Shown piece by piece: positions 1 through 52,614 of a stretch of 52,614 nt of DNA. Numbering within the stretch: position 1 is the stretch's first letter; every line of letters starts with the position of its first letter. The DNA is taken from the NCBI GenBank assembly GCA_030600585.1, contig JAUVLU010000017.1, positions 1-52,614 of the forward strand. The letters are read 5' to 3'. Origin of the DNA: Candidatus Cloacimonadota bacterium (GTDB lineage: Bacteria > Cloacimonadota > Cloacimonadia > Cloacimonadales > TCS61). The notes under the pieces were generated by a model. The model searched no databases. It had not been told where the DNA came from and saw only the letters and a program-made list of their open reading frames with translations. The position numbers were made by a program, and so were the translations under genes.

Positions 1-924
1 CTTACATATTTGCAGGCACCGGAAGATCTTGTGACTTCCGTAATTAGCAATGACGTAAATTTAGAATGGAATATGGCTGCATTGAGAACAAACGGAACAA
101 GAAAAGAAAAATTGAGCTTAAACAATATTTCATCAAACAGAAAAATCGGATTTGAAGAATCCAATTCAACTCAAACAAATACGCGTTCACTTACAGGTTT
201 CAAGGTTTACAGGAATAATATTGAGATCGTTCAAATAAACGATCCATCTCTGACTACATATGCAGATAATGGATTGGACTCAGGAGATTATTCTTATTAT
301 GTAACAGCCACGTACGATGACGATAATGAGTCTTTACCTTCTAACACAGAAGAAGTTACCATAATTCTTGATCCACCGGCAAACCTTACGGCAGAATCAC
401 AAGAACCGGATATTATTCTTAACTGGGATGCCGCCTCTGCTCTAAGAAGTTTAACCGGATATAGAATTTATCGTAATAATGTTTCTATCGCTGATGTAAC
501 TGACGCAACAACCTATACAGATTTAAATGTTCCCACCGGAACTTATACATATTTTGTAACCGGAATATATGGACAATATGAATCAGAATCGACAAATGAG
601 GTTATCGTAGAGCATACAGAAGCTGATGATCCGCTTATCCCAACACATACCGCTCTTATTGGTAATTATCCAAATCCGTTCAATCCTACAACAACTATTT
701 CTTTTTCTGTAACACAAAATTCCGATTTTGTGAATCTTAGTATTTACAATCTAAAAGGACAGAAAGTGAAAACTCTGGTTAATGCAACTTTATCATCAGG
801 TTTTTATACTTATGTTTGGAACGGAACAGATGATAGCGGTAAATCGGTAACATCCGGTATATATTTCTACAAGATGCGGAATGCGGATTATTCCAAAACC
901 AGGAAGATGATCCTCCTAAAATAA
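1..924 (+). CDS. Secreted fibronectin type III protein with type IX sorting domain (5' end missing)
   Basis: The reading frame is open from the first base, so this is the C-terminal part of a longer protein; the TTG at 10 is an internal codon and not a likely start. Two Fn3-like modules are visible (strand patterns LTGFKVYRNN...YADNGLDSGDYSYYVTA and LTGYRIYRNN...YTDLNVPTGTYTYFVTG), followed by a C-terminal sorting domain from NYPNPFNPTTTISF to the end (KTRKMILLK). Such domains direct proteins through the outer membrane by the type IX system and to the surface. The first module carries a polar insert rich in N, S, T and K before RSLTG. The catalytic or binding function, if any, lies upstream of the window. 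The sorting-domain DNA shares a 33 nt identical stretch with the gene at 47844. Confidence 0.85.
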   Translation, partial: LTYLQAPEDLVTSVISNDVNLEWNMAALRTNGTRKEKLSLNNISSNRKIGFEESNSTQTNTRSLTGFKVYRNNIEIVQINDPSLTTYADNGLDSGDYSYYVTATYDDDNESLPSNTEEVTIILDPPANLTAESQEPDIILNWDAASALRSLTGYRIYRNNVSIADVTDATTYTDLNVPTGTYTYFVTGIYGQYESESTNEVIVEHTEADDPLIPTHTALIGNYPNPFNPTTTISFSVTQNSDFVNLSIYNLKGQKVKTLVNATLSSGFYTYVWNGTDDSGKSVTSGIYFYKMRNADYSKTRKMILLK

Positions 925-1235
925 TGGCGGACAAGTCCTGATGAAATAGTGACATATACTATATTCTTGTATCCAAGCCCCAGCTTGGATACAACTGGTA
1001 CAGAATAATTTTTATTGAATTGGGTTACCAAGCTGGGGCTTGGAAACCAGAATAATAGGAATTTATGTGTGTATTCTCGTTCCTCCCGAAAGCATTCGGG
1101 ATCTTGGGAATGAGAGTGTTGGCTACCAAGCTTGGAAAGTGAAATAAATAAAAAAGATTTCACGTCCTAAAGGCTTGGTAACCGGTAAAGCACAGGACAG
1201 GCAGAATAAATATTTATTAAATAATTGGAGGAAAT
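925..1235. repeat. Intergenic palindrome cluster
   Basis: This 311-base space has no convincing gene. It holds hairpin 969-992 (arms GTATCCAAG/CTTGGATAC), hairpin 1023-1048 (GGTTACCAAG with CTTGGAAACC) whose inner sequence is the reverse complement of the first, and hairpin 1085-1100 (CCCGA/TCGGG). Further partial copies lie near 1121-1135 and 1170-1185. The same units recur at 35488-35563, 36900-36964, 42078-42160 and, inverted, 47786-47826. A GGAGG ribosome site at 1227-1231 belongs to the next gene. Confidence 0.75.
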
Positions 1236-4200
1236 GTGAAAAAGTTTCTTTTACTAATGTTGCTGTTATTTACAGCACACTCACTTTTTGCGGTATTGGA
1301 ATATCAAATATCCGGTGATGGTTTGGGTATCACTTTTATTAATGATGATAAATCTTTGGAACAAAGTGACTTGAATAAGATAATTGCATTACCGTCTATG
1401 AGTGTGGAAATTATGATTAATGGATGTGAAATAGCTGAGTATTCTGATAATGGAGAATTACTTAGAACACACTCTATTGGCGGTGAGGACTATATTGAAC
1501 TACAAAAAAGTTTTGTGATGCGAGATCTCTATGCTCATCAAATTAAAATAAACAAAACTAAAAAGACAGATGGAATATCAACTGTTTTGAAAAGTATGGA
1601 TATTGAATTGAAAATGACAGATCCGGTTCAAATTCCACAAAGGATCTCTTCGGCATTTCTACCGATTTATAGTTCCATAGTAGATAACTTCGAGAGATCA
1701 TACTTGCGGGATGCTTCAGTAGCACCAGCTAAAATGCTTATCATAACTCATCAAAGTTTATTGAACGATGTACAGGTTTTTACTGACTGGAAAAATCAAA
1801 AAGGAATTGAAACTGAAGTTGTAACAATAGAAGATATTGGTAGTACAAATTCTCAGATAAAGGCATATATTCAAAATATTTATGATACATCAGAAGACCC
1901 ACCTGATTATATTCTTTTAACAGGTGATACGGACAATATTTACGAAATACCTTCTTTCTATATAGTAAGTACCGGAGGAGATAATAATGTTACCGACCAT
2001 CCATACACACTTTTAGATGGTGACGATTATTTTCCGGAAATGATCATCGGCAGGATGTCATTTGATGTTTTAATAGAATTCCAAACTATGATAGCAAAGA
2101 CTCTATACTATGAAAAAGAACCGTTTATGGATACTACTCACTGGTTTGAGAATGCTACGCTTGTAGCTGGAAATTACAGTTCCTCTCCACCATATCCTAC
2201 AACTCCCGTAAAAGTTACAAAATGGCTTAATGATAAAATGCATGAATACGGTTACCAGGATATTGATGAGTTTTATTATTGGCCTCCATATTATAATGTT
2301 AATCCGGGTACATCTCTGATCACTGCTTCTATAAATGATGGAGTGGGAGTTGTAAGTTATCGCGGTTGGGGAGATGCCAATGGCTGGCATTTTCCACATT
2401 ATCACGTAGATAATATGGATGACTTAAATAATTACAAAATGCTGCCTATTATGACATCGATCGTATGTAATACCGGAGATTTTGCAAACAGTGTTGATCC
2501 TTGTTTCGGTGAAGCTTGGATAAGACTGGGTAGTCCTTCGAACCCAAAAGGCGGCGTAGTCTTTATAGGTCCATCTGATCTGCATACAAGTACAAAACTA
2601 AATAATTCTATCTTCTCAGGTTTTTGGTACGGAGTGCTGGATGAAGATAACCTTGCTTTTGGAAGTGCTGTATTACGCGGAAAATATGAACTTTATGATA
2701 ATTTTCCTTTAAATAGAGAACCGGGCGGCGATGTTGAGTTTTATTTTCATGTTTATAATATTCTCGGTGATCCTTCATTATCTATCTGGACAACAGTTCC
2801 ACAGGATATTTCCTGCTCTTTACCTGCGGAAGTTAATATTGGAACGAACTTCATTGAAATAGATATGCCAAATTTGGACGGAGCAATTGTAACAGCAATT
2901 AAAGATGAAGAATTTTCTTCTACTGCTGTTGTAGAAAACGGTTCTGCTCTTGTTTATCTTGAGTCTTTAACAGAAGGCGAAATCTTACTTACTATTACAA
3001 AACCAAATTATCATCCGTTACAAGATACAATCAATGTTATACAGGCTGATGTCGATCTTGGTCTTGAGAATGTTTCTCCGGCAAGTGCAATAATCGCAGG
3101 AGTAACTGTGCAGCTCGATCTTACTTTGAAGAACTTTGGAACTCAAACTGCAAGTTCGGTTTCTGCAGATCTTAATTCAAGTAATGGTAATATGAATATT
3201 ATTACAACATCTGCCGATTTTGGTGATATTAATGCCGGATCTACAGCAACGGAAGGATATGAGATCGAGATAAATTCTAACTGCCCGAATAACGAGATTA
3301 TCGAATTTAATCTTGCAATTTCCGATGGCAGCACCTCTAAATTCCAAATTATTGTCAGCAGTTTAATATTTGAATTTGAGAATGTTGTTGTAAATGACGA
3401 GAATGGAATTCTGGAACCGAACGAGGAAAGTGATATTTCTGTTTCCTTTAAAAATATCGGTTCTTTTAACGCAACTTATCTCGGTGCTGAGCTTATTGCA
3501 TTATCCGAAGATGTAAATATAATAATTTCCAACTTTGCGGTGGGTAATGTAAATATTGATGAAACAGCTATAGCTGAATTTACCGTTCAGGCTGCAGAAG
3601 ATTGTTTTGTTGGAATAAGCGTTCCATTCCAAATGAATATCTCCGATGCTGACGGGCTAACAACAACTATTTATTTTAGTCTGGAAATTGGAGATATTGA
3701 TCAATATGCACCGACAGGTCCTGATGTTTTTGGATATTATGCTTATGATAGTTTTGACCAGTTTTATGTAAATTGCCCTGAATATGAATGGATCGAGATC
3801 GATCCGCAGGAAGGCGGCAGTGGACAGGTATTTGAGCTGGGTGATGATAGATCAGAGACGATTTCAATGCCATTTGATTTCCAATTTTATGGTGAAGTCA
3901 GCGACAGTTTGACAATATGTACAAATGGCTGGATAGCGATGCAGCCAACTTGGGAAACATATTTTAGAAATTGGAATATTCCTTCCGCTCTGGGTCCGTA
4001 TGGCATGATAGCTCCTTATTGGGATGATCTTATCGGAGAAGTTATTGGAGACGAACATGCTTATATGCGGATCTGTTATTTCTATGATGAAATAGAAAAT
4101 ATCTTTATCGTAGAATGGAATAAATGTGTTAATAGATACGATAATACATCTATTGAAAAATTCGAGATTGTTCTCTATGATCCGGCCTTTTATCCAACTG

Positions 4201-5357
4201 TTAGCGGTAATGGTAATATCCAGTTTAATTATAAATTAGTTAATAATCCCGATGCAAGTAGTAATTATGCTACAGTAGGAATTGAAAATTACGATCAATC
4301 TGCAGGATTACTTTATACTTATACTAATATCTATCCGCAAAGTGCTTCACCTCTTCAAAATGAATTTTCAATCAAGTTCACAACACAAGAACCGGAGTTT
4401 ATTGCTCCTGCAGTTCCAACAGCAGATTTTACTGTTGAGAGAACTTATGGCATTACTCCTTTTGAAGTGAGCTTCATTAATCTCACTTCTCCACCTTATT
4501 ATTATAATGAATTTATATGGGAATTCGGAGATGAAGGTGCAACTTCAGAAGAACGCCATCCAATTTATACTTTCTCTGATCCGGGGAGTTATGATATTAC
4601 ACTTTCGGTAGAAAATATAGAAGGTTCAGATGAGATCACTAAAAATGGATATATAAATGTTCATTCGGCTGAAGGATTGATCTGGCCCGGAGATACTAAT
4701 AATAATGGTGTTGTGAACGCAGAAGATATTTTGCCGATCGGTGTTTATTGGCGTCAAAGCGGTAATGCCAGAACTAATGCATCTCTTGTATGGGAAGCTA
4801 ATGATTACCCCGGAGGATGGGAAATAGATGTAGCATCACTGGCAGATTGCGATGGTAATGGTGAAGTTAATATTGCCGATGTCCTTGCTATTGGTTTGAA
4901 CTGGGGAGCTGTTCATAGTTCAGTTATGAGTTTACCACCATTCAGCCCTGAAGAATTAGAAGCAAGCCGTTCTAATTTTGAAGATATTTACTATTCTTTG
5001 GGAAATACCGGAAATGAACTGTTGATAAAAAATTATATTGCTCGTGAATTTGACCTGCCGATTATTCAGCCGATCGAGATAAATAGTCTGAAACAAAATT
5101 ATCCCAATCCTTTTAACCCGGAAACTAATATTTTCTATTCTATCATAGATAATGGCTCTGTGGAATTATCTATCTATAATATTAAAGGTCAGCTTGTAAA
5201 ACAACTCGTGAATTCCTCTATGAATGCAGGTGAGCATAATGTTATATGGAATGGAAAAGATTCAACCGGCAGAAAAGTGAGTAGTGGATTGTATTTCTAT
5301 AAACTGAAATTAAATGGAAAAACAATTGATACAAAAAAAATGATGTTATTGAAATAG
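1236..5357 (+). CDS. Gingipain-like C25 family protein with PKD, dockerin and type IX sorting domain
   Basis: 1373 residues; GTG start chosen because GGAGG lies at 1227-1231 and the overlapping ATG at 1234 is followed by a stop. Order: signal peptide (1-19), propeptide-like part, C25 peptidase fold (about 165-515, ending in the family motif YNILGDPS), an Ig-like domain, two CARDB-like modules (about 605-810), a beta-rich domain (825-1055), a PKD domain (1065-1148), a two-loop dockerin (calcium loops starting D1153 and D1204) and a sorting domain (from N1288). The nucleophile motif is intact (IVCNTGDF, Cys411). The family GHG histidine is replaced by tryptophan (YRGWGDANGW, Trp378), so activity is uncertain, although several histidines follow directly. 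The next gene, 38 bases on, encodes a cohesin-like lipoprotein, a plausible partner of the dockerin. Confidence 0.9.
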   Translation: MKKFLLLMLLLFTAHSLFAVLEYQISGDGLGITFINDDKSLEQSDLNKIIALPSMSVEIMINGCEIAEYSDNGELLRTHSIGGEDYIELQKSFVMRDLYAHQIKINKTKKTDGISTVLKSMDIELKMTDPVQIPQRISSAFLPIYSSIVDNFERSYLRDASVAPAKMLIITHQSLLNDVQVFTDWKNQKGIETEVVTIEDIGSTNSQIKAYIQNIYDTSEDPPDYILLTGDTDNIYEIPSFYIVSTGGDNNVTDHPYTLLDGDDYFPEMIIGRMSFDVLIEFQTMIAKTLYYEKEPFMDTTHWFENATLVAGNYSSSPPYPTTPVKVTKWLNDKMHEYGYQDIDEFYYWPPYYNVNPGTSLITASINDGVGVVSYRGWGDANGWHFPHYHVDNMDDLNNYKMLPIMTSIVCNTGDFANSVDPCFGEAWIRLGSPSNPKGGVVFIGPSDLHTSTKLNNSIFSGFWYGVLDEDNLAFGSAVLRGKYELYDNFPLNREPGGDVEFYFHVYNILGDPSLSIWTTVPQDISCSLPAEVNIGTNFIEIDMPNLDGAIVTAIKDEEFSSTAVVENGSALVYLESLTEGEILLTITKPNYHPLQDTINVIQADVDLGLENVSPASAIIAGVTVQLDLTLKNFGTQTASSVSADLNSSNGNMNIITTSADFGDINAGSTATEGYEIEINSNCPNNEIIEFNLAISDGSTSKFQIIVSSLIFEFENVVVNDENGILEPNEESDISVSFKNIGSFNATYLGAELIALSEDVNIIISNFAVGNVNIDETAIAEFTVQAAEDCFVGISVPFQMNISDADGLTTTIYFSLEIGDIDQYAPTGPDVFGYYAYDSFDQFYVNCPEYEWIEIDPQEGGSGQVFELGDDRSETISMPFDFQFYGEVSDSLTICTNGWIAMQPTWETYFRNWNIPSALGPYGMIAPYWDDLIGEVIGDEHAYMRICYFYDEIENIFIVEWNKCVNRYDNTSIEKFEIVLYDPAFYPTVSGNGNIQFNYKLVNNPDASSNYATVGIENYDQSAGLLYTYTNIYPQSASPLQNEFSIKFTTQEPEFIAPAVPTADFTVERTYGITPFEVSFINLTSPPYYYNEFIWEFGDEGATSEERHPIYTFSDPGSYDITLSVENIEGSDEITKNGYINVHSAEGLIWPGDTNNNGVVNAEDILPIGVYWRQSGNARTNASLVWEANDYPGGWEIDVASLADCDGNGEVNIADVLAIGLNWGAVHSSVMSLPPFSPEELEASRSNFEDIYYSLGNTGNELLIKNYIAREFDLPIIQPIEINSLKQNYPNPFNPETNIFYSIIDNGSVELSIYNIKGQLVKQLVNSSMNAGEHNVIWNGKDSTGRKVSSGLYFYKLKLNGKTIDTKKMMLLK

Positions 5358-5407
5358 GAACACAAAGCTATGTCTTTGTGAGGTAAAATAGAAAAATGGA
5401 GAATAAA

Positions 5408-5950
5408 ATGTTTAGAATTGTGTTTAATCCCGAAATATTTGGGAAAAAAATATTCTTCCTGTTAATAATTGCGACAATGATATTTTCGATATCCTGCTCG
5501 AGTGATTCAACAGAACCTGAAGAAGAAAATCTTAAATTAATATTCAGTCCGGCAGAACAAACTGTACCGATAAATACGGAAGCCGATTATGTTATTAAGG
5601 TTGAAAACGCTGAGAACTTGTTCGGTTTTTCTGCTGAAATTGTATTTGATAATTCAGTAGCAGAATTAGTTTCAAATAGTGTGGTCGTTGGAGGATTCTG
5701 GAATACTGATTTGGTTGAGATGAGTGTTATTGAAGATGACAGACTAAGTATTACGATAAGTTTGCAGCAGACTTCCAATGAAGATGGTATCGATGGTAAT
5801 GGAGAGCTTTTTACTTTTAATATTAAGGGTATTGCAGTTGGAGAAAGTGATCTGATATTTGAAAATTTACTAATGATCGATGAGGATGGTGATGCAGTTT
5901 CTAATTTTGATGGAATCGAGATCATAAGCGGGGAATTAATAGTAGAATAA
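5408..5950 (+). CDS. Outer-membrane lipoprotein with cohesin-like domain
   Basis: About 180 residues. An upstream ATG exists at 5396, but ATG 5408 has GGAG at 5398-5401 at good spacing and gives a cleaner signal peptide; the choice is not certain. The hydrophobic segment IFFLLIIATMIFSIS ends in a cysteine followed by SSDSTEPEEE, a lipoprotein signal with a relaxed lipobox and an acidic tether. The remainder reads as a cohesin-type beta sandwich: VENAENLFGFSAEIVFDNSV, a middle strand set, then GELFTFNIKGIAVGESDLIF. Cohesins bind dockerins, and the preceding gene ends with a dockerin plus sorting domain. The stop is one base away from the pgsB start, so it is probably translated with the polymer genes. 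It may instead be a general adhesion module. Confidence 0.75.
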   Translation: MFRIVFNPEIFGKKIFFLLIIATMIFSISCSSDSTEPEEENLKLIFSPAEQTVPINTEADYVIKVENAENLFGFSAEIVFDNSVAELVSNSVVVGGFWNTDLVEMSVIEDDRLSITISLQQTSNEDGIDGNGELFTFNIKGIAVGESDLIFENLLMIDEDGDAVSNFDGIEIISGELIVE

Positions 5951-5951
5951 T

Positions 5952-7118
5952 ATGTATGGTTTGATAATTGGATTGATGATGTTGATAACTTTTGGGATTT
6001 ATGAATTCCAGAAGTGCAAGATCAGCAGAAAAAAAATTCCTATGATCATTCACGTGAATGGAACCAGGGGTAAATCTAGTGTTACACGTCTTATTGCTGC
6101 CGGACTTCGTGCCGGAGGGAAAAAGACGATCGCCAAAACTACAGGTTCTGCTCCAGCATTAATTTACGAGGATGGAAGTGAAATACCTATTATAAGACAT
6201 CATGGAGCGAATATTAAAGAGCAGATCAAAATCATAAAATTTGCCGCAAAAAGAAAAATTGATATTCTTGTTCTTGAGTGTATGGCTGTTACTCCTGAAT
6301 ACCAATGGGTTACAGAACATGAGATAGTACAATCGAATATTGGTATTATTACAAATTCCAGATTAGATCACTTAGATGTTATGGGACCCGGATTAAGGAA
6401 TGTAACACGCTCTCTTTGTAATACAATTCCCAAACATGGTGTTCTGTTTACTGCCGAGAAAAAAGTTTTTTCTATTATCCAAAAAGAAGCAAAGAAAATT
6501 CACTGTGAGATAATTCAATCTGATGATTCCGAAATTTCCAACGAAGATATACATGGATTTTCATATATTGAACATAAGGATAACGTTGCTCTATCAATAA
6601 AGGTCTGCGAGCATTTTGGAATTGATAAAAAAACGGCTATTGAGGGTATGTATAATGCACAACCTGATATTGGAGCAATGGAAATTTATAAACATAAAAT
6701 CAAAAATAAAGAACTTCATTTCGTTCACGCTTTTGCAGCAAATGATCCGGAATCTACAGAATTTGTTATCAACTCGGTAAAAAGTCTTTACCCTCATACT
6801 CATGCGGTTGCCATTGTGTTAAGTACGAGAGCGGACAGATTATTCCGTTCCAAACAGCTTGTACGTATGCTTAAAGATGTAGATCATGACCACTTATATT
6901 TGATTGGTGAACAAACCAATACAATATATTCTTATGCGATGAGTAATAACTTGGATAAGAAAATAATTACTGATTGCGGTTGGGTAACCGGAGATGAGTT
7001 GACAAATTATGTAGTAAAATTACCAGCGAAAGAGATACTTATACTGGGTATTGGTAATATCGGTGGGAATGGTGGAATTATTGTAAATTATTATAAAGAA
7101 AGGAATAAAAATGTTTGA
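5952..7118 (+). CDS. pgsB: Poly-gamma-glutamate synthase ligase subunit PgsB/CapB
   Basis: 388 residues, matching the family length of about 390. An N-terminal membrane segment (residues 3-17) is followed by a Mur-ligase-type ATP site, VNGTRGKSSVTRL (residues 35-47), and other family stretches such as ECMAVTPEYQW, ITNSRLDHLDVMGP and the C-terminal LGIGNIGGNG. PgsB/CapB forms gamma-linked glutamate amide bonds using ATP at the inner face of the membrane. It begins one base after the cohesin lipoprotein and overlaps pgsC by eight bases, so it sits in a tight operon. The substrate being glutamate is inferred from the family. Confidence 0.95.
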   Translation: MYGLIIGLMMLITFGIYEFQKCKISRKKIPMIIHVNGTRGKSSVTRLIAAGLRAGGKKTIAKTTGSAPALIYEDGSEIPIIRHHGANIKEQIKIIKFAAKRKIDILVLECMAVTPEYQWVTEHEIVQSNIGIITNSRLDHLDVMGPGLRNVTRSLCNTIPKHGVLFTAEKKVFSIIQKEAKKIHCEIIQSDDSEISNEDIHGFSYIEHKDNVALSIKVCEHFGIDKKTAIEGMYNAQPDIGAMEIYKHKIKNKELHFVHAFAANDPESTEFVINSVKSLYPHTHAVAIVLSTRADRLFRSKQLVRMLKDVDHDHLYLIGEQTNTIYSYAMSNNLDKKIITDCGWVTGDELTNYVVKLPAKEILILGIGNIGGNGGIIVNYYKERNKNV

Positions 7119-7560
7119 AGTTGCAATTGGTTTAGGAGTATTGATCAGCTTGTTCTTTCTGGAGATTTTTGGGGCAGCTGCGGGTGGAATAGTGGTTGCC
7201 GGTTATGTGGCGATGTATCTGCATCAACCCATCACAATTTTAGCAACATTATCAATTAGTATTATCGTATTTATAATTGTTAAAATTCTTGGTAACTTTA
7301 TATTTATTTATGGAAGAAGGCGGATGGTAATAACCGTTCTTCTCGGATTTATTATTGGTTGGCTGGCTAGATACTATGGTGTTTTTGCCAATCTCTCGTC
7401 AGATTATTCTGTTAATGTAATTGGATTTATTATTCCGGGTCTTATTGCTAATGCAATGGAAAAACAAGGTATTATTAAAACGCTTTCTATCATGTTTATA
7501 GCGGCAGTGATTGTGCGATTTTTATTAATATTGATATTTGGCGGAGAGATCATAGGATAA
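7111..7560 (+). CDS. pgsC: Poly-gamma-glutamate synthase membrane subunit PgsC/CapC
   Basis: 149 residues, almost entirely hydrophobic with about four to five membrane helices and short charged loops (YGRRRMV, ARYYG), the length and profile of PgsC/CapC. It overlaps the end of pgsB (ATG inside AAAATGTTTGA) and has an AAGGAA ribosome site. The glycine-rich start GLGVLISLFFLEIFGAAAGGIVVAGYVA is typical of the family. It partners PgsB to form the membrane synthase complex. No pgsA/capA metallophosphatase gene is found in the window. Confidence 0.92.
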   Translation: MFEVAIGLGVLISLFFLEIFGAAAGGIVVAGYVAMYLHQPITILATLSISIIVFIIVKILGNFIFIYGRRRMVITVLLGFIIGWLARYYGVFANLSSDYSVNVIGFIIPGLIANAMEKQGIIKTLSIMFIAAVIVRFLLILIFGGEIIG

Positions 7561-7568
7561 GGAGAATC

Positions 7569-8672
7569 ATGTTTATTCCCAGTGCAAAATCAAAATTTAG
7601 TTTAATTATTTTAATGCTTGTTGCAATAGCATTATTTATATGGGTAGATAATTCACGAGTTTTTATGAGTGATAAATATTATGAAGAGAAGCTTGCAGCG
7701 GCTGAATTAATGCAAAGAGCTGAATTAGCTATAAAGGAATATAGAAATTCAGAAGGAATATATATAGATGAAGTTAACGATCCTAATAGAACTGCAATGA
7801 TAGGTGAAAAACAATCACCAATTGTTACAGATCGTGGTGATCTGACTTCTAAACTGACGAGTTTGAATCCGAATTTTGCAGCATTGGTAGTTGAGATGTT
7901 CAAAGAAGCTAATTTAAAAAAAGGTGATAAGATCGCAATTAGTTGTACAGGTTCCTTCCCTGCATTAAATATTGCCGTATTAAGTGCTGCAAAGATTATG
8001 GAATTGGAACCCGTGATCATATCTTCGGTCGGAGCTTCCATGTTCGGGGCTACAGATCCAGATTTTACCTGGCTCGATATGGAAGAATTCTTTATTCAAA
8101 AAAATATATTTGAATTTCAAAGTATAGCTGCTTCAATTGGCGGTGGACGCGATCTCGGAAGAGGATTGAGCAAAAACGGGCGTGAACTTATTATTAAGAA
8201 TATCAATAAACATAATATTCAATTAGTTCATGAGGAAACATTAGAACAGAACATCTTTAAGAAAATGGAACTTTTTAAAGCTTCCGGTCAAAATAATATT
8301 GCTCTTTATGTAAATATCGGAGGTGGACTTTCCAGCATTGGGGTAACATTGAATGGGAAATTGATCGATCCGGGATTTCATCGTTATCTTTCATTAATAA
8401 ATACACCTCTTAAAGGTACAATGCTGCTTTTTGCGGATGAAGGAATACCTGTTGTTCATCTGTTAGACATCACCAGACTCGCGGAAAAAAAAGAGCTTCC
8501 AATAGCTCCAGATCCGCTTCCTGAGCCGGGTAATGGAAGTATGTTCGAAAATGAAAAGTATAATCTTACAATTACCTCCATTTCTTTTGCAATATTAGTG
8601 ATTCTAATTTTAATTGTGATATTTTTTGATCATAAAGAATTAAAAATAAAAGATGATGAAATCAATGTTTAA
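7569..8672 (+). CDS. pgsW: Poly-gamma-glutamate system protein, PgsW-like
   Basis: 367 residues with an AAGGAG site just upstream. Residues 9-25 form an N-terminal membrane anchor (FSLIILMLVAIALFIWV) and about 333-352 a C-terminal one (ITSISFAILVILILIVIFF), leaving a soluble domain between them. The body contains family-like stretches: SPIVTDRGDLTSKLTSLNPNF, ISCTGSFPALNIAVL, SSVGASMFGATDPDFTWLDME and IGGGRDLGRGLS. This matches the poly-gamma-glutamate system protein that replaces or accompanies PgsA in some diderms. Its biochemical role is not established. It lies directly after pgsC in the same operon. Confidence 0.85.
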   Translation: MFIPSAKSKFSLIILMLVAIALFIWVDNSRVFMSDKYYEEKLAAAELMQRAELAIKEYRNSEGIYIDEVNDPNRTAMIGEKQSPIVTDRGDLTSKLTSLNPNFAALVVEMFKEANLKKGDKIAISCTGSFPALNIAVLSAAKIMELEPVIISSVGASMFGATDPDFTWLDMEEFFIQKNIFEFQSIAASIGGGRDLGRGLSKNGRELIIKNINKHNIQLVHEETLEQNIFKKMELFKASGQNNIALYVNIGGGLSSIGVTLNGKLIDPGFHRYLSLINTPLKGTMLLFADEGIPVVHLLDITRLAEKKELPIAPDPLPEPGNGSMFENEKYNLTITSISFAILVILILIVIFFDHKELKIKDDEINV

Positions 8673-8673
8673 A

Positions 8674-9552
8674 ATGAAAAAGATACTTATATCATTAGCA
8701 TTATTAGGAATAACTCTCTCAGTTATGGCTGCGGATATCCACTATAATTCGGATCCGGAGGAGTTCTTAGTTTACAACAGAAGAAACAGTAAGATCTATA
8801 ATTATTTTCTTCTTAAACCTGCTGAGAATATTTCCTGTACTCTTATCAATGTAGATACCCTGAATGTGTATTCTCGTACAATTATAAACAATGTTTTTTC
8901 ATTAAATTATCAATATAAGGTTAAAATTGGGAATATAGAGAAAGTATTGGAAAAATTTGCTAAACTAAGTAAAACAAGCAGAAGTGTTAATGGGGAAAAT
9001 ATTTCCAGCTATAATAAATTCGCAAAAAAAATAAATGAGGAAAAAGTCTCATTTACATTAACGAATATTTCGCAGAATGATCTGGTTTTCAAAATCTCTG
9101 CAAATAATGTTGTTACTTCCAACAAAGAAATAGATTATATCCGTTATACACCAAGTTTTTATGGAGGCGAAAAAACTTTAGTTATTAATCAGAAAGAATA
9201 TACATATTACATACCCAAATCAGATAAAATCCAACTAACTCTTGAAGGTCCGATAGTATTGAAGATAATTAGCCGAATGTTATTTGATACAAATTACATA
9301 AATGATTCAGGATATCGTTATAGGGTGTTTGACAATAGAGAGTTTTTTACTGAGTTTACTGAGAAGGCTTATAAATCTAAGAGTAGCTGGATCAGTAATG
9401 AACCTGATTTAATTCCTTCTACCGGTGATGTGAATATAATAAAACTATCTGCGGGGATTCATCACATTTCTATTGAGGATAAAGATAAAAACAGAGATCT
9501 GATCTTTAGATTTTATATAAATAAAGAGTCAGTTGAGATTGAAAAGCAATGA
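8674..9552 (+). CDS. Exported protein of unknown function in the polymer operon
   Basis: 292 residues from ATG 8674; in-frame ATGs at 8653, 8656 and 8665 would overlap the end of pgsW. The start at 8674 gives a clean signal peptide (KKILISLALLGITLSVMAADI). The mature part is predicted mixed beta, rich in N, K, Y and S, with no cysteine cluster or enzymatic motif that I recognise. It ends in an ATGA overlap with the next gene, which encodes a predicted outer-membrane barrel, so both are probably made together. A periplasmic accessory protein for polymer export or anchoring is a guess from position only. Confidence 0.75.
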   Translation: MKKILISLALLGITLSVMAADIHYNSDPEEFLVYNRRNSKIYNYFLLKPAENISCTLINVDTLNVYSRTIINNVFSLNYQYKVKIGNIEKVLEKFAKLSKTSRSVNGENISSYNKFAKKINEEKVSFTLTNISQNDLVFKISANNVVTSNKEIDYIRYTPSFYGGEKTLVINQKEYTYYIPKSDKIQLTLEGPIVLKIISRMLFDTNYINDSGYRYRVFDNREFFTEFTEKAYKSKSSWISNEPDLIPSTGDVNIIKLSAGIHHISIEDKDKNRDLIFRFYINKESVEIEKQ

Positions 9553-10589
9553 AAAAATATTTATTCTTATTTATGATAATTATTGCAAGTTCACTTGCAG
9601 CAAAGAATTTTTTATTCTATGCTGACATCTCATTGAAAACTTCTTATAATAGCAATATCCTAAGTCTTTCACAAAATGATCTGGATAGATTCGTTAGCGG
9701 TAAAGAATTAGATAAATTTTCACTTAAAACTTCTGATGATCTTATCACTTCCGCAAAAGTAGAATTGAATTTGAAACACCGAATTATGGCTGGTCATACT
9801 CAAATTAACAGAATTGCTATAAAATATAATAAATATTTAAAGAACGATTTTAAAGATAATTATTATTTGGAATTTGCTTTAAAACAATTTTTAAGTAAAA
9901 AGCTGAATTTTGGATTTTATTATTACCACTATCCTGAAATTTATATCAACAAATATGATAGTGTATTGGACACTGAAACTGTTTTCCGTGACTTTACATA
10001 TTCCAAGAATATTTATCTCGGCAAAGTAAATTACAAACTTAATTCAGAATTTCAATTTAATTATAAATTGTGGTTTTCACAATTATTCTATAATGAATAT
10101 TTCACGGAATATGATGCAGAAAATATTGAAAATGGAATTGAAATTAAAATAATTCCGGCAAGTTGGATCAGGATCATTTCGGGTTACACATATAAAATAT
10201 CAAATGCAAAAGCGGGAGGTGCTTTTAGTAATCCGCAGCAGGTAACAATAATAAAAGATGCATCTTATCAAGCTGATATATTTGATCTCTCATTAGATTT
10301 TCCTGCAGTAATGTCGGCGTTTTCAAATCCGGTTAATTTTAGTCTTGGTGCAAAATATGAACATTATTATTTCCATGCTGAAAATGAACTGGATGAATAT
10401 CATTATGGCAGAGAAGATAAGATACTAACTTTTAATTCCGATGCAAAATGCAAAATAACGGATGTTATTTCGCTTAAATATTATTACAAGTACAAGGTTA
10501 GAAAAACCGGTTCGCCCTACACAAATGTTGAAGTAGATAAAGAATACAACTTATACGAAACAGGTATGTCGCTGGTTTATTCTTTGTAA
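9549..10589 (+). CDS. Predicted outer-membrane beta-barrel protein of the polymer operon
   Basis: 346 residues; signal peptide MKKYLFLFMIIIASSLAAK, then a start like many small barrels (FYADISLKTSYNSNILSLS) and long amphipathic strands with alternating aromatics (FGFYYYHYPEIYIN, LNSEFQFNYKLWFSQLFYN, DVISLKYYYKYKVRK), ending in YETGMSLVYSL. These are features of outer-membrane porin-like barrels, although no named family is recognised. The ATGA overlap with the preceding gene and the upstream pgsBCW genes suggest a role in moving or holding the polymer at the outer membrane. It is the last gene of the set; no strong hairpin terminator follows. Confidence 0.75.
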   Translation: MKKYLFLFMIIIASSLAAKNFLFYADISLKTSYNSNILSLSQNDLDRFVSGKELDKFSLKTSDDLITSAKVELNLKHRIMAGHTQINRIAIKYNKYLKNDFKDNYYLEFALKQFLSKKLNFGFYYYHYPEIYINKYDSVLDTETVFRDFTYSKNIYLGKVNYKLNSEFQFNYKLWFSQLFYNEYFTEYDAENIENGIEIKIIPASWIRIISGYTYKISNAKAGGAFSNPQQVTIIKDASYQADIFDLSLDFPAVMSAFSNPVNFSLGAKYEHYYFHAENELDEYHYGREDKILTFNSDAKCKITDVISLKYYYKYKVRKTGSPYTNVEVDKEYNLYETGMSLVYSL

Positions 10590-10887
10590 TATTAACACGA
10601 CACATTTGTCAGATATGTCCCATAAATGTCACGATAATAATATATATACATAATTTGTCTAATATACCTTAAAACTTATATTTTTACATAAAGTGTTTTG
10701 ACCTGTAGATTTATGTAGATGCCGGAATCTACTGAGAAAAATTGATGATTTTGGATTAATTATTGCATAAATATAAAGATAAGTTCATTAAAATAATAAT
10801 TTTAGATTGACAGTAAAATTGAGATAATTATTTATACATGGGTAAACATAAAAAGAAAAAATACATGTTCCTGAAATAGGAGGAAAT
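10590..10887. other. Intergenic region, no gene seen
   Basis: Very AT-rich and without an open frame of interest. It contains the candidate promoter at 10807-10836 and the strong AGGAGG ribosome site of the next gene. A possible imperfect repeat of gacatttgtc-like words lies around 10600-10635, but it is too weak to call a terminator. Confidence 0.5.
10807..10836 (+). promoter_or_regulatory. Candidate sigma70-type promoter
   Basis: A perfect TTGACA at 10807-10812 is followed after 18 bases by TTTATA (10831-10836), about 50 bases before the start of the secreted protein at 10888. The -10 match is modest. Confidence 0.4.
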
Positions 10888-12870
10888 ATGAAGAAATATT
10901 TATTAGTTTTATTTATAGTTTTGGTTTTTAGTACTTTGGTTTTTGGGGTAGCGACTGTTGCTACCGTGGGGATGTCAAATACGAGTGGTGGTGGGACTGG
11001 CACTAATAGTATTCAGGCAGGTGGAGCAGTATATATTAGTGGTACAGCTTCAAATTTAACTCTAGCTTATCAAATTAATAATGTTTATAATGGAGATACA
11101 GGTTCGACTATAGTAGGTGATCTTTATCTCACATATTGGTCACAAACACCTAATAGTGATTATACAGGTTCAATTTATGGTCCAAGTGTTACATTGGACA
11201 CTTTTGCAGGAAGTGGCCCAAATCAAACTACCTTCACAGCTGATTTTACAATGCCAACAACTGGAATTCCTAGTAATACTCTTTACATAACAATATATCT
11301 TGGTTTAGAAGAGAGGAATAGAGGTAATTATGGTTATGGAGCAGTAATTGAATCTGATGTTGATGTTACCTCTGCCCCAACTGGATATTTTACTCGTCTG
11401 GACTATACAGCCGACACCTCAACCGAAGCACCCACCTTAGATTTACCCTTATCTAATGCAACCATTGGTGCAAGTTTTGATCTTCAATATGACCAGCCGG
11501 AAACTGCTTATGCAAGTACTGTAAAAATAACATTAACACGTACAGCCGGATCAGCTGATACTGAATCACCTCACGTATTAGAGGTTGATAGTGAAGCTTC
11601 CGATACGGATATACTATTAAATATTAAAGGTGATGGACTCGGAGGAGCAACTGGTGTAAGTTTATTTAGTGGTGGCAACCTTCTTGTTACCGGTTCCATT
11701 TATACTATAAGAATAGAATATCAGGATTTGGCTCAGAATCCGATTGCTTATGATGAACATTATGGAATCACGTATGATTCCGGTGCTCTTTTAGAAGTAT
11801 CCGGTAGTGATTATAATGCTGGAACAAGTTTTAGCCCGGGATCAACTGATAATGCTTTCTTCCGTATCCAGATGCAAAAATCTATCAGTGGAGGAGAAGA
11901 TGCTACAGTTAGTTCAATTGAGTTTGCTTTGGATCTCGGTACTTTTCAATCATCTGATGTTGATGCTATTAGGATTTGGAGATCAACAAATAATAGTAGT
12001 TTTGAATCTGGTACCGATATTCTAATAGCTTCTGATACTTCATCTCCGTTTGATCCATTCAACACTGGTACTATTAGCGAATCTATTGGTGGTGCAGCCC
12101 CAGTTTATTATTTTTTAACAATTGATGTTTCTTCAACTGCGAGCGGAACTGATGAGATAGGTGCAAGGATAATAGAAGCAGCAGATATTTCAGCATCAAT
12201 TACGGTATCAGGTAATTTCCCAATAACCGGAAGTACTCATCCATTACCGGTAACTTTAACCAGTTTTAATGTAGTGCTGTCAGATCAACCGGTAATACAC
12301 TGGGTAACCCAAAGTGAGACAAATAATGCTTATTGGAATATATACAGAGGAATATCACAAAATTTAGGACAAACAATTCAAATCAATTATGGCGATATGA
12401 TATTTGGACAAGGTACTGTTACCGAGCCAACAACATATTCTTATATGGATAATTTCCCAGTTTTAGAAAATACAACATACTGGTACTGGCTGGAATGTGT
12501 TGATAATGCCGGTGAAGCAGATATATTGGGTCCTGTTTCATTATTTATTCCTGAAGGTAACGGCAATAATGGAACACCCGCAACACCGGATGATTATGGT
12601 CTTAAACAAAACTTCCCAAATCCTTTTAACCCGGATACTATGATCAAGTTTGCACTTGACGAAGACAGTCCTGTTCAACTTACTATTTACAACATTAAAG
12701 GTGAAAAGATCAAAACTATCTTTGAAGGCAGCGTTCCGGCTGATATTATACAAACAGCATATTGGAACGGTAAAGATAAAAGTGGGAAAGATGTTGCAAC
12801 CGGAGTATATTTGTATCGTTTGATGACAAACAAAACAAAATACATCAAAAGAATGTTATTAATGAAATAA
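10888..12870 (+). CDS. Secreted beta-rich protein with type IX sorting domain
   Basis: 660 residues with signal peptide MKKYLLVLFIVLVFSTLVFG and an AGGAGG ribosome site. The body is rich in S, T, G and D and predicted all-beta. It includes LPVTLTSFNVVLSDQPVIHWVTQSE, a stretch commonly seen just before sorting domains in this group, and an Fn3-like module (WNIYRGISQN...TTYWYWLECVDNAGEAD). The C-terminal sorting domain starts at LKQNFPNPFNPDTMIKF and ends KRMLLMK. No enzymatic motif is visible; it is probably a surface structural or binding protein. It has its own promoter candidate upstream and a strong terminator downstream, so it is likely monocistronic. Confidence 0.85.
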   Translation: MKKYLLVLFIVLVFSTLVFGVATVATVGMSNTSGGGTGTNSIQAGGAVYISGTASNLTLAYQINNVYNGDTGSTIVGDLYLTYWSQTPNSDYTGSIYGPSVTLDTFAGSGPNQTTFTADFTMPTTGIPSNTLYITIYLGLEERNRGNYGYGAVIESDVDVTSAPTGYFTRLDYTADTSTEAPTLDLPLSNATIGASFDLQYDQPETAYASTVKITLTRTAGSADTESPHVLEVDSEASDTDILLNIKGDGLGGATGVSLFSGGNLLVTGSIYTIRIEYQDLAQNPIAYDEHYGITYDSGALLEVSGSDYNAGTSFSPGSTDNAFFRIQMQKSISGGEDATVSSIEFALDLGTFQSSDVDAIRIWRSTNNSSFESGTDILIASDTSSPFDPFNTGTISESIGGAAPVYYFLTIDVSSTASGTDEIGARIIEAADISASITVSGNFPITGSTHPLPVTLTSFNVVLSDQPVIHWVTQSETNNAYWNIYRGISQNLGQTIQINYGDMIFGQGTVTEPTTYSYMDNFPVLENTTYWYWLECVDNAGEADILGPVSLFIPEGNGNNGTPATPDDYGLKQNFPNPFNPDTMIKFALDEDSPVQLTIYNIKGEKIKTIFEGSVPADIIQTAYWNGKDKSGKDVATGVYLYRLMTNKTKYIKRMLLMK

Positions 12871-12891
12871 TCCAAAATAAAAATAAAGATT

Positions 12892-12923
12892 AGCCCTACC
12901 GGTTTTTTCGGTGGGGCTTTTTC
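12892..12923 (+). terminator. Rho-independent terminator
   Basis: Arms AGCCCTACCG (12892-12901) and CGGTGGGGCT (12909-12918) form a 10 bp stem with one G-U pair, followed by a T run. It ends the 10888 gene. Confidence 0.9.
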
Positions 12924-12930
12924 TGTTTTG

Positions 12931-12956
12931 TAGCCTATGCGTAAACGCATAGGCTA
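12931..12956. terminator. Perfect hairpin between convergent genes
   Basis: Arms TAGCCTATGCG and CGCATAGGCTA enclose a four-base loop. It sits five bases past the minus-strand radical SAM stop and may stop transcription from both sides, although the T tract is short. Confidence 0.5.
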
Positions 12957-12961
12957 TTTAT

Positions 12962-14620
12962 CTATATCTGAAGTAAGTTCGGCTTACCTTTGACAAAAGC
13001 GACAATCTCTGCAGATGGCAGATTGTCTTGCTTGAATTCTTCTGATCCCGGAATAAAATATATTACCCTTTTTAGGTCAGAAACGGTGAGTTCAATTTTA
13101 TCCAATTGTATTTTGTCTTTTAGTTTGAAGGAATTCAAATACTCAAATCCGTTTTGTTTAGCCTTAATATTTAGATCGGATCTTAAAAATTCAGGATAAT
13201 AATGAGATTTTGCCTGCAGGCACCAATCCCATCTCAAACAATCAAAAAAAAGTTCTTTTTTATTCAGGAATAAAACATTGGCAAATTGCATCAATTTCAC
13301 AGCATTCTTCTTCCAATTCTTAGTTTGCAGATCAAAGTTGCTGGTTTGAAGAAAATCCAAAAGATCACTGAAAAAATCATACGAAGAATCAAATTTTGGG
13401 ATTAAATACTTTAAAGTTGTATTAAATTTATTTGAATTGGAAAATATATTTAATAATGTTTCGATCTTATGGATTTTATTTAGATCATCAAAAGACAGCC
13501 AGCTATTTTTCAAAATAATATATGGACTCATATCCGTTGATATGATACCAAATTTATCTGCATTTTCAGCCATCTCAGTTCCGGGCAGAACTTTGAGGAA
13601 ACCTAACTGGAAATGGTCTGCCTTCAAATTGAATACATCATTGAACGACTTTTTAAATCCGAACATATCTTCATAAGGTAAGCCGGCAATAAGATCGACG
13701 TGGACATGAATATTTCCAAATGAGATAAGTTGATGAACAATATCAGCAGTTTTTTCCCAATTATTTGTTCGGTGAATTGCTTTTAATGTTTCGGGATTAG
13801 TGGACTGAATACCGATTTCAAATTGAAATAATCCTTTTGGACAGTTTTGTAAAATTTGCAGGTCTTCGTCTTCAAGCAGTTCCGAATGTATCTCAAAATG
13901 GAATGTTATATCAGGATCGAGGTTAATCAGGAATTTCCAGATTTTGCGGGAATGTTCTTTTTTTATGTTAAAGGTACGATCGACAAATTTGATGATCCTC
14001 GGTTTTTGCTCGATAAGAAATTTTAATTCTTCTTTTACAATATTAATATTGCGAAATTTCAGAGCTTGATCTGAGCGTGAAGACAGACAATAACTGCATT
14101 TGAATGAGCATCCTCTACTCGATTCGTAATAGATATATTTATCTTTGATCTCAGGGAAATCTGATGGAAGATAAGGAAATGGAAGGTCAGAGAAATGTGG
14201 GTTTCTTTTTCTAATGATCGCATTTTCTTCGTGTAATCCATTTTTCAGGAGGTATCTAAATCCTGCTTCGCCTGCACCACAAACAATGAAATTAATTTCA
14301 GGAAATTTGGTTAACCAATCTTCCGGATTATAACTAACTTCCGGACCACCAAGAATGATCTTAGAATCAGGCAGCACCTTCTTAACTTCCGGTAATAATG
14401 AAAGGATTTTCTCAGTGTTCCAGATATAAACTGAAAATGCCAGTATATCCGGCTTTACATGAGCAATCTGTTCCAGTATTGTTAGAATATCCTGATTAAT
14501 AGAAAACTCAAATATTTCAGTTTTGTATTCGAGATCATCAACAAAATTTCTAAGATATCTTAAAGCAAGATTTGAATGAGTATATCTGGCATTAACACCG
14601 ATTAATAACAGCTTCTTCAT
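12962..14620 (-). CDS. B12-binding domain radical SAM protein (DUF4080-type C-terminus)
   Basis: 552 residues. The N-terminal third resembles a cobalamin-binding Rossmann domain (ILAFSVYIWNTEKILSLLPEVKK, KIILGGPEVSYNPE). The radical SAM cluster motif is Cys171-x3-Cys175-x2-Cys178 in RGCSFKCSYCLS, followed by typical barrel strands (IIKFVDRTFNI, FEIGIQSTNPETLKAIHRTN, VHVDLIAGLPYED). The C-terminal 170 residues resemble the DUF4080 extension. These enzymes use SAM and a 4Fe-4S cluster for radical chemistry, often methylation at unactivated carbons; the substrate is unknown. It follows the nucleotidyltransferase gene by 14 bases and is presumably co-transcribed. A B12 uptake locus further along the window fits a cobalamin need. 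Confidence 0.88.
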   Translation of the reverse strand: MKKLLLIGVNARYTHSNLALRYLRNFVDDLEYKTEIFEFSINQDILTILEQIAHVKPDILAFSVYIWNTEKILSLLPEVKKVLPDSKIILGGPEVSYNPEDWLTKFPEINFIVCGAGEAGFRYLLKNGLHEENAIIRKRNPHFSDLPFPYLPSDFPEIKDKYIYYESSRGCSFKCSYCLSSRSDQALKFRNINIVKEELKFLIEQKPRIIKFVDRTFNIKKEHSRKIWKFLINLDPDITFHFEIHSELLEDEDLQILQNCPKGLFQFEIGIQSTNPETLKAIHRTNNWEKTADIVHQLISFGNIHVHVDLIAGLPYEDMFGFKKSFNDVFNLKADHFQLGFLKVLPGTEMAENADKFGIISTDMSPYIILKNSWLSFDDLNKIHKIETLLNIFSNSNKFNTTLKYLIPKFDSSYDFFSDLLDFLQTSNFDLQTKNWKKNAVKLMQFANVLFLNKKELFFDCLRWDWCLQAKSHYYPEFLRSDLNIKAKQNGFEYLNSFKLKDKIQLDKIELTVSDLKRVIYFIPGSEEFKQDNLPSAEIVAFVKGKPNLLQI

Positions 14621-14634
14621 TAAATTACCTGTTG

Positions 14635-15348
14635 TTAAAGTGAAAACATCTCCTTCGCTCGTGCCAAATCCTCAGGAAAATCGATTTCAATGCAGGGAAT
14701 ACCATCAGTTGATATTGCCTTCAAAATTTTATCTTTAGCCAGCAGATCAACTGCATATTCAAAATAATTGTTAGATTGCCCATTATCTACACCAAACTGG
14801 AGATAATGAACAAAACGTTCTATAATATCCTTATTGAATTTTCCGATACCAATAAATTCTCCGGCACATTTTGGAATTGGAAGCTGCTTACTTATTTGCA
14901 GGATGCGCATATTTTCATCAATTATCATTTTAACTTCTTCTTCTGCACAAGATTTTGTTTCCAATAATAATTGGGAATATTGTGAAGAGTCAGATATTTT
15001 TTTAAGAAGTCCACTTTGGAATAGAACATCAGCATTAAAGTAGATAAAATCATCATTTAAATGATCTCTGGTAAGCCACAATGAATGAAGAGTGTTTGTG
15101 GTATCATAAATTGGATTCTCAATAAAAGTGACTTGATCATGTTTTATTTTTTCCAAAATATGAGCCTTCAATTGTTCCATTTTATATCCCACTACAATTA
15201 CAAAATCATTGATCCCAACATTCATACAGCTTTCAAGCTGATGATGAATTATTGAGCTTTTCCCGATCTTGATCATACTTTTTGGAATATCTCCTGATAC
15301 TTTTTGCAATCTTTTTCCCATGCCTGCAGCCAGAATAACAGCTTTCAT
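14635..15348 (-). CDS. Nucleotidyltransferase of the LicC/sugar-nucleotide type
   Basis: 237 residues. The N-terminus carries the nucleotide-binding signature VILAAGMGKRL, then PKSMIKIGKSSIIHHQLE and the acidic metal site YFNADVLF. This is the alpha/beta fold of enzymes that activate phosphocholine or sugar-1-phosphates with CTP, UTP or GTP. Specificity cannot be read from the sequence; the length of about 240 fits LicC-like cytidylyltransferases. Two ATGs are adjacent; the second (15348) is better spaced from AAGGAG. It is the first gene of a two-gene minus-strand unit with the radical SAM protein. The divergent space to mrp is 211 bases. Confidence 0.82.
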   Translation of the reverse strand: MKAVILAAGMGKRLQKVSGDIPKSMIKIGKSSIIHHQLESCMNVGINDFVIVVGYKMEQLKAHILEKIKHDQVTFIENPIYDTTNTLHSLWLTRDHLNDDFIYFNADVLFQSGLLKKISDSSQYSQLLLETKSCAEEEVKMIIDENMRILQISKQLPIPKCAGEFIGIGKFNKDIIERFVHYLQFGVDNGQSNNYFEYAVDLLAKDKILKAISTDGIPCIEIDFPEDLARAKEMFSL

Positions 15349-15447
15349 CATTTCTCCTTTTCAATATAGATTTTCTTTTCCTATTTCAGAGCCGTCCATT
15401 TCGTCAATGATTTTTTCTAAATACAATAAGGTTTTCAAATGTTGAGT

Positions 15448-15476
15448 TTGACAATTTCATAGACAATATTTACAAA
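15448..15476 (+). promoter_or_regulatory. Candidate promoter of mrp
   Basis: TTGACA at 15448-15453, a 17-base spacer, and TACAAA at 15471-15476. It is about 85 bases upstream of the mrp start. Confidence 0.45.
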
Positions 15477-15559
15477 TATTTTTATTTGCCATTTGTAAAA
15501 GATCAGCTAAATTAAAGTAAATATTATTATAATAAGTATTTGTAAGATATGGAGGGAAA

Positions 15560-16393
15560 ATGGAACCGGTAGATTTTAAAAAACCAGAAAAGACAAAAGA
15601 AGAAATGCGTATTACAGCAAATTTGGATAGGATTAAATATAAGCTAATTGTTATAAGTGGAAAAGGTGGAGTCGGTAAAAGTACTGTAGCTGTTAATGTT
15701 GCTTACGGATTAGCCTTACAGGGGAATAAAGTAGGAATACTTGATGTGGATATTCATGGTCCATCAATTGCAAAAATGCTGGGAATAGAAGGAAAAAAAC
15801 TACAAATAAAGGCAAAGGGCGAATTCCCCGAACCTATTAAAGTTACAGATAATCTTTATGCATTGACCATTGCATCATTAGTGGATAATCCTGACGAACC
15901 GATCATTTGGCGGGGACCTTTGAAGATAGGTGTAATTAAACAATTTATGCAGGATATTCAATGGCCTCAACTTGATTATCTTATTGTAGATTCTCCTCCC
16001 GGAACCGGGGATGAACCATTAAGTGTTGTTCAGACATTAAAAAAAGTTGATGGTTCTCTTATTGTATCAACTCCACAAGATGTTGCCTTATTAGATGCCA
16101 GAAAAACTATAAAATTCTCCCAAAAAATGAATGTTCCGGTTTTAGGAATTATTGAGAATATGAGCACATTTATCTGTCCTAATTGCGGTGAAAAAACAGA
16201 TATTTTTGCAGGTCTTGGAATTGAAAAAGCTGCCAGAGATTTTAATATCGATATTTTAGGGAACATTCCAATTGAAGTTGATATTGTTAAATCAGGAGAT
16301 TCCGGAAAAGCTTATCTCAAAAATCATGAAACTCAAACTTCTGCGAAGGAATTCAGGAATATTGTTTTAAAAATTGCAGCAAAAATGAAGTGA
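15560..16393 (+). CDS. mrp: Mrp/ApbC/NBP35-type P-loop ATPase, iron-sulfur cluster carrier
   Basis: 277 residues with a GGAGGG ribosome site. The deviant Walker A GKGGVGKST occupies residues 34-42. It is followed by LDVDIHGPSIAKMLG, the family region PIIWRGPLKIGVIKQFM, YLIVDSPPGTGDE, and a CPNC pair at Cys206 and Cys209 for the bridging 4Fe-4S cluster. It lacks the N-terminal DUF59 domain found in longer ApbC proteins; a DUF59-like domain instead occurs fused to the IscU-type protein at 42224. The protein should transfer Fe-S clusters to apo-enzymes in the cytosol. It is transcribed alone, with promoter and terminator on either side. Confidence 0.93.
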   Translation: MEPVDFKKPEKTKEEMRITANLDRIKYKLIVISGKGGVGKSTVAVNVAYGLALQGNKVGILDVDIHGPSIAKMLGIEGKKLQIKAKGEFPEPIKVTDNLYALTIASLVDNPDEPIIWRGPLKIGVIKQFMQDIQWPQLDYLIVDSPPGTGDEPLSVVQTLKKVDGSLIVSTPQDVALLDARKTIKFSQKMNVPVLGIIENMSTFICPNCGEKTDIFAGLGIEKAARDFNIDILGNIPIEVDIVKSGDSGKAYLKNHETQTSAKEFRNIVLKIAAKMK

Positions 16394-16412
16394 TGTTTAT
16401 ATAATGATTTTG

Positions 16413-16444
16413 AGGCGATGTATGAACATCGCCTTTTCTTTTTA
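16413..16444 (+). terminator. Rho-independent terminator of mrp
   Basis: A perfect 9 bp stem AGGCGATGT/ACATCGCCT with a four-base loop (16413-16434), followed by TTTCTTTTTATT. Confidence 0.92.
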
Positions 16445-16511
16445 TTGTCATTATCAAATTATGATATTATTACTGATAATTAAATATATTGCAATTTCTG
16501 TTATCACTTTC

Positions 16512-16540
16512 TTGACAACCAAAATGGACTAATTAATAAA
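16512..16540 (+). promoter_or_regulatory. Candidate promoter of the kinase operon
   Basis: A perfect TTGACA (16512-16517) with AATAAA 17 bases later (16535-16540). It is 24 bases before the kinase start, so the leader would be very short. The -10 element is weak. Confidence 0.35.
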
Positions 16541-16563
16541 GGGAACCGGAAAAGGAGTGAATA

Positions 16564-19500
16564 ATGATAATTGACTCAAGGTACAAAGTAGAAAAAAAAT
16601 TGGGTGCCGGAGTTTGGGCAACAGTATATAAAGTAATTGATCTGAGAACCCAAAAAAATTATGTTCTTAAACTATTCCAGATGCTTGATGCGGATAGTCT
16701 TTATGAAAAATTATCTGCTGAGGACATGCATCATATTACCAAATTACATCATCCCAACCTGATACAGGTGAACGACTTTGGTAATTTTGAGAATCATATA
16801 TATTATCTATGTGAATACTATGAGGGAAAAACACTTTCAAGCTTCAAATATCGTAAATCCAATGAAGAATTGTTTTATGATATTATTGTACAAATCTGTT
16901 ATGCCTTAAGTGCTTTACATAGTCAGAAGATTATTCATAAAGATCTTAAACCCAATAATGTAGTATATACGATAAAGAAAAATCAACTTGTCCTAAAATT
17001 AATGGATTATGGTTTTACAAAGATAGATATAGAGATAACTAATCAAAGAATTGGTAATATCCTACCTTATCTGGCACCAGAAGTGTTTACTGGGAACGAA
17101 GCTGTTACTCAAAGTGATTTTTATTCATTAGGTGTTATGTTATATCAGATCACGACAGGAACTTTGCCATATACAATAGAACAGCTTTCAGCCATTCTTG
17201 CCGGAGATGAATTTAATTTATTCCCTAAGTTCCCAACTGAATTAAATCCTGATATCCCAGACAATCTGGAGAAGATAATTTTAAAATTATTAGAAAAAGA
17301 TCCTGAAGATAGATTCAAGGATGCAGAGAGTATAATTCACCAGATCAATCAAATTCAACCGAAAAATTATCCTTTCTCCAGAAAACAATCGATCGTTAAC
17401 AATATTAAATTCAGTGATTATATTGTTCGTGAAGATTATTCACACAGGTTGCTGGATTATATCCCGATAATTAGTAAGGATAATGGAAAAATTGTTTCTC
17501 TTTCTGCCGGTAAAGGATTGGGGAAAAATAATGTACTTACACTTTTCCGTTACCACTTGTTAACCGATAAATATAACATTTTTGATTACACTTGCAGTTC
17601 TTCCAATAAAGATCCTTTCTTTGCTCTAATCAAAGAATTTTATCGAGCTGCAAAAACTAATAAGAAATTAGCATCTGATCTATTAAAAATATCACCTACA
17701 TTAAGCGAATACCTATTTGATTCTGAGAGATCAACAACTGAACAAAAGTATACTAAAGATGATCTTGAACTGGATTTTAAAACAGCATCAAGTTTTATTT
17801 ATCACCTCTCTGAAGAGAAACCGCTTATTTACATAATCCGACAAGCGGAACATTTAACCAAAGATGTATTCAGCTTCCTGAACTATATCTCTAAAGAAGT
17901 AACAAGACGCCCGATCCTCATAATTCTTAGTATTAATGATCCTCGTAAATTAGTTGGATTAATGCATCCGGTTCAGATGACAATAGATGCTCTCACTTAC
18001 GAACAGACCGAATTATATGTTTATAGATTATTAATGAAAACACCGCCAGCTCATTTTGTTAATAAAATATGGCTGCGTTCAAATGGAAATCCAATGTTCA
18101 TTGAACAGATCCTTCTTGATCTGACTGATAAAAGACTGATCTGGGACTCAAATATGTTCAATTTTGAACATGATCTGGATAAGTATGAATTACCAAATGA
18201 TATTTTGGATGCAATACAGCTTAGGATTGATCATCTCTCTAAATCAAGTTATCAATATCTGAAAAAATTAGCTTGTATAGAAACTCCTCTTTCAAACACA
18301 TTAATAAAATCAATTTTAGGAATAGATGATAAAACCTTATTCTTTCTACTCTCGGAGGGAATTAATAATGAACTTCTAAAAAAAGTGGATGAATATTATT
18401 ATTTTACTTTTAAAGAAGCTCAAGAACATTTTAATAAAGAACTTTCTGATAAAACAAAGAAGATCATTTCAAATAAAGTTCTCAAATATTTCAAAGATAA
18501 GCAAATCACACTTTTTTCTGTTCTCGATGGTATAATTGAACATGCTAAATTTGTTAATGATTATGAAGCTGTGCGTAAGTATTTACTGCTTTCGGTAGAA
18601 TTATTTACGATAAAAGGACAGCATGAAATTGCTTTTGAACAGATTGCAAAAGTTGTAACTCTCGATTTTTCACAGGAATTGAAGATCAAAGAAAGTGATC
18701 TGCTTTTAGACCTTAAACTCTTAATGGAAAAATCTGAATGGGCAACAGATAAACAGATTTCTGAAGAACTGAAGCGCGTTATTTCAAAAATGCCCGATAT
18801 CTCTGAGAAACATATGCTCATTGGTATGTTTTACTTTGTAATAGAAAAATTATCACTTTCTAAAAAGAGATTTGAGAGAGCATTAGGAAAGGCTGTTACC
18901 GGAAGCTTAAGAGTAGAAATTCTTCTCAATTTGTGCCGTATTCTACTATCCCTTAATAAAATTGATGAGATGGGTAAATATATTAAGAAATTAGATGAAT
19001 GTAAACTTCCTGCGGATAAAGAAATATCATATATTATTCATAAAGGGCTTTATTATGGCTTCAGTGGTAATTTAGATGAAGGTATTAATATCATTGAGGA
19101 TTATTTGCAAAATATAAAAACTAAAAATAATCCAAACTATTTTATAAAACTAGGAAGACTTCATAATGGATTGGGTGTTCTATATAGAAATAAAAGACTA
19201 TTAGATGAAGCCGATAGAAACTTTGAAACTGCTAGAAAGATATGGGAACGAATTAACTATAAGCGTCAGCTTGTAGCAGTTTACAATAATATTGGCGATG
19301 TCGCCTTAACAAAAGGCGATACAAAAAAGGCGTTTGAAAACTTCAGAAAAGCAAAGAATATATCTGATCAGATTGATTCAAAACGTTATGGAGTACTGGT
19401 TTTACTTAATCAGGGTGAAGCCCATATAAAGCTTGGAAATTTTACTATAGCAGAGAATTTCTTGAAGAAAGCATACTTATCTTCTAAAAAATTGGAAACG

Positions 19501-21999
19501 AAACCATTTTATAAATCTATAATAAATAATCTGGCAATAGCCAAAAGTAAGATAAAAAATTTCAACTATTATTACAAATTTATTAAAGATCATGTTCCAA
19601 ATTTGATAAATGGGGAAATATATCAGATCACACCTTTAACGAAAACGTTTTTCTATTATCTTTATGAAATTGGTGATTATGAGATGATAGAACAAATGTT
19701 GAAAAAATCTGAAGATTTATTCTTTGAAAGACATGAACATGAATTCTATTATCAAATGCTTGGTTTCCTGAAGATAATTAAAGCAGATTATTCAGGTGGA
19801 CTTGAAATTATTGATAAAGCTTTTGCTTACTCAAAGCAGAATAAAAGTGATTACGCTCAAACGATTAATAGTATTCGTCTTTCTGAATGTTATACCGGTC
19901 TTGGAGAAACAAAAAAAGCAATATCGGCTTGCAAAAAGGCTGAAGAACTATGCGAAAAAAATAATTTCAAATACTGGGAAACTGTTCTAGGGATCAAAAA
20001 AATAAAAATACATCTTCTCGATGAAAACGTGAATTTAAGAATTCTATTACGTAATCTTTTTAAACTGATAGGACATGTTCAGAGGAATGATCTCTATTTA
20101 CTGGAAACTGAGGTATATGGTCTCATAGTACAAATATATGCTTACTTAAACATAAAACGTAAAGCTAAATTGTTCTTTGAAAGATATAAGTTATCTATTT
20201 ATGCAAATACAAAAAGACTTCCAAAACATGATAGGGAATTGTATTGTAGAAAAACTAAGTACTACATGAAACACTATACTGGATTCAGGACTATAATAAT
20301 TGAACCCCGCTTTACAGAATTAAAAGAAAAATGGCAGGAAGAACTGTATGATATTCTTAAATTGAGAGATACATCTCGAATGAAGTTCTTCATTGATAGG
20401 ACAATAACCAAATTGCTCGCTCCTTATTATTATGCGATAATATTGAAAGATGAAATTGAAAAACGTAAAGATCCTTTCTTAAAACTCAATGTTGAAACTG
20501 AATACTTGTATTCAGATAAAATGTTTAAGTATATTCAGGAATCCTTAACTATAAATGAAGTGATTTCCAGAAAGATTAATAAGTCTCATATTTTATTTGT
20601 TCCATTAAAGATCAAGACGGCAGAAGTTGGATGTTTAGTACTGGCGGATAAGGGTGAACTTACATATCAACAACAAGAAATTGAGATCGTAAGGAATCTG
20701 AGATTACACTTAACCTCTATTCTCATCCGTATTGATGAATTTATTACTTTAAATAAAGATATGGAATCGATGTCAAAATTAATTGATATTACTCGAAAAT
20801 TCTTTGCCATTCTCAACTTGGATAAATTGGAGCAGGAAGTTGTAGCATTTACATTGGATTTCACAGACAGCACCCGTGGATTTCTTATTAAGAAGGATCA
20901 ATATGAGAATTATACTTACAAAGTTGCTATGGATGATTCGAAGCATATATTGAAGAATTATTTGTATATTAGCAAAAGCATACTGAGTGAAGTTCAAAGG
21001 ATAAAACAACCCATTCATGTTGCAAATGCGAAAGAAGAAAATATCTTTAGTAATTATGCCGATCTTAATACTGAAATCTTATCGATCTATTGTGCTCCAC
21101 TCATTGTTGACGGAAATATTTATGGTTTTCTTTATCTGGATAATATTAATGCAGAAAAAAGTGAAATGCAGGTAAATCCCAATTTTATGAAATTAATGCT
21201 GACCCAGATATCTACCGCCATAAAGAATGCGCAACAATATGAAGTGTTAACACAAACCAATAATGAGATCAGTTCACTCGATGATCTGAAAAAAGATTTT
21301 ATTAATATTGTTTCTCATGAACTTAAAACACCGCTTGTAGCAATGCATGGATATGCAAAACTCCTGGATAAAGCCAAGCTTCCTGAAAGAGAGAAAGAGA
21401 TCGTTCGATCATTATCTACAAGCACTCACAAATTAGATATTACTATAAATGACATTATCAACTTTAATAAATATCAAATGCTGAAAAAACTTCATAAGGA
21501 GGAAATCAACATTCTTGATCTTCTGACAGAATTGAAAGAAGAAGGTGAGCGCATTTCAGCAAAAAGAAATATGATTTTCAGACTGGAGGTAGAATCTACA
21601 CTCCAGAAAGTGAGTATTAATTGGAACGCATTTTACTTAATGATGTTCAATATTGTTCATAATGCTATCCGCTTTACAAAAGATTTCGGAACAATAACTA
21701 TTGGAGCACGGCATTCTGCATTTCAACAGGAAGAAGTGGATGGAAAAGAGAGTTTAATAGTTTATGTTAATGATAATGGAATTGGAATTCCGGAAAAAGA
21801 ACACGAAAAAGTCTTCCAAAAATTCTATGAACTTACCGATATTATCTCACACAGTTCAGGGGATATTGAATTCCGTTCCAGCGGGTTAGGGCTCGGTCTT
21901 TCCACAGCAAAGCTCATTGCGGATCTTCACAATGGCAGGATATGGGTTAATAGTAAGGAAAATGAAGGAACTACGGTTTTCGTAGCAATACCTTATTAA
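16564..21999 (+). CDS. Giant Ser/Thr protein kinase - AAA - TPR - GAF - histidine kinase fusion
   Basis: 1811 residues. A Ser/Thr kinase occupies 1-270: glycine loop LGAGVWATVYK, Lys36, catalytic HKDLKPNN (Asp127), DYG 148-150, and APE in YLAPEV. Residues 300-560 form an ATPase-like module with a poor Walker A (AGKGLGKNN, 315-323). Residues 600-1110 are helical repeats of TPR type. Two GAF-like domains follow (about 1210-1370 and 1400-1560). A histidine kinase ends the protein: H-box SHELKTP (His1585), N-box Asn1700, DNGIGIP (Asp1737) and GLGLGLSTAK. The protein has no membrane segment, so it is a cytosolic sensor. Similar multi-kinase fusions occur in cyanobacteria and myxobacteria. No response regulator is near. 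It is the first gene of a four-gene operon. Confidence 0.93.
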   Translation: MIIDSRYKVEKKLGAGVWATVYKVIDLRTQKNYVLKLFQMLDADSLYEKLSAEDMHHITKLHHPNLIQVNDFGNFENHIYYLCEYYEGKTLSSFKYRKSNEELFYDIIVQICYALSALHSQKIIHKDLKPNNVVYTIKKNQLVLKLMDYGFTKIDIEITNQRIGNILPYLAPEVFTGNEAVTQSDFYSLGVMLYQITTGTLPYTIEQLSAILAGDEFNLFPKFPTELNPDIPDNLEKIILKLLEKDPEDRFKDAESIIHQINQIQPKNYPFSRKQSIVNNIKFSDYIVREDYSHRLLDYIPIISKDNGKIVSLSAGKGLGKNNVLTLFRYHLLTDKYNIFDYTCSSSNKDPFFALIKEFYRAAKTNKKLASDLLKISPTLSEYLFDSERSTTEQKYTKDDLELDFKTASSFIYHLSEEKPLIYIIRQAEHLTKDVFSFLNYISKEVTRRPILIILSINDPRKLVGLMHPVQMTIDALTYEQTELYVYRLLMKTPPAHFVNKIWLRSNGNPMFIEQILLDLTDKRLIWDSNMFNFEHDLDKYELPNDILDAIQLRIDHLSKSSYQYLKKLACIETPLSNTLIKSILGIDDKTLFFLLSEGINNELLKKVDEYYYFTFKEAQEHFNKELSDKTKKIISNKVLKYFKDKQITLFSVLDGIIEHAKFVNDYEAVRKYLLLSVELFTIKGQHEIAFEQIAKVVTLDFSQELKIKESDLLLDLKLLMEKSEWATDKQISEELKRVISKMPDISEKHMLIGMFYFVIEKLSLSKKRFERALGKAVTGSLRVEILLNLCRILLSLNKIDEMGKYIKKLDECKLPADKEISYIIHKGLYYGFSGNLDEGINIIEDYLQNIKTKNNPNYFIKLGRLHNGLGVLYRNKRLLDEADRNFETARKIWERINYKRQLVAVYNNIGDVALTKGDTKKAFENFRKAKNISDQIDSKRYGVLVLLNQGEAHIKLGNFTIAENFLKKAYLSSKKLETKPFYKSIINNLAIAKSKIKNFNYYYKFIKDHVPNLINGEIYQITPLTKTFFYYLYEIGDYEMIEQMLKKSEDLFFERHEHEFYYQMLGFLKIIKADYSGGLEIIDKAFAYSKQNKSDYAQTINSIRLSECYTGLGETKKAISACKKAEELCEKNNFKYWETVLGIKKIKIHLLDENVNLRILLRNLFKLIGHVQRNDLYLLETEVYGLIVQIYAYLNIKRKAKLFFERYKLSIYANTKRLPKHDRELYCRKTKYYMKHYTGFRTIIIEPRFTELKEKWQEELYDILKLRDTSRMKFFIDRTITKLLAPYYYAIILKDEIEKRKDPFLKLNVETEYLYSDKMFKYIQESLTINEVISRKINKSHILFVPLKIKTAEVGCLVLADKGELTYQQQEIEIVRNLRLHLTSILIRIDEFITLNKDMESMSKLIDITRKFFAILNLDKLEQEVVAFTLDFTDSTRGFLIKKDQYENYTYKVAMDDSKHILKNYLYISKSILSEVQRIKQPIHVANAKEENIFSNYADLNTEILSIYCAPLIVDGNIYGFLYLDNINAEKSEMQVNPNFMKLMLTQISTAIKNAQQYEVLTQTNNEISSLDDLKKDFINIVSHELKTPLVAMHGYAKLLDKAKLPEREKEIVRSLSTSTHKLDITINDIINFNKYQMLKKLHKEEINILDLLTELKEEGERISAKRNMIFRLEVESTLQKVSINWNAFYLMMFNIVHNAIRFTKDFGTITIGARHSAFQQEEVDGKESLIVYVNDNGIGIPEKEHEKVFQKFYELTDIISHSSGDIEFRSSGLGLGLSTAKLIADLHNGRIWVNSKENEGTTVFVAIPY

Positions 22000-22018
22000 G
22001 TAATAGAGGAAAATATAA

Positions 22019-22900
22019 ATGAGACCATTAAAGAATATATTTAGTCGTAAATCACAATGGGAACGACACAGCTTTACCGATATTGTCGCATCAGGTGAAA
22101 GGATAGTGATATTCTGCCCAAAAAATTCACATAAAACTTCTACAATATTATCGCATATTTTAAGCTGGAAAGATCATTTCAAAGAAATATCAATTATTCT
22201 TCCCGATCATGATTATACCTTTTTTAAGAGGATAAACCAAAACGAAACGACCACATATTTCAAGATTAATAACGATATTAAACCTTTTGAAAATGCAGTT
22301 ATCTTCAATTTTAACCCTAAAAAAAAACTAAGAAAGATTCTCGATCATTGCAAAAACTCAACGATATTGGATATTAATAATCCGGCGAACCTGCAATTTA
22401 TTCCTACCCCAAAAGATCCGATAGCTCTTTTAAAGAAATTTGCAGATTTCTTTGATTTTTCATGGAATAGATATAAATTCAGCATTGAAATATCAAATTC
22501 AGAATTAATGGTTGCAAAACACCAGTTTATTAAGAATAGATTTAAAAATTTTGTTCTGGATTTTAGTAATGAGCTTTCTGCAAAAACAATTGAGAAAATT
22601 GTTCATACTATAAAACATGAATTCTCGGCAAATGTCTATTTTACCGGTAAAAGAATTCACGATAAAGATTTTATTAATATTGAAGAAATCCAAGTTGCAA
22701 ATCTGCTGGAACTTTATTGTCTTGTAAAGGCTTGTGACCTGTTGATAACAGATAAAGCAGAAATTGCAGGAACATTTACAGATCTCGATGTAGATCAGTT
22801 ATTTATGGGAAAGAACTTCGGCAGAAGATCATTAAAATGTGTAGAACAGAATAACCTTTTTGAAATAAAAAATGTAATACAGGATATATTGGATAAATAA
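22019..22900 (+). CDS. Unrecognised protein, weakly GT9/heptosyltransferase-like
   Basis: 293 residues, 19 bases after the kinase with a GAGG ribosome site. No signal peptide. The C-terminal half, ANLLELYCLVKACDLLITDKAEIAGTFTDLDVDQLFMGK, has the layout of the donor-binding end of GT9 heptosyltransferases (helix, strand, then a loop normally reading T.DSG..H.A). Here the usual D-S-G and histidine are replaced, so the active site looks lost. The N-terminal half has alternating strands (ERIVIFCPKN, EISIILPDHDY, NAVIFNFNP) fitting a Rossmann domain. It may be a non-catalytic relative with a binding role. The link to the kinase is by position only. Confidence 0.7.
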   Translation: MRPLKNIFSRKSQWERHSFTDIVASGERIVIFCPKNSHKTSTILSHILSWKDHFKEISIILPDHDYTFFKRINQNETTTYFKINNDIKPFENAVIFNFNPKKKLRKILDHCKNSTILDINNPANLQFIPTPKDPIALLKKFADFFDFSWNRYKFSIEISNSELMVAKHQFIKNRFKNFVLDFSNELSAKTIEKIVHTIKHEFSANVYFTGKRIHDKDFINIEEIQVANLLELYCLVKACDLLITDKAEIAGTFTDLDVDQLFMGKNFGRRSLKCVEQNNLFEIKNVIQDILDK

Positions 22901-22918
22901 TTGTTTTTTGAGGTATAA

Positions 22919-25795
22919 ATGAAAAAAATTATCATCATAAGTTTAATTTTAGTTTTTGCGGTTATGTTGGTTGCAGACCAAAGAGAAGATCTGCAATTTG
23001 CAGTCGGACTTTATAGAGATAAAAATTTTGAATTAGCAAAAATTGAACTAAAGAAATTCCTCACAAATTACCCACAAAGTGAGGTGGAAGCAGATATAAA
23101 ATTCCTACTTGGAAATATCTGTCTTGCAGAAGAAGAATATATAAATGCTGAAAAATATTTTAGTGAATTATATTCAACATCGCCACATCCGGCAATTCGA
23201 GCAGAAGTTGCATTAGGACTTGGGCAGAGCAGATATTTCCTAAATAAACTTAAGCAGGCAAAAACTGTTTTCCGTAAATTTGTGAGTGACCATGCAGATA
23301 ATCAGTTAGCCTGGAAAGCATATTATTATCTTGGAAAGATATATTTGCTTGAAAATGATTTTAACAGCGCATTATTCAATTTGGAAAAGGCTCTTTCATT
23401 AAGCCGGAATACTATAATTTTATCTGCTGTATTGGAACTGAAAATTACTCAGAATATGATTGTGGATATTGATAAAGCTGCAAATGACATTATGCAAAAA
23501 CCGGATTCTGAGAATAAGTTCAGAGCTATTTTATTATATCAAAATTATAATCTTTCCAACGGGAGAACAGATAAAATATTTGCTGCCGGTCTGGATATGA
23601 TCCCTTCAACTTCCCAATATTATAATAAGTACAATTTGATTTTGGGAACAGCATTTTATGAAGTTGGGAGATTTGATGAAGCATTAGATAAATTGAAAAA
23701 ACTGAATTCAGAGAAAGCTCAATACTATTCTGCATTATGTTATTATGAATTGCATAACGAGAAAAAAGCCAGAAATATCCTGAATGAATTAGTTAATTCT
23801 ACGGATGAACAAATAAGTTCAAATAGTATTTTCTATCTTGCTAAAATTGATAATAATATTGAGATGCTGCAAAAATTTATTGATGATAACCCTGATCACA
23901 AATTTACTCCGGTTGCTTATTATCAGCTTGGTTACGATAGTTTTATGAATAACGATTTTAATGGTTCTCTTACCTTTTTTACAAAAGTTAGAAGAACCGG
24001 AAATACTGTTGGAAATCAAGATAAAGCATATAATTCCATTAAAGAAAAAACATATTATCTCATTGCAGAATCCAATTTTCTACATAATAAAAAAACAGAT
24101 GCACTTAAAGAATACGAACTTTATATTTCAATATTTCCACAAGGAGAATTTACTGATGAAGCCAATTTTAAAATCGGTCTTATCAATTTCCAAAATGGAG
24201 AATATGAGCCAGCGGCAATTAGCTTTAATAAAGTTAGAGATCAATATCCAAATTCTGAAAAGATAGGAATGAGTAATTATTATTTGGGAGAGACACATTT
24301 TGAAAAGGGTGAATATTCTAAAGCGTTAGAACATTATCAAAATGCTTTGAGCGGTATTTGTGATGTTGGATTTACATGGGAAAGGATTGGACATATTTAT
24401 TATTTCCTGAATGACTTTAACAAGGCTAAAAAATCTCTGGAAAATATTCCATCAGATACAAAATATTTATTTGATAGGTTTTTGCTGAAAGGGAATATAG
24501 AATTTGCTGAACGTGATTATGACAAAGCTCTGGAAGCTTATTCATTCGCAGCAGATCATGCCGGAAATTCTGTTCAGGAAGAAGCTGTTCTTTCCAGAAA
24601 AGCATGGACGCTGTATCAATTAAAAAGATATGAAGAAGCATCACTATTATACAGCAGACTTTCCGGCTCTGCAACGTCACCTGAGAAATACATTATCAAA
24701 GCGGCAACTTCTGCTTTCAGCGCAGAGAATTATCTAAATGCTATAGAATACTTTAAACAATATACTCAAAACTTCCAATCCGCTCCCGATTATTATTCCG
24801 CAATTTTAAGTATAGCAGATTCATACTATAATCTGGGAGATTTTAATAATGCAGTAAAACATTATACTATTCTAATTCAGCCGGGTTTGGATGATAAAAT
24901 TCTAAATAATTCCATTAATGGTCTGCGCTGGGCTTCCGAGCAATCTGAGACGATTGAATTTACAGAAAAAGTTGATGAGCTTCTGCAGAATTGTTCCGAT
25001 AAAAGGATTCGCTTAGAATTACTGGATAGGAAAATATATTATCTTTATAAGAAGGGAAACTGGCAGGAAGCTATTAATACAAGTAAAGAACTTGAAATTC
25101 TGGATGCTGAATATAAGAATATCTTAGAGATCAAATTAATGAAAGCACTTTGCTATGAGAATATCGGCGATTATCAGAACTCTAAAGAAACTTATGAAGA
25201 GTTATATTCCAAAAAACATGATCCTAATATTCTGAGACATTGGGCAAAATTACTGGTGAAAATGAATGATAATACTGGTGCAATCGATAAATTGAGAAAG
25301 GCATCGATGCTGACACGACGCGAAGATATTTGGTTGGAATTACTTGAGACCGAATTGAAACAAAACAACGAATTCTTTGAAAACGATTACAATAAATTCA
25401 TGGAATTTGCAACTGGTGAAGAGCGGGAACTTGCTCAATTATTGGAAGTTGAATGGAAAATTAATATCAACAAAATAGAGGAACTGGATTTACGGATAAA
25501 GGAATTGAAAGAAAGTAAGCACAAAAGTGTAAAAGCAAAATCTCAATTCCTTAAAGGACTTCTCTTGATTAAAAATGGTGATGATCAAGCTGCTATTCCT
25601 GAGCTTTTACGCATGCGCTATCTGTATCCTGAATATGAAGAAATCCGCAACAGGGCAGAAGCTCTTGCCTGCATTTCCTACATAAAAGTAAATAATTATG
25701 ATGAAGCTAAAAAACTCTTTGATGTGATCAAAAATGATATATCGGCGGAGATGAAAAATAAACTGGAGAATCTGCTGAAAGAGGAGGATAAATGA
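22919..25795 (+). CDS. Large periplasmic TPR protein
   Basis: 958 residues; signal peptide MKKIIIISLILVFAVMLVA, then TPR repeats across nearly the whole length. Examples: VGLYRDKNFELAKIELKKFL, LGKIYLLENDFNSALFNLEKAL, IGLINFQNGEYEPAAISFNKV, YYLGETHFEKGEYSKALEHYQ, ADSYYNLGDFNNAVKHYTIL. The early part resembles the TPRs of BamD and CpoB. Such proteins scaffold envelope complexes and often pair with outer-membrane barrels. The stop overlaps the start of the next gene (ATGA), a predicted barrel, so the two are translationally coupled. The ribosome site is GAGGT. The specific partner is not known. Confidence 0.88.
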   Translation: MKKIIIISLILVFAVMLVADQREDLQFAVGLYRDKNFELAKIELKKFLTNYPQSEVEADIKFLLGNICLAEEEYINAEKYFSELYSTSPHPAIRAEVALGLGQSRYFLNKLKQAKTVFRKFVSDHADNQLAWKAYYYLGKIYLLENDFNSALFNLEKALSLSRNTIILSAVLELKITQNMIVDIDKAANDIMQKPDSENKFRAILLYQNYNLSNGRTDKIFAAGLDMIPSTSQYYNKYNLILGTAFYEVGRFDEALDKLKKLNSEKAQYYSALCYYELHNEKKARNILNELVNSTDEQISSNSIFYLAKIDNNIEMLQKFIDDNPDHKFTPVAYYQLGYDSFMNNDFNGSLTFFTKVRRTGNTVGNQDKAYNSIKEKTYYLIAESNFLHNKKTDALKEYELYISIFPQGEFTDEANFKIGLINFQNGEYEPAAISFNKVRDQYPNSEKIGMSNYYLGETHFEKGEYSKALEHYQNALSGICDVGFTWERIGHIYYFLNDFNKAKKSLENIPSDTKYLFDRFLLKGNIEFAERDYDKALEAYSFAADHAGNSVQEEAVLSRKAWTLYQLKRYEEASLLYSRLSGSATSPEKYIIKAATSAFSAENYLNAIEYFKQYTQNFQSAPDYYSAILSIADSYYNLGDFNNAVKHYTILIQPGLDDKILNNSINGLRWASEQSETIEFTEKVDELLQNCSDKRIRLELLDRKIYYLYKKGNWQEAINTSKELEILDAEYKNILEIKLMKALCYENIGDYQNSKETYEELYSKKHDPNILRHWAKLLVKMNDNTGAIDKLRKASMLTRREDIWLELLETELKQNNEFFENDYNKFMEFATGEERELAQLLEVEWKININKIEELDLRIKELKESKHKSVKAKSQFLKGLLLIKNGDDQAAIPELLRMRYLYPEYEEIRNRAEALACISYIKVNNYDEAKKLFDVIKNDISAEMKNKLENLLKEEDK

Positions 25796-27225
25796 AAAAG
25801 CTAATAATTATCCTGCTCTGTATCCAGTTTTATGTTTTATACGCTGCAGAAGGTGATCCGCTCGATCTTGGCAGTGTGGTAATTCAGGGTGAAACAGAAT
25901 CTCTGGAAGATACATTAAGTTCAATTAGAAACCTTGAAGAATATTGTTTGCTTTCTTCAGCAGAGCAATTCGAATACACTGCATATTATTCTCCAATAAT
26001 CATCGAGTCTCCAATAACTTATCCGATTCAGAAAAAAGTTGCATTCCAGTTTAAGGGCGGACTGGATAATTTTACAATTGTTCGGGGAGCAATTTCTTCT
26101 GGGAATATCTGGTGTTTTTCAGCCGATCTATTGCACAGAAAGAAAGCTGAGAATTGGAAGCAGAATACATATAGTTTTCAATGGCAGCCGGAAATAAATG
26201 AGCATAAGATGATATTCAATTTTTCTAATAAGGAATATATTTACAATTCTGGTGAAACTAAAATTTCAGGTGGTTATATTTCATATAAGAAAGAAGATCT
26301 GATAATACCGCAAATTCCTGAAATCTCTTGGAATATTGATCTGAAAAGTTCTTATTATGAATTTACTCAATTGCAAACTTCCGCCAGTGATTTTGATCTA
26401 AATTCAAATATTGGAATTCAGTACAATAATTATCATGGAAATATTAGCGCAAATATGTTGATGCAGAATGTTTCCGGGTATTGCGATGTAGGTATTTCGG
26501 GGCTGAAATTCTTTGATGAAATTGGGTTTTGGTGTGCTTTTGATGAGGATGGGGTTTACCCATCAATTAGTTTTAATTCCAAAATAAGTCTTTATAAGAA
26601 TCTTGGGATCAGGCTTGAAAATAATCCGGCTATTTCTACTCTTTCACGTGCAGATGGTTTTAATGAAAACTTGCTCCGAAATATATTTGCAGGCGATTCC
26701 CAAACTAAAAAAATACTAAATCCATTTATCACTTTAGAAAGTGATCATATCCTGCCGATTTCAGTTTATTACAATGCCAGCTTAGAAAGAGATCATTTAA
26801 TGTATATTGATGAAGATGCAAATGGATTTTACGAACAGGAAAACATTGATTGTCTGATACACAAAACGGGATTGAAAGCAGCATATAAATATGGAGATAT
26901 TACTGTAATTCAAAATGTGGAATATACAATATCGGAAGAACAATTTTATTTTGAACCGCTGCTTGTTACTTCTACAAATCTTGAATATAATAAGAATTTA
27001 TACTGCATTGAAATTGATCTTCAATTTCTTTCCGGTGGGGTAGATGATAAAGAGAATGATCTGGATAGTGCATTCTTGATTGATGTTTCTGCACTTTACA
27101 AATTACGAGATAACATTTCCATTCTGGCTGAGGCAAGGAATCTGCTGAATCAGGAATATATGAAGTATAATAACTACATAGCTGAGGAATTGCAGGTAAT
27201 ATTTGGTGTGAAGATGACGTTTTGA
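25792..27225 (+). CDS. TonB-receptor-like outer-membrane barrel lacking a plug
   Basis: 477 residues with a very strong AGGAGG site inside the end of the TPR gene. Signal peptide KKLIIILLCIQFYVLYA, then a short DPLDLGSVVIQGE segment resembling the start of TonB-dependent receptors. No plug domain follows; the rest is barrel-like strands. The C-terminus, DVSALYKLRDNISILAEARNLLNQEYMKY...LQVIFGVKMTF, has the form typical of the last strands of TonB-dependent receptors, ending in phenylalanine. At under 500 residues it is short for a receptor. It may be an export or scaffold barrel working with the TPR partner. Confidence 0.78.
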   Translation: MKKLIIILLCIQFYVLYAAEGDPLDLGSVVIQGETESLEDTLSSIRNLEEYCLLSSAEQFEYTAYYSPIIIESPITYPIQKKVAFQFKGGLDNFTIVRGAISSGNIWCFSADLLHRKKAENWKQNTYSFQWQPEINEHKMIFNFSNKEYIYNSGETKISGGYISYKKEDLIIPQIPEISWNIDLKSSYYEFTQLQTSASDFDLNSNIGIQYNNYHGNISANMLMQNVSGYCDVGISGLKFFDEIGFWCAFDEDGVYPSISFNSKISLYKNLGIRLENNPAISTLSRADGFNENLLRNIFAGDSQTKKILNPFITLESDHILPISVYYNASLERDHLMYIDEDANGFYEQENIDCLIHKTGLKAAYKYGDITVIQNVEYTISEEQFYFEPLLVTSTNLEYNKNLYCIEIDLQFLSGGVDDKENDLDSAFLIDVSALYKLRDNISILAEARNLLNQEYMKYNNYIAEELQVIFGVKMTF

Positions 27226-27398
27226 TGTTTGATTTAGGAGTATAATACAAAAGTTATTTTTCTGAATCTAATGGAATATCCGCGACATTTATCTGCCTGT
27301 GGAAGATTTGTCGTATATAACACCAAATCAGAGAGTGTTCGCGACAAAATTGACGGGGATACATACATTATGGGCATAAATAAAAGGAAGAGTTGAAA

Positions 27399-28931
27399 TT
27401 GAAAAAACTAATACAAAAAATTCAAAGTATTAAAAAACAGAAAGCTTTTTATAGAAATTCATTGAAAGATTACCGAACAAATTTTGACCCAAAAGATAAT
27501 AAAGATTCTATGATCCCAGAAGATGAAGAGTTGAGACAGAATTGTATCTGGATATCAGAAGTTTATCCTCCTGAATACATAAATGAGCTAATTAGTAATC
27601 TAAAAAAACTAAATTGGAAATCAACAGGTAGTTTTTCTAATTCAAATACAATTCATGATAAATTAACTGATTTTAGAAAAAATGATAAAAAAGGTTGGAG
27701 TAATTTAGGATATCTATTTTCATCACCAAAAGGTTTGATTATTAATCCAAATATTTGCAATTTACCTGAAGGTGTAGACTATATCCATTTATCTTTAAGC
27801 CAATTAATTTCGAGTACTTCAATCATTATCTTTAGGTTTGTTATAAAAGATGAAGCTACACAACGAATTGAAAAACCGCTAAATGATACTTACATAACAT
27901 ATAATGAAAAGCTTATAAATGGAGTAAAGCATATAACTCCAACTGAACAAAAAACTAAAAAATTTAATGAAGTTAGAAACAAAATCATTCTGGATTGTAA
28001 ACAATGGATAAAACTTTTTGTTGGGGGTTATTATTGCAAGAACCATCTACTAAACAAGATGCCTTCATGTGAATTTGTAACGCTTAAAGAAAACAGTCCA
28101 TTTACAGATAAAAAAGTCACAATCCCATTTGATTTCATGCATATTCTTAAATTTAATTATTCTTCTAATACTTGGAAGTTTGAAGAATATGAAGGTCTCT
28201 ATTTTCAATTTAATACTCCTCAACGAATCTTTAATTCAAAGATGGAAATTGTTGGCAAGCTATCAGATATTAGATATAAAAGTAAAAATGAAACAAGGAG
28301 TTCATCTACCATAAGCTCTTTAACTAATGAATTAAGATTCTTGTATAGCACACTTGATAAATTTGCTTTATACTATCTATTTTACACATTGAAAGTGCAA
28401 CTAGCAGAAATTAGAGATGAAATATCAAATATAAAAATCAACAATATTAATAAAGCTAATTCACAGCTGAGAAATATTTCCTTTAAGTTTGCAATATTAG
28501 AAAGAAATTTACCAATTTTCATCACTGAACTAAAAGATATATGTAAAAATAAAGAATATTTTTTGGAAAATGCATTCTCATTTTATAAATTGAATCCAAA
28601 TAGTAAGAGCACAGAAAAAGACGAGAGTGAAAATTTATTAAACAAAATTCGTCTTACTTTGTTAGATGATTCTGAAAGAGTTTTAGTTAATTATAATTAT
28701 GTAAAACAGTCTATCAATACAATATCAAGTACTATTAACTCATTAACTTCAAATAAATATTCAAAAATCAATTTATGGACACAGGTAATTATGATCTTCT
28801 TATCTATTGCCATGTTATTTCTTGCTGTAACAAATATTATCAATCGTGACGAGAAAAAAAATAAAATGGATAAAGCGATTATATATAAATACTATCATCC
28901 GCTAGAAGAATCATCACCAAATTTACACTAG
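27399..28931 (+). CDS. Unrecognised protein with one C-terminal membrane segment
   Basis: About 510 residues. A TTG at 27393 is only two bases from GGAAG (27386-27390), while the TTG at 27399 has eight; no ATG is near, so the start is uncertain. The N-terminus is lysine-rich and helical. The middle is mixed alpha/beta with no motif I recognise (YFQFNTPQRIF, CKQWIKLFVGGYY), then long helices (LAEIRDEISNIKINNINKANSQLRNI, a possible coiled coil). A single membrane helix, VIMIFLSIAMLFLAVTNII, is followed by a charged tail. Base composition is more AT-rich than its neighbours. It lies at the edge of the repeat-rich accessory stretch and has no operon partner. A membrane-bound effector is possible, but this is speculation. 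Confidence 0.7.
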   Translation: MKKLIQKIQSIKKQKAFYRNSLKDYRTNFDPKDNKDSMIPEDEELRQNCIWISEVYPPEYINELISNLKKLNWKSTGSFSNSNTIHDKLTDFRKNDKKGWSNLGYLFSSPKGLIINPNICNLPEGVDYIHLSLSQLISSTSIIIFRFVIKDEATQRIEKPLNDTYITYNEKLINGVKHITPTEQKTKKFNEVRNKIILDCKQWIKLFVGGYYCKNHLLNKMPSCEFVTLKENSPFTDKKVTIPFDFMHILKFNYSSNTWKFEEYEGLYFQFNTPQRIFNSKMEIVGKLSDIRYKSKNETRSSSTISSLTNELRFLYSTLDKFALYYLFYTLKVQLAEIRDEISNIKINNINKANSQLRNISFKFAILERNLPIFITELKDICKNKEYFLENAFSFYKLNPNSKSTEKDESENLLNKIRLTLLDDSERVLVNYNYVKQSINTISSTINSLTSNKYSKINLWTQVIMIFLSIAMLFLAVTNIINRDEKKNKMDKAIIYKYYHPLEESSPNLH

Positions 28932-28969
28932 TTGAAGTTTGAAAGAATCAACGTTGGGGTTTGTTTTGG

Positions 28970-29106
28970 CTGAATCGTTCCGATTCAGTTTTGGTCGGTT
29001 TGTTCGGTCGTGATCGTTCCGATCCCGCCGCACACGCCAAACATTAACCACCGGCTTCAGCCGGTGGATTGGAAAAATAAAAAAAACCTCCGATTTCAAT
29101 CGGTGG
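28970..29106. repeat. Cluster of short-loop hairpins
   Basis: Four hairpins lie close together: 28970-28988 (CTGAATCG ttc CGATTCAG), 29012-29024 (GATCG ttc CGATC), 29048-29067 (CCACCGGCT tc AGCCGGTGG) and 29087-29106 (CCTCCGATT tc AATCGGTGG, one mismatch). Stems differ but loops and stem ends are alike. Confidence 0.8.
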
Positions 29107-29121
29107 AAAGAGAGAGAAAAT

Positions 29122-29271
29122 ATGGAGAGAAAATTTATTATCAAAAAAATTGTTTGGTTTCTAAGTATTAGTTTTATTTTTACTTACGGACTTGGAATTA
29201 TCATCCTAAAAAATGATGAATTGGCAAGATCACCTTTAAATCAAACTTTTCCAGTTTGTTCTGGCAATTAA
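29122..29271 (+). CDS. Possible small single-pass membrane protein
   Basis: A 49-residue open frame: basic start MERKFIIKKI, a membrane segment VWFLSISFIFTYGLGIIIL, then a short polar tail. The ribosome site is a purine-rich GAGAG run and not clearly placed. It follows directly after the hairpin cluster. It may be a real small protein or a remnant of a secreted-protein N-terminus. Confidence 0.35.
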   Translation: MERKFIIKKIVWFLSISFIFTYGLGIIILKNDELARSPLNQTFPVCSGN

Positions 29272-29301
29272 CCGTTAATCCTTCTAATTAGAAAAAATAA
29301 C

Positions 29302-29330
29302 TTGAATTAAAAAAGTCTTTTTGTTAAATT
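29302..29330 (+). promoter_or_regulatory. Candidate promoter of the beta-helix lipoprotein
   Basis: TTGAAT (29302-29307), a 17-base spacer and TAAATT (29325-29330), about 32 bases upstream of the GTG start. Confidence 0.35.
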
Positions 29331-29361
29331 AGAAACAATTAAATTTACGTTGGAGGTAAAA

Positions 29362-31620
29362 GTGAAAAAGATATTTCAAATATTAATGATACTATTTATC
29401 TTAGTGCTTGTTTCTTGTAATAATAATCCAATTGAGCCGGTTCAGGAAGTAGATGATCCTTATAATTTGCAAATAGAATTTATTGATGACGATGTTGTAG
29501 AATTGTCATGGGAAAGTAATGCAAACAATAACACATATATCATCTCAAGAAGTGTTGGTGAATTTGGATGGGATAGCGAATATCGTGAATTTGATGAAGA
29601 AACAACATCTTTACTTGATACTATTCCCACACAATCTTTTATAATTCACTCATATTATCTAAAAGAAGTATCGGAAGATACAGTAATTGGTGTATCTGAT
29701 ACTGTCGCATGGATATCTAATGATGTTTTCCCAACCAATTTTATTGTTGAACACATAAAGCAAGATAGCATTAAACTTACTTGGCAGGATAATTCAATTG
29801 GGGAATTGGCATACAGAATAGATAGAAAAATTGGAAATAACATCTGGGAAGAAAATCATCTTCTTTATATACCGAATCCTAATAATGGATATGGTTCTCT
29901 TGAAAATTGTGTAGATTACATTGAAACGGTTGAAGATACAATATTTTATCGAATTTGTATTTTAAATGGAAAATCCAGATCTATTTACAATGAAACTTCA
30001 ATTTTTACGAATATGTTGCCGCCTGATAATTTAGTTGCTACTCTTGAAGAAAATAATATTAGACTAAACTGGATAGAGAATTGCCAGATAGAAACCGGTT
30101 TTATAATTGAAAGGAAAAGTCATGGTGAAGAATATGGGGTGATTGACTTCGTAGGAGCGAATATTACTACCTGGTTAGATAATAATCTTGATCCTTCTCA
30201 CATTTATTACTATCGTGTAAAAATGTTCTCAGATGTATTTAGTTCAGATTATTCAAATACTGCAATTGGAAATGTTGACCATCAAGGATATTGGGTGCCG
30301 TTTGATTACCCTACAATTCAAGATGCAATTGATGTTCTCTATTATTCCGAAGAAGTAGTAATATTACCTGGAATTTATCACGAAAATATTCAAATCAACG
30401 ATAAATATCCCAATATAAATTCATTTTATTCTTTGACTGGAGAAGAACAATATATCGAACAAACCGTTATTGATGGTGGACAGAATGGAAGTGTATTTTC
30501 GTTTGTGAATTGTGATTCAGATATACCTTCAATTAATGGACTCACACTACAAAATGGTTCAGGTAATTATACTAATACTTCTAACGGTAGTTCGTATCAT
30601 TATTGTGGAGGAGGAATTTTATTAGAACATTCTAACCTAAACATTTATAATTTAGATATCAAAGATAATACTACTGAATATGGTGGCGGTATAGCATGTG
30701 TACAAAATAGCAATTGTTATATAAATAATACTGAAATAAATGAAAATAGAGCATATATAATAGGAGCTGGTATTTATTGCAATGAATCAGTATTAACTAT
30801 TTTGGAATCTTCAATCAATAATAATTTTACACCTTCAAATGGCAGTGGAATGTATTGCATTAATTCAACAATCAATATCTCAGATTCGAATATAAGTTCC
30901 AATAATTCTTGTTCATGTGGTGGAGGTTTTTATATTAAATTTTGTTCTATTGTATTAGAGAATTTAATGATATGCAATAATACAGCTGATTATGGTGGTG
31001 GAATTTATTTATATGGATCCAACTTTATTATGAGGAATTTGATTATTAATGGTAATGAAGCATTTGAAGGTGGGGGAGTTAAATTTGGCAATGTAGATGA
31101 ACATATTTTTGAAAATATTTTGCTGACTAATAATACTGCAGATTTTGGAGCAGCTATATTTGTATCAGGAGCAGATACAAATATCACAAACGTCACATTT
31201 TATGAAAATGAAGCAAATTCTGGTGGTGGAGCTATCTATGGAAGACATCATTCTGACACGGTTATCATGAATTCCATATTCTGGAATAATTCCCCTCAAG
31301 AGATCATGATAAGACCTGGTAATATGCCGAGTAGTGAAGGTTCTGTTACAATTCGCTATTCAGATATTGAAGGTGGTCTGGAAAATATTTCTTCTTTAGA
31401 TCCAAATAGTATCAACTGGTTAGAAGGAAATTTAGCTATAGATCCGCTCTTTCTAAATCCCGGAATTGATGACTTTCACTTGCAAACAAATTCACCATGT
31501 ATTGATGCAGGAAATCCTAATCGCGAATATTGTGATACCGATGGGACGAGAAATGATATGGGAACATATGGTGGACCAAATGCTGGTTCCTTCATAAATT
31601 ACCCATATGCAAAAAATTAA
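29362..31620 (+). CDS. Surface lipoprotein with Fn3 modules and right-handed beta-helix
   Basis: 752 residues from GTG 29362, five bases after GGAGG (29352-29356); the upstream TTG at 29350 overlaps that site and is unlikely. KKIFQILMILFILVLVSC is a lipoprotein signal with lipobox LVSC. Three Fn3-like modules follow (to about residue 310). Then PTIQDAIDVL...VVILPGIYHENI begins a DUF1565-like beta-helix with many GGGI turns (YHYCGGGILLEHS, TEYGGGIACVQNS, ADYGGGIYLYGS), ending in CIDAGNP...NDMGTYGGP. There is no sorting domain at the C-terminus, unlike the related protein at 49157, so surface attachment is by lipid. Substrate binding or adhesion is the likely role. Confidence 0.85.
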   Translation: MKKIFQILMILFILVLVSCNNNPIEPVQEVDDPYNLQIEFIDDDVVELSWESNANNNTYIISRSVGEFGWDSEYREFDEETTSLLDTIPTQSFIIHSYYLKEVSEDTVIGVSDTVAWISNDVFPTNFIVEHIKQDSIKLTWQDNSIGELAYRIDRKIGNNIWEENHLLYIPNPNNGYGSLENCVDYIETVEDTIFYRICILNGKSRSIYNETSIFTNMLPPDNLVATLEENNIRLNWIENCQIETGFIIERKSHGEEYGVIDFVGANITTWLDNNLDPSHIYYYRVKMFSDVFSSDYSNTAIGNVDHQGYWVPFDYPTIQDAIDVLYYSEEVVILPGIYHENIQINDKYPNINSFYSLTGEEQYIEQTVIDGGQNGSVFSFVNCDSDIPSINGLTLQNGSGNYTNTSNGSSYHYCGGGILLEHSNLNIYNLDIKDNTTEYGGGIACVQNSNCYINNTEINENRAYIIGAGIYCNESVLTILESSINNNFTPSNGSGMYCINSTINISDSNISSNNSCSCGGGFYIKFCSIVLENLMICNNTADYGGGIYLYGSNFIMRNLIINGNEAFEGGGVKFGNVDEHIFENILLTNNTADFGAAIFVSGADTNITNVTFYENEANSGGGAIYGRHHSDTVIMNSIFWNNSPQEIMIRPGNMPSSEGSVTIRYSDIEGGLENISSLDPNSINWLEGNLAIDPLFLNPGIDDFHLQTNSPCIDAGNPNREYCDTDGTRNDMGTYGGPNAGSFINYPYAKN

Positions 31621-31845
31621 GATTGATTGATAATAATTATTTCATGAAAGACAAGAAACTATCAATTATTGATAAGGTGTTTAGATTAAGTGGTTCCAAA
31701 ATTTATGGTACGATTGGCATGGATTTGCTGGTTAAAAAGATGTAATTCTCGATTTTGGAAATATGATTATGTATTTCAGAAAAGACTAATAATGATATTA
31801 AAAGTAAAAAGAAATTTTGAAATTAGAAATTGTTTAAAATAGTAC
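31621..31845. other. Intergenic region without a supported gene
   Basis: A 33-codon frame at 31644-31745 (MKDKKLSIIDKVFRLSG...) has no ribosome site and is not supported. Nothing else is seen before the hairpin array begins at 31846. Confidence 0.4.
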
Positions 31846-31968
31846 ATCGACGTTGTACGTCGATTAAAGAAAGGACGTTGTACGTCGATTGAGTAACGAC
31901 TTTACAAGTCGATTGAGTAACGATGTTGAGTATTGATTTAAGAAACGACGTTCAACGTCGTTGTACGA
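31846..31968. repeat. REP-like hairpin array upstream of the RAYT gene
   Basis: Hairpins in series: 31846-31864 (ATCGACGT tgt ACGTCGAT), 31874-31886 (GACGT tgt ACGTC), 31897-31911 (CGACTT tac AAGTCG), a decayed one at 31921-31935, and 31946-31960 (CGACGTT c AACGTCG). They are separated by the common spacer GATTGAGTAA. Bases 31898-31968 recur as a direct repeat at 32623-32693, on the other side of the transposase gene. Confidence 0.88.
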
Positions 31969-32025
31969 AGAAAAAAATAAATAACGTGCTGCAATTCTAC
32001 AGGAATTGTATAAGATTAAAAAAAT

Positions 32026-32610
32026 ATGAAAGATGAATATAAAGATTTTTGGAAAAAAAACTTACCCCATATACAACCGGAAGGTATTCCGTTATTTGTG
32101 AATTATAACTTGAAATTAGATTTGCCGGACGATTTAAAACAAATTATTAGTAAAAGAAAATCTTCTTCTAAATTAGATATGAATGATTTCATCGCATTTG
32201 ATCAAGTATATGATAATTATAAAAGTAAAATGAATTATCTCATTTTACCTGAAATTGCTCAAATGGTTTTTAATTCATTATTGTTTCTGAAAAAGTATGC
32301 AGAATTGCATACATTTACAATAATGCCCAATCATATTCATTTATTAATGACTATAAAATCAAAACACTCATTATCTTACATAATGCAGAATCATAAAAGG
32401 TTCACTTCCAGAAATGCTAACATAATTTTAAACAGAAACGGACAATTTTGGCATTATGAATATTATGATCATTACATTAGGAATGATAATGAATTTTATT
32501 CTATTGTGTGGTATATAATAAATAATCCGGTAAAAGCAAATCTTGTTACAGATTGGAAACAATGGAAATATACTTGGATTAATAATGATATTTTAAATGA
32601 AATTGAATAA
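32026..32610 (+). CDS. REP-associated tyrosine transposase (RAYT, Y1/HUH family)
   Basis: 194 residues, full length for the family. The N-terminus has the RAYT opening (LPHIQPEGIPLFVNYNLKLDLP), the HUH metal site is MPNHIHLLM (His103, His105), and the C-terminal part reads YDHYIRNDNEF..IVWYIINNPVKANLV, where the tyrosine of WYIINNP (Tyr163) is a candidate nucleophile. RAYTs are domesticated single-strand transposases that act on REP palindromes. Here the gene lies between two copies of a 71 bp hairpin array, exactly the context expected. There is no clear ribosome site before ATG 32026, so expression may be low. All key residues are intact. Confidence 0.92.
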   Translation: MKDEYKDFWKKNLPHIQPEGIPLFVNYNLKLDLPDDLKQIISKRKSSSKLDMNDFIAFDQVYDNYKSKMNYLILPEIAQMVFNSLLFLKKYAELHTFTIMPNHIHLLMTIKSKHSLSYIMQNHKRFTSRNANIILNRNGQFWHYEYYDHYIRNDNEFYSIVWYIINNPVKANLVTDWKQWKYTWINNDILNEIE

Positions 32611-32622
32611 TAAAAGTACATT

Positions 32623-32693
32623 GACTTTACAAGTCGATTAAGTAAAGATGTTTTATATTAATTTAAGAAACGACGTTCAACGTCGTTGTACGA
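32623..32693. repeat. Downstream copy of the RAYT hairpin array
   Basis: This is a 71-base direct repeat of 31898-31968. It has hairpins 32623-32635 (GACTT tac AAGTC) and 32671-32685 (CGACGTT c AACGTCG). It ends 18 bases before the glycoside hydrolase start, so it forms most of that gene's leader. Confidence 0.88.
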
Positions 32694-32711
32694 GGAAAGA
32701 GAGAAATAATT

Positions 32712-35318
32712 ATGAATAGTAAACTAATTTTCATCATTACATTTAGTGTATTCCTGTTTTCAACCCTTTCATCCTCCGAACCTGCATATATCACACTCGA
32801 AGCAGAAAATCCCATCTTCCAAAAAGGCTCACAGGGAAAAGATGAAAAACCTGCTGCATCGGGTGGAGAAGTTCTGGGCTGTGAATTCGGATCGCTTGCC
32901 GGTCATTACGCAGAGTATGAATTTGAATTAGAAGAAAACTTAACTTCCACTTATATTTCAATTCGATATGCACGGGCTTTAAATGGAAAATGCTGGCTGG
33001 ATGTTACTCTTGACGGCGAATTTGCAGGAAGGTTGAGATACTCCAATACCGGTGGCTGGGGAAATATAGAACAGGATTATAAATGGTCATCGCTTTATAT
33101 TCCAAAATTAGAAGCAGGAAAACATCTATTAAGACTGACCGTTATAAATCTTGGTACAAATATAACTTTTCCGAAAATACCAATTCCACCTTCTCCGGTT
33201 CTCGATCTTATCGGAAACCGAAATGATAAGAACTGCGTTGGTCACGGCAAAAATGTAGCTCTTTATACCGGTATTCCTTCCAAATTTTATTATGCAACTC
33301 ACAAACTTGGAGACATCTTCGATATCGTTGATGGAACGACTCTCAACTGGTTTCCGGACCACGTTCTTGTAACTCCAGATGTGAATTTGGGTTCAACCCT
33401 AAATCTGAATATAGATCAGATAATAATCTCCAAAGAACAAAAAGAACAATTTACAAAACAAAAACAAAAGATCAGGCTGACAGAGCAACGACAGGTTTGC
33501 GTAACCAAAGATGATGTGGTAATTTCTGTGGTTCATCTTTTTAATCCGACTCCAAATCCGATCATCAAAACTATAGAAATTGCCGGAGATTGCACCAAAT
33601 CGAAGGATTGGCGCGAAAAAGCAGGCGGAGAGAAAATTACTCAACAAAAAGATAATATCATCATCCTGAAAGATAAAAATGTTTTCCCTAATATCCTCGA
33701 TGACGGGTTGACAATGGCAATAGGTGGAAACCTTGAACCGGATGAAATGACTTGCGAACCAGCAGGAACCTATCTCTTGAAATACAAAGTTGATATTCCT
33801 CCGTACACTTCCAAAAAATTTGTCTTTGCCTGTGCCATCGATCCTGATGAACAAACTGCTCTGGAAAATCTGCAAACCGTTTTAGAACAGGATGATCCGA
33901 TTGCTCTGAACAGAACAGACTGGCAGAACTTTTTCCGAAATGATGTTCCTCATTTTTCCTGTTCGGATAAAGGTTTGGAGGAACTTTACGGATTTCGCTG
34001 GTTCCTGCTTAAATTCTCTACAGCAGGCGGTGATCTGGGTTTCTTCAAATATTCGGTCGTGATGGAAGGCAGACAGGCATATCAAACTTATTGCTGTTAC
34101 AGTGCACCTTTTATGGCTCTGGATATGAATTGGGCAACCGATCCGCAAATCGGATTTGGGCACATTGCCAATATGCTTCATTCCGCTTATGAAGATGGAC
34201 GCTTTCCGTGGTACACTTCTCCACGCACAAATCGCGTGACACTGCATCATAAATCCAAAACCGGACTTTCGCTTCTTCCGTACACTGCTTGGAAACATTA
34301 TCTTATTCACGGAAATAAAGAGATGCTCTCAGAAATATATCCGGGTATGAAGAAGAATATCGAATGGTGGATAACCGATCGTGATGCGGATGGAAATGGT
34401 TTATTTGTAATCGATCATCAACTTGAAACCGGAATGGACGACCTTTCCCGCTTTGATGATAACAATCTAACCTTGCGATATGATGCTATTGATGCAACGA
34501 GTTACGCTTATGCAAATATGCTGGCTGTTTCCAATATGGCTCGTGTTCTTGGGAAAAATGATGATGAAGAGTTCTTCAAAGATTATGCGGAAAAAACAAA
34601 GAATGCTGTGAATTCACTGCTCTGGAATGCAAAAGATAAAAGTTATCGGGACAGGCATCCCGATTCAAAAGAGCTTTCCAAAACAATGTGCATCACAACT
34701 TTCTATCCGTTCTTTGCAGGAATCGGAACCAAGCAAAATCTCGATGTATTTAGGAAGCACCTTCTTAATCCCGATCAATTCCGGCTTCCGTATCCTGTGC
34801 CTGCACTTCCCAAAGATGATCCGAATTTTGATCCGACAGGATTCTGGGAAGGACCTTCCTGGCCTGCTGCCACTTCGCATATTTTGGAAGCTTTCGCAAC
34901 TTCTTCCAAAACTTTCGAACGTTCCCTGCTTCCCGATGCAGCCGAACTTATCAAACTTGCTGCCGATAAACATCTTCAACCGCGTGCGGATTTTTTTGAG
35001 CGATACAATCCGATTACCGGAGAACCGCTTAGTCATTTTCGTGATTATATGCATTCCTGGTGGATAGATATTATCATCCGTCATATTGCCGGCTTTGAAC
35101 CGCAAGAAGATGGTCGTATCAAGCTCGATCCGCTTCCGATGGTGTTGGATTATTTTCTGTTGGAAAATGTAAATTATCAGGGTAGGAATATTATTGTCGT
35201 TTGGCAGTCTCCGGATAAACCGAAACAATATGAGAATTATCCATTGGGTTATTCGGTTTATGTTGACGGAAAAGTTATTCATAATGATGAGAAGCTTGAA
35301 AGATGGGTGGAAGAATGA
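32712..35318 (+). CDS. Secreted GH63/MGH1-like glycoside hydrolase with N-terminal CBM
   Basis: 868 residues; signal peptide to about residue 22. A CBM6/35-like domain starts ITLEAENP and contains GHYAEYEFEL and AGKHLLRLTV (23-150). A beta-rich linker domain follows, then an (alpha/alpha)6 catalytic domain from about 410. The catalytic-acid loop reads ETGMDDLSRFDDN (Asp576/Asp577), the family motif is FWEGPSWPA, and the general-base candidate is Glu763 in ERYNPITG. These match GH63-type enzymes acting on alpha-glucosides, mannosylglycerate or related sugars; the substrate is open. Codon use is richer in G+C than in neighbours. It belongs with galK and a second hydrolase just downstream. It has no sorting domain, so a periplasmic location is likely. 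Confidence 0.85.
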   Translation: MNSKLIFIITFSVFLFSTLSSSEPAYITLEAENPIFQKGSQGKDEKPAASGGEVLGCEFGSLAGHYAEYEFELEENLTSTYISIRYARALNGKCWLDVTLDGEFAGRLRYSNTGGWGNIEQDYKWSSLYIPKLEAGKHLLRLTVINLGTNITFPKIPIPPSPVLDLIGNRNDKNCVGHGKNVALYTGIPSKFYYATHKLGDIFDIVDGTTLNWFPDHVLVTPDVNLGSTLNLNIDQIIISKEQKEQFTKQKQKIRLTEQRQVCVTKDDVVISVVHLFNPTPNPIIKTIEIAGDCTKSKDWREKAGGEKITQQKDNIIILKDKNVFPNILDDGLTMAIGGNLEPDEMTCEPAGTYLLKYKVDIPPYTSKKFVFACAIDPDEQTALENLQTVLEQDDPIALNRTDWQNFFRNDVPHFSCSDKGLEELYGFRWFLLKFSTAGGDLGFFKYSVVMEGRQAYQTYCCYSAPFMALDMNWATDPQIGFGHIANMLHSAYEDGRFPWYTSPRTNRVTLHHKSKTGLSLLPYTAWKHYLIHGNKEMLSEIYPGMKKNIEWWITDRDADGNGLFVIDHQLETGMDDLSRFDDNNLTLRYDAIDATSYAYANMLAVSNMARVLGKNDDEEFFKDYAEKTKNAVNSLLWNAKDKSYRDRHPDSKELSKTMCITTFYPFFAGIGTKQNLDVFRKHLLNPDQFRLPYPVPALPKDDPNFDPTGFWEGPSWPAATSHILEAFATSSKTFERSLLPDAAELIKLAADKHLQPRADFFERYNPITGEPLSHFRDYMHSWWIDIIIRHIAGFEPQEDGRIKLDPLPMVLDYFLLENVNYQGRNIIVVWQSPDKPKQYENYPLGYSVYVDGKVIHNDEKLERWVEE

Positions 35319-35728
35319 AAAACATCGGAATGTTCAGCTTGCTGATCTTCCGATTGTTGTATCGAAAACTCTCAACATTCCGAAGATTTGGCAAGCCAAA
35401 ACATTCGGAAGTTAGATTGTACTTTCATAGGAGTTCAGAGGAGTGTAGCGAAACTGGACTTGAGTTGGTTGGCAATATTTCATTCTTGTATCCAAGCCCT
35501 AGCTTGGATACACATAGATTACTATAAATATGGAAAAGGTTACCAAGCTGGGGCTTGGTAACCAGAATATCAATGTTTTTAAGGCAAGGCATTAGAGACA
35601 ACTTAACACAAGACCTTCGGCTTGTGCCAAGTCTCGACTGAAACTTGTCCTAAGTTCCACAGGAATCTTGGGATAAGTTGGACAGAAAGAAAGATAACCG
35701 TTTCTAACGGTTTATAAAATGAGATAAT
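35319..35728. repeat. Repeat-filled space upstream of galK
   Basis: No gene is seen. It contains an inverted repeat of TCGGAATGTT/AACATTCCGA around 35324-35383, hairpin 35488-35511 (GTATCCAAG/CTTGGATAC), hairpin 35538-35563 (GGTTACCAAG/CTTGGTAACC), and then copy 1 of a ~157 bp element (35554-35713) that is repeated upstream of the next hydrolase gene. Confidence 0.75.
35554..35713. repeat. Long intergenic element, copy 1 (upstream of galK)
   Basis: The best-matching core runs 35603-35695 and is nearly identical to 36997-37089. Inside it are a hairpin CACAAG...CTTGTG and a longer one pairing AACTTGTCC...TTCC with GGAA...GGGATAAGTT, then a final ACCGTTTCTAACGGTTT hairpin 15 bases before galK. 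Confidence 0.85.
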
Positions 35729-36898
35729 ATGAAAAAAGAAAACTTGATAAAGCAGTACAAAGCAATCTATAAGAAAGCTCCAACTCATATCATTCGCGCA
35801 CCGGGAAGAATAAACCTCATCGGCGAGCATACAGACTACAACGGCGGATTCGTGCTTCCCATTGCAATTGACAGTTACACAAATATGCTCGTATCCAAAA
35901 ACGATGATAAAAAAGTACGACTCTACGACCTGAAATACAACGAAAACGATGAGTTTCATTTAGACAATATTAAGCCATTAAAACAAAAAAAATGGAGCAA
36001 CTATCAATGTGGAATAGCAAAAGTTCTTCTCGATGCAGGATATAAAATCGGTGGGTTGGATATTCTGATCTTTAGCGAAGTTCCCGAAGGTGCAGGACTT
36101 TCATCTTCTGCTTCGATAGAAATTGCAACTCTTCTTTCCTTCAAAGAATTATACGATTTGGAGATCAAACCGCTTGAAATGATCAAACTTGCCCGAAAAG
36201 CAGAAAACAATTTCGTGGGTGTGGAATGCGGGATAATGGATCAATTTGCTTCCCTGCTTTCCAAAGAAGGCAATGCACTTTTTATTGATTGCAGAAGTTT
36301 GAAATATAAATATGTTACATTGTCATTTATGGGATATTCATTTTTTGTATGTAATTCGATGGTGAAAAGAGAACTGGTAGAATCTTCCTATAATAAAAGA
36401 AGAAAAGACTGCAAATATGCTTTGAGAGCATTTCACAAAATCCTACCGAGAATTGGAGCTTTGCGGGATATTTCTATTGAGGACTTTATGAAATATGGTG
36501 GACTTCTCTCGAAAAAATCAAGAAGAAGAGTCGAGCATATTGTTTATGAGAACGAGAGAGTAAAACAAGCAGTCGAAGTTCTGAAAAATAGAAATGCAAA
36601 AGCTTTTGGTGAGTTGATGTATCAGTCTCATTTAAGTTTGAAAGAGCTTTATGAAGTCAGCACCGAAGAACTTGACCTGCTGGTAGAAATTGGAAAGGAT
36701 GAACCGGGAGTTCTGGGTGCAAGACTGACTGGAGCCGGTTTTGGTGGATGTGTGATCTATTTGGTAAAAGATTCTTGCGTAGAAAAATTGAAAGAAAAAA
36801 TATTGGATGTGTATAGTAAAAAAACAGGACTTGTTCCGCAGTTTTATGAAGTTGTTCCATCGAAAGGAGCGTATGCGGAACTGAATGGAAACCGCTAA
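35729..36898 (+). CDS. galK: Galactokinase
   Basis: 389 residues, the usual length. The galactokinase signature GRINLIGEHTDYNGG is at 26-40, the GHMP ATP-binding motif GAGLSSSAS at 121-129, VECGIMDQFASL carries the catalytic aspartate, and the third GHMP motif is GARLTGAGFGGCVIYL. The enzyme phosphorylates alpha-galactose with ATP in the cytosol, the entry step of the Leloir pathway. No galT or galE is present in the window. It is flanked by two GH63-like hydrolases, so galactose may come from their products. A ribosome site is weak (GAG before ATAATATG), and the leader is a repeat element. Confidence 0.95.
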   Translation: MKKENLIKQYKAIYKKAPTHIIRAPGRINLIGEHTDYNGGFVLPIAIDSYTNMLVSKNDDKKVRLYDLKYNENDEFHLDNIKPLKQKKWSNYQCGIAKVLLDAGYKIGGLDILIFSEVPEGAGLSSSASIEIATLLSFKELYDLEIKPLEMIKLARKAENNFVGVECGIMDQFASLLSKEGNALFIDCRSLKYKYVTLSFMGYSFFVCNSMVKRELVESSYNKRRKDCKYALRAFHKILPRIGALRDISIEDFMKYGGLLSKKSRRRVEHIVYENERVKQAVEVLKNRNAKAFGELMYQSHLSLKELYEVSTEELDLLVEIGKDEPGVLGARLTGAGFGGCVIYLVKDSCVEKLKEKILDVYSKKTGLVPQFYEVVPSKGAYAELNGNR

Positions 36899-36899
36899 T

Positions 36900-36964
36900 A
36901 TTCTGGTTACCAAGCCAGTCTCCGTAAACTATGCCCCGACAGGCTGAGGCTTGGTAACCAGAAT
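36900..36964. repeat. 17 bp inverted repeat after galK
   Basis: Perfect arms ATTCTGGTTACCAAGCC (36900-36916) and GGCTTGGTAACCAGAAT (36948-36964) enclose 31 bases. It is a member of the ACCAAGC family seen at 1023, 35538 and 42078. Confidence 0.88.
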
Positions 36965-37107
36965 ACAGCGCTTTTATGGCAAGATATAGGAAACGACTTA
37001 ACACAAGACCTTTGGCTTGTGCCAAGTCTCGACTGAAACTTGTCCTAAATTCCGCAGGAATCTTGGGATAAGTTGGACAGAAAGAAAGGTAACCGTTTCA
37101 ATGGTTT
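36951..37107. repeat. Long intergenic element, copy 2 (upstream of the second hydrolase)
   Basis: The direct repeat partner of 35554-35713, with the same order of hairpins and the terminal ACCGTTTCAATGGTTT variant. It ends 24 bases before the start at 37132. Confidence 0.85.
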
Positions 37108-37131
37108 CCAGATAATCAATAAAGGAGAATA

Positions 37132-39324
37132 ATGAATATCCTTAAATTACTTGAACGAGACGATAAATGGTATCTCGGTGGTGGAGATTCGCTTGTTTTC
37201 ACGCCGCTTTTCCTCCAATGGCTGCACATTCCCGGATTATGGGATGAAGCCCATTTTTACAACATCCCGATAAAACCGCTTTATACAATTTCATTCCTCT
37301 CAAAAGATGGAAAAGAACTCAAACCAAGACTGATCGATACAAAATGGGATTCGTCCAAACTGATAAGAAGATTTTCCTTAACAAACGATCTCATTCTCAC
37401 CGAAACAGATATTTTATTGCCAAATGATACACTTTCTACAATTTTGAATTTTGAAGGGAAAAGCCCGCAAATCGATGTGATCTTATGGTCAGCACAGGAA
37501 AATAACAAAAAAGATAAAACTCTATCTTTTACTAAAGAAGAGAATGGAATTCTTATTGATCGAGAGGTAAAATTTCGAGGAAAATATCCTTTCAATTTCT
37601 CATTATTTTTGGGAATGGAGCATTCATCCTACTCAATCGATCTTTCCGAATACACGGCAAATCAGCCCAAATTTGAATACACTCCTTTCTATGAAAAATT
37701 CGTTGGAAAGCTTCCCGATGAAATTCATAATAAAGGGATAAACTCTGATGGGTTGCTCTATTTCGGATTACATAAACATTTAATAGTTACAGAAAATGCT
37801 GAAGTAAAGATTTTTCTTTCGGTTGCGAAAACTTCCGAAAAAGTTAAGGAAAAAATCAATGAAGTAATCAATATCAAGAATCCAATAAAAGAAAGTGAAA
37901 AGAATTGGCAAAAGTATTTCGATTCTGTTCCGCATTTTGAATGTTCCGATAAATTTATTGAAAAATATTACTGGTATCGCTGGTTTGGACTGCGTCTTTT
38001 TATGATGAAAGATTCATATTCCTATCCCTGTGTTTGCGAAGGTCCTGCCTATTTTCGAATGCCGATTTCCTATTCTGCTCAATGCCATATGCTGGAAACA
38101 CGCTGGATGGATAACTCCAAATTAGCAAAAGGCAGCTTCCTTAACTTTGTGGAAGAACAGGAAGAGAACGGCAGTTATCCGGGAAATTTATATTCAATCA
38201 ATATTGATAGACAGAGCTTTTATCATACGGATTTCGGAACTGCAATAATGGAAATTTACAAAGTTTATCCCGATATTGATTTCCTACAAAAAATCTATCC
38301 ATCTATCGTGAAATATGCGGAATTTTTCGATAGAGAACGCGATTCTGAACACAGTTATTTATACGATGTGATCGACCAGATGGAGACCGGACAGGAATTT
38401 ATGACGCGATACACAAACGTGGATGAAAAGGCAGACCTTCAAATGGAATCCGGCGGGATCAGACTTAAAGGAGTGGACGCAACCTGCTACCAATATGGAA
38501 TTCGTAAAGCACTCTCTTTTATTGCAGGGAAATTAGGAAAAGAATTCGATGCCAAAAAATGGAAAGAAGAAGCCGGAAGGATCAAAGAAGCTATTCTGAA
38601 ATATATGTGGGATGAAGATGAGGAAATGTTCTTCGATGTAAATCCAAAGAATTGGCAGCGAACGAACATCAAAGCCGCAGTCTGCTTCTATCCGTATATG
38701 AGCGATATTGCAGATGAATCTCACCTGAACGGACTAAAAAAACATCTTTTTAATAAAGACGAATTCTGGACTTCATACCCTGTTCCGTCAACCGCTTTGA
38801 ACGAACCGCTTTCAAACACTTTTGGCGAATGGAAAGAAAAGAGAATGAACTGTCCGTGGAACGGAAGAGTATGGCCGATGACGAATTCACATATTGCAGA
38901 AGCTCTGGTAAATGCTGCTTCCAAATACGATGGAAGCCTGAAAGAAAAAGCAGGTTGGTTTATCCGCAGAACCATTGAAATGATGTTCTCGGGTGGTGAT
39001 CTGAAATATCCAAATACTTACGAGCATTATAATCCGCATTCGGGTAAACCCTGTCTTTATCGAGGTGTGAACGATTATCAACATTCCTGGATAGTCGACC
39101 TGATCATAAAATATATCTGCGGAATTCAACCGCAACTCGATGATACATTGATCATCGATCCTCTTCCTCTCGGATTGGAATATCTGAAAATCGATAATGT
39201 TCCAATTAAAGGGCATATATTTAAGGTGGAAATTAAAAATGATAGATTTTGGGTTTATATCGATGGTGTTTTGAAGAAAGAAAGTGAAATTGGTGAAAGT
39301 ATAAAATTAGAAAATAAAAAATAA
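37132..39324 (+). CDS. Cytosolic GH63/MGH1-like glycoside hydrolase
   Basis: 730 residues with AAGGAG upstream and no signal peptide. It is a paralogue of the secreted enzyme at 32712 without the CBM. A beta-rich N-terminal domain is followed by the (alpha/alpha)6 domain (from about 265). Shared landmarks: FECSDKFIEKYYWYRWFGLRLF, ETGQEFMTRYTN where the other enzyme has ETGMDDLSRFDD, WNGRVWPMTNSHI in place of GPSWPA, and EHYNPHSGKP with Glu631 as base candidate. The acid position is therefore Glu422 rather than Asp, which may change geometry or substrate. Its position after galK suggests that it finishes breakdown of imported oligosaccharides. No sugar transporter gene is nearby. Confidence 0.83.
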   Translation: MNILKLLERDDKWYLGGGDSLVFTPLFLQWLHIPGLWDEAHFYNIPIKPLYTISFLSKDGKELKPRLIDTKWDSSKLIRRFSLTNDLILTETDILLPNDTLSTILNFEGKSPQIDVILWSAQENNKKDKTLSFTKEENGILIDREVKFRGKYPFNFSLFLGMEHSSYSIDLSEYTANQPKFEYTPFYEKFVGKLPDEIHNKGINSDGLLYFGLHKHLIVTENAEVKIFLSVAKTSEKVKEKINEVINIKNPIKESEKNWQKYFDSVPHFECSDKFIEKYYWYRWFGLRLFMMKDSYSYPCVCEGPAYFRMPISYSAQCHMLETRWMDNSKLAKGSFLNFVEEQEENGSYPGNLYSINIDRQSFYHTDFGTAIMEIYKVYPDIDFLQKIYPSIVKYAEFFDRERDSEHSYLYDVIDQMETGQEFMTRYTNVDEKADLQMESGGIRLKGVDATCYQYGIRKALSFIAGKLGKEFDAKKWKEEAGRIKEAILKYMWDEDEEMFFDVNPKNWQRTNIKAAVCFYPYMSDIADESHLNGLKKHLFNKDEFWTSYPVPSTALNEPLSNTFGEWKEKRMNCPWNGRVWPMTNSHIAEALVNAASKYDGSLKEKAGWFIRRTIEMMFSGGDLKYPNTYEHYNPHSGKPCLYRGVNDYQHSWIVDLIIKYICGIQPQLDDTLIIDPLPLGLEYLKIDNVPIKGHIFKVEIKNDRFWVYIDGVLKKESEIGESIKLENKK

Positions 39325-39426
39325 TAAAGTTCAATAAATATTCATGGCAATCTGATCTATACGCCGGAATGATACAATATCCATAATAAAGACCAAAGAA
39401 ATTACCATAAATTAATCACACCAAGC

Positions 39427-39456
39427 TTGACATAATCTCATTAGTTTTTTTATTCA
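39427..39456 (+). promoter_or_regulatory. Candidate promoter of the B12 uptake operon
   Basis: TTGACA at 39427-39432 with TATTCA 18 bases later (39451-39456), about 20 bases upstream of the riboswitch. The -10 element is poor. Confidence 0.35.
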
Positions 39457-39473
39457 ATTTATAAATCATAGAG

Positions 39474-39820
39474 TGAAGCTTAATGGTGCAAGAGTAAAAG
39501 GGAATCTCGTTTAAATCGGGAGCGGTCTCCGCCACTGTAAGCAGAAAATTAGCTACGGAAAAAGATTAGCAACGAACAAATATTATCGGCTTTACAAAGT
39601 AAAACGATAACGTTTCTTGAACAAAAACGAACAAAAGATTTGAATTGAAATTGTTTGTTTAGTTAGTTGCAAAAAACATCCGTTTAAATCCGCCTGCCAT
39701 GCCGAAGTCTTAACGAAGGCAGGTGAGCTATAATCAAGTTTAAATCACTGAATTATTTAATGTTTGGGAAGATTTGAACAAGAATTGATCTGCAAGCCAG
39801 GAAACCTGCCATAAAGCTTA
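39474..39820 (+). ncRNA. Cobalamin riboswitch with enlarged peripheral region
   Basis: The conserved core is plain: GGGAATCTCGT (39510-39520), AGCGGTCTCCGCCACTGTAAG (the L5/P6 region, 39531-39541 and on) and the B12 box GCCAGGAAACCTGCC (39796-39810). P1 is closed by AAGCTTA words at 39477-39483 and 39814-39820. The span is about 345 bases against roughly 200 usual. The extra sequence lies between ACTGTAA and the B12 box and includes a palindrome CCTGCC...GGCAGG (39693-39723). It precedes btuF and should shut the operon down when adenosylcobalamin is bound. Confidence 0.92.
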
Positions 39821-39868
39821 TTTAATAAATGCTCCGGAGTGCGGGTAATTATTAATTAAGTTTTAGGG

Positions 39869-39918
39869 ATCCTTTTATTTTAGTAGCTTTTTAGCTTCCA
39901 AAATAAAAGGATTTTTTT
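39869..39918 (+). terminator. Riboswitch expression-platform terminator
   Basis: A perfect 13 bp stem ATCCTTTTATTTT/AAAATAAAAGGAT (39869-39881 with 39900-39912) with an inner AGCT stem, followed by a seven-T run that touches the btuF ATG. The only ribosome site, AAAGGA, is in the 3' arm, so the hairpin would block both transcription and translation. Confidence 0.88.
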
Positions 39919-40743
39919 ATGAAAAAAATTGTGTTTTTTTTAATTTTTGCAGTAATATTATTAGCCGGATGTTCAAAAACCGAACAACAAATTGGTAACC
40001 GTTATATCATTACATCACCTGAAATCGCAGAGATCATTTATTTGTTGGAAGGTTCAGACAATATTGTAGGAATCACGGTAGAATGCGATTATCCGGAGCA
40101 GTTAAAACCAATATTTAAAGTTGGAAATTTCGGGAATATTAATTATGAAAAGATCATTTCCTCGAATCCGACGATTGTATTTACTTCCGGCTTAGAGCAG
40201 CAAGCGTTAGCTTACCAACTTAATAAATTAAATATTAAAACGATTACCATATATCCTAAAAATATTGATGAATTTATTTCTGCAATCATAGAAATCGGAG
40301 CTGAAATAAACCAATTGGAAAGAGCAGAATTTGTTGCAGACAGCCTGCGAACCCAAATTAACATATCAACACATTTTACCGGCTCACCAAGAGTTTACGT
40401 GGAGATTTATGGAAGTCCGATTATGAGCGTTAGTGACAGCTCGTATGTAGGTCAGTTGGTCAATTTTGCCGGCGGGGAAAATATTTTTTCTACTCTGCCG
40501 AGAGATTACAGTCGGATAAATCCGGAAAACGTTATAAAGGCAGATCCTGAAATAATTCTGTTAACATATCCGGGTATAACAAAAGAACAGGTACAACAGC
40601 GAAAGGGTTGGGAAGTAATAACAGCAGTTAAAACCGGTATGATCTTTACTACCGTAGATATTGATCCCGATATTATTTTGCGCGCTTCACCCAGAATTAC
40701 AGAGGGATTAAGTGAACTCAAGAGGATCTTCCATGAAAAATAA
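39919..40743 (+). CDS. btuF: Cobalamin-binding lipoprotein of ABC transporter (BtuF type)
   Basis: 274 residues; lipoprotein signal KKIVFFLIFAVILLAGC with Cys18. The mature part is a two-lobe class III binding protein: IITSPEIAEIIYLLEGSDNIVGI, the KVGNFGNINYEKIISSNPTIVF strand and helix, and NPENVIKADPEIILLTYPG in the second lobe. It captures B12 in the periplasm and delivers it to BtuCD. The specificity is supported by the riboswitch directly upstream; iron-siderophore binding would otherwise be possible. The end overlaps the true start of btuC. Confidence 0.9.
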   Translation: MKKIVFFLIFAVILLAGCSKTEQQIGNRYIITSPEIAEIIYLLEGSDNIVGITVECDYPEQLKPIFKVGNFGNINYEKIISSNPTIVFTSGLEQQALAYQLNKLNIKTITIYPKNIDEFISAIIEIGAEINQLERAEFVADSLRTQINISTHFTGSPRVYVEIYGSPIMSVSDSSYVGQLVNFAGGENIFSTLPRDYSRINPENVIKADPEIILLTYPGITKEQVQQRKGWEVITAVKTGMIFTTVDIDPDIILRASPRITEGLSELKRIFHEK

Positions 40744-41656
40744 ATGGGCTTTGTTTTTATTATTCAGCTTATTTTCAATCCTGTTAATATATATTTATCT
40801 ATCAATAAACGAACCTTCTTCTCATATTATTTTTGCCGTAAGATTACCACGGCTTTTATTGGCATTTCTGGTTGGATTTGTTCTCTCGGGAGTTGGTTAT
40901 TCCTTTCAGATAATGCTGAATAATCCTCTCGCAGAACCTTATATTTTAGGAATATCATCCGGTGCGGCTTTTGGCAGTATCTTGGCAAGTGTATTAGGCT
41001 TGTATATATTTATGCCTGTTTTTGGATTTACAGGAGCAATAGTAGCACTAACTATTGTTTGGTTTCTGGCACATCTTGGCGGGTTTTTCAACAGTACAAA
41101 ATTATTACTCTCAGGAATAATTGTGGGAATGTTCTTTTCGGCGCTTATTTCACTTCTCATGTATCTCAATCAACAAGATATTGGGAATATAATAAATGTT
41201 CTAATGGGAAATCTGGGGCATATTTTCAGTCGTAAAGAGTGGTATTATTTTCTTATTGTATTTGGAATATCCATCTTGCTGATGCTTTACATGTTCCTGC
41301 TTTCCAGAAAGTTGATGATCCTGACAACCGGAGATGTTATTGCCGGAAGTCTCGGTATCGATGTGAAAAAACTCCGCAGAAAAATATTTATAATAAGTTC
41401 GCTTCTTACAGGTGTAACAGTTGCATATGCAGGAATTATCGGCTTTATTGGTCTTATTGTACCTCATATTGTCCGCATGATCTCTGGCGGGAATAAACGA
41501 ACCGGAATCATCTATTCTGCCTTGTTTGGTGCTGCTCTTCTAATTTTATGCGATTTTATAGCAATGCACATCACAGTTATCGAGATTCCGGTAGGAGTCA
41601 TTACAGCCTTTCTGGGTTGTCCTTTCTTCCTGTTTATCATGGCAAAAAGTAGATAA
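40733..41656 (+). CDS. btuC: Cobalamin ABC transporter permease (BtuC/FecCD type)
   Basis: About 307 residues from ATG 40733, which has AGAGGA eight bases upstream; the in-frame ATG at 40712 is earlier but adds a polar stretch before the first helix. It has around nine to ten membrane helices. Family motifs are LPRLLLAFLVGFVLSGVGYSFQ, NNPLAEPYILGISSGAAFGS and GFIGLIVPHIVRM, the last being the coupling-helix region that contacts the ATPase. It overlaps btuF by 11 bases. The matching ATPase gene is 3.1 kb away, beyond an inverted Fe-S gene block. Confidence 0.93.
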   Translation: MKNKWALFLLFSLFSILLIYIYLSINEPSSHIIFAVRLPRLLLAFLVGFVLSGVGYSFQIMLNNPLAEPYILGISSGAAFGSILASVLGLYIFMPVFGFTGAIVALTIVWFLAHLGGFFNSTKLLLSGIIVGMFFSALISLLMYLNQQDIGNIINVLMGNLGHIFSRKEWYYFLIVFGISILLMLYMFLLSRKLMILTTGDVIAGSLGIDVKKLRRKIFIISSLLTGVTVAYAGIIGFIGLIVPHIVRMISGGNKRTGIIYSALFGAALLILCDFIAMHITVIEIPVGVITAFLGCPFFLFIMAKSR

Positions 41657-42223
41657 TAAGTATCATGGATGAGTTAATATAATTATGAGAAAAGTATTTG
41701 GTTTCCAATTCCGCTTAGCTTCCCTTTGGTTTGTCACAGCGAAACGAAGAAGAAATCGTTTTGTTTTGCAAAGCCGATTTATAGAAGACGGAAAAGAGAG
41801 ATTTATAAGCCTTTGGCTTATTAAGAGTGATTTGAGTTGAAAAGGGATGTCATGGTGAGCGGAGACGAACCATAGCTTCTAATTAAAAGTGTGCTAAGCC
41901 ATTCATCCTTCGACTTGGCAAACAGGATAACACAAGCTTAAGGCTTGTAATATAATTAGTTCTTTAAAAGTATATAGAGTGGAATGAAATAAATACAACC
42001 TTGCGGATGGTTGAAAACCTGCCAAAGGCAGGTAAACCTTCGCAATGGTTGAAGATCGATAAAAGAAGGTTAGTTGGGTTACCAAACAGGGGTTTGGTAA
42101 CCAGAAAAACAAACAGGGGTTTGGTAACCAGAAAACAAACGGTGGTTTGGTAACCAGAAAGAGATTTCATAACCATTCGCAAGGTTTCGTTCCTTAACCA
42201 TTGCGAAGGTTATAATAAAGAGA
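41657..42223. repeat. Gene-free repeat region
   Basis: No gene is supported in these 567 bases. Visible elements: hairpin 41808-41821 (TAAGCC ttt-like GGCTTA), hairpin around 41930-41949 (ACAAGC...GCTTGT), hairpin 42017-42033 (ACCTGCC aaa GGCAGGT), AACC...GGTT palindromes around 42000-42060 and 42169-42213, and the tandem repeat at 42085-42160. Confidence 0.7.
42078..42160. repeat. Tandem repeat of a ~26 bp unit
   Basis: Three units of about 26 bases share GGTTTGGTAACCAGAAA. The first is preceded by GGTTACCAAA, which makes a hairpin (42078-42102). It belongs to the same family as 1023, 35538 and 36900. Confidence 0.85.
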
Positions 42224-42844
42224 TTAAATGGTTACTTTCACTTCCTTGATCTCATCGAAAGCTTCCAAATGTTCTTCGATCTCTTCAACAACATTATCAC
42301 GGTATTTATCGAATTTAGGAATTTCAACATCAATTGTTGCCACACCATTTTCAAATCCTACATATTTCACCATTTTAAGTGTGACTATATCTTCTCCAAC
42401 ACCGGGATAAATGATTTTCCTGAGTTCTTCAACAATAGTTTTCTTACTAAATGATTCTTCCTCAGCTAAACCGTGTTTGATCTCGTATTTCTTGATCGCT
42501 TTTTTAAGTGTATCAACCGCAAGAACAGAACAGTGCATTTTAACTGCCGGTAATCCATCAAGTGCATCAGCTGCACTTTCCCATGTGATCTTTTTGGCTT
42601 CTTCAATCGATTTGCCAATTGCCATATCTGTGATAATGGATCCTGTAGCAATGTTGGAAGCGCATCCGTATGATTGGAATTTAATATCATCGATGATATT
42701 AGTTTCAGGATCTATTTTAAGGAATATCGAAATCTGATCACCACAAGCCGGACTTCCTTCGGTAGCTTCAGCATCCGGATTTTCTATCTTACCTACATTG
42801 TGCGGTTTCATAAAATGATCTAATACTTTTTGTGAATATTGCAT
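42224..42844 (-). CDS. nifU: IscU/NifU-type Fe-S scaffold fused to a MIP18/DUF59-like domain
   Basis: 206 residues. The first 125 form an IscU scaffold with all cluster ligands: Cys34 in ACGD, Cys61 in YGCAS and Cys105 in MHC. Residues 134-206 (IVEELRKIIYPGVGEDIVTLKMV...EIKEVKVTI) resemble a DUF59/MIP18 domain, without the usual cysteine of TPGCP. This is neither the classic NifU C-terminal CxxC domain nor plain IscU. It builds Fe-S clusters in the cytosol with the desulfurase encoded 187 bases upstream. Ribosome site GGAG before the ATG at 42844. Confidence 0.9.
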   Translation of the reverse strand: MQYSQKVLDHFMKPHNVGKIENPDAEATEGSPACGDQISIFLKIDPETNIIDDIKFQSYGCASNIATGSIITDMAIGKSIEEAKKITWESAADALDGLPAVKMHCSVLAVDTLKKAIKKYEIKHGLAEEESFSKKTIVEELRKIIYPGVGEDIVTLKMVKYVGFENGVATIDVEIPKFDKYRDNVVEEIEEHLEAFDEIKEVKVTI

Positions 42845-43031
42845 AATATTCTCCTATTATACTTTATTGACGGGATTAATATGATAAACAAGATTTTTTT
42901 GAAACATTAGGAATAATATTGTAATCATAACTTGAATTTGCCAAATCCAAAAATTCCTAAAGTATTTTTCATTAATTTTTATCCGGTTAATCATGTCGAT
43001 CCTGTCTATTCTTCTCGTTTATATTTTATTA

Positions 43032-44198
43032 TTAATTACTGAGCGGGCTTCGTGATCGAAGTTCTTTTACTACTTCAGCAAGTTTTTCTACAGTATAGTC
43101 GATCTCTTCGATCGTATTATATCTGCTAAGAGTAAACTTCATTGAGCTGTGCGATTGTTCATGATTTCTTCCGAGAGCCATTAAAACATAATTTGGTTTT
43201 AATCCCTTGGAAGCGCATGCGCTTCCGGTAGAAATGGAAACTCCGCTAATGTCCATCATCATCATAATTGCTTCTCCTTCAATATAATCAAAGGAAATAT
43301 TGATATTATGAGGAACACGTTTGTCTCCTCGCGGACCATTCAGTAAAGTATCAGGAATAGTAGATTCGATCTTGTTCAGCAGATAGTCAGAGAGTTTGCG
43401 GATCTTTGCAATGTTTTCTTCCAGGTTATTGAAAGCAAGTTCCACAGCTTTAGCAAATCCTGCAATAGATGCAATATTCAAACCGCCTGTTTGGAGATTA
43501 TCCATCCTGTTTACGCCATGTTGAACCTGTCCTAATACAATTCCTTTTCGTTGATACAATGCACCGATACCTTGAGGTCCGTGAATTTTATGAGCACTTA
43601 TTGACATAAAGTCTATTCCCAATTCATTTACATTTATCGGAATGCGCGCGTATGCCTCACAGGCATCTACATGCATCACAATTTTATGCTCAGATCTATC
43701 CAGTATTTTCCTGATCTCTTTTAATGGTTGAATCGTGCCGACTGTATGATTTCCAAAAGTTGTCATAAATAATATTGTATCTTCACGAATAGAATTCTTT
43801 AGTTGATCCAGATCGATGAAACCTTCATTATCAGCTTGAAGATATGTTACATCAAATCCGCTGTTTTCAAAGAAAGCAGCGTTGGTTAGAATATCCGGGT
43901 AATCGATCACAGAGCAGATTATGTGTGTTCCTTTTTTTGAATTTGCTGTGAGATAACCCTTGATAGCCAGATTATTGGCGGCTGTTCCGCCGGATGTGAA
44001 ATGAATTTCTTTTGAATTTGCTGCCATTGAATCTGCAATGGTCTTTTTTGCTTTTTCCAGTTTGAAAAATGCCTTAGTTCCCATTGTATTAAAATCCTCG
44101 GGAAAGTAATAGTTATTCTTCATGTATTCGGTTGTTATTTCTATAACTTCCGGAGCGGGTTTAGATGTTAAACAATTATTAAAATATATTCTTTCCAT
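43032..44198 (-). CDS. nifS: Cysteine desulfurase, NifS/IscS family (divergent)
   Basis: 388 residues. PLP-binding lysine is Lys204 in SISAHKIHGPQGIG, the PLP-pairing aspartate is Asp178, and the sulfur-carrying cysteine is Cys328 in STGSACASKG on a long loop, as in group I enzymes. Two departures are seen: the N-terminus reads FNNCLTSKP where relatives have DNAATT, and the position of the PLP-stacking histidine (usual EH) reads DY (Asp99, Tyr100). It starts nine bases after the rrf2 gene in the same unit. It supplies sulfur to the IscU-type scaffold. Confidence 0.9.
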   Translation of the reverse strand: MERIYFNNCLTSKPAPEVIEITTEYMKNNYYFPEDFNTMGTKAFFKLEKAKKTIADSMAANSKEIHFTSGGTAANNLAIKGYLTANSKKGTHIICSVIDYPDILTNAAFFENSGFDVTYLQADNEGFIDLDQLKNSIREDTILFMTTFGNHTVGTIQPLKEIRKILDRSEHKIVMHVDACEAYARIPINVNELGIDFMSISAHKIHGPQGIGALYQRKGIVLGQVQHGVNRMDNLQTGGLNIASIAGFAKAVELAFNNLEENIAKIRKLSDYLLNKIESTIPDTLLNGPRGDKRVPHNINISFDYIEGEAIMMMMDISGVSISTGSACASKGLKPNYVLMALGRNHEQSHSSMKFTLSRYNTIEEIDYTVEKLAEVVKELRSRSPLSN

Positions 44199-44207
44199 AA
44201 ATTCTCC

Positions 44208-44618
44208 TTATAGCTTAGCCACGATTTGATCCAGCTTTATCGAGTCAAAATATTTTTCTAAATGATCTTTTATTTCATTCCAAAGTTTACTAAAACCGCA
44301 AGGTAAACCAAGACAGTATATATGTTCTTTCGTATTTCCATTGCAGAATGAAGCAACATAGTTCTCATCAACGGCTTCCATGATATCTTTAAGTGAAATA
44401 TCATACATTTCTAATGCAAGTTGATATCCGCCTTTTGCACCATGAATACTTTTTACAAGTCCATTTTGCTTTAATTTACGAAAAAGTTGTTCAACATATT
44501 TCACCGGAAGTTTCTGATTTTTACAGATATCGTTAATGGAAACCGGTTTATCTGCAGAGTTTAAAGCGAGTTCTGTTAATGCCCGCACAGCATATTCAGT
44601 CTTCGTTGAAATATTCAT
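44208..44618 (-). CDS. iscR: Rrf2/IscR-family Fe-S regulator
   Basis: 136 residues from the ATG giving MNISTKTEYAVRALTELAL; the reading frame is open further but AAGGAG lies six bases before this ATG. It has the winged-helix pattern (ICKNQKLPVKYVEQLFRKLKQNGLVKSIHGAKGGYQLA) and three cysteines, Cys92, Cys102 and Cys107, at the place of the IscR 2Fe-2S ligands, with a wider first gap than IscR (9 rather than 5). It is the first gene of rrf2-nifS-nifU and probably represses it when Fe-S clusters are plentiful. The symbol is by analogy. Confidence 0.85.
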   Translation of the reverse strand: MNISTKTEYAVRALTELALNSADKPVSINDICKNQKLPVKYVEQLFRKLKQNGLVKSIHGAKGGYQLALEMYDISLKDIMEAVDENYVASFCNGNTKEHIYCLGLPCGFSKLWNEIKDHLEKYFDSIKLDQIVAKL

Positions 44619-44637
44619 TTTCATCTCCTTAGAGGAT

Positions 44638-44665
44638 AACATATTAAATTAGTATGAATTGGCAA
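44638..44665 (-). promoter_or_regulatory. Candidate promoter of the rrf2-nifS-nifU operon
   Basis: On the minus strand TTGCCA (44660-44665) is followed after 16 bases by TATGTT (44638-44643), just before the rrf2 start. Confidence 0.3.
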
Positions 44666-44791
44666 ATGATTTATTATAAAAGTAGAAAAAAAATTCACAT
44701 TGCGAAGAAAAACTTTGTAATGAGGTTAATGTTTCTTGTTCCCAAATTCTTCTTGGGAACACCGATTAAGTGAAATTAAATTCGAGGAAAT

Positions 44792-45574
44792 ATGATTAAA
44801 ATAAAAAATATTAGTTTAGCATATCAGAATAAGAGAGTAATTGAAGATCTTTCAATAGATTTTCATATGGGAGAATTCTGTGCTCTTCTAGGACCCAACG
44901 GAGCAGGGAAATCAACTTTGCTAAAAGCTATTCTTGGATTCCAACTTGAGAAAACCGGAAAGGTATATATTTCCGGAAAAGAATTACATGATTGGTCACG
45001 GCAGGAACTTGCAAAGCAGATAGCAATAATCCCGCAGGATTTCCAACTTCAATTTGATTACACGGTTGAAGATCTGGTATTAATGGGAAGATTTCCATAT
45101 CTTGGACGCTGGCAGAATTACACAAATATGGATTTAGAAATCGTGAAGCAGATCTTAATGCAGCTTGATCTAAACCCATTGAAAAATAAACTATATTCAC
45201 ATTTAAGTGGTGGTGAACGAAGACGTGTTTCCATTGCAAGAGCATTAGCTCAGGAGACTCAAATCCTATTAATGGATGAAGCATTTGCGAATCTTGATAT
45301 AAATCACCAACTGGAGATAATGCAGCTGCTTTCTGAGATAAACAGGGAGCACAATAAACTCATCATTCTGGTTTCTCATAATATTAATCTGGCAAGTGAA
45401 TATTGCGAGAGAATTGTTATGCTTAGGGAAGGAAAAGTGATCGCTGATGGAACACCCGAAAATATTGTGAATTCAAAGAATTTAAAAGAACTTTATAACG
45501 CTGAATTGAAGATAATAAAGAATCCTGTTTCAGGGAAACCAAATTTGATATATCCGGGGAAAAATGCGAATTAG
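44792..45574 (+). CDS. btuD: Cobalamin ABC transporter ATPase (BtuD/FecE type)
   Basis: 260 residues, with GAGGAAAT before the ATG. Walker A is GPNGAGKST (34-42), the Q-loop is IPQDFQLQFDYTVEDLV, the signature is LSGGERRR, Walker B is ILLMDEAFANLD and the H-loop is VSHNIN. The closest general family is FecE/BtuD/FepC. It powers B12 import with BtuC encoded at 40733. Its stop overlaps the start of the receptor gene by 11 bases. A hairpin at 44741-44758 (GTTCCCAA/TTGGGAAC) lies in its leader; no second riboswitch is visible. Confidence 0.92.
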   Translation: MIKIKNISLAYQNKRVIEDLSIDFHMGEFCALLGPNGAGKSTLLKAILGFQLEKTGKVYISGKELHDWSRQELAKQIAIIPQDFQLQFDYTVEDLVLMGRFPYLGRWQNYTNMDLEIVKQILMQLDLNPLKNKLYSHLSGGERRRVSIARALAQETQILLMDEAFANLDINHQLEIMQLLSEINREHNKLIILVSHNINLASEYCERIVMLREGKVIADGTPENIVNSKNLKELYNAELKIIKNPVSGKPNLIYPGKNAN

Positions 45575-47696
45575 AATTATAATTACTTTGCTGATTATCT
45601 CGATGAGATTGATCGGTTTCAATGTTACAGCCCGGGTTGTGAATGTAGATGGAAAACCAATTGAGAATGTGATAATCACGGTAAATAATAGAGCTGTGAT
45701 TTCACGGGGGAATGGACTTTTTAAGATAGAGGATGTATCGGCAGAAGATGAGATCATCTTTCATAAGATCACTTATAAAGATAAAAGAATTTCTGCAGGC
45801 GATATCAAAGAGTCTATAGTTTTAGAAAAAGAGATCATCTCGATTCAGGGACTAAGAGTAATCGAGCAAAGGAAAAAAGAGCTGATCGGTTCGAGTGAGA
45901 TTATTATAATAAAATCCAAACACAATACCGGATCAGCAGCTGATATTTTACGAGAAAATACAGATTTGCAAATATCTGGAATTCCGCTGACCGGAGAAGA
46001 ACAGAAGATCATCTTTCCCGGTTACAAAGCGCGTCATACACTAATTATGCTGGATGGTATTCCTTTGAATAAAAGTGGAACAGCATTTGATATTTCAACT
46101 ATTCCGGCTGAAATTATCGAAAGTATTGAGATCGTGAAGGGAAGTTCCAGCAGTATTGGCGGAGCCGGTTCGATGGGTGGTATCATAAATATAAATACAA
46201 AACGGGCTAACAATAATTGTAAGGTGAATGCAAATCATTCTTTCGGCTCGTTTGGTTTGGATAAACACTCATTAACATTATCTGCGGCAAATTCTAAGGT
46301 TCAGTTTTATTCTTTTGTCAGGAAAAGTTTTGCCCGTAACGATTTTAAGTATGTTCCTGCCGATGATCCCGATACGCTGAGAACTAGAGATTACAATGAT
46401 AAACTCATTTACGATGCAAATATCAATCTAAGTTATTCCGGTTCAATTGGAATGTTATCATATAAATTCTTTTTTCAAGATTTCTTTAAGAAACTCCCAG
46501 GTAATATTGAATCTTTGGAATGGTTTAAAGATAGCAGACTCACAGGACAATCACAGAAACACATAATCAATTATTCCGGAAAATTAGAAGACTACCGGAT
46601 CAAAGCAGATCTTTTTTATTCACTTGATAAATCTTTATACGATAACACACGTCTTGATTCACTCTTGTTAAATAATATTTATCTGGCAATTCTTGCCAGA
46701 AACCGACAGCAGAGTAGAGGAATTAAACTGCATTCGGAATATATGAGTGATGTATTTTACGTCGATTGGGGTGGAGATTACCGTTACGAAGATTTTAAAT
46801 ACACCGATCTGAATTATCCAGATCAATCCATTGAAAAAGTTTACAGAAATAACTATGCGGTTTTTGGAAAAACTCAACTCAAACAAAAGCACTTTCCTTA
46901 CACAACAAGTTTAACCGGATCTGTCCGTTGGGATAATACAACAGGTTTTAATGATCACACAAGTTGGAAGGTAGAGCCGGAATTTTCGTATGAGAATTAC
47001 TTTAAGATATTTTTGGGTGGTAATGTGGCAAATGGTTATACACTGCCTTCTTACTACAGTCTTTTTTGGAAGGGAGATACTCATGTTTCCGGCAATCCCG
47101 ATCTAAAACCGGAAAGTTCTCTTAGCTGGCAGATCTTTTCTAAACTGGAATTGTTGGATAATTCTTTTAAGGTTACTTATCGTCATGATGATATCGATGA
47201 TATGATAATCTGGATTAGAGATGAATGGAAAAAATGGAAGCCGATGAATCTCTCTTCTGCAGAAGTAGAAAATTGGGATTTTGAACTGAATTTGAAACCT
47301 TATAAATTTCTAGAATTTGGAACAGTTTATACAAAAAGTTCAGCCATCAATAGATCAAAGAATGATCCTAATTATGGCAGTAAGATCATTTATGTTCCGG
47401 ATTATTCACTCGATATACACGCAAGATTGAAATCAGGAATGTTCACGGGTAACGTATCATATAAATTAATTGGAGAACAGTGGTCGAATTCTGAGCAAAC
47501 CACTACAGGACATCAACTTCCTGCTTACGATCTGCTGAATGCAGGGATTGAATATTCTATAAGTTGGAAAGAATTCGAGTTCACACCGGCTATTAGAGTT
47601 AATAATATTTTGAACAAATTGTATGAGATTTACGATCATATACCACAGCCCGGTATTAACTGGGAAGTGAATTTAGGGATAGAATGGAAGTTGTAA
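45564..47696 (+). CDS. btuB: TonB-dependent receptor, BtuB-like
   Basis: 710 residues. The N-terminal hydrophobic segment (IIITLLIISMRLIGF) is a poor but likely signal peptide. A carboxypeptidase-D-like regulatory domain (about 20-90, VTARVVNVDGKPIENVIITVNN) precedes the plug (about 110-215, with GYKARHTLIMLDGIPLN and IIESIEIVKGSSSSIGGAGSMGGIININTK), then a 22-strand type barrel ending EVNLGIEWKL. It moves B12 across the outer membrane with TonB energy. Cobalamin as ligand is inferred from overlap with btuD; the plug lacks an obvious TonB box. Confidence 0.88.
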   Translation: MRIRIIITLLIISMRLIGFNVTARVVNVDGKPIENVIITVNNRAVISRGNGLFKIEDVSAEDEIIFHKITYKDKRISAGDIKESIVLEKEIISIQGLRVIEQRKKELIGSSEIIIIKSKHNTGSAADILRENTDLQISGIPLTGEEQKIIFPGYKARHTLIMLDGIPLNKSGTAFDISTIPAEIIESIEIVKGSSSSIGGAGSMGGIININTKRANNNCKVNANHSFGSFGLDKHSLTLSAANSKVQFYSFVRKSFARNDFKYVPADDPDTLRTRDYNDKLIYDANINLSYSGSIGMLSYKFFFQDFFKKLPGNIESLEWFKDSRLTGQSQKHIINYSGKLEDYRIKADLFYSLDKSLYDNTRLDSLLLNNIYLAILARNRQQSRGIKLHSEYMSDVFYVDWGGDYRYEDFKYTDLNYPDQSIEKVYRNNYAVFGKTQLKQKHFPYTTSLTGSVRWDNTTGFNDHTSWKVEPEFSYENYFKIFLGGNVANGYTLPSYYSLFWKGDTHVSGNPDLKPESSLSWQIFSKLELLDNSFKVTYRHDDIDDMIIWIRDEWKKWKPMNLSSAEVENWDFELNLKPYKFLEFGTVYTKSSAINRSKNDPNYGSKIIYVPDYSLDIHARLKSGMFTGNVSYKLIGEQWSNSEQTTTGHQLPAYDLLNAGIEYSISWKEFEFTPAIRVNNILNKLYEIYDHIPQPGINWEVNLGIEWKL

Positions 47697-47785
47697 AATC
47701 TCATCCCGAGCAAGTGAACTTGCAGTAAATAAATATAGTGTATCTCGTTCACCTTGAACGAGACAGTTATTTGGGCTTAATAATA

Positions 47786-47826
47786 ATGTTCCCAAGATCC
47801 CGAATACTTTCGGGAGGGACGAGAAT
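47786..47826. repeat. Inverted copy of the 1079-1111 repeat
   Basis: GTTCCCAAGATCCCGAATAC and the following CTTTCGGGAGGGACGAG match the reverse complement of 1079-1111 with few changes. A hairpin CCCGA...TCGGG is included. It directly precedes the ribosome site of the next gene. Confidence 0.8.
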
Positions 47827-47843
47827 GGAAAAAGGAGATGAAT

Positions 47844-49112
47844 ATGAAAAAAAGTTTAGTAATTTTAGTTATGTTGGCAGCGTTGAATTTGTGGGGAGCA
47901 GTTGGTTTTGTAGTTAATTCGGGAAGTGAAACTTTATCCAGAATTGATTTTGAAACTGGTGAAGTGAACAATGTGTTTTGTGTTCTTGGCTCAATGCCGA
48001 ATCGTATGGAATTAACAAGTGAATTTGCTTATATTATAAATTCCGGGGATAACAGTATCCAGAAAATAGATATTAATACAGGTAACACAATTACGGATAT
48101 TTATATTGAAAATTCCTCGAATCCTTATGATATCGTCATTGATGAAGATTATGCATATATTACCGGTGGAATGATAAACAAAGTTTATAAGATAGATCTT
48201 AATACCGATAGTGTAGAAAGTTCCATTTCGGTTGGCGGGAATCCTGCCGGAATGGCTATTTTGGATGGCAAATTATTCGTAGGAAATACTGATTACGGAA
48301 CCGGATATTCCAATTGCTCTGTTAGTGTTGTAGATCTGGAGACATTCAGTGTTGAAGCAACAATTCCAACCGAAGTTAACCCGCAATTTTTAAAAACAAT
48401 TAATGGAAATATTCATGTGAGTTGTGGGGGAAACTGGGTAGATATTTTTGGTAAGATCTGCATAATTGATCCCGCATCGAATACAATTATGAGTACACTC
48501 GATATTGGTGGTGTAACAAGCAATTTTGCCTTAATGCCAAATAATACTGTTTATGTAGCCGATGGTTTTGGCACATCGCTTTATGCTTATGATGCGGAAA
48601 CTTTCGAAATCATTTACGATAGTTCAAATCCATTTACTCCGGGTGGAACGATGGTTGATTCCAATAGTGAAAATCTTTTTGTGCTCGGTGGAGAATGGGG
48701 ACAGAATTTCACTGTGAAGGTTTTTGATATTAATGAAAATCTTTTAGATGAATATACAGTTGGAATGTATGCAACGGATATTAAGATAGTTACGGAAGGT
48801 GTCTCTGCGGATGATGAATTACTACCAACACCTGATTACAATTTAACAAATTATCCCAATCCGTTTAATCCTTTAACCACGATTACTTTTTCTGTAACAC
48901 AAAATTCCGATTTTGTGACACTTGATATCTATAATATCAAAGGACAAAAAGTGAAAACTTTCCCAAATCTCCAAATCAACAAATCTTCAAATCAACAAAT
49001 TCTCTGGAACGGAACTGATGAAAACAACAGACGTGTAAGCTCAGGAGTTTATTTCTACAAACTGAAATCAGGTAGTTTTGAACAAACTAAGAAAATGATT
49101 TTAATAAAGTAA
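47844..49112 (+). CDS. Secreted YVTN-type beta-propeller protein with type IX sorting domain
   Basis: 422 residues from ATG 47844, six bases after GGAG; ATG 47838 touches that site and is unlikely. Signal peptide KKSLVILVMLAALNLWGAVG. Repeats of the form SETLSRIDFETGEVNNVF, DNSIQKIDINTGNTITDIYI, INKVYKIDLNTDSVESSISV and VSVVDLETFSVEATIP are blades of a seven-bladed YVTN propeller. A sorting domain begins at NYPNPFNPLTTITF. A low-complexity direct repeat (48972-49000) encodes NLQINKSSNQQ inside it. A surface binding role is likely, with no catalytic motif. Confidence 0.88.
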   Translation: MKKSLVILVMLAALNLWGAVGFVVNSGSETLSRIDFETGEVNNVFCVLGSMPNRMELTSEFAYIINSGDNSIQKIDINTGNTITDIYIENSSNPYDIVIDEDYAYITGGMINKVYKIDLNTDSVESSISVGGNPAGMAILDGKLFVGNTDYGTGYSNCSVSVVDLETFSVEATIPTEVNPQFLKTINGNIHVSCGGNWVDIFGKICIIDPASNTIMSTLDIGGVTSNFALMPNNTVYVADGFGTSLYAYDAETFEIIYDSSNPFTPGGTMVDSNSENLFVLGGEWGQNFTVKVFDINENLLDEYTVGMYATDIKIVTEGVSADDELLPTPDYNLTNYPNPFNPLTTITFSVTQNSDFVTLDIYNIKGQKVKTFPNLQINKSSNQQILWNGTDENNRRVSSGVYFYKLKSGSFEQTKKMILIK

Positions 49113-49156
49113 GGATAGCTCTGCGAGCAGTCCGGAAAGTTTTCAGGGGAGGAAAC

Positions 49157-51787
49157 ATGAAAAACTTATTACTTATTATATTTTTTGTTTTATCAACATG
49201 TCTATTCTCAACCGTTATCAATATCCCGGCAGACCAACCAACAATACAGGAAGGGATCAATGTAGCTGTTAATGGCGATACAGTTCTTGTTCAACCGGGA
49301 ACTTATGTAGAAAACATTAACTACAACGGCAATAGTATTGCAATAGGAAGTCTATTCCTTACAACGCAGGATACAACATATATTTCCCAGACAGTGATTG
49401 ATGGTGGTCAACCTTTAAATCCTGAATGTGCTTCTGTAGTAACTTTTGAAAATGGTGAAAATTCGTCTGCAATATTAAGCGGATTTACAATAAGAAATGG
49501 AAGCGGAACTTATGCTGATCCTTCCGGTAGTGGTTATTATCATTATATTGGTGGTGGTATCTATTGTATTAATTCAAATCCAAATTTAACAAATCTTAAG
49601 ATCAACAATAATGTAGTTGAATCAGGTGGAGCAGGAATATACTTTTATAATTCGGATGTGAGTATGAATAACTCGGTTATTTCGAACAATTCTGCAAACT
49701 GGCAAGGAGGTGGAGTTTATTGTATAGAAAACTCAAACCTTAACATATTAAACACAAAAATAATTAACAATATTAGCGGCTCATATGGCGGAGGTATTTT
49801 CTTCCATTCAGAATCGAACTCACAATTGGAGGATGTAGTCATTTCCGGAAACACAGCAGAAAATCCTGGAGGAGGAATTTGTTCTTTTAGTTCCAATATG
49901 AATTTAGAAAATACTACAATATCAAATAATATAAGCGGTTCTAGAGGTGGAGGAATATACACATACGCCGCCGAAATATATTTATCCGGTGTTAATATTT
50001 CCAATAATTCTGCTGAATCAAAAGGAGGAGGTATTTCCGGATCAATAATGATTTTTGATAGTGAAAATAAATCTAATATTTATTCAAATAGTGCACAGTT
50101 TGGAAATGATCTATATAACGGTTCAGGAAATACGGTGAATGTGATCGTTGATACTTTTACTGTAATGGTGCCAACCAACTATCATGCACATCCGATCAAT
50201 CAGTTTACATTTGATATTTTACATGGAATAGAACCACAAGTAAATGCTGATCTATATGTTTCACCGGATGGAGATAATACAAACAGCGGATTATCTTTCG
50301 ATGATCCTTTAAGAAACATTTATTATGCCTTGTCTATTATCAGTGCAAATAGCGAAAATCCCAGAACAATTTATCTTAATGCAGGAACTTATAGTCCCGA
50401 AACAAACGAAGAAAGTTTTCCGATTCTTTGTACAAGTTGGGTTTCTATATTAGGAATGGATGAAGATACTACTATTTTGGATGCAGATATGCAGGAAAGC
50501 GTAATTTATTGTTCAGGAGTTGATGGAGTAAGCATCGAAGATGTTACATTAACAAATGGAGTGGCTTATTGGTCAGGTGGTGGAATATATTGTGCAAATT
50601 CCGAATTAGATATTTTTCAAGTAACAATTTCAAATTGCCTTGCCGGTGAAGGTGGAGGAATTCATCAGACCAATTCTAATTCCATATTTAGCAATATCTC
50701 AGTAATAAATAATGCAGCAAAACATTGTGGTGGAATTTACAGTTATGAATCTACATTATCAATAATTGATTCGGATATTTTATCTAATCATGCTGATGAA
50801 ACAGCAGGTGGAATATGCTGTAATGTTGGAGAAACTCTTATTACATCAACGAATATCATAGGGAACAATGCCGGTGGTGGTGGTGGTGGTTTAGCTTGCG
50901 GAAATTCAAATCCGGTACTTCTTGATGTTCTGATTTCTGAGAATACAGCTCATTATGGTGGTGGTATGACTTTTTGGAATTCAAATCCCAATTTGGGAAA
51001 TGTTACAATTGCTAATAATAATGCTACATATCGTGGTGGTGGAATCGGTTGTTTCTATGAAGGCAGTAGTATTAATCTGACCAATGTTACAATAAGCGAA
51101 AATGTTTCTTTGAATGGATTTGGAGGAGGGATTTACTCTGAATTTGGAAGCAATATACATTTAGAGAATTGTATAATGTGGAATGATATACCTAATGAAA
51201 TAGTTATTTTAAACGGTTCTTTTGTTTCTACAAATTATTGTGACATAGAGGGTGGTGCAATGGGCACAGGTAATATTGATGATGATCCTTTATTCAGCGA
51301 TGATGAATTTCATCTATCGGAAAGTTCTCCTTGTATAGATGCAGGCAATCCTGATAGTCTTTACTATGACATCGAAGATCCTTATAATCCCGGTTATGCT
51401 TTATACCCGGCAATGGGAACAATTCTGAATGATATGGGAGCTTATGGTGGACATGGCTATTATGAACCACCTGTTTCCGCTGATGAAGAACTAATCACAG
51501 TAAAATCTGTTATAAAATTAAATAATTATCCTAATCCGTTTAATCCAACAACCACGATTCAATTTAGCAACGAACAAAACGAACAAAACAAAGCAATCAG
51601 AATTGAAATTTACAATATTAAAGGACAAAAGGTAGAGACTTTGGAGTGCAACATCCGTGATGTTGCTAAAACGACACGGTCGTTTCACTCCATAACCTGG
51701 AACGCAAAAAACCACGCGTCCGGCATTTATCTATACAAATTAAATATTAAAGACTCACCAATAAAAAAAATGTTATTGATGAAATAA
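49157..51787 (+). CDS. Secreted right-handed beta-helix protein with type IX sorting domain
   Basis: 876 residues with GGGGAGG upstream and signal peptide KNLLLIIFFVLSTCLFS. The start PADQPTIQEGINVAVNGDTVLVQPGTYVENI is a DUF1565-type cap; it is followed by beta-helix coils with GGGI turns. A second DUF1565-like cap (LYVSPDGDNTNSGLSFDDPLRNIYYALSII) opens a second helix near residue 370. The end is CIDAGNP...NDMGAYGG, then the sorting domain (LNNYPNPFNPTTTIQF ... KKMLLMK). The sorting domain contains an in-frame palindromic insert (51643-51691). It is a paralogue of the lipoprotein at 29362 but uses a different anchor. Adhesion or glycan binding is likely. Confidence 0.88.
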   Translation: MKNLLLIIFFVLSTCLFSTVINIPADQPTIQEGINVAVNGDTVLVQPGTYVENINYNGNSIAIGSLFLTTQDTTYISQTVIDGGQPLNPECASVVTFENGENSSAILSGFTIRNGSGTYADPSGSGYYHYIGGGIYCINSNPNLTNLKINNNVVESGGAGIYFYNSDVSMNNSVISNNSANWQGGGVYCIENSNLNILNTKIINNISGSYGGGIFFHSESNSQLEDVVISGNTAENPGGGICSFSSNMNLENTTISNNISGSRGGGIYTYAAEIYLSGVNISNNSAESKGGGISGSIMIFDSENKSNIYSNSAQFGNDLYNGSGNTVNVIVDTFTVMVPTNYHAHPINQFTFDILHGIEPQVNADLYVSPDGDNTNSGLSFDDPLRNIYYALSIISANSENPRTIYLNAGTYSPETNEESFPILCTSWVSILGMDEDTTILDADMQESVIYCSGVDGVSIEDVTLTNGVAYWSGGGIYCANSELDIFQVTISNCLAGEGGGIHQTNSNSIFSNISVINNAAKHCGGIYSYESTLSIIDSDILSNHADETAGGICCNVGETLITSTNIIGNNAGGGGGGLACGNSNPVLLDVLISENTAHYGGGMTFWNSNPNLGNVTIANNNATYRGGGIGCFYEGSSINLTNVTISENVSLNGFGGGIYSEFGSNIHLENCIMWNDIPNEIVILNGSFVSTNYCDIEGGAMGTGNIDDDPLFSDDEFHLSESSPCIDAGNPDSLYYDIEDPYNPGYALYPAMGTILNDMGAYGGHGYYEPPVSADEELITVKSVIKLNNYPNPFNPTTTIQFSNEQNEQNKAIRIEIYNIKGQKVETLECNIRDVAKTTRSFHSITWNAKNHASGIYLYKLNIKDSPIKKMLLMK
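51643..51691. repeat. Nested palindrome inside the sorting domain coding sequence
   Basis: Outer arms GGAGTG/CACTCC enclose two three-base-loop hairpins, CAACATC cgt GATGTTG (51649-51665) and ACGAC acg GTCGT (51671-51683). It is in frame and encodes ECNIRDVAKTTRSFHS. Confidence 0.85.
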
Positions 51788-51834
51788 AAAATATTAAATA
51801 TTCAATATTAAATCTAAATAAGGAGAATTGAAAG

Positions 51835-51903
51835 ATGAAAAAAATAATTGACATTAATTTAGAAATAATAATTTTCGATAGTAGTTATTTTTCACAAAAT
51901 TAG
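51835..51903 (+). other. Very short open frame with a good ribosome site
   Basis: AGGAG at 51821-51825 precedes ATG 51835, which opens only 22 codons (MKKIIDINLEIIIFDSS...). It may be a leader peptide or the remnant of a lost secreted protein. A TTGACA at 51848 lies within it. Confidence 0.2.
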
Positions 51904-51954
51904 ACGTTACAGAATAATGTTATTAGAGTAGAACTTGAAATAAGCGGAGAAACT

Positions 51955-52614
51955 ATGAGAATCAAATACCAAGAACCCAAAACCAAAAACCAGAAACCCC
52001 TAATCCTTTTCACTTTATCCTTCATCCTTTTTACTTTATCATTCCTCACGGCAGACACCCATATCCCACCCGGAGATGTAAGTGGCACCTGGACTATTGC
52101 TGGCAGCCCATACATAATTGATGGACATATTACAGTACCAGTGGATAGTACCTTAATTATTGAGCCCGGAGTAAATATTGTTTTCTCAGGAAGCTATAAA
52201 TTTAAGATATATGGTAGACTATTAGCAGAAGGAACTGTAAATGATACAATTTTTTTTACAGCACAGGATACAACGATTGGCTGGAAAGGTTTAAAATTTT
52301 ACGATACAGATATAAATCAACAAGATAGTTCAAAAGTTGAATATTGTAGATTAGAATATGGAAGACAAGGTTCATTAATATATTGTAGTAATTCATCCTG
52401 TATTTTAATTAAAAAGAGCATAATAACAAATAATTTAGATGGTAGAGGAATTTCTTGTGGTAATTCCAGCCCAACTATAGTAGATGTAGCTATTACTAAC
52501 AATACTAGCGAAGGTTACGGTGGTGGGATATCTTGCACTGATTCCTCTAACCCGAGTCTAATTAATGTTACTATTAGTGGAAATACAGCTATGTGGGGAG
52601 GAGGTATTAGTTGT
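51955..52614 (+). CDS. Secreted right-handed beta-helix protein (3' end beyond the window)
   Basis: The frame runs from ATG 51955 through the last base, 220 codons without a stop. The leader has a basic, Q/K/P-rich start (RIKYQEPKTKNQKP) before a hydrophobic core with the duplicated block ILFTLS FILFTLS, cut near FLTADT. The mature start, HIPPGDVSGTWTIAGSPYIIDGHITVPVDSTLIIEPGVNI, is a common cap of Cloacimonadota-type beta-helix proteins; coils with GGGISC turns follow (NTSEGYGGGISC, NTAMWGGGISC). A sorting domain is expected beyond the edge. The ribosome site is GCGGAG. It probably is a surface protein like the one at 49157. Confidence 0.8.
   Translation, partial: MRIKYQEPKTKNQKPLILFTLSFILFTLSFLTADTHIPPGDVSGTWTIAGSPYIIDGHITVPVDSTLIIEPGVNIVFSGSYKFKIYGRLLAEGTVNDTIFFTAQDTTIGWKGLKFYDTDINQQDSSKVEYCRLEYGRQGSLIYCSNSSCILIKKSIITNNLDGRGISCGNSSPTIVDVAITNNTSEGYGGGISCTDSSNPSLINVTISGNTAMWGGGISC

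Follow-up and report, generated by a model that had tools for sequence, protein, structure and literature searches.

A dockerin-bearing C25-like protein paired with a cohesin lipoprotein ahead of the poly-gamma-glutamate synthase genes in a Cloacimonadota bacterium

Clasps between dockerins and cohesins are known mostly from cellulosomes, in which one scaffold holds many enzymes. A simpler arrangement is OlpA of the Gram-positive Clostridium thermocellum, a surface protein attached through S-layer homology domains, whose single cohesin is able to hold one dockerin protein. The cohesin fold also occurs outside cellulose degradation, as in the Archaeoglobus fulgidus cohesin 2xdh and the Clostridium perfringens cohesin-like module 2jh2. 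In the pgs/cap operons of Bacillus (pgsBCA-E, capBCADE), PgsB and PgsC are the core of the polyglutamate synthase. Within Cloacimonadota, dockerins (including some on C25 proteins), cohesins and the polyglutamate genes CapBC were reported in 2021 from Antarctic lake genomes, among them the cellulosome-like system of Ca. Stygibacter with a ~3755-aa scaffoldin that carries many cohesins (PMC8542988).

The window analysed here, a stretch of 52,614 nucleotides from a Candidatus Cloacimonadota bacterium, has something in common with each of these systems. Ca. Stygibacter belongs to the same phylum and likewise has dockerins on secreted enzymes, C25 included, together with cohesins and polyglutamate genes; the window genome instead pairs its dockerin gene with a single cohesin lipoprotein, and no scaffoldin is recognisable in it. 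OlpA is alike in its single cohesin, yet in the window a lipoprotein bears the cohesin, its partner ends in a type IX secretion (T9SS) tail, and the genes for both lie side by side as a one-to-one pair. Compared with Bacillus, the operon keeps the synthase core and lacks PgsA/CapA; in addition to the core it has PgsW, orf6, T9SS surface proteins and a predicted barrel of the outer membrane (Table 1). We regard it as probable that the first two genes encode a one-to-one dockerin-cohesin anchor set in a conserved polyglutamate operon. An earlier note on this DNA knew of no described system joining such parts, a claim that has to be narrowed: dockerins, cohesins and CapBC had already been reported in the phylum, although with a multi-cohesin scaffoldin and no single-cohesin lipoprotein (PMC8542988). 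In the open-access literature we found no description of a single-cohesin lipoprotein, of the two-gene pairing or of its place in a pgs operon, nor of a lipoprotein serving as anchor for a T9SS dockerin protein encoded next to it.

Table 1. Features of the dockerin-cohesin and polyglutamate gene run, in window coordinates
Feature	Position	Strand	Evidence and remarks
C25-like surface protein, putatively T9SS-secreted, with C-terminal dockerin	1236..5357	+	1373 aa; Pfam/NCBIfam and gingipain R alignment
Peptidase_C25 domain, residues 167-516	1734..2783	+	Pfam, alignments
PKD domain, residues 1080-1141	4473..4658	+	Pfam
Dockerin, residues 1151-1230, two Ca-loops	4686..4925	+	Pfam, joined frame matches, profile, alignment
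Conserved linker after the dockerin, ELEASRSNFEDIYYSLGNTGNELLIKNYIAREF..., common to other module members	4926..5099	+	Alignment
T9SS type A sorting domain, residues 1289-1369	5100..5342	+	Pfam/NCBIfam; SprA in genome
Cohesin lipoprotein (predicted fold)	5396..5950	+	184 aa; AlphaFold, Foldseek, alignment, lipobox
PgsB, poly-gamma-glutamate synthase ligase subunit	5952..7118	+	TIGR04012, 424 bits
PgsC	7111..7560	+	TIGR04011, 125 bits
PgsW, poly-gamma-glutamate system protein	7569..8672	+	TIGR04332, 328.5 bits
orf6, 299 aa, signal-peptide-like N-terminus, no known family	8653..9552	+	Conserved beside pgsW in families f1 and f13
orf7, predicted 14-strand outer-membrane beta-barrel, candidate polymer exit channel	9549..10589	+	AlphaFold, Foldseek, distant homologue

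Open reading frames and family matches placed all parts of the locus where the earlier note had them, down to the lipoprotein gene ending one base before pgsB (the last base of its stop codon is 5950, and 5952 is the first base of pgsB). The C25-like gene starts with GTG and is separated by 38 bp from the lipoprotein gene. Further on, pgsB overlaps pgsC, a gap of 8 bp precedes pgsW, pgsW overlaps orf6 and orf6 overlaps orf7, after which 298 bp separate orf7 from the next gene (10888). Promoter and terminator scans gave nothing above chance level; a single transcript may run across these genes. Beyond them, the window has a B12-binding radical SAM protein and a nucleotidyltransferase (12962-15351), whose position downstream of the pgs operon is kept in several relatives, and a 1811-aa protein (16564-21999) in which a Ser/Thr protein kinase is fused to TPR repeats, GAF and a histidine kinase.

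The calcium-binding loops of the dockerin, DTNNNGVVNAED and DCDGNGEVNIAD, lie ~40 residues apart and are both conserved in 18/18 aligned dockerin sequences. Dockerin_1 (Pfam) scored 17.4 bits by hmmscan, under the cut-off of 22.9, and 27.8 bits once the matches in frame were summed, and a dockerin profile searched against the PDB had a cellulosomal dockerin chain as its best match, with both loops covered. The domain has the two duplicated Ca-binding F-hand loops that define a type I dockerin, in ~79 residues instead of the usual ~60 and with a conserved stretch of ~40 residues between the loops; judged by its sequence, it is a variant form of this type. Another conserved stretch of ~40 residues follows the dockerin and leads to the T9SS tail.

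Family matches of the whole reading frame are Peptidase_C25 (223 bits), Peptidase_C25_C (39) and PKD_4 (38), and its sorting tail is matched by Por_Secre_tail (30.3, cut-off 27) and TIGR04183 (37.1, cut-off 23). The SprA translocon was detected over cut-off in the window genome, so that both marks of type A cargo are there, the sorting domain at the C-terminus and a T9SS encoded by the same genome. Because of this tail and the SprA gene, the C25-like protein is likely to be exported by the type IX system. The description of a type IX secreted C25-like protein with a two-loop dockerin was borne out, in that tail, C25 domain and dockerin were all found. The word "protease-like" in the same description stands for homology and fails for activity. 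The alignment with gingipain R (144.5 bits) spans the catalytic domain and the Ig-like one, and in it the catalytic Cys is retained as Cys411 (2466-2468), whereas the position of the catalytic His is occupied by Trp378 (2367-2369). The same His to Trp replacement is seen in every pgs-linked C25 orthologue that covers the site, with Cys411 invariant, and the C25 domain of these orthologues holds no invariant His; some other C25 paralogues of Cloacimonadota do retain the catalytic His. Compared with the gingipains and PorU, the protein thus has the catalytic Cys in common and lacks the Cys-His dyad of an active Peptidase C25, with a dockerin and a PKD domain in addition. Since the catalytic His is a Trp and no His is invariant, we withhold the label "protease", and a protease activity is doubtful.

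An invariant Cys411 could have another use. The C25-like protein may be a transpeptidase or hydrolase similar to CapD or PgdS, which would use Cys411 to cut gamma-glutamyl chains shorter or attach them to surface molecules while the anchor keeps it near the exit. PorU, a homologue within C25, is a transpeptidase, which speaks for this idea as does the conservation of the Cys in every pgs-linked C25 covering the site. Moreover, M14 zinc carboxypeptidases are encoded just upstream in relatives, and PghP, a known phage polyglutamate hydrolase, is related to carboxypeptidase A (PMC4497714). However, the loss of the catalytic His, which other members of the family in this phylum have kept in some cases, argues against such chemistry, and we consider an enzyme of this kind unlikely. 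Our preferred reading is of an anchored surface protein that would bind or organise the polymer.

The lipoprotein of the window has no Pfam match and no meaningful sequence match in the PDB. Its body (the cohesin spans residues ~46-184) was modelled by AlphaFold from a 15-sequence alignment as a beta-sandwich with pLDDT mostly >90. Among the Foldseek matches listed against the PDB (50), all are cohesins; the best of those listed is the non-cellulosomal cohesin 2xdh (E 9.7e-11, TM 0.80 by target), and the OlpA cohesin-dockerin structure 3ul4, with the same cohesin fold, is also among them. These matches rule out a chance beta-sandwich. In addition, two of the paired lipoproteins pass the Pfam Cohesin cut-off (PF00963, 24.1), L137_1 with 35 bits and G108:C71 with 31.5 bits. 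As far as prediction goes, it is settled that the lipoprotein has the cohesin beta-sandwich (jelly-roll) fold. The earlier note had proposed a cohesin-like domain here and had named the lack of a confident cohesin fold as a result that would count against it; the fold came out confident, and the listed matches agree with it.

The product of this gene has the signal peptide with a lipobox Cys expected of a bacterial lipoprotein: Cys34 (5495-5497) follows a hydrophobic stretch, and a Cys stands at the same place in 28/28 paired genes. The lipoprotein would lie in the outer membrane with its cohesin facing outward. It could, instead, be periplasmic and hold its partner during T9SS export, with no part in surface anchoring. 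In two relatives (L033, L054) an Asp comes right after the lipobox Cys, and in other bacteria an Asp at this position can alter sorting. We know of no T9SS requirement for cargo-specific lipoproteins, however, and the other T9SS-tailed proteins of the window genome have no such dockerin or partner, so that a periplasmic holder appears very unlikely and a surface anchor remains the preferred reading.

A dockerin-profile search of 123 Cloacimonadota genomes gave 34 domains of the window's type. In 28 of them a cohesin lipoprotein gene is directly next on the same strand, with a gap of -1 to 208 bp; three more end at a contig end or within 171 bp of it, and another is followed by a lipoprotein-like ORF that is cut by the contig end. 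L146 has a dockerin of this type without an adjacent cohesin. In L147 (G088, 6408-12046), a Pfam-positive cohesin lipoprotein, a T9SS protein, a lipoprotein-like protein and a divergent dockerin protein form one gene run, where the cohesin lipoprotein is three genes away from the weak dockerin; this is a looser version of the dockerin-cohesin pair. Paired dockerins are carried by C25 proteins, C10 peptidases, PKD/beta-helix proteins and families of ~800 and ~1170 aa, and 13 of the 28 pairs are found at loci other than pgs. The distance matrices of dockerins and cohesins correlate with r = 0.81, a value obtained with the species tree left in, which may largely mirror the common descent of neighbouring genes.

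At the pgs loci, PKD, dockerin and linker are present in 14/14 C25 proteins with the lipoprotein and in 0/11 without it. This split cannot be read as many independent events, as in the PgsB tree the C25 gene was gained once and lipoprotein and dockerin changed once. Independence was therefore looked for at other loci, and was found. In G102, dockerin and linker have been lost precisely from an orthologue of the ~800-aa dockerin protein whose T9SS tail is intact, and of the adjoining cohesin only a truncated remnant with a stop codon is left. The earlier proposal that the lipoprotein holds the dockerin protein is strengthened by the near-obligate pairing, the joint presence and absence and this co-degradation event; what it does not keep is a tie to pgs, since the pair is also found elsewhere and thus has no polyglutamate specificity. 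The dockerin and cohesin-lipoprotein genes look like a two-gene module, reusable for fixing one protein to the surface.

Were the pairing a matter of hitchhiking, dockerin and cohesin would each bind other partners in a cellulosome-like network, as could be imagined from the many cohesins and dockerins of some Cloacimonadota, scaffoldin-size proteins included (PMC8542988). In the window genome, however, there is only one clear dockerin, along with one full-length lipoprotein of the family and no Pfam cohesin, and therefore no recognisable scaffoldin; the multi-cohesin scaffoldin and polysaccharide-degrading dockerin enzymes that make a cellulosome are not found in it. Together with the precise joint loss in G102, this leaves such a network little chance of being the explanation, and a one-to-one anchor is preferred.

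Other dockerins of the phylum deserve mention in their own right. Canonical dockerins occur by the dozen in some genomes (G083, G088-G090, G093, G060, G116 and G117). Several proteins of G117 (L152, G117:C54), of the C25 and M14 families, carry a dockerin at the end that is a T9SS tail in relatives. A single dockerin protein, about 950-970 aa long, is encoded by many members of the Cloacimonas-type family f2. In the one genome examined, G001 (L150, 5205-8084), it is an M14 carboxypeptidase with a dockerin and a T9SS-like tail, followed by a small lipoprotein. The two were considered as a further pair and rejected, the lipoprotein being a DUF192 protein with no cohesin.

PgsB is over cut-off in 104/125 genomes, pgsBCW are widely conserved, and the window has the adjacent PgsB and PgsC equivalogs of a poly-gamma-glutamate synthase, with a PGA_cap gene elsewhere in its genome. 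Of the genomes without pgsB, several are incomplete or have a C25 gene that runs off the end of a contig. Among testable loci, that is those with enough upstream sequence, the gene just before pgsB (or before the lipoprotein gene) encodes a C25 protein in 25/25 of the window's family, across 13 genera, and in 0/22 outside it; the spacing to pgsB is short throughout. Outside the family, in G117, both a C25 orthologue and an M14 carboxypeptidase gene lie downstream of pgs, the latter resembling an M14 gene that precedes C25 in the window's family. The pgs-linked C25 proteins are a distinct orthologue group, with roughly 46-84% identity to that of the window, compared with about 31-37% for the other C25 genes of the same genomes. 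All 17 close relatives in the GTDB collection are Cloacimonadota. From these comparisons the link between C25 and pgs is old and strong, and the gene order, whose absence from relatives had been named beforehand as a sign against the proposal, proved conserved, with the same C25 orthologue before pgsB in all testable loci of the family. Part of this clade has since either gained or lost the cohesin pair. In many relatives (L041, L048-L050, L053, L152), genes of roughly 840-1010 aa and 730-770 aa also adjoin the pgs-linked C25 gene; both in L041 and in L152 the shorter one encodes an M14 zinc carboxypeptidase.

About half of the C25-pgs loci are without the pair, so it cannot be essential to the role of C25 there. 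This observation, and the finding of the pair outside pgs loci, where C10-peptidase, beta-helix and other T9SS proteins carry the dockerin, would agree with an anchor that is real and yet unrelated to polyglutamate, a generic surface display that merely shares an operon with pgs. Against this stand the place of the C25 orthologue, with or without the pair, immediately before pgsB, the short spacing and the orthologue near pgs in the different family of G117. We find generic display somewhat improbable, and prefer an anchor whose cargo may have to do with the polymer.

The way in which such an anchor might work can be sketched as follows. Once the C25-like protein is exported, its Ca-binding dockerin would dock onto the cohesin of the lipoprotein at the outer membrane and so fix the protein at the cell surface, a docking that we infer from the gene pairing. 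The module would be built into an operon whose downstream genes PgsB, PgsC and PgsW, as known for their families, would make poly-gamma-glutamate. From orf6 and orf7 the polymer would probably receive a path across the outer membrane. AlphaFold gave orf7 as a 14-strand barrel (pLDDT 92), similar by Foldseek to CymA/OmpG/PgaA-type barrels including the polysaccharide outer-membrane secretin 4y25, and a distant homologue lies beside pgsBCW in another family; orf7 would be the natural candidate for the polymer exit. The orf6 gene is recognisable in two families; sequence comparison with another family of the order did not reveal it there. At this exit, the C25-like protein might act on or hold the polymer, by binding or organising it and not as an ordinary protease; this is the weakest step. 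A part of the pair in polyglutamate biology is suggested by synteny. Perhaps the whole is a trans-envelope polyglutamate machine, in which the polymer, made by PgsBCW and exported by orf6 and orf7, is captured or organised at the surface by a non-proteolytic protein of gingipain fold that its own cohesin lipoprotein clips to the outer membrane; a dockerin-cohesin clasp would then serve to hold a capsule. We advance this tentatively, as possible rather than probable.

If the pairing is what it appears to be, one dockerin and one cohesin lipoprotein would make a natural plug-in for fixing proteins to the surface of diderm cells, and could supply new clasp pairs for protein engineering. The place of the pair in a phylum-wide polyglutamate cluster, beside a candidate export barrel, may open the export and retention of polyglutamate in diderms, a little studied subject, to direct experimental testing.
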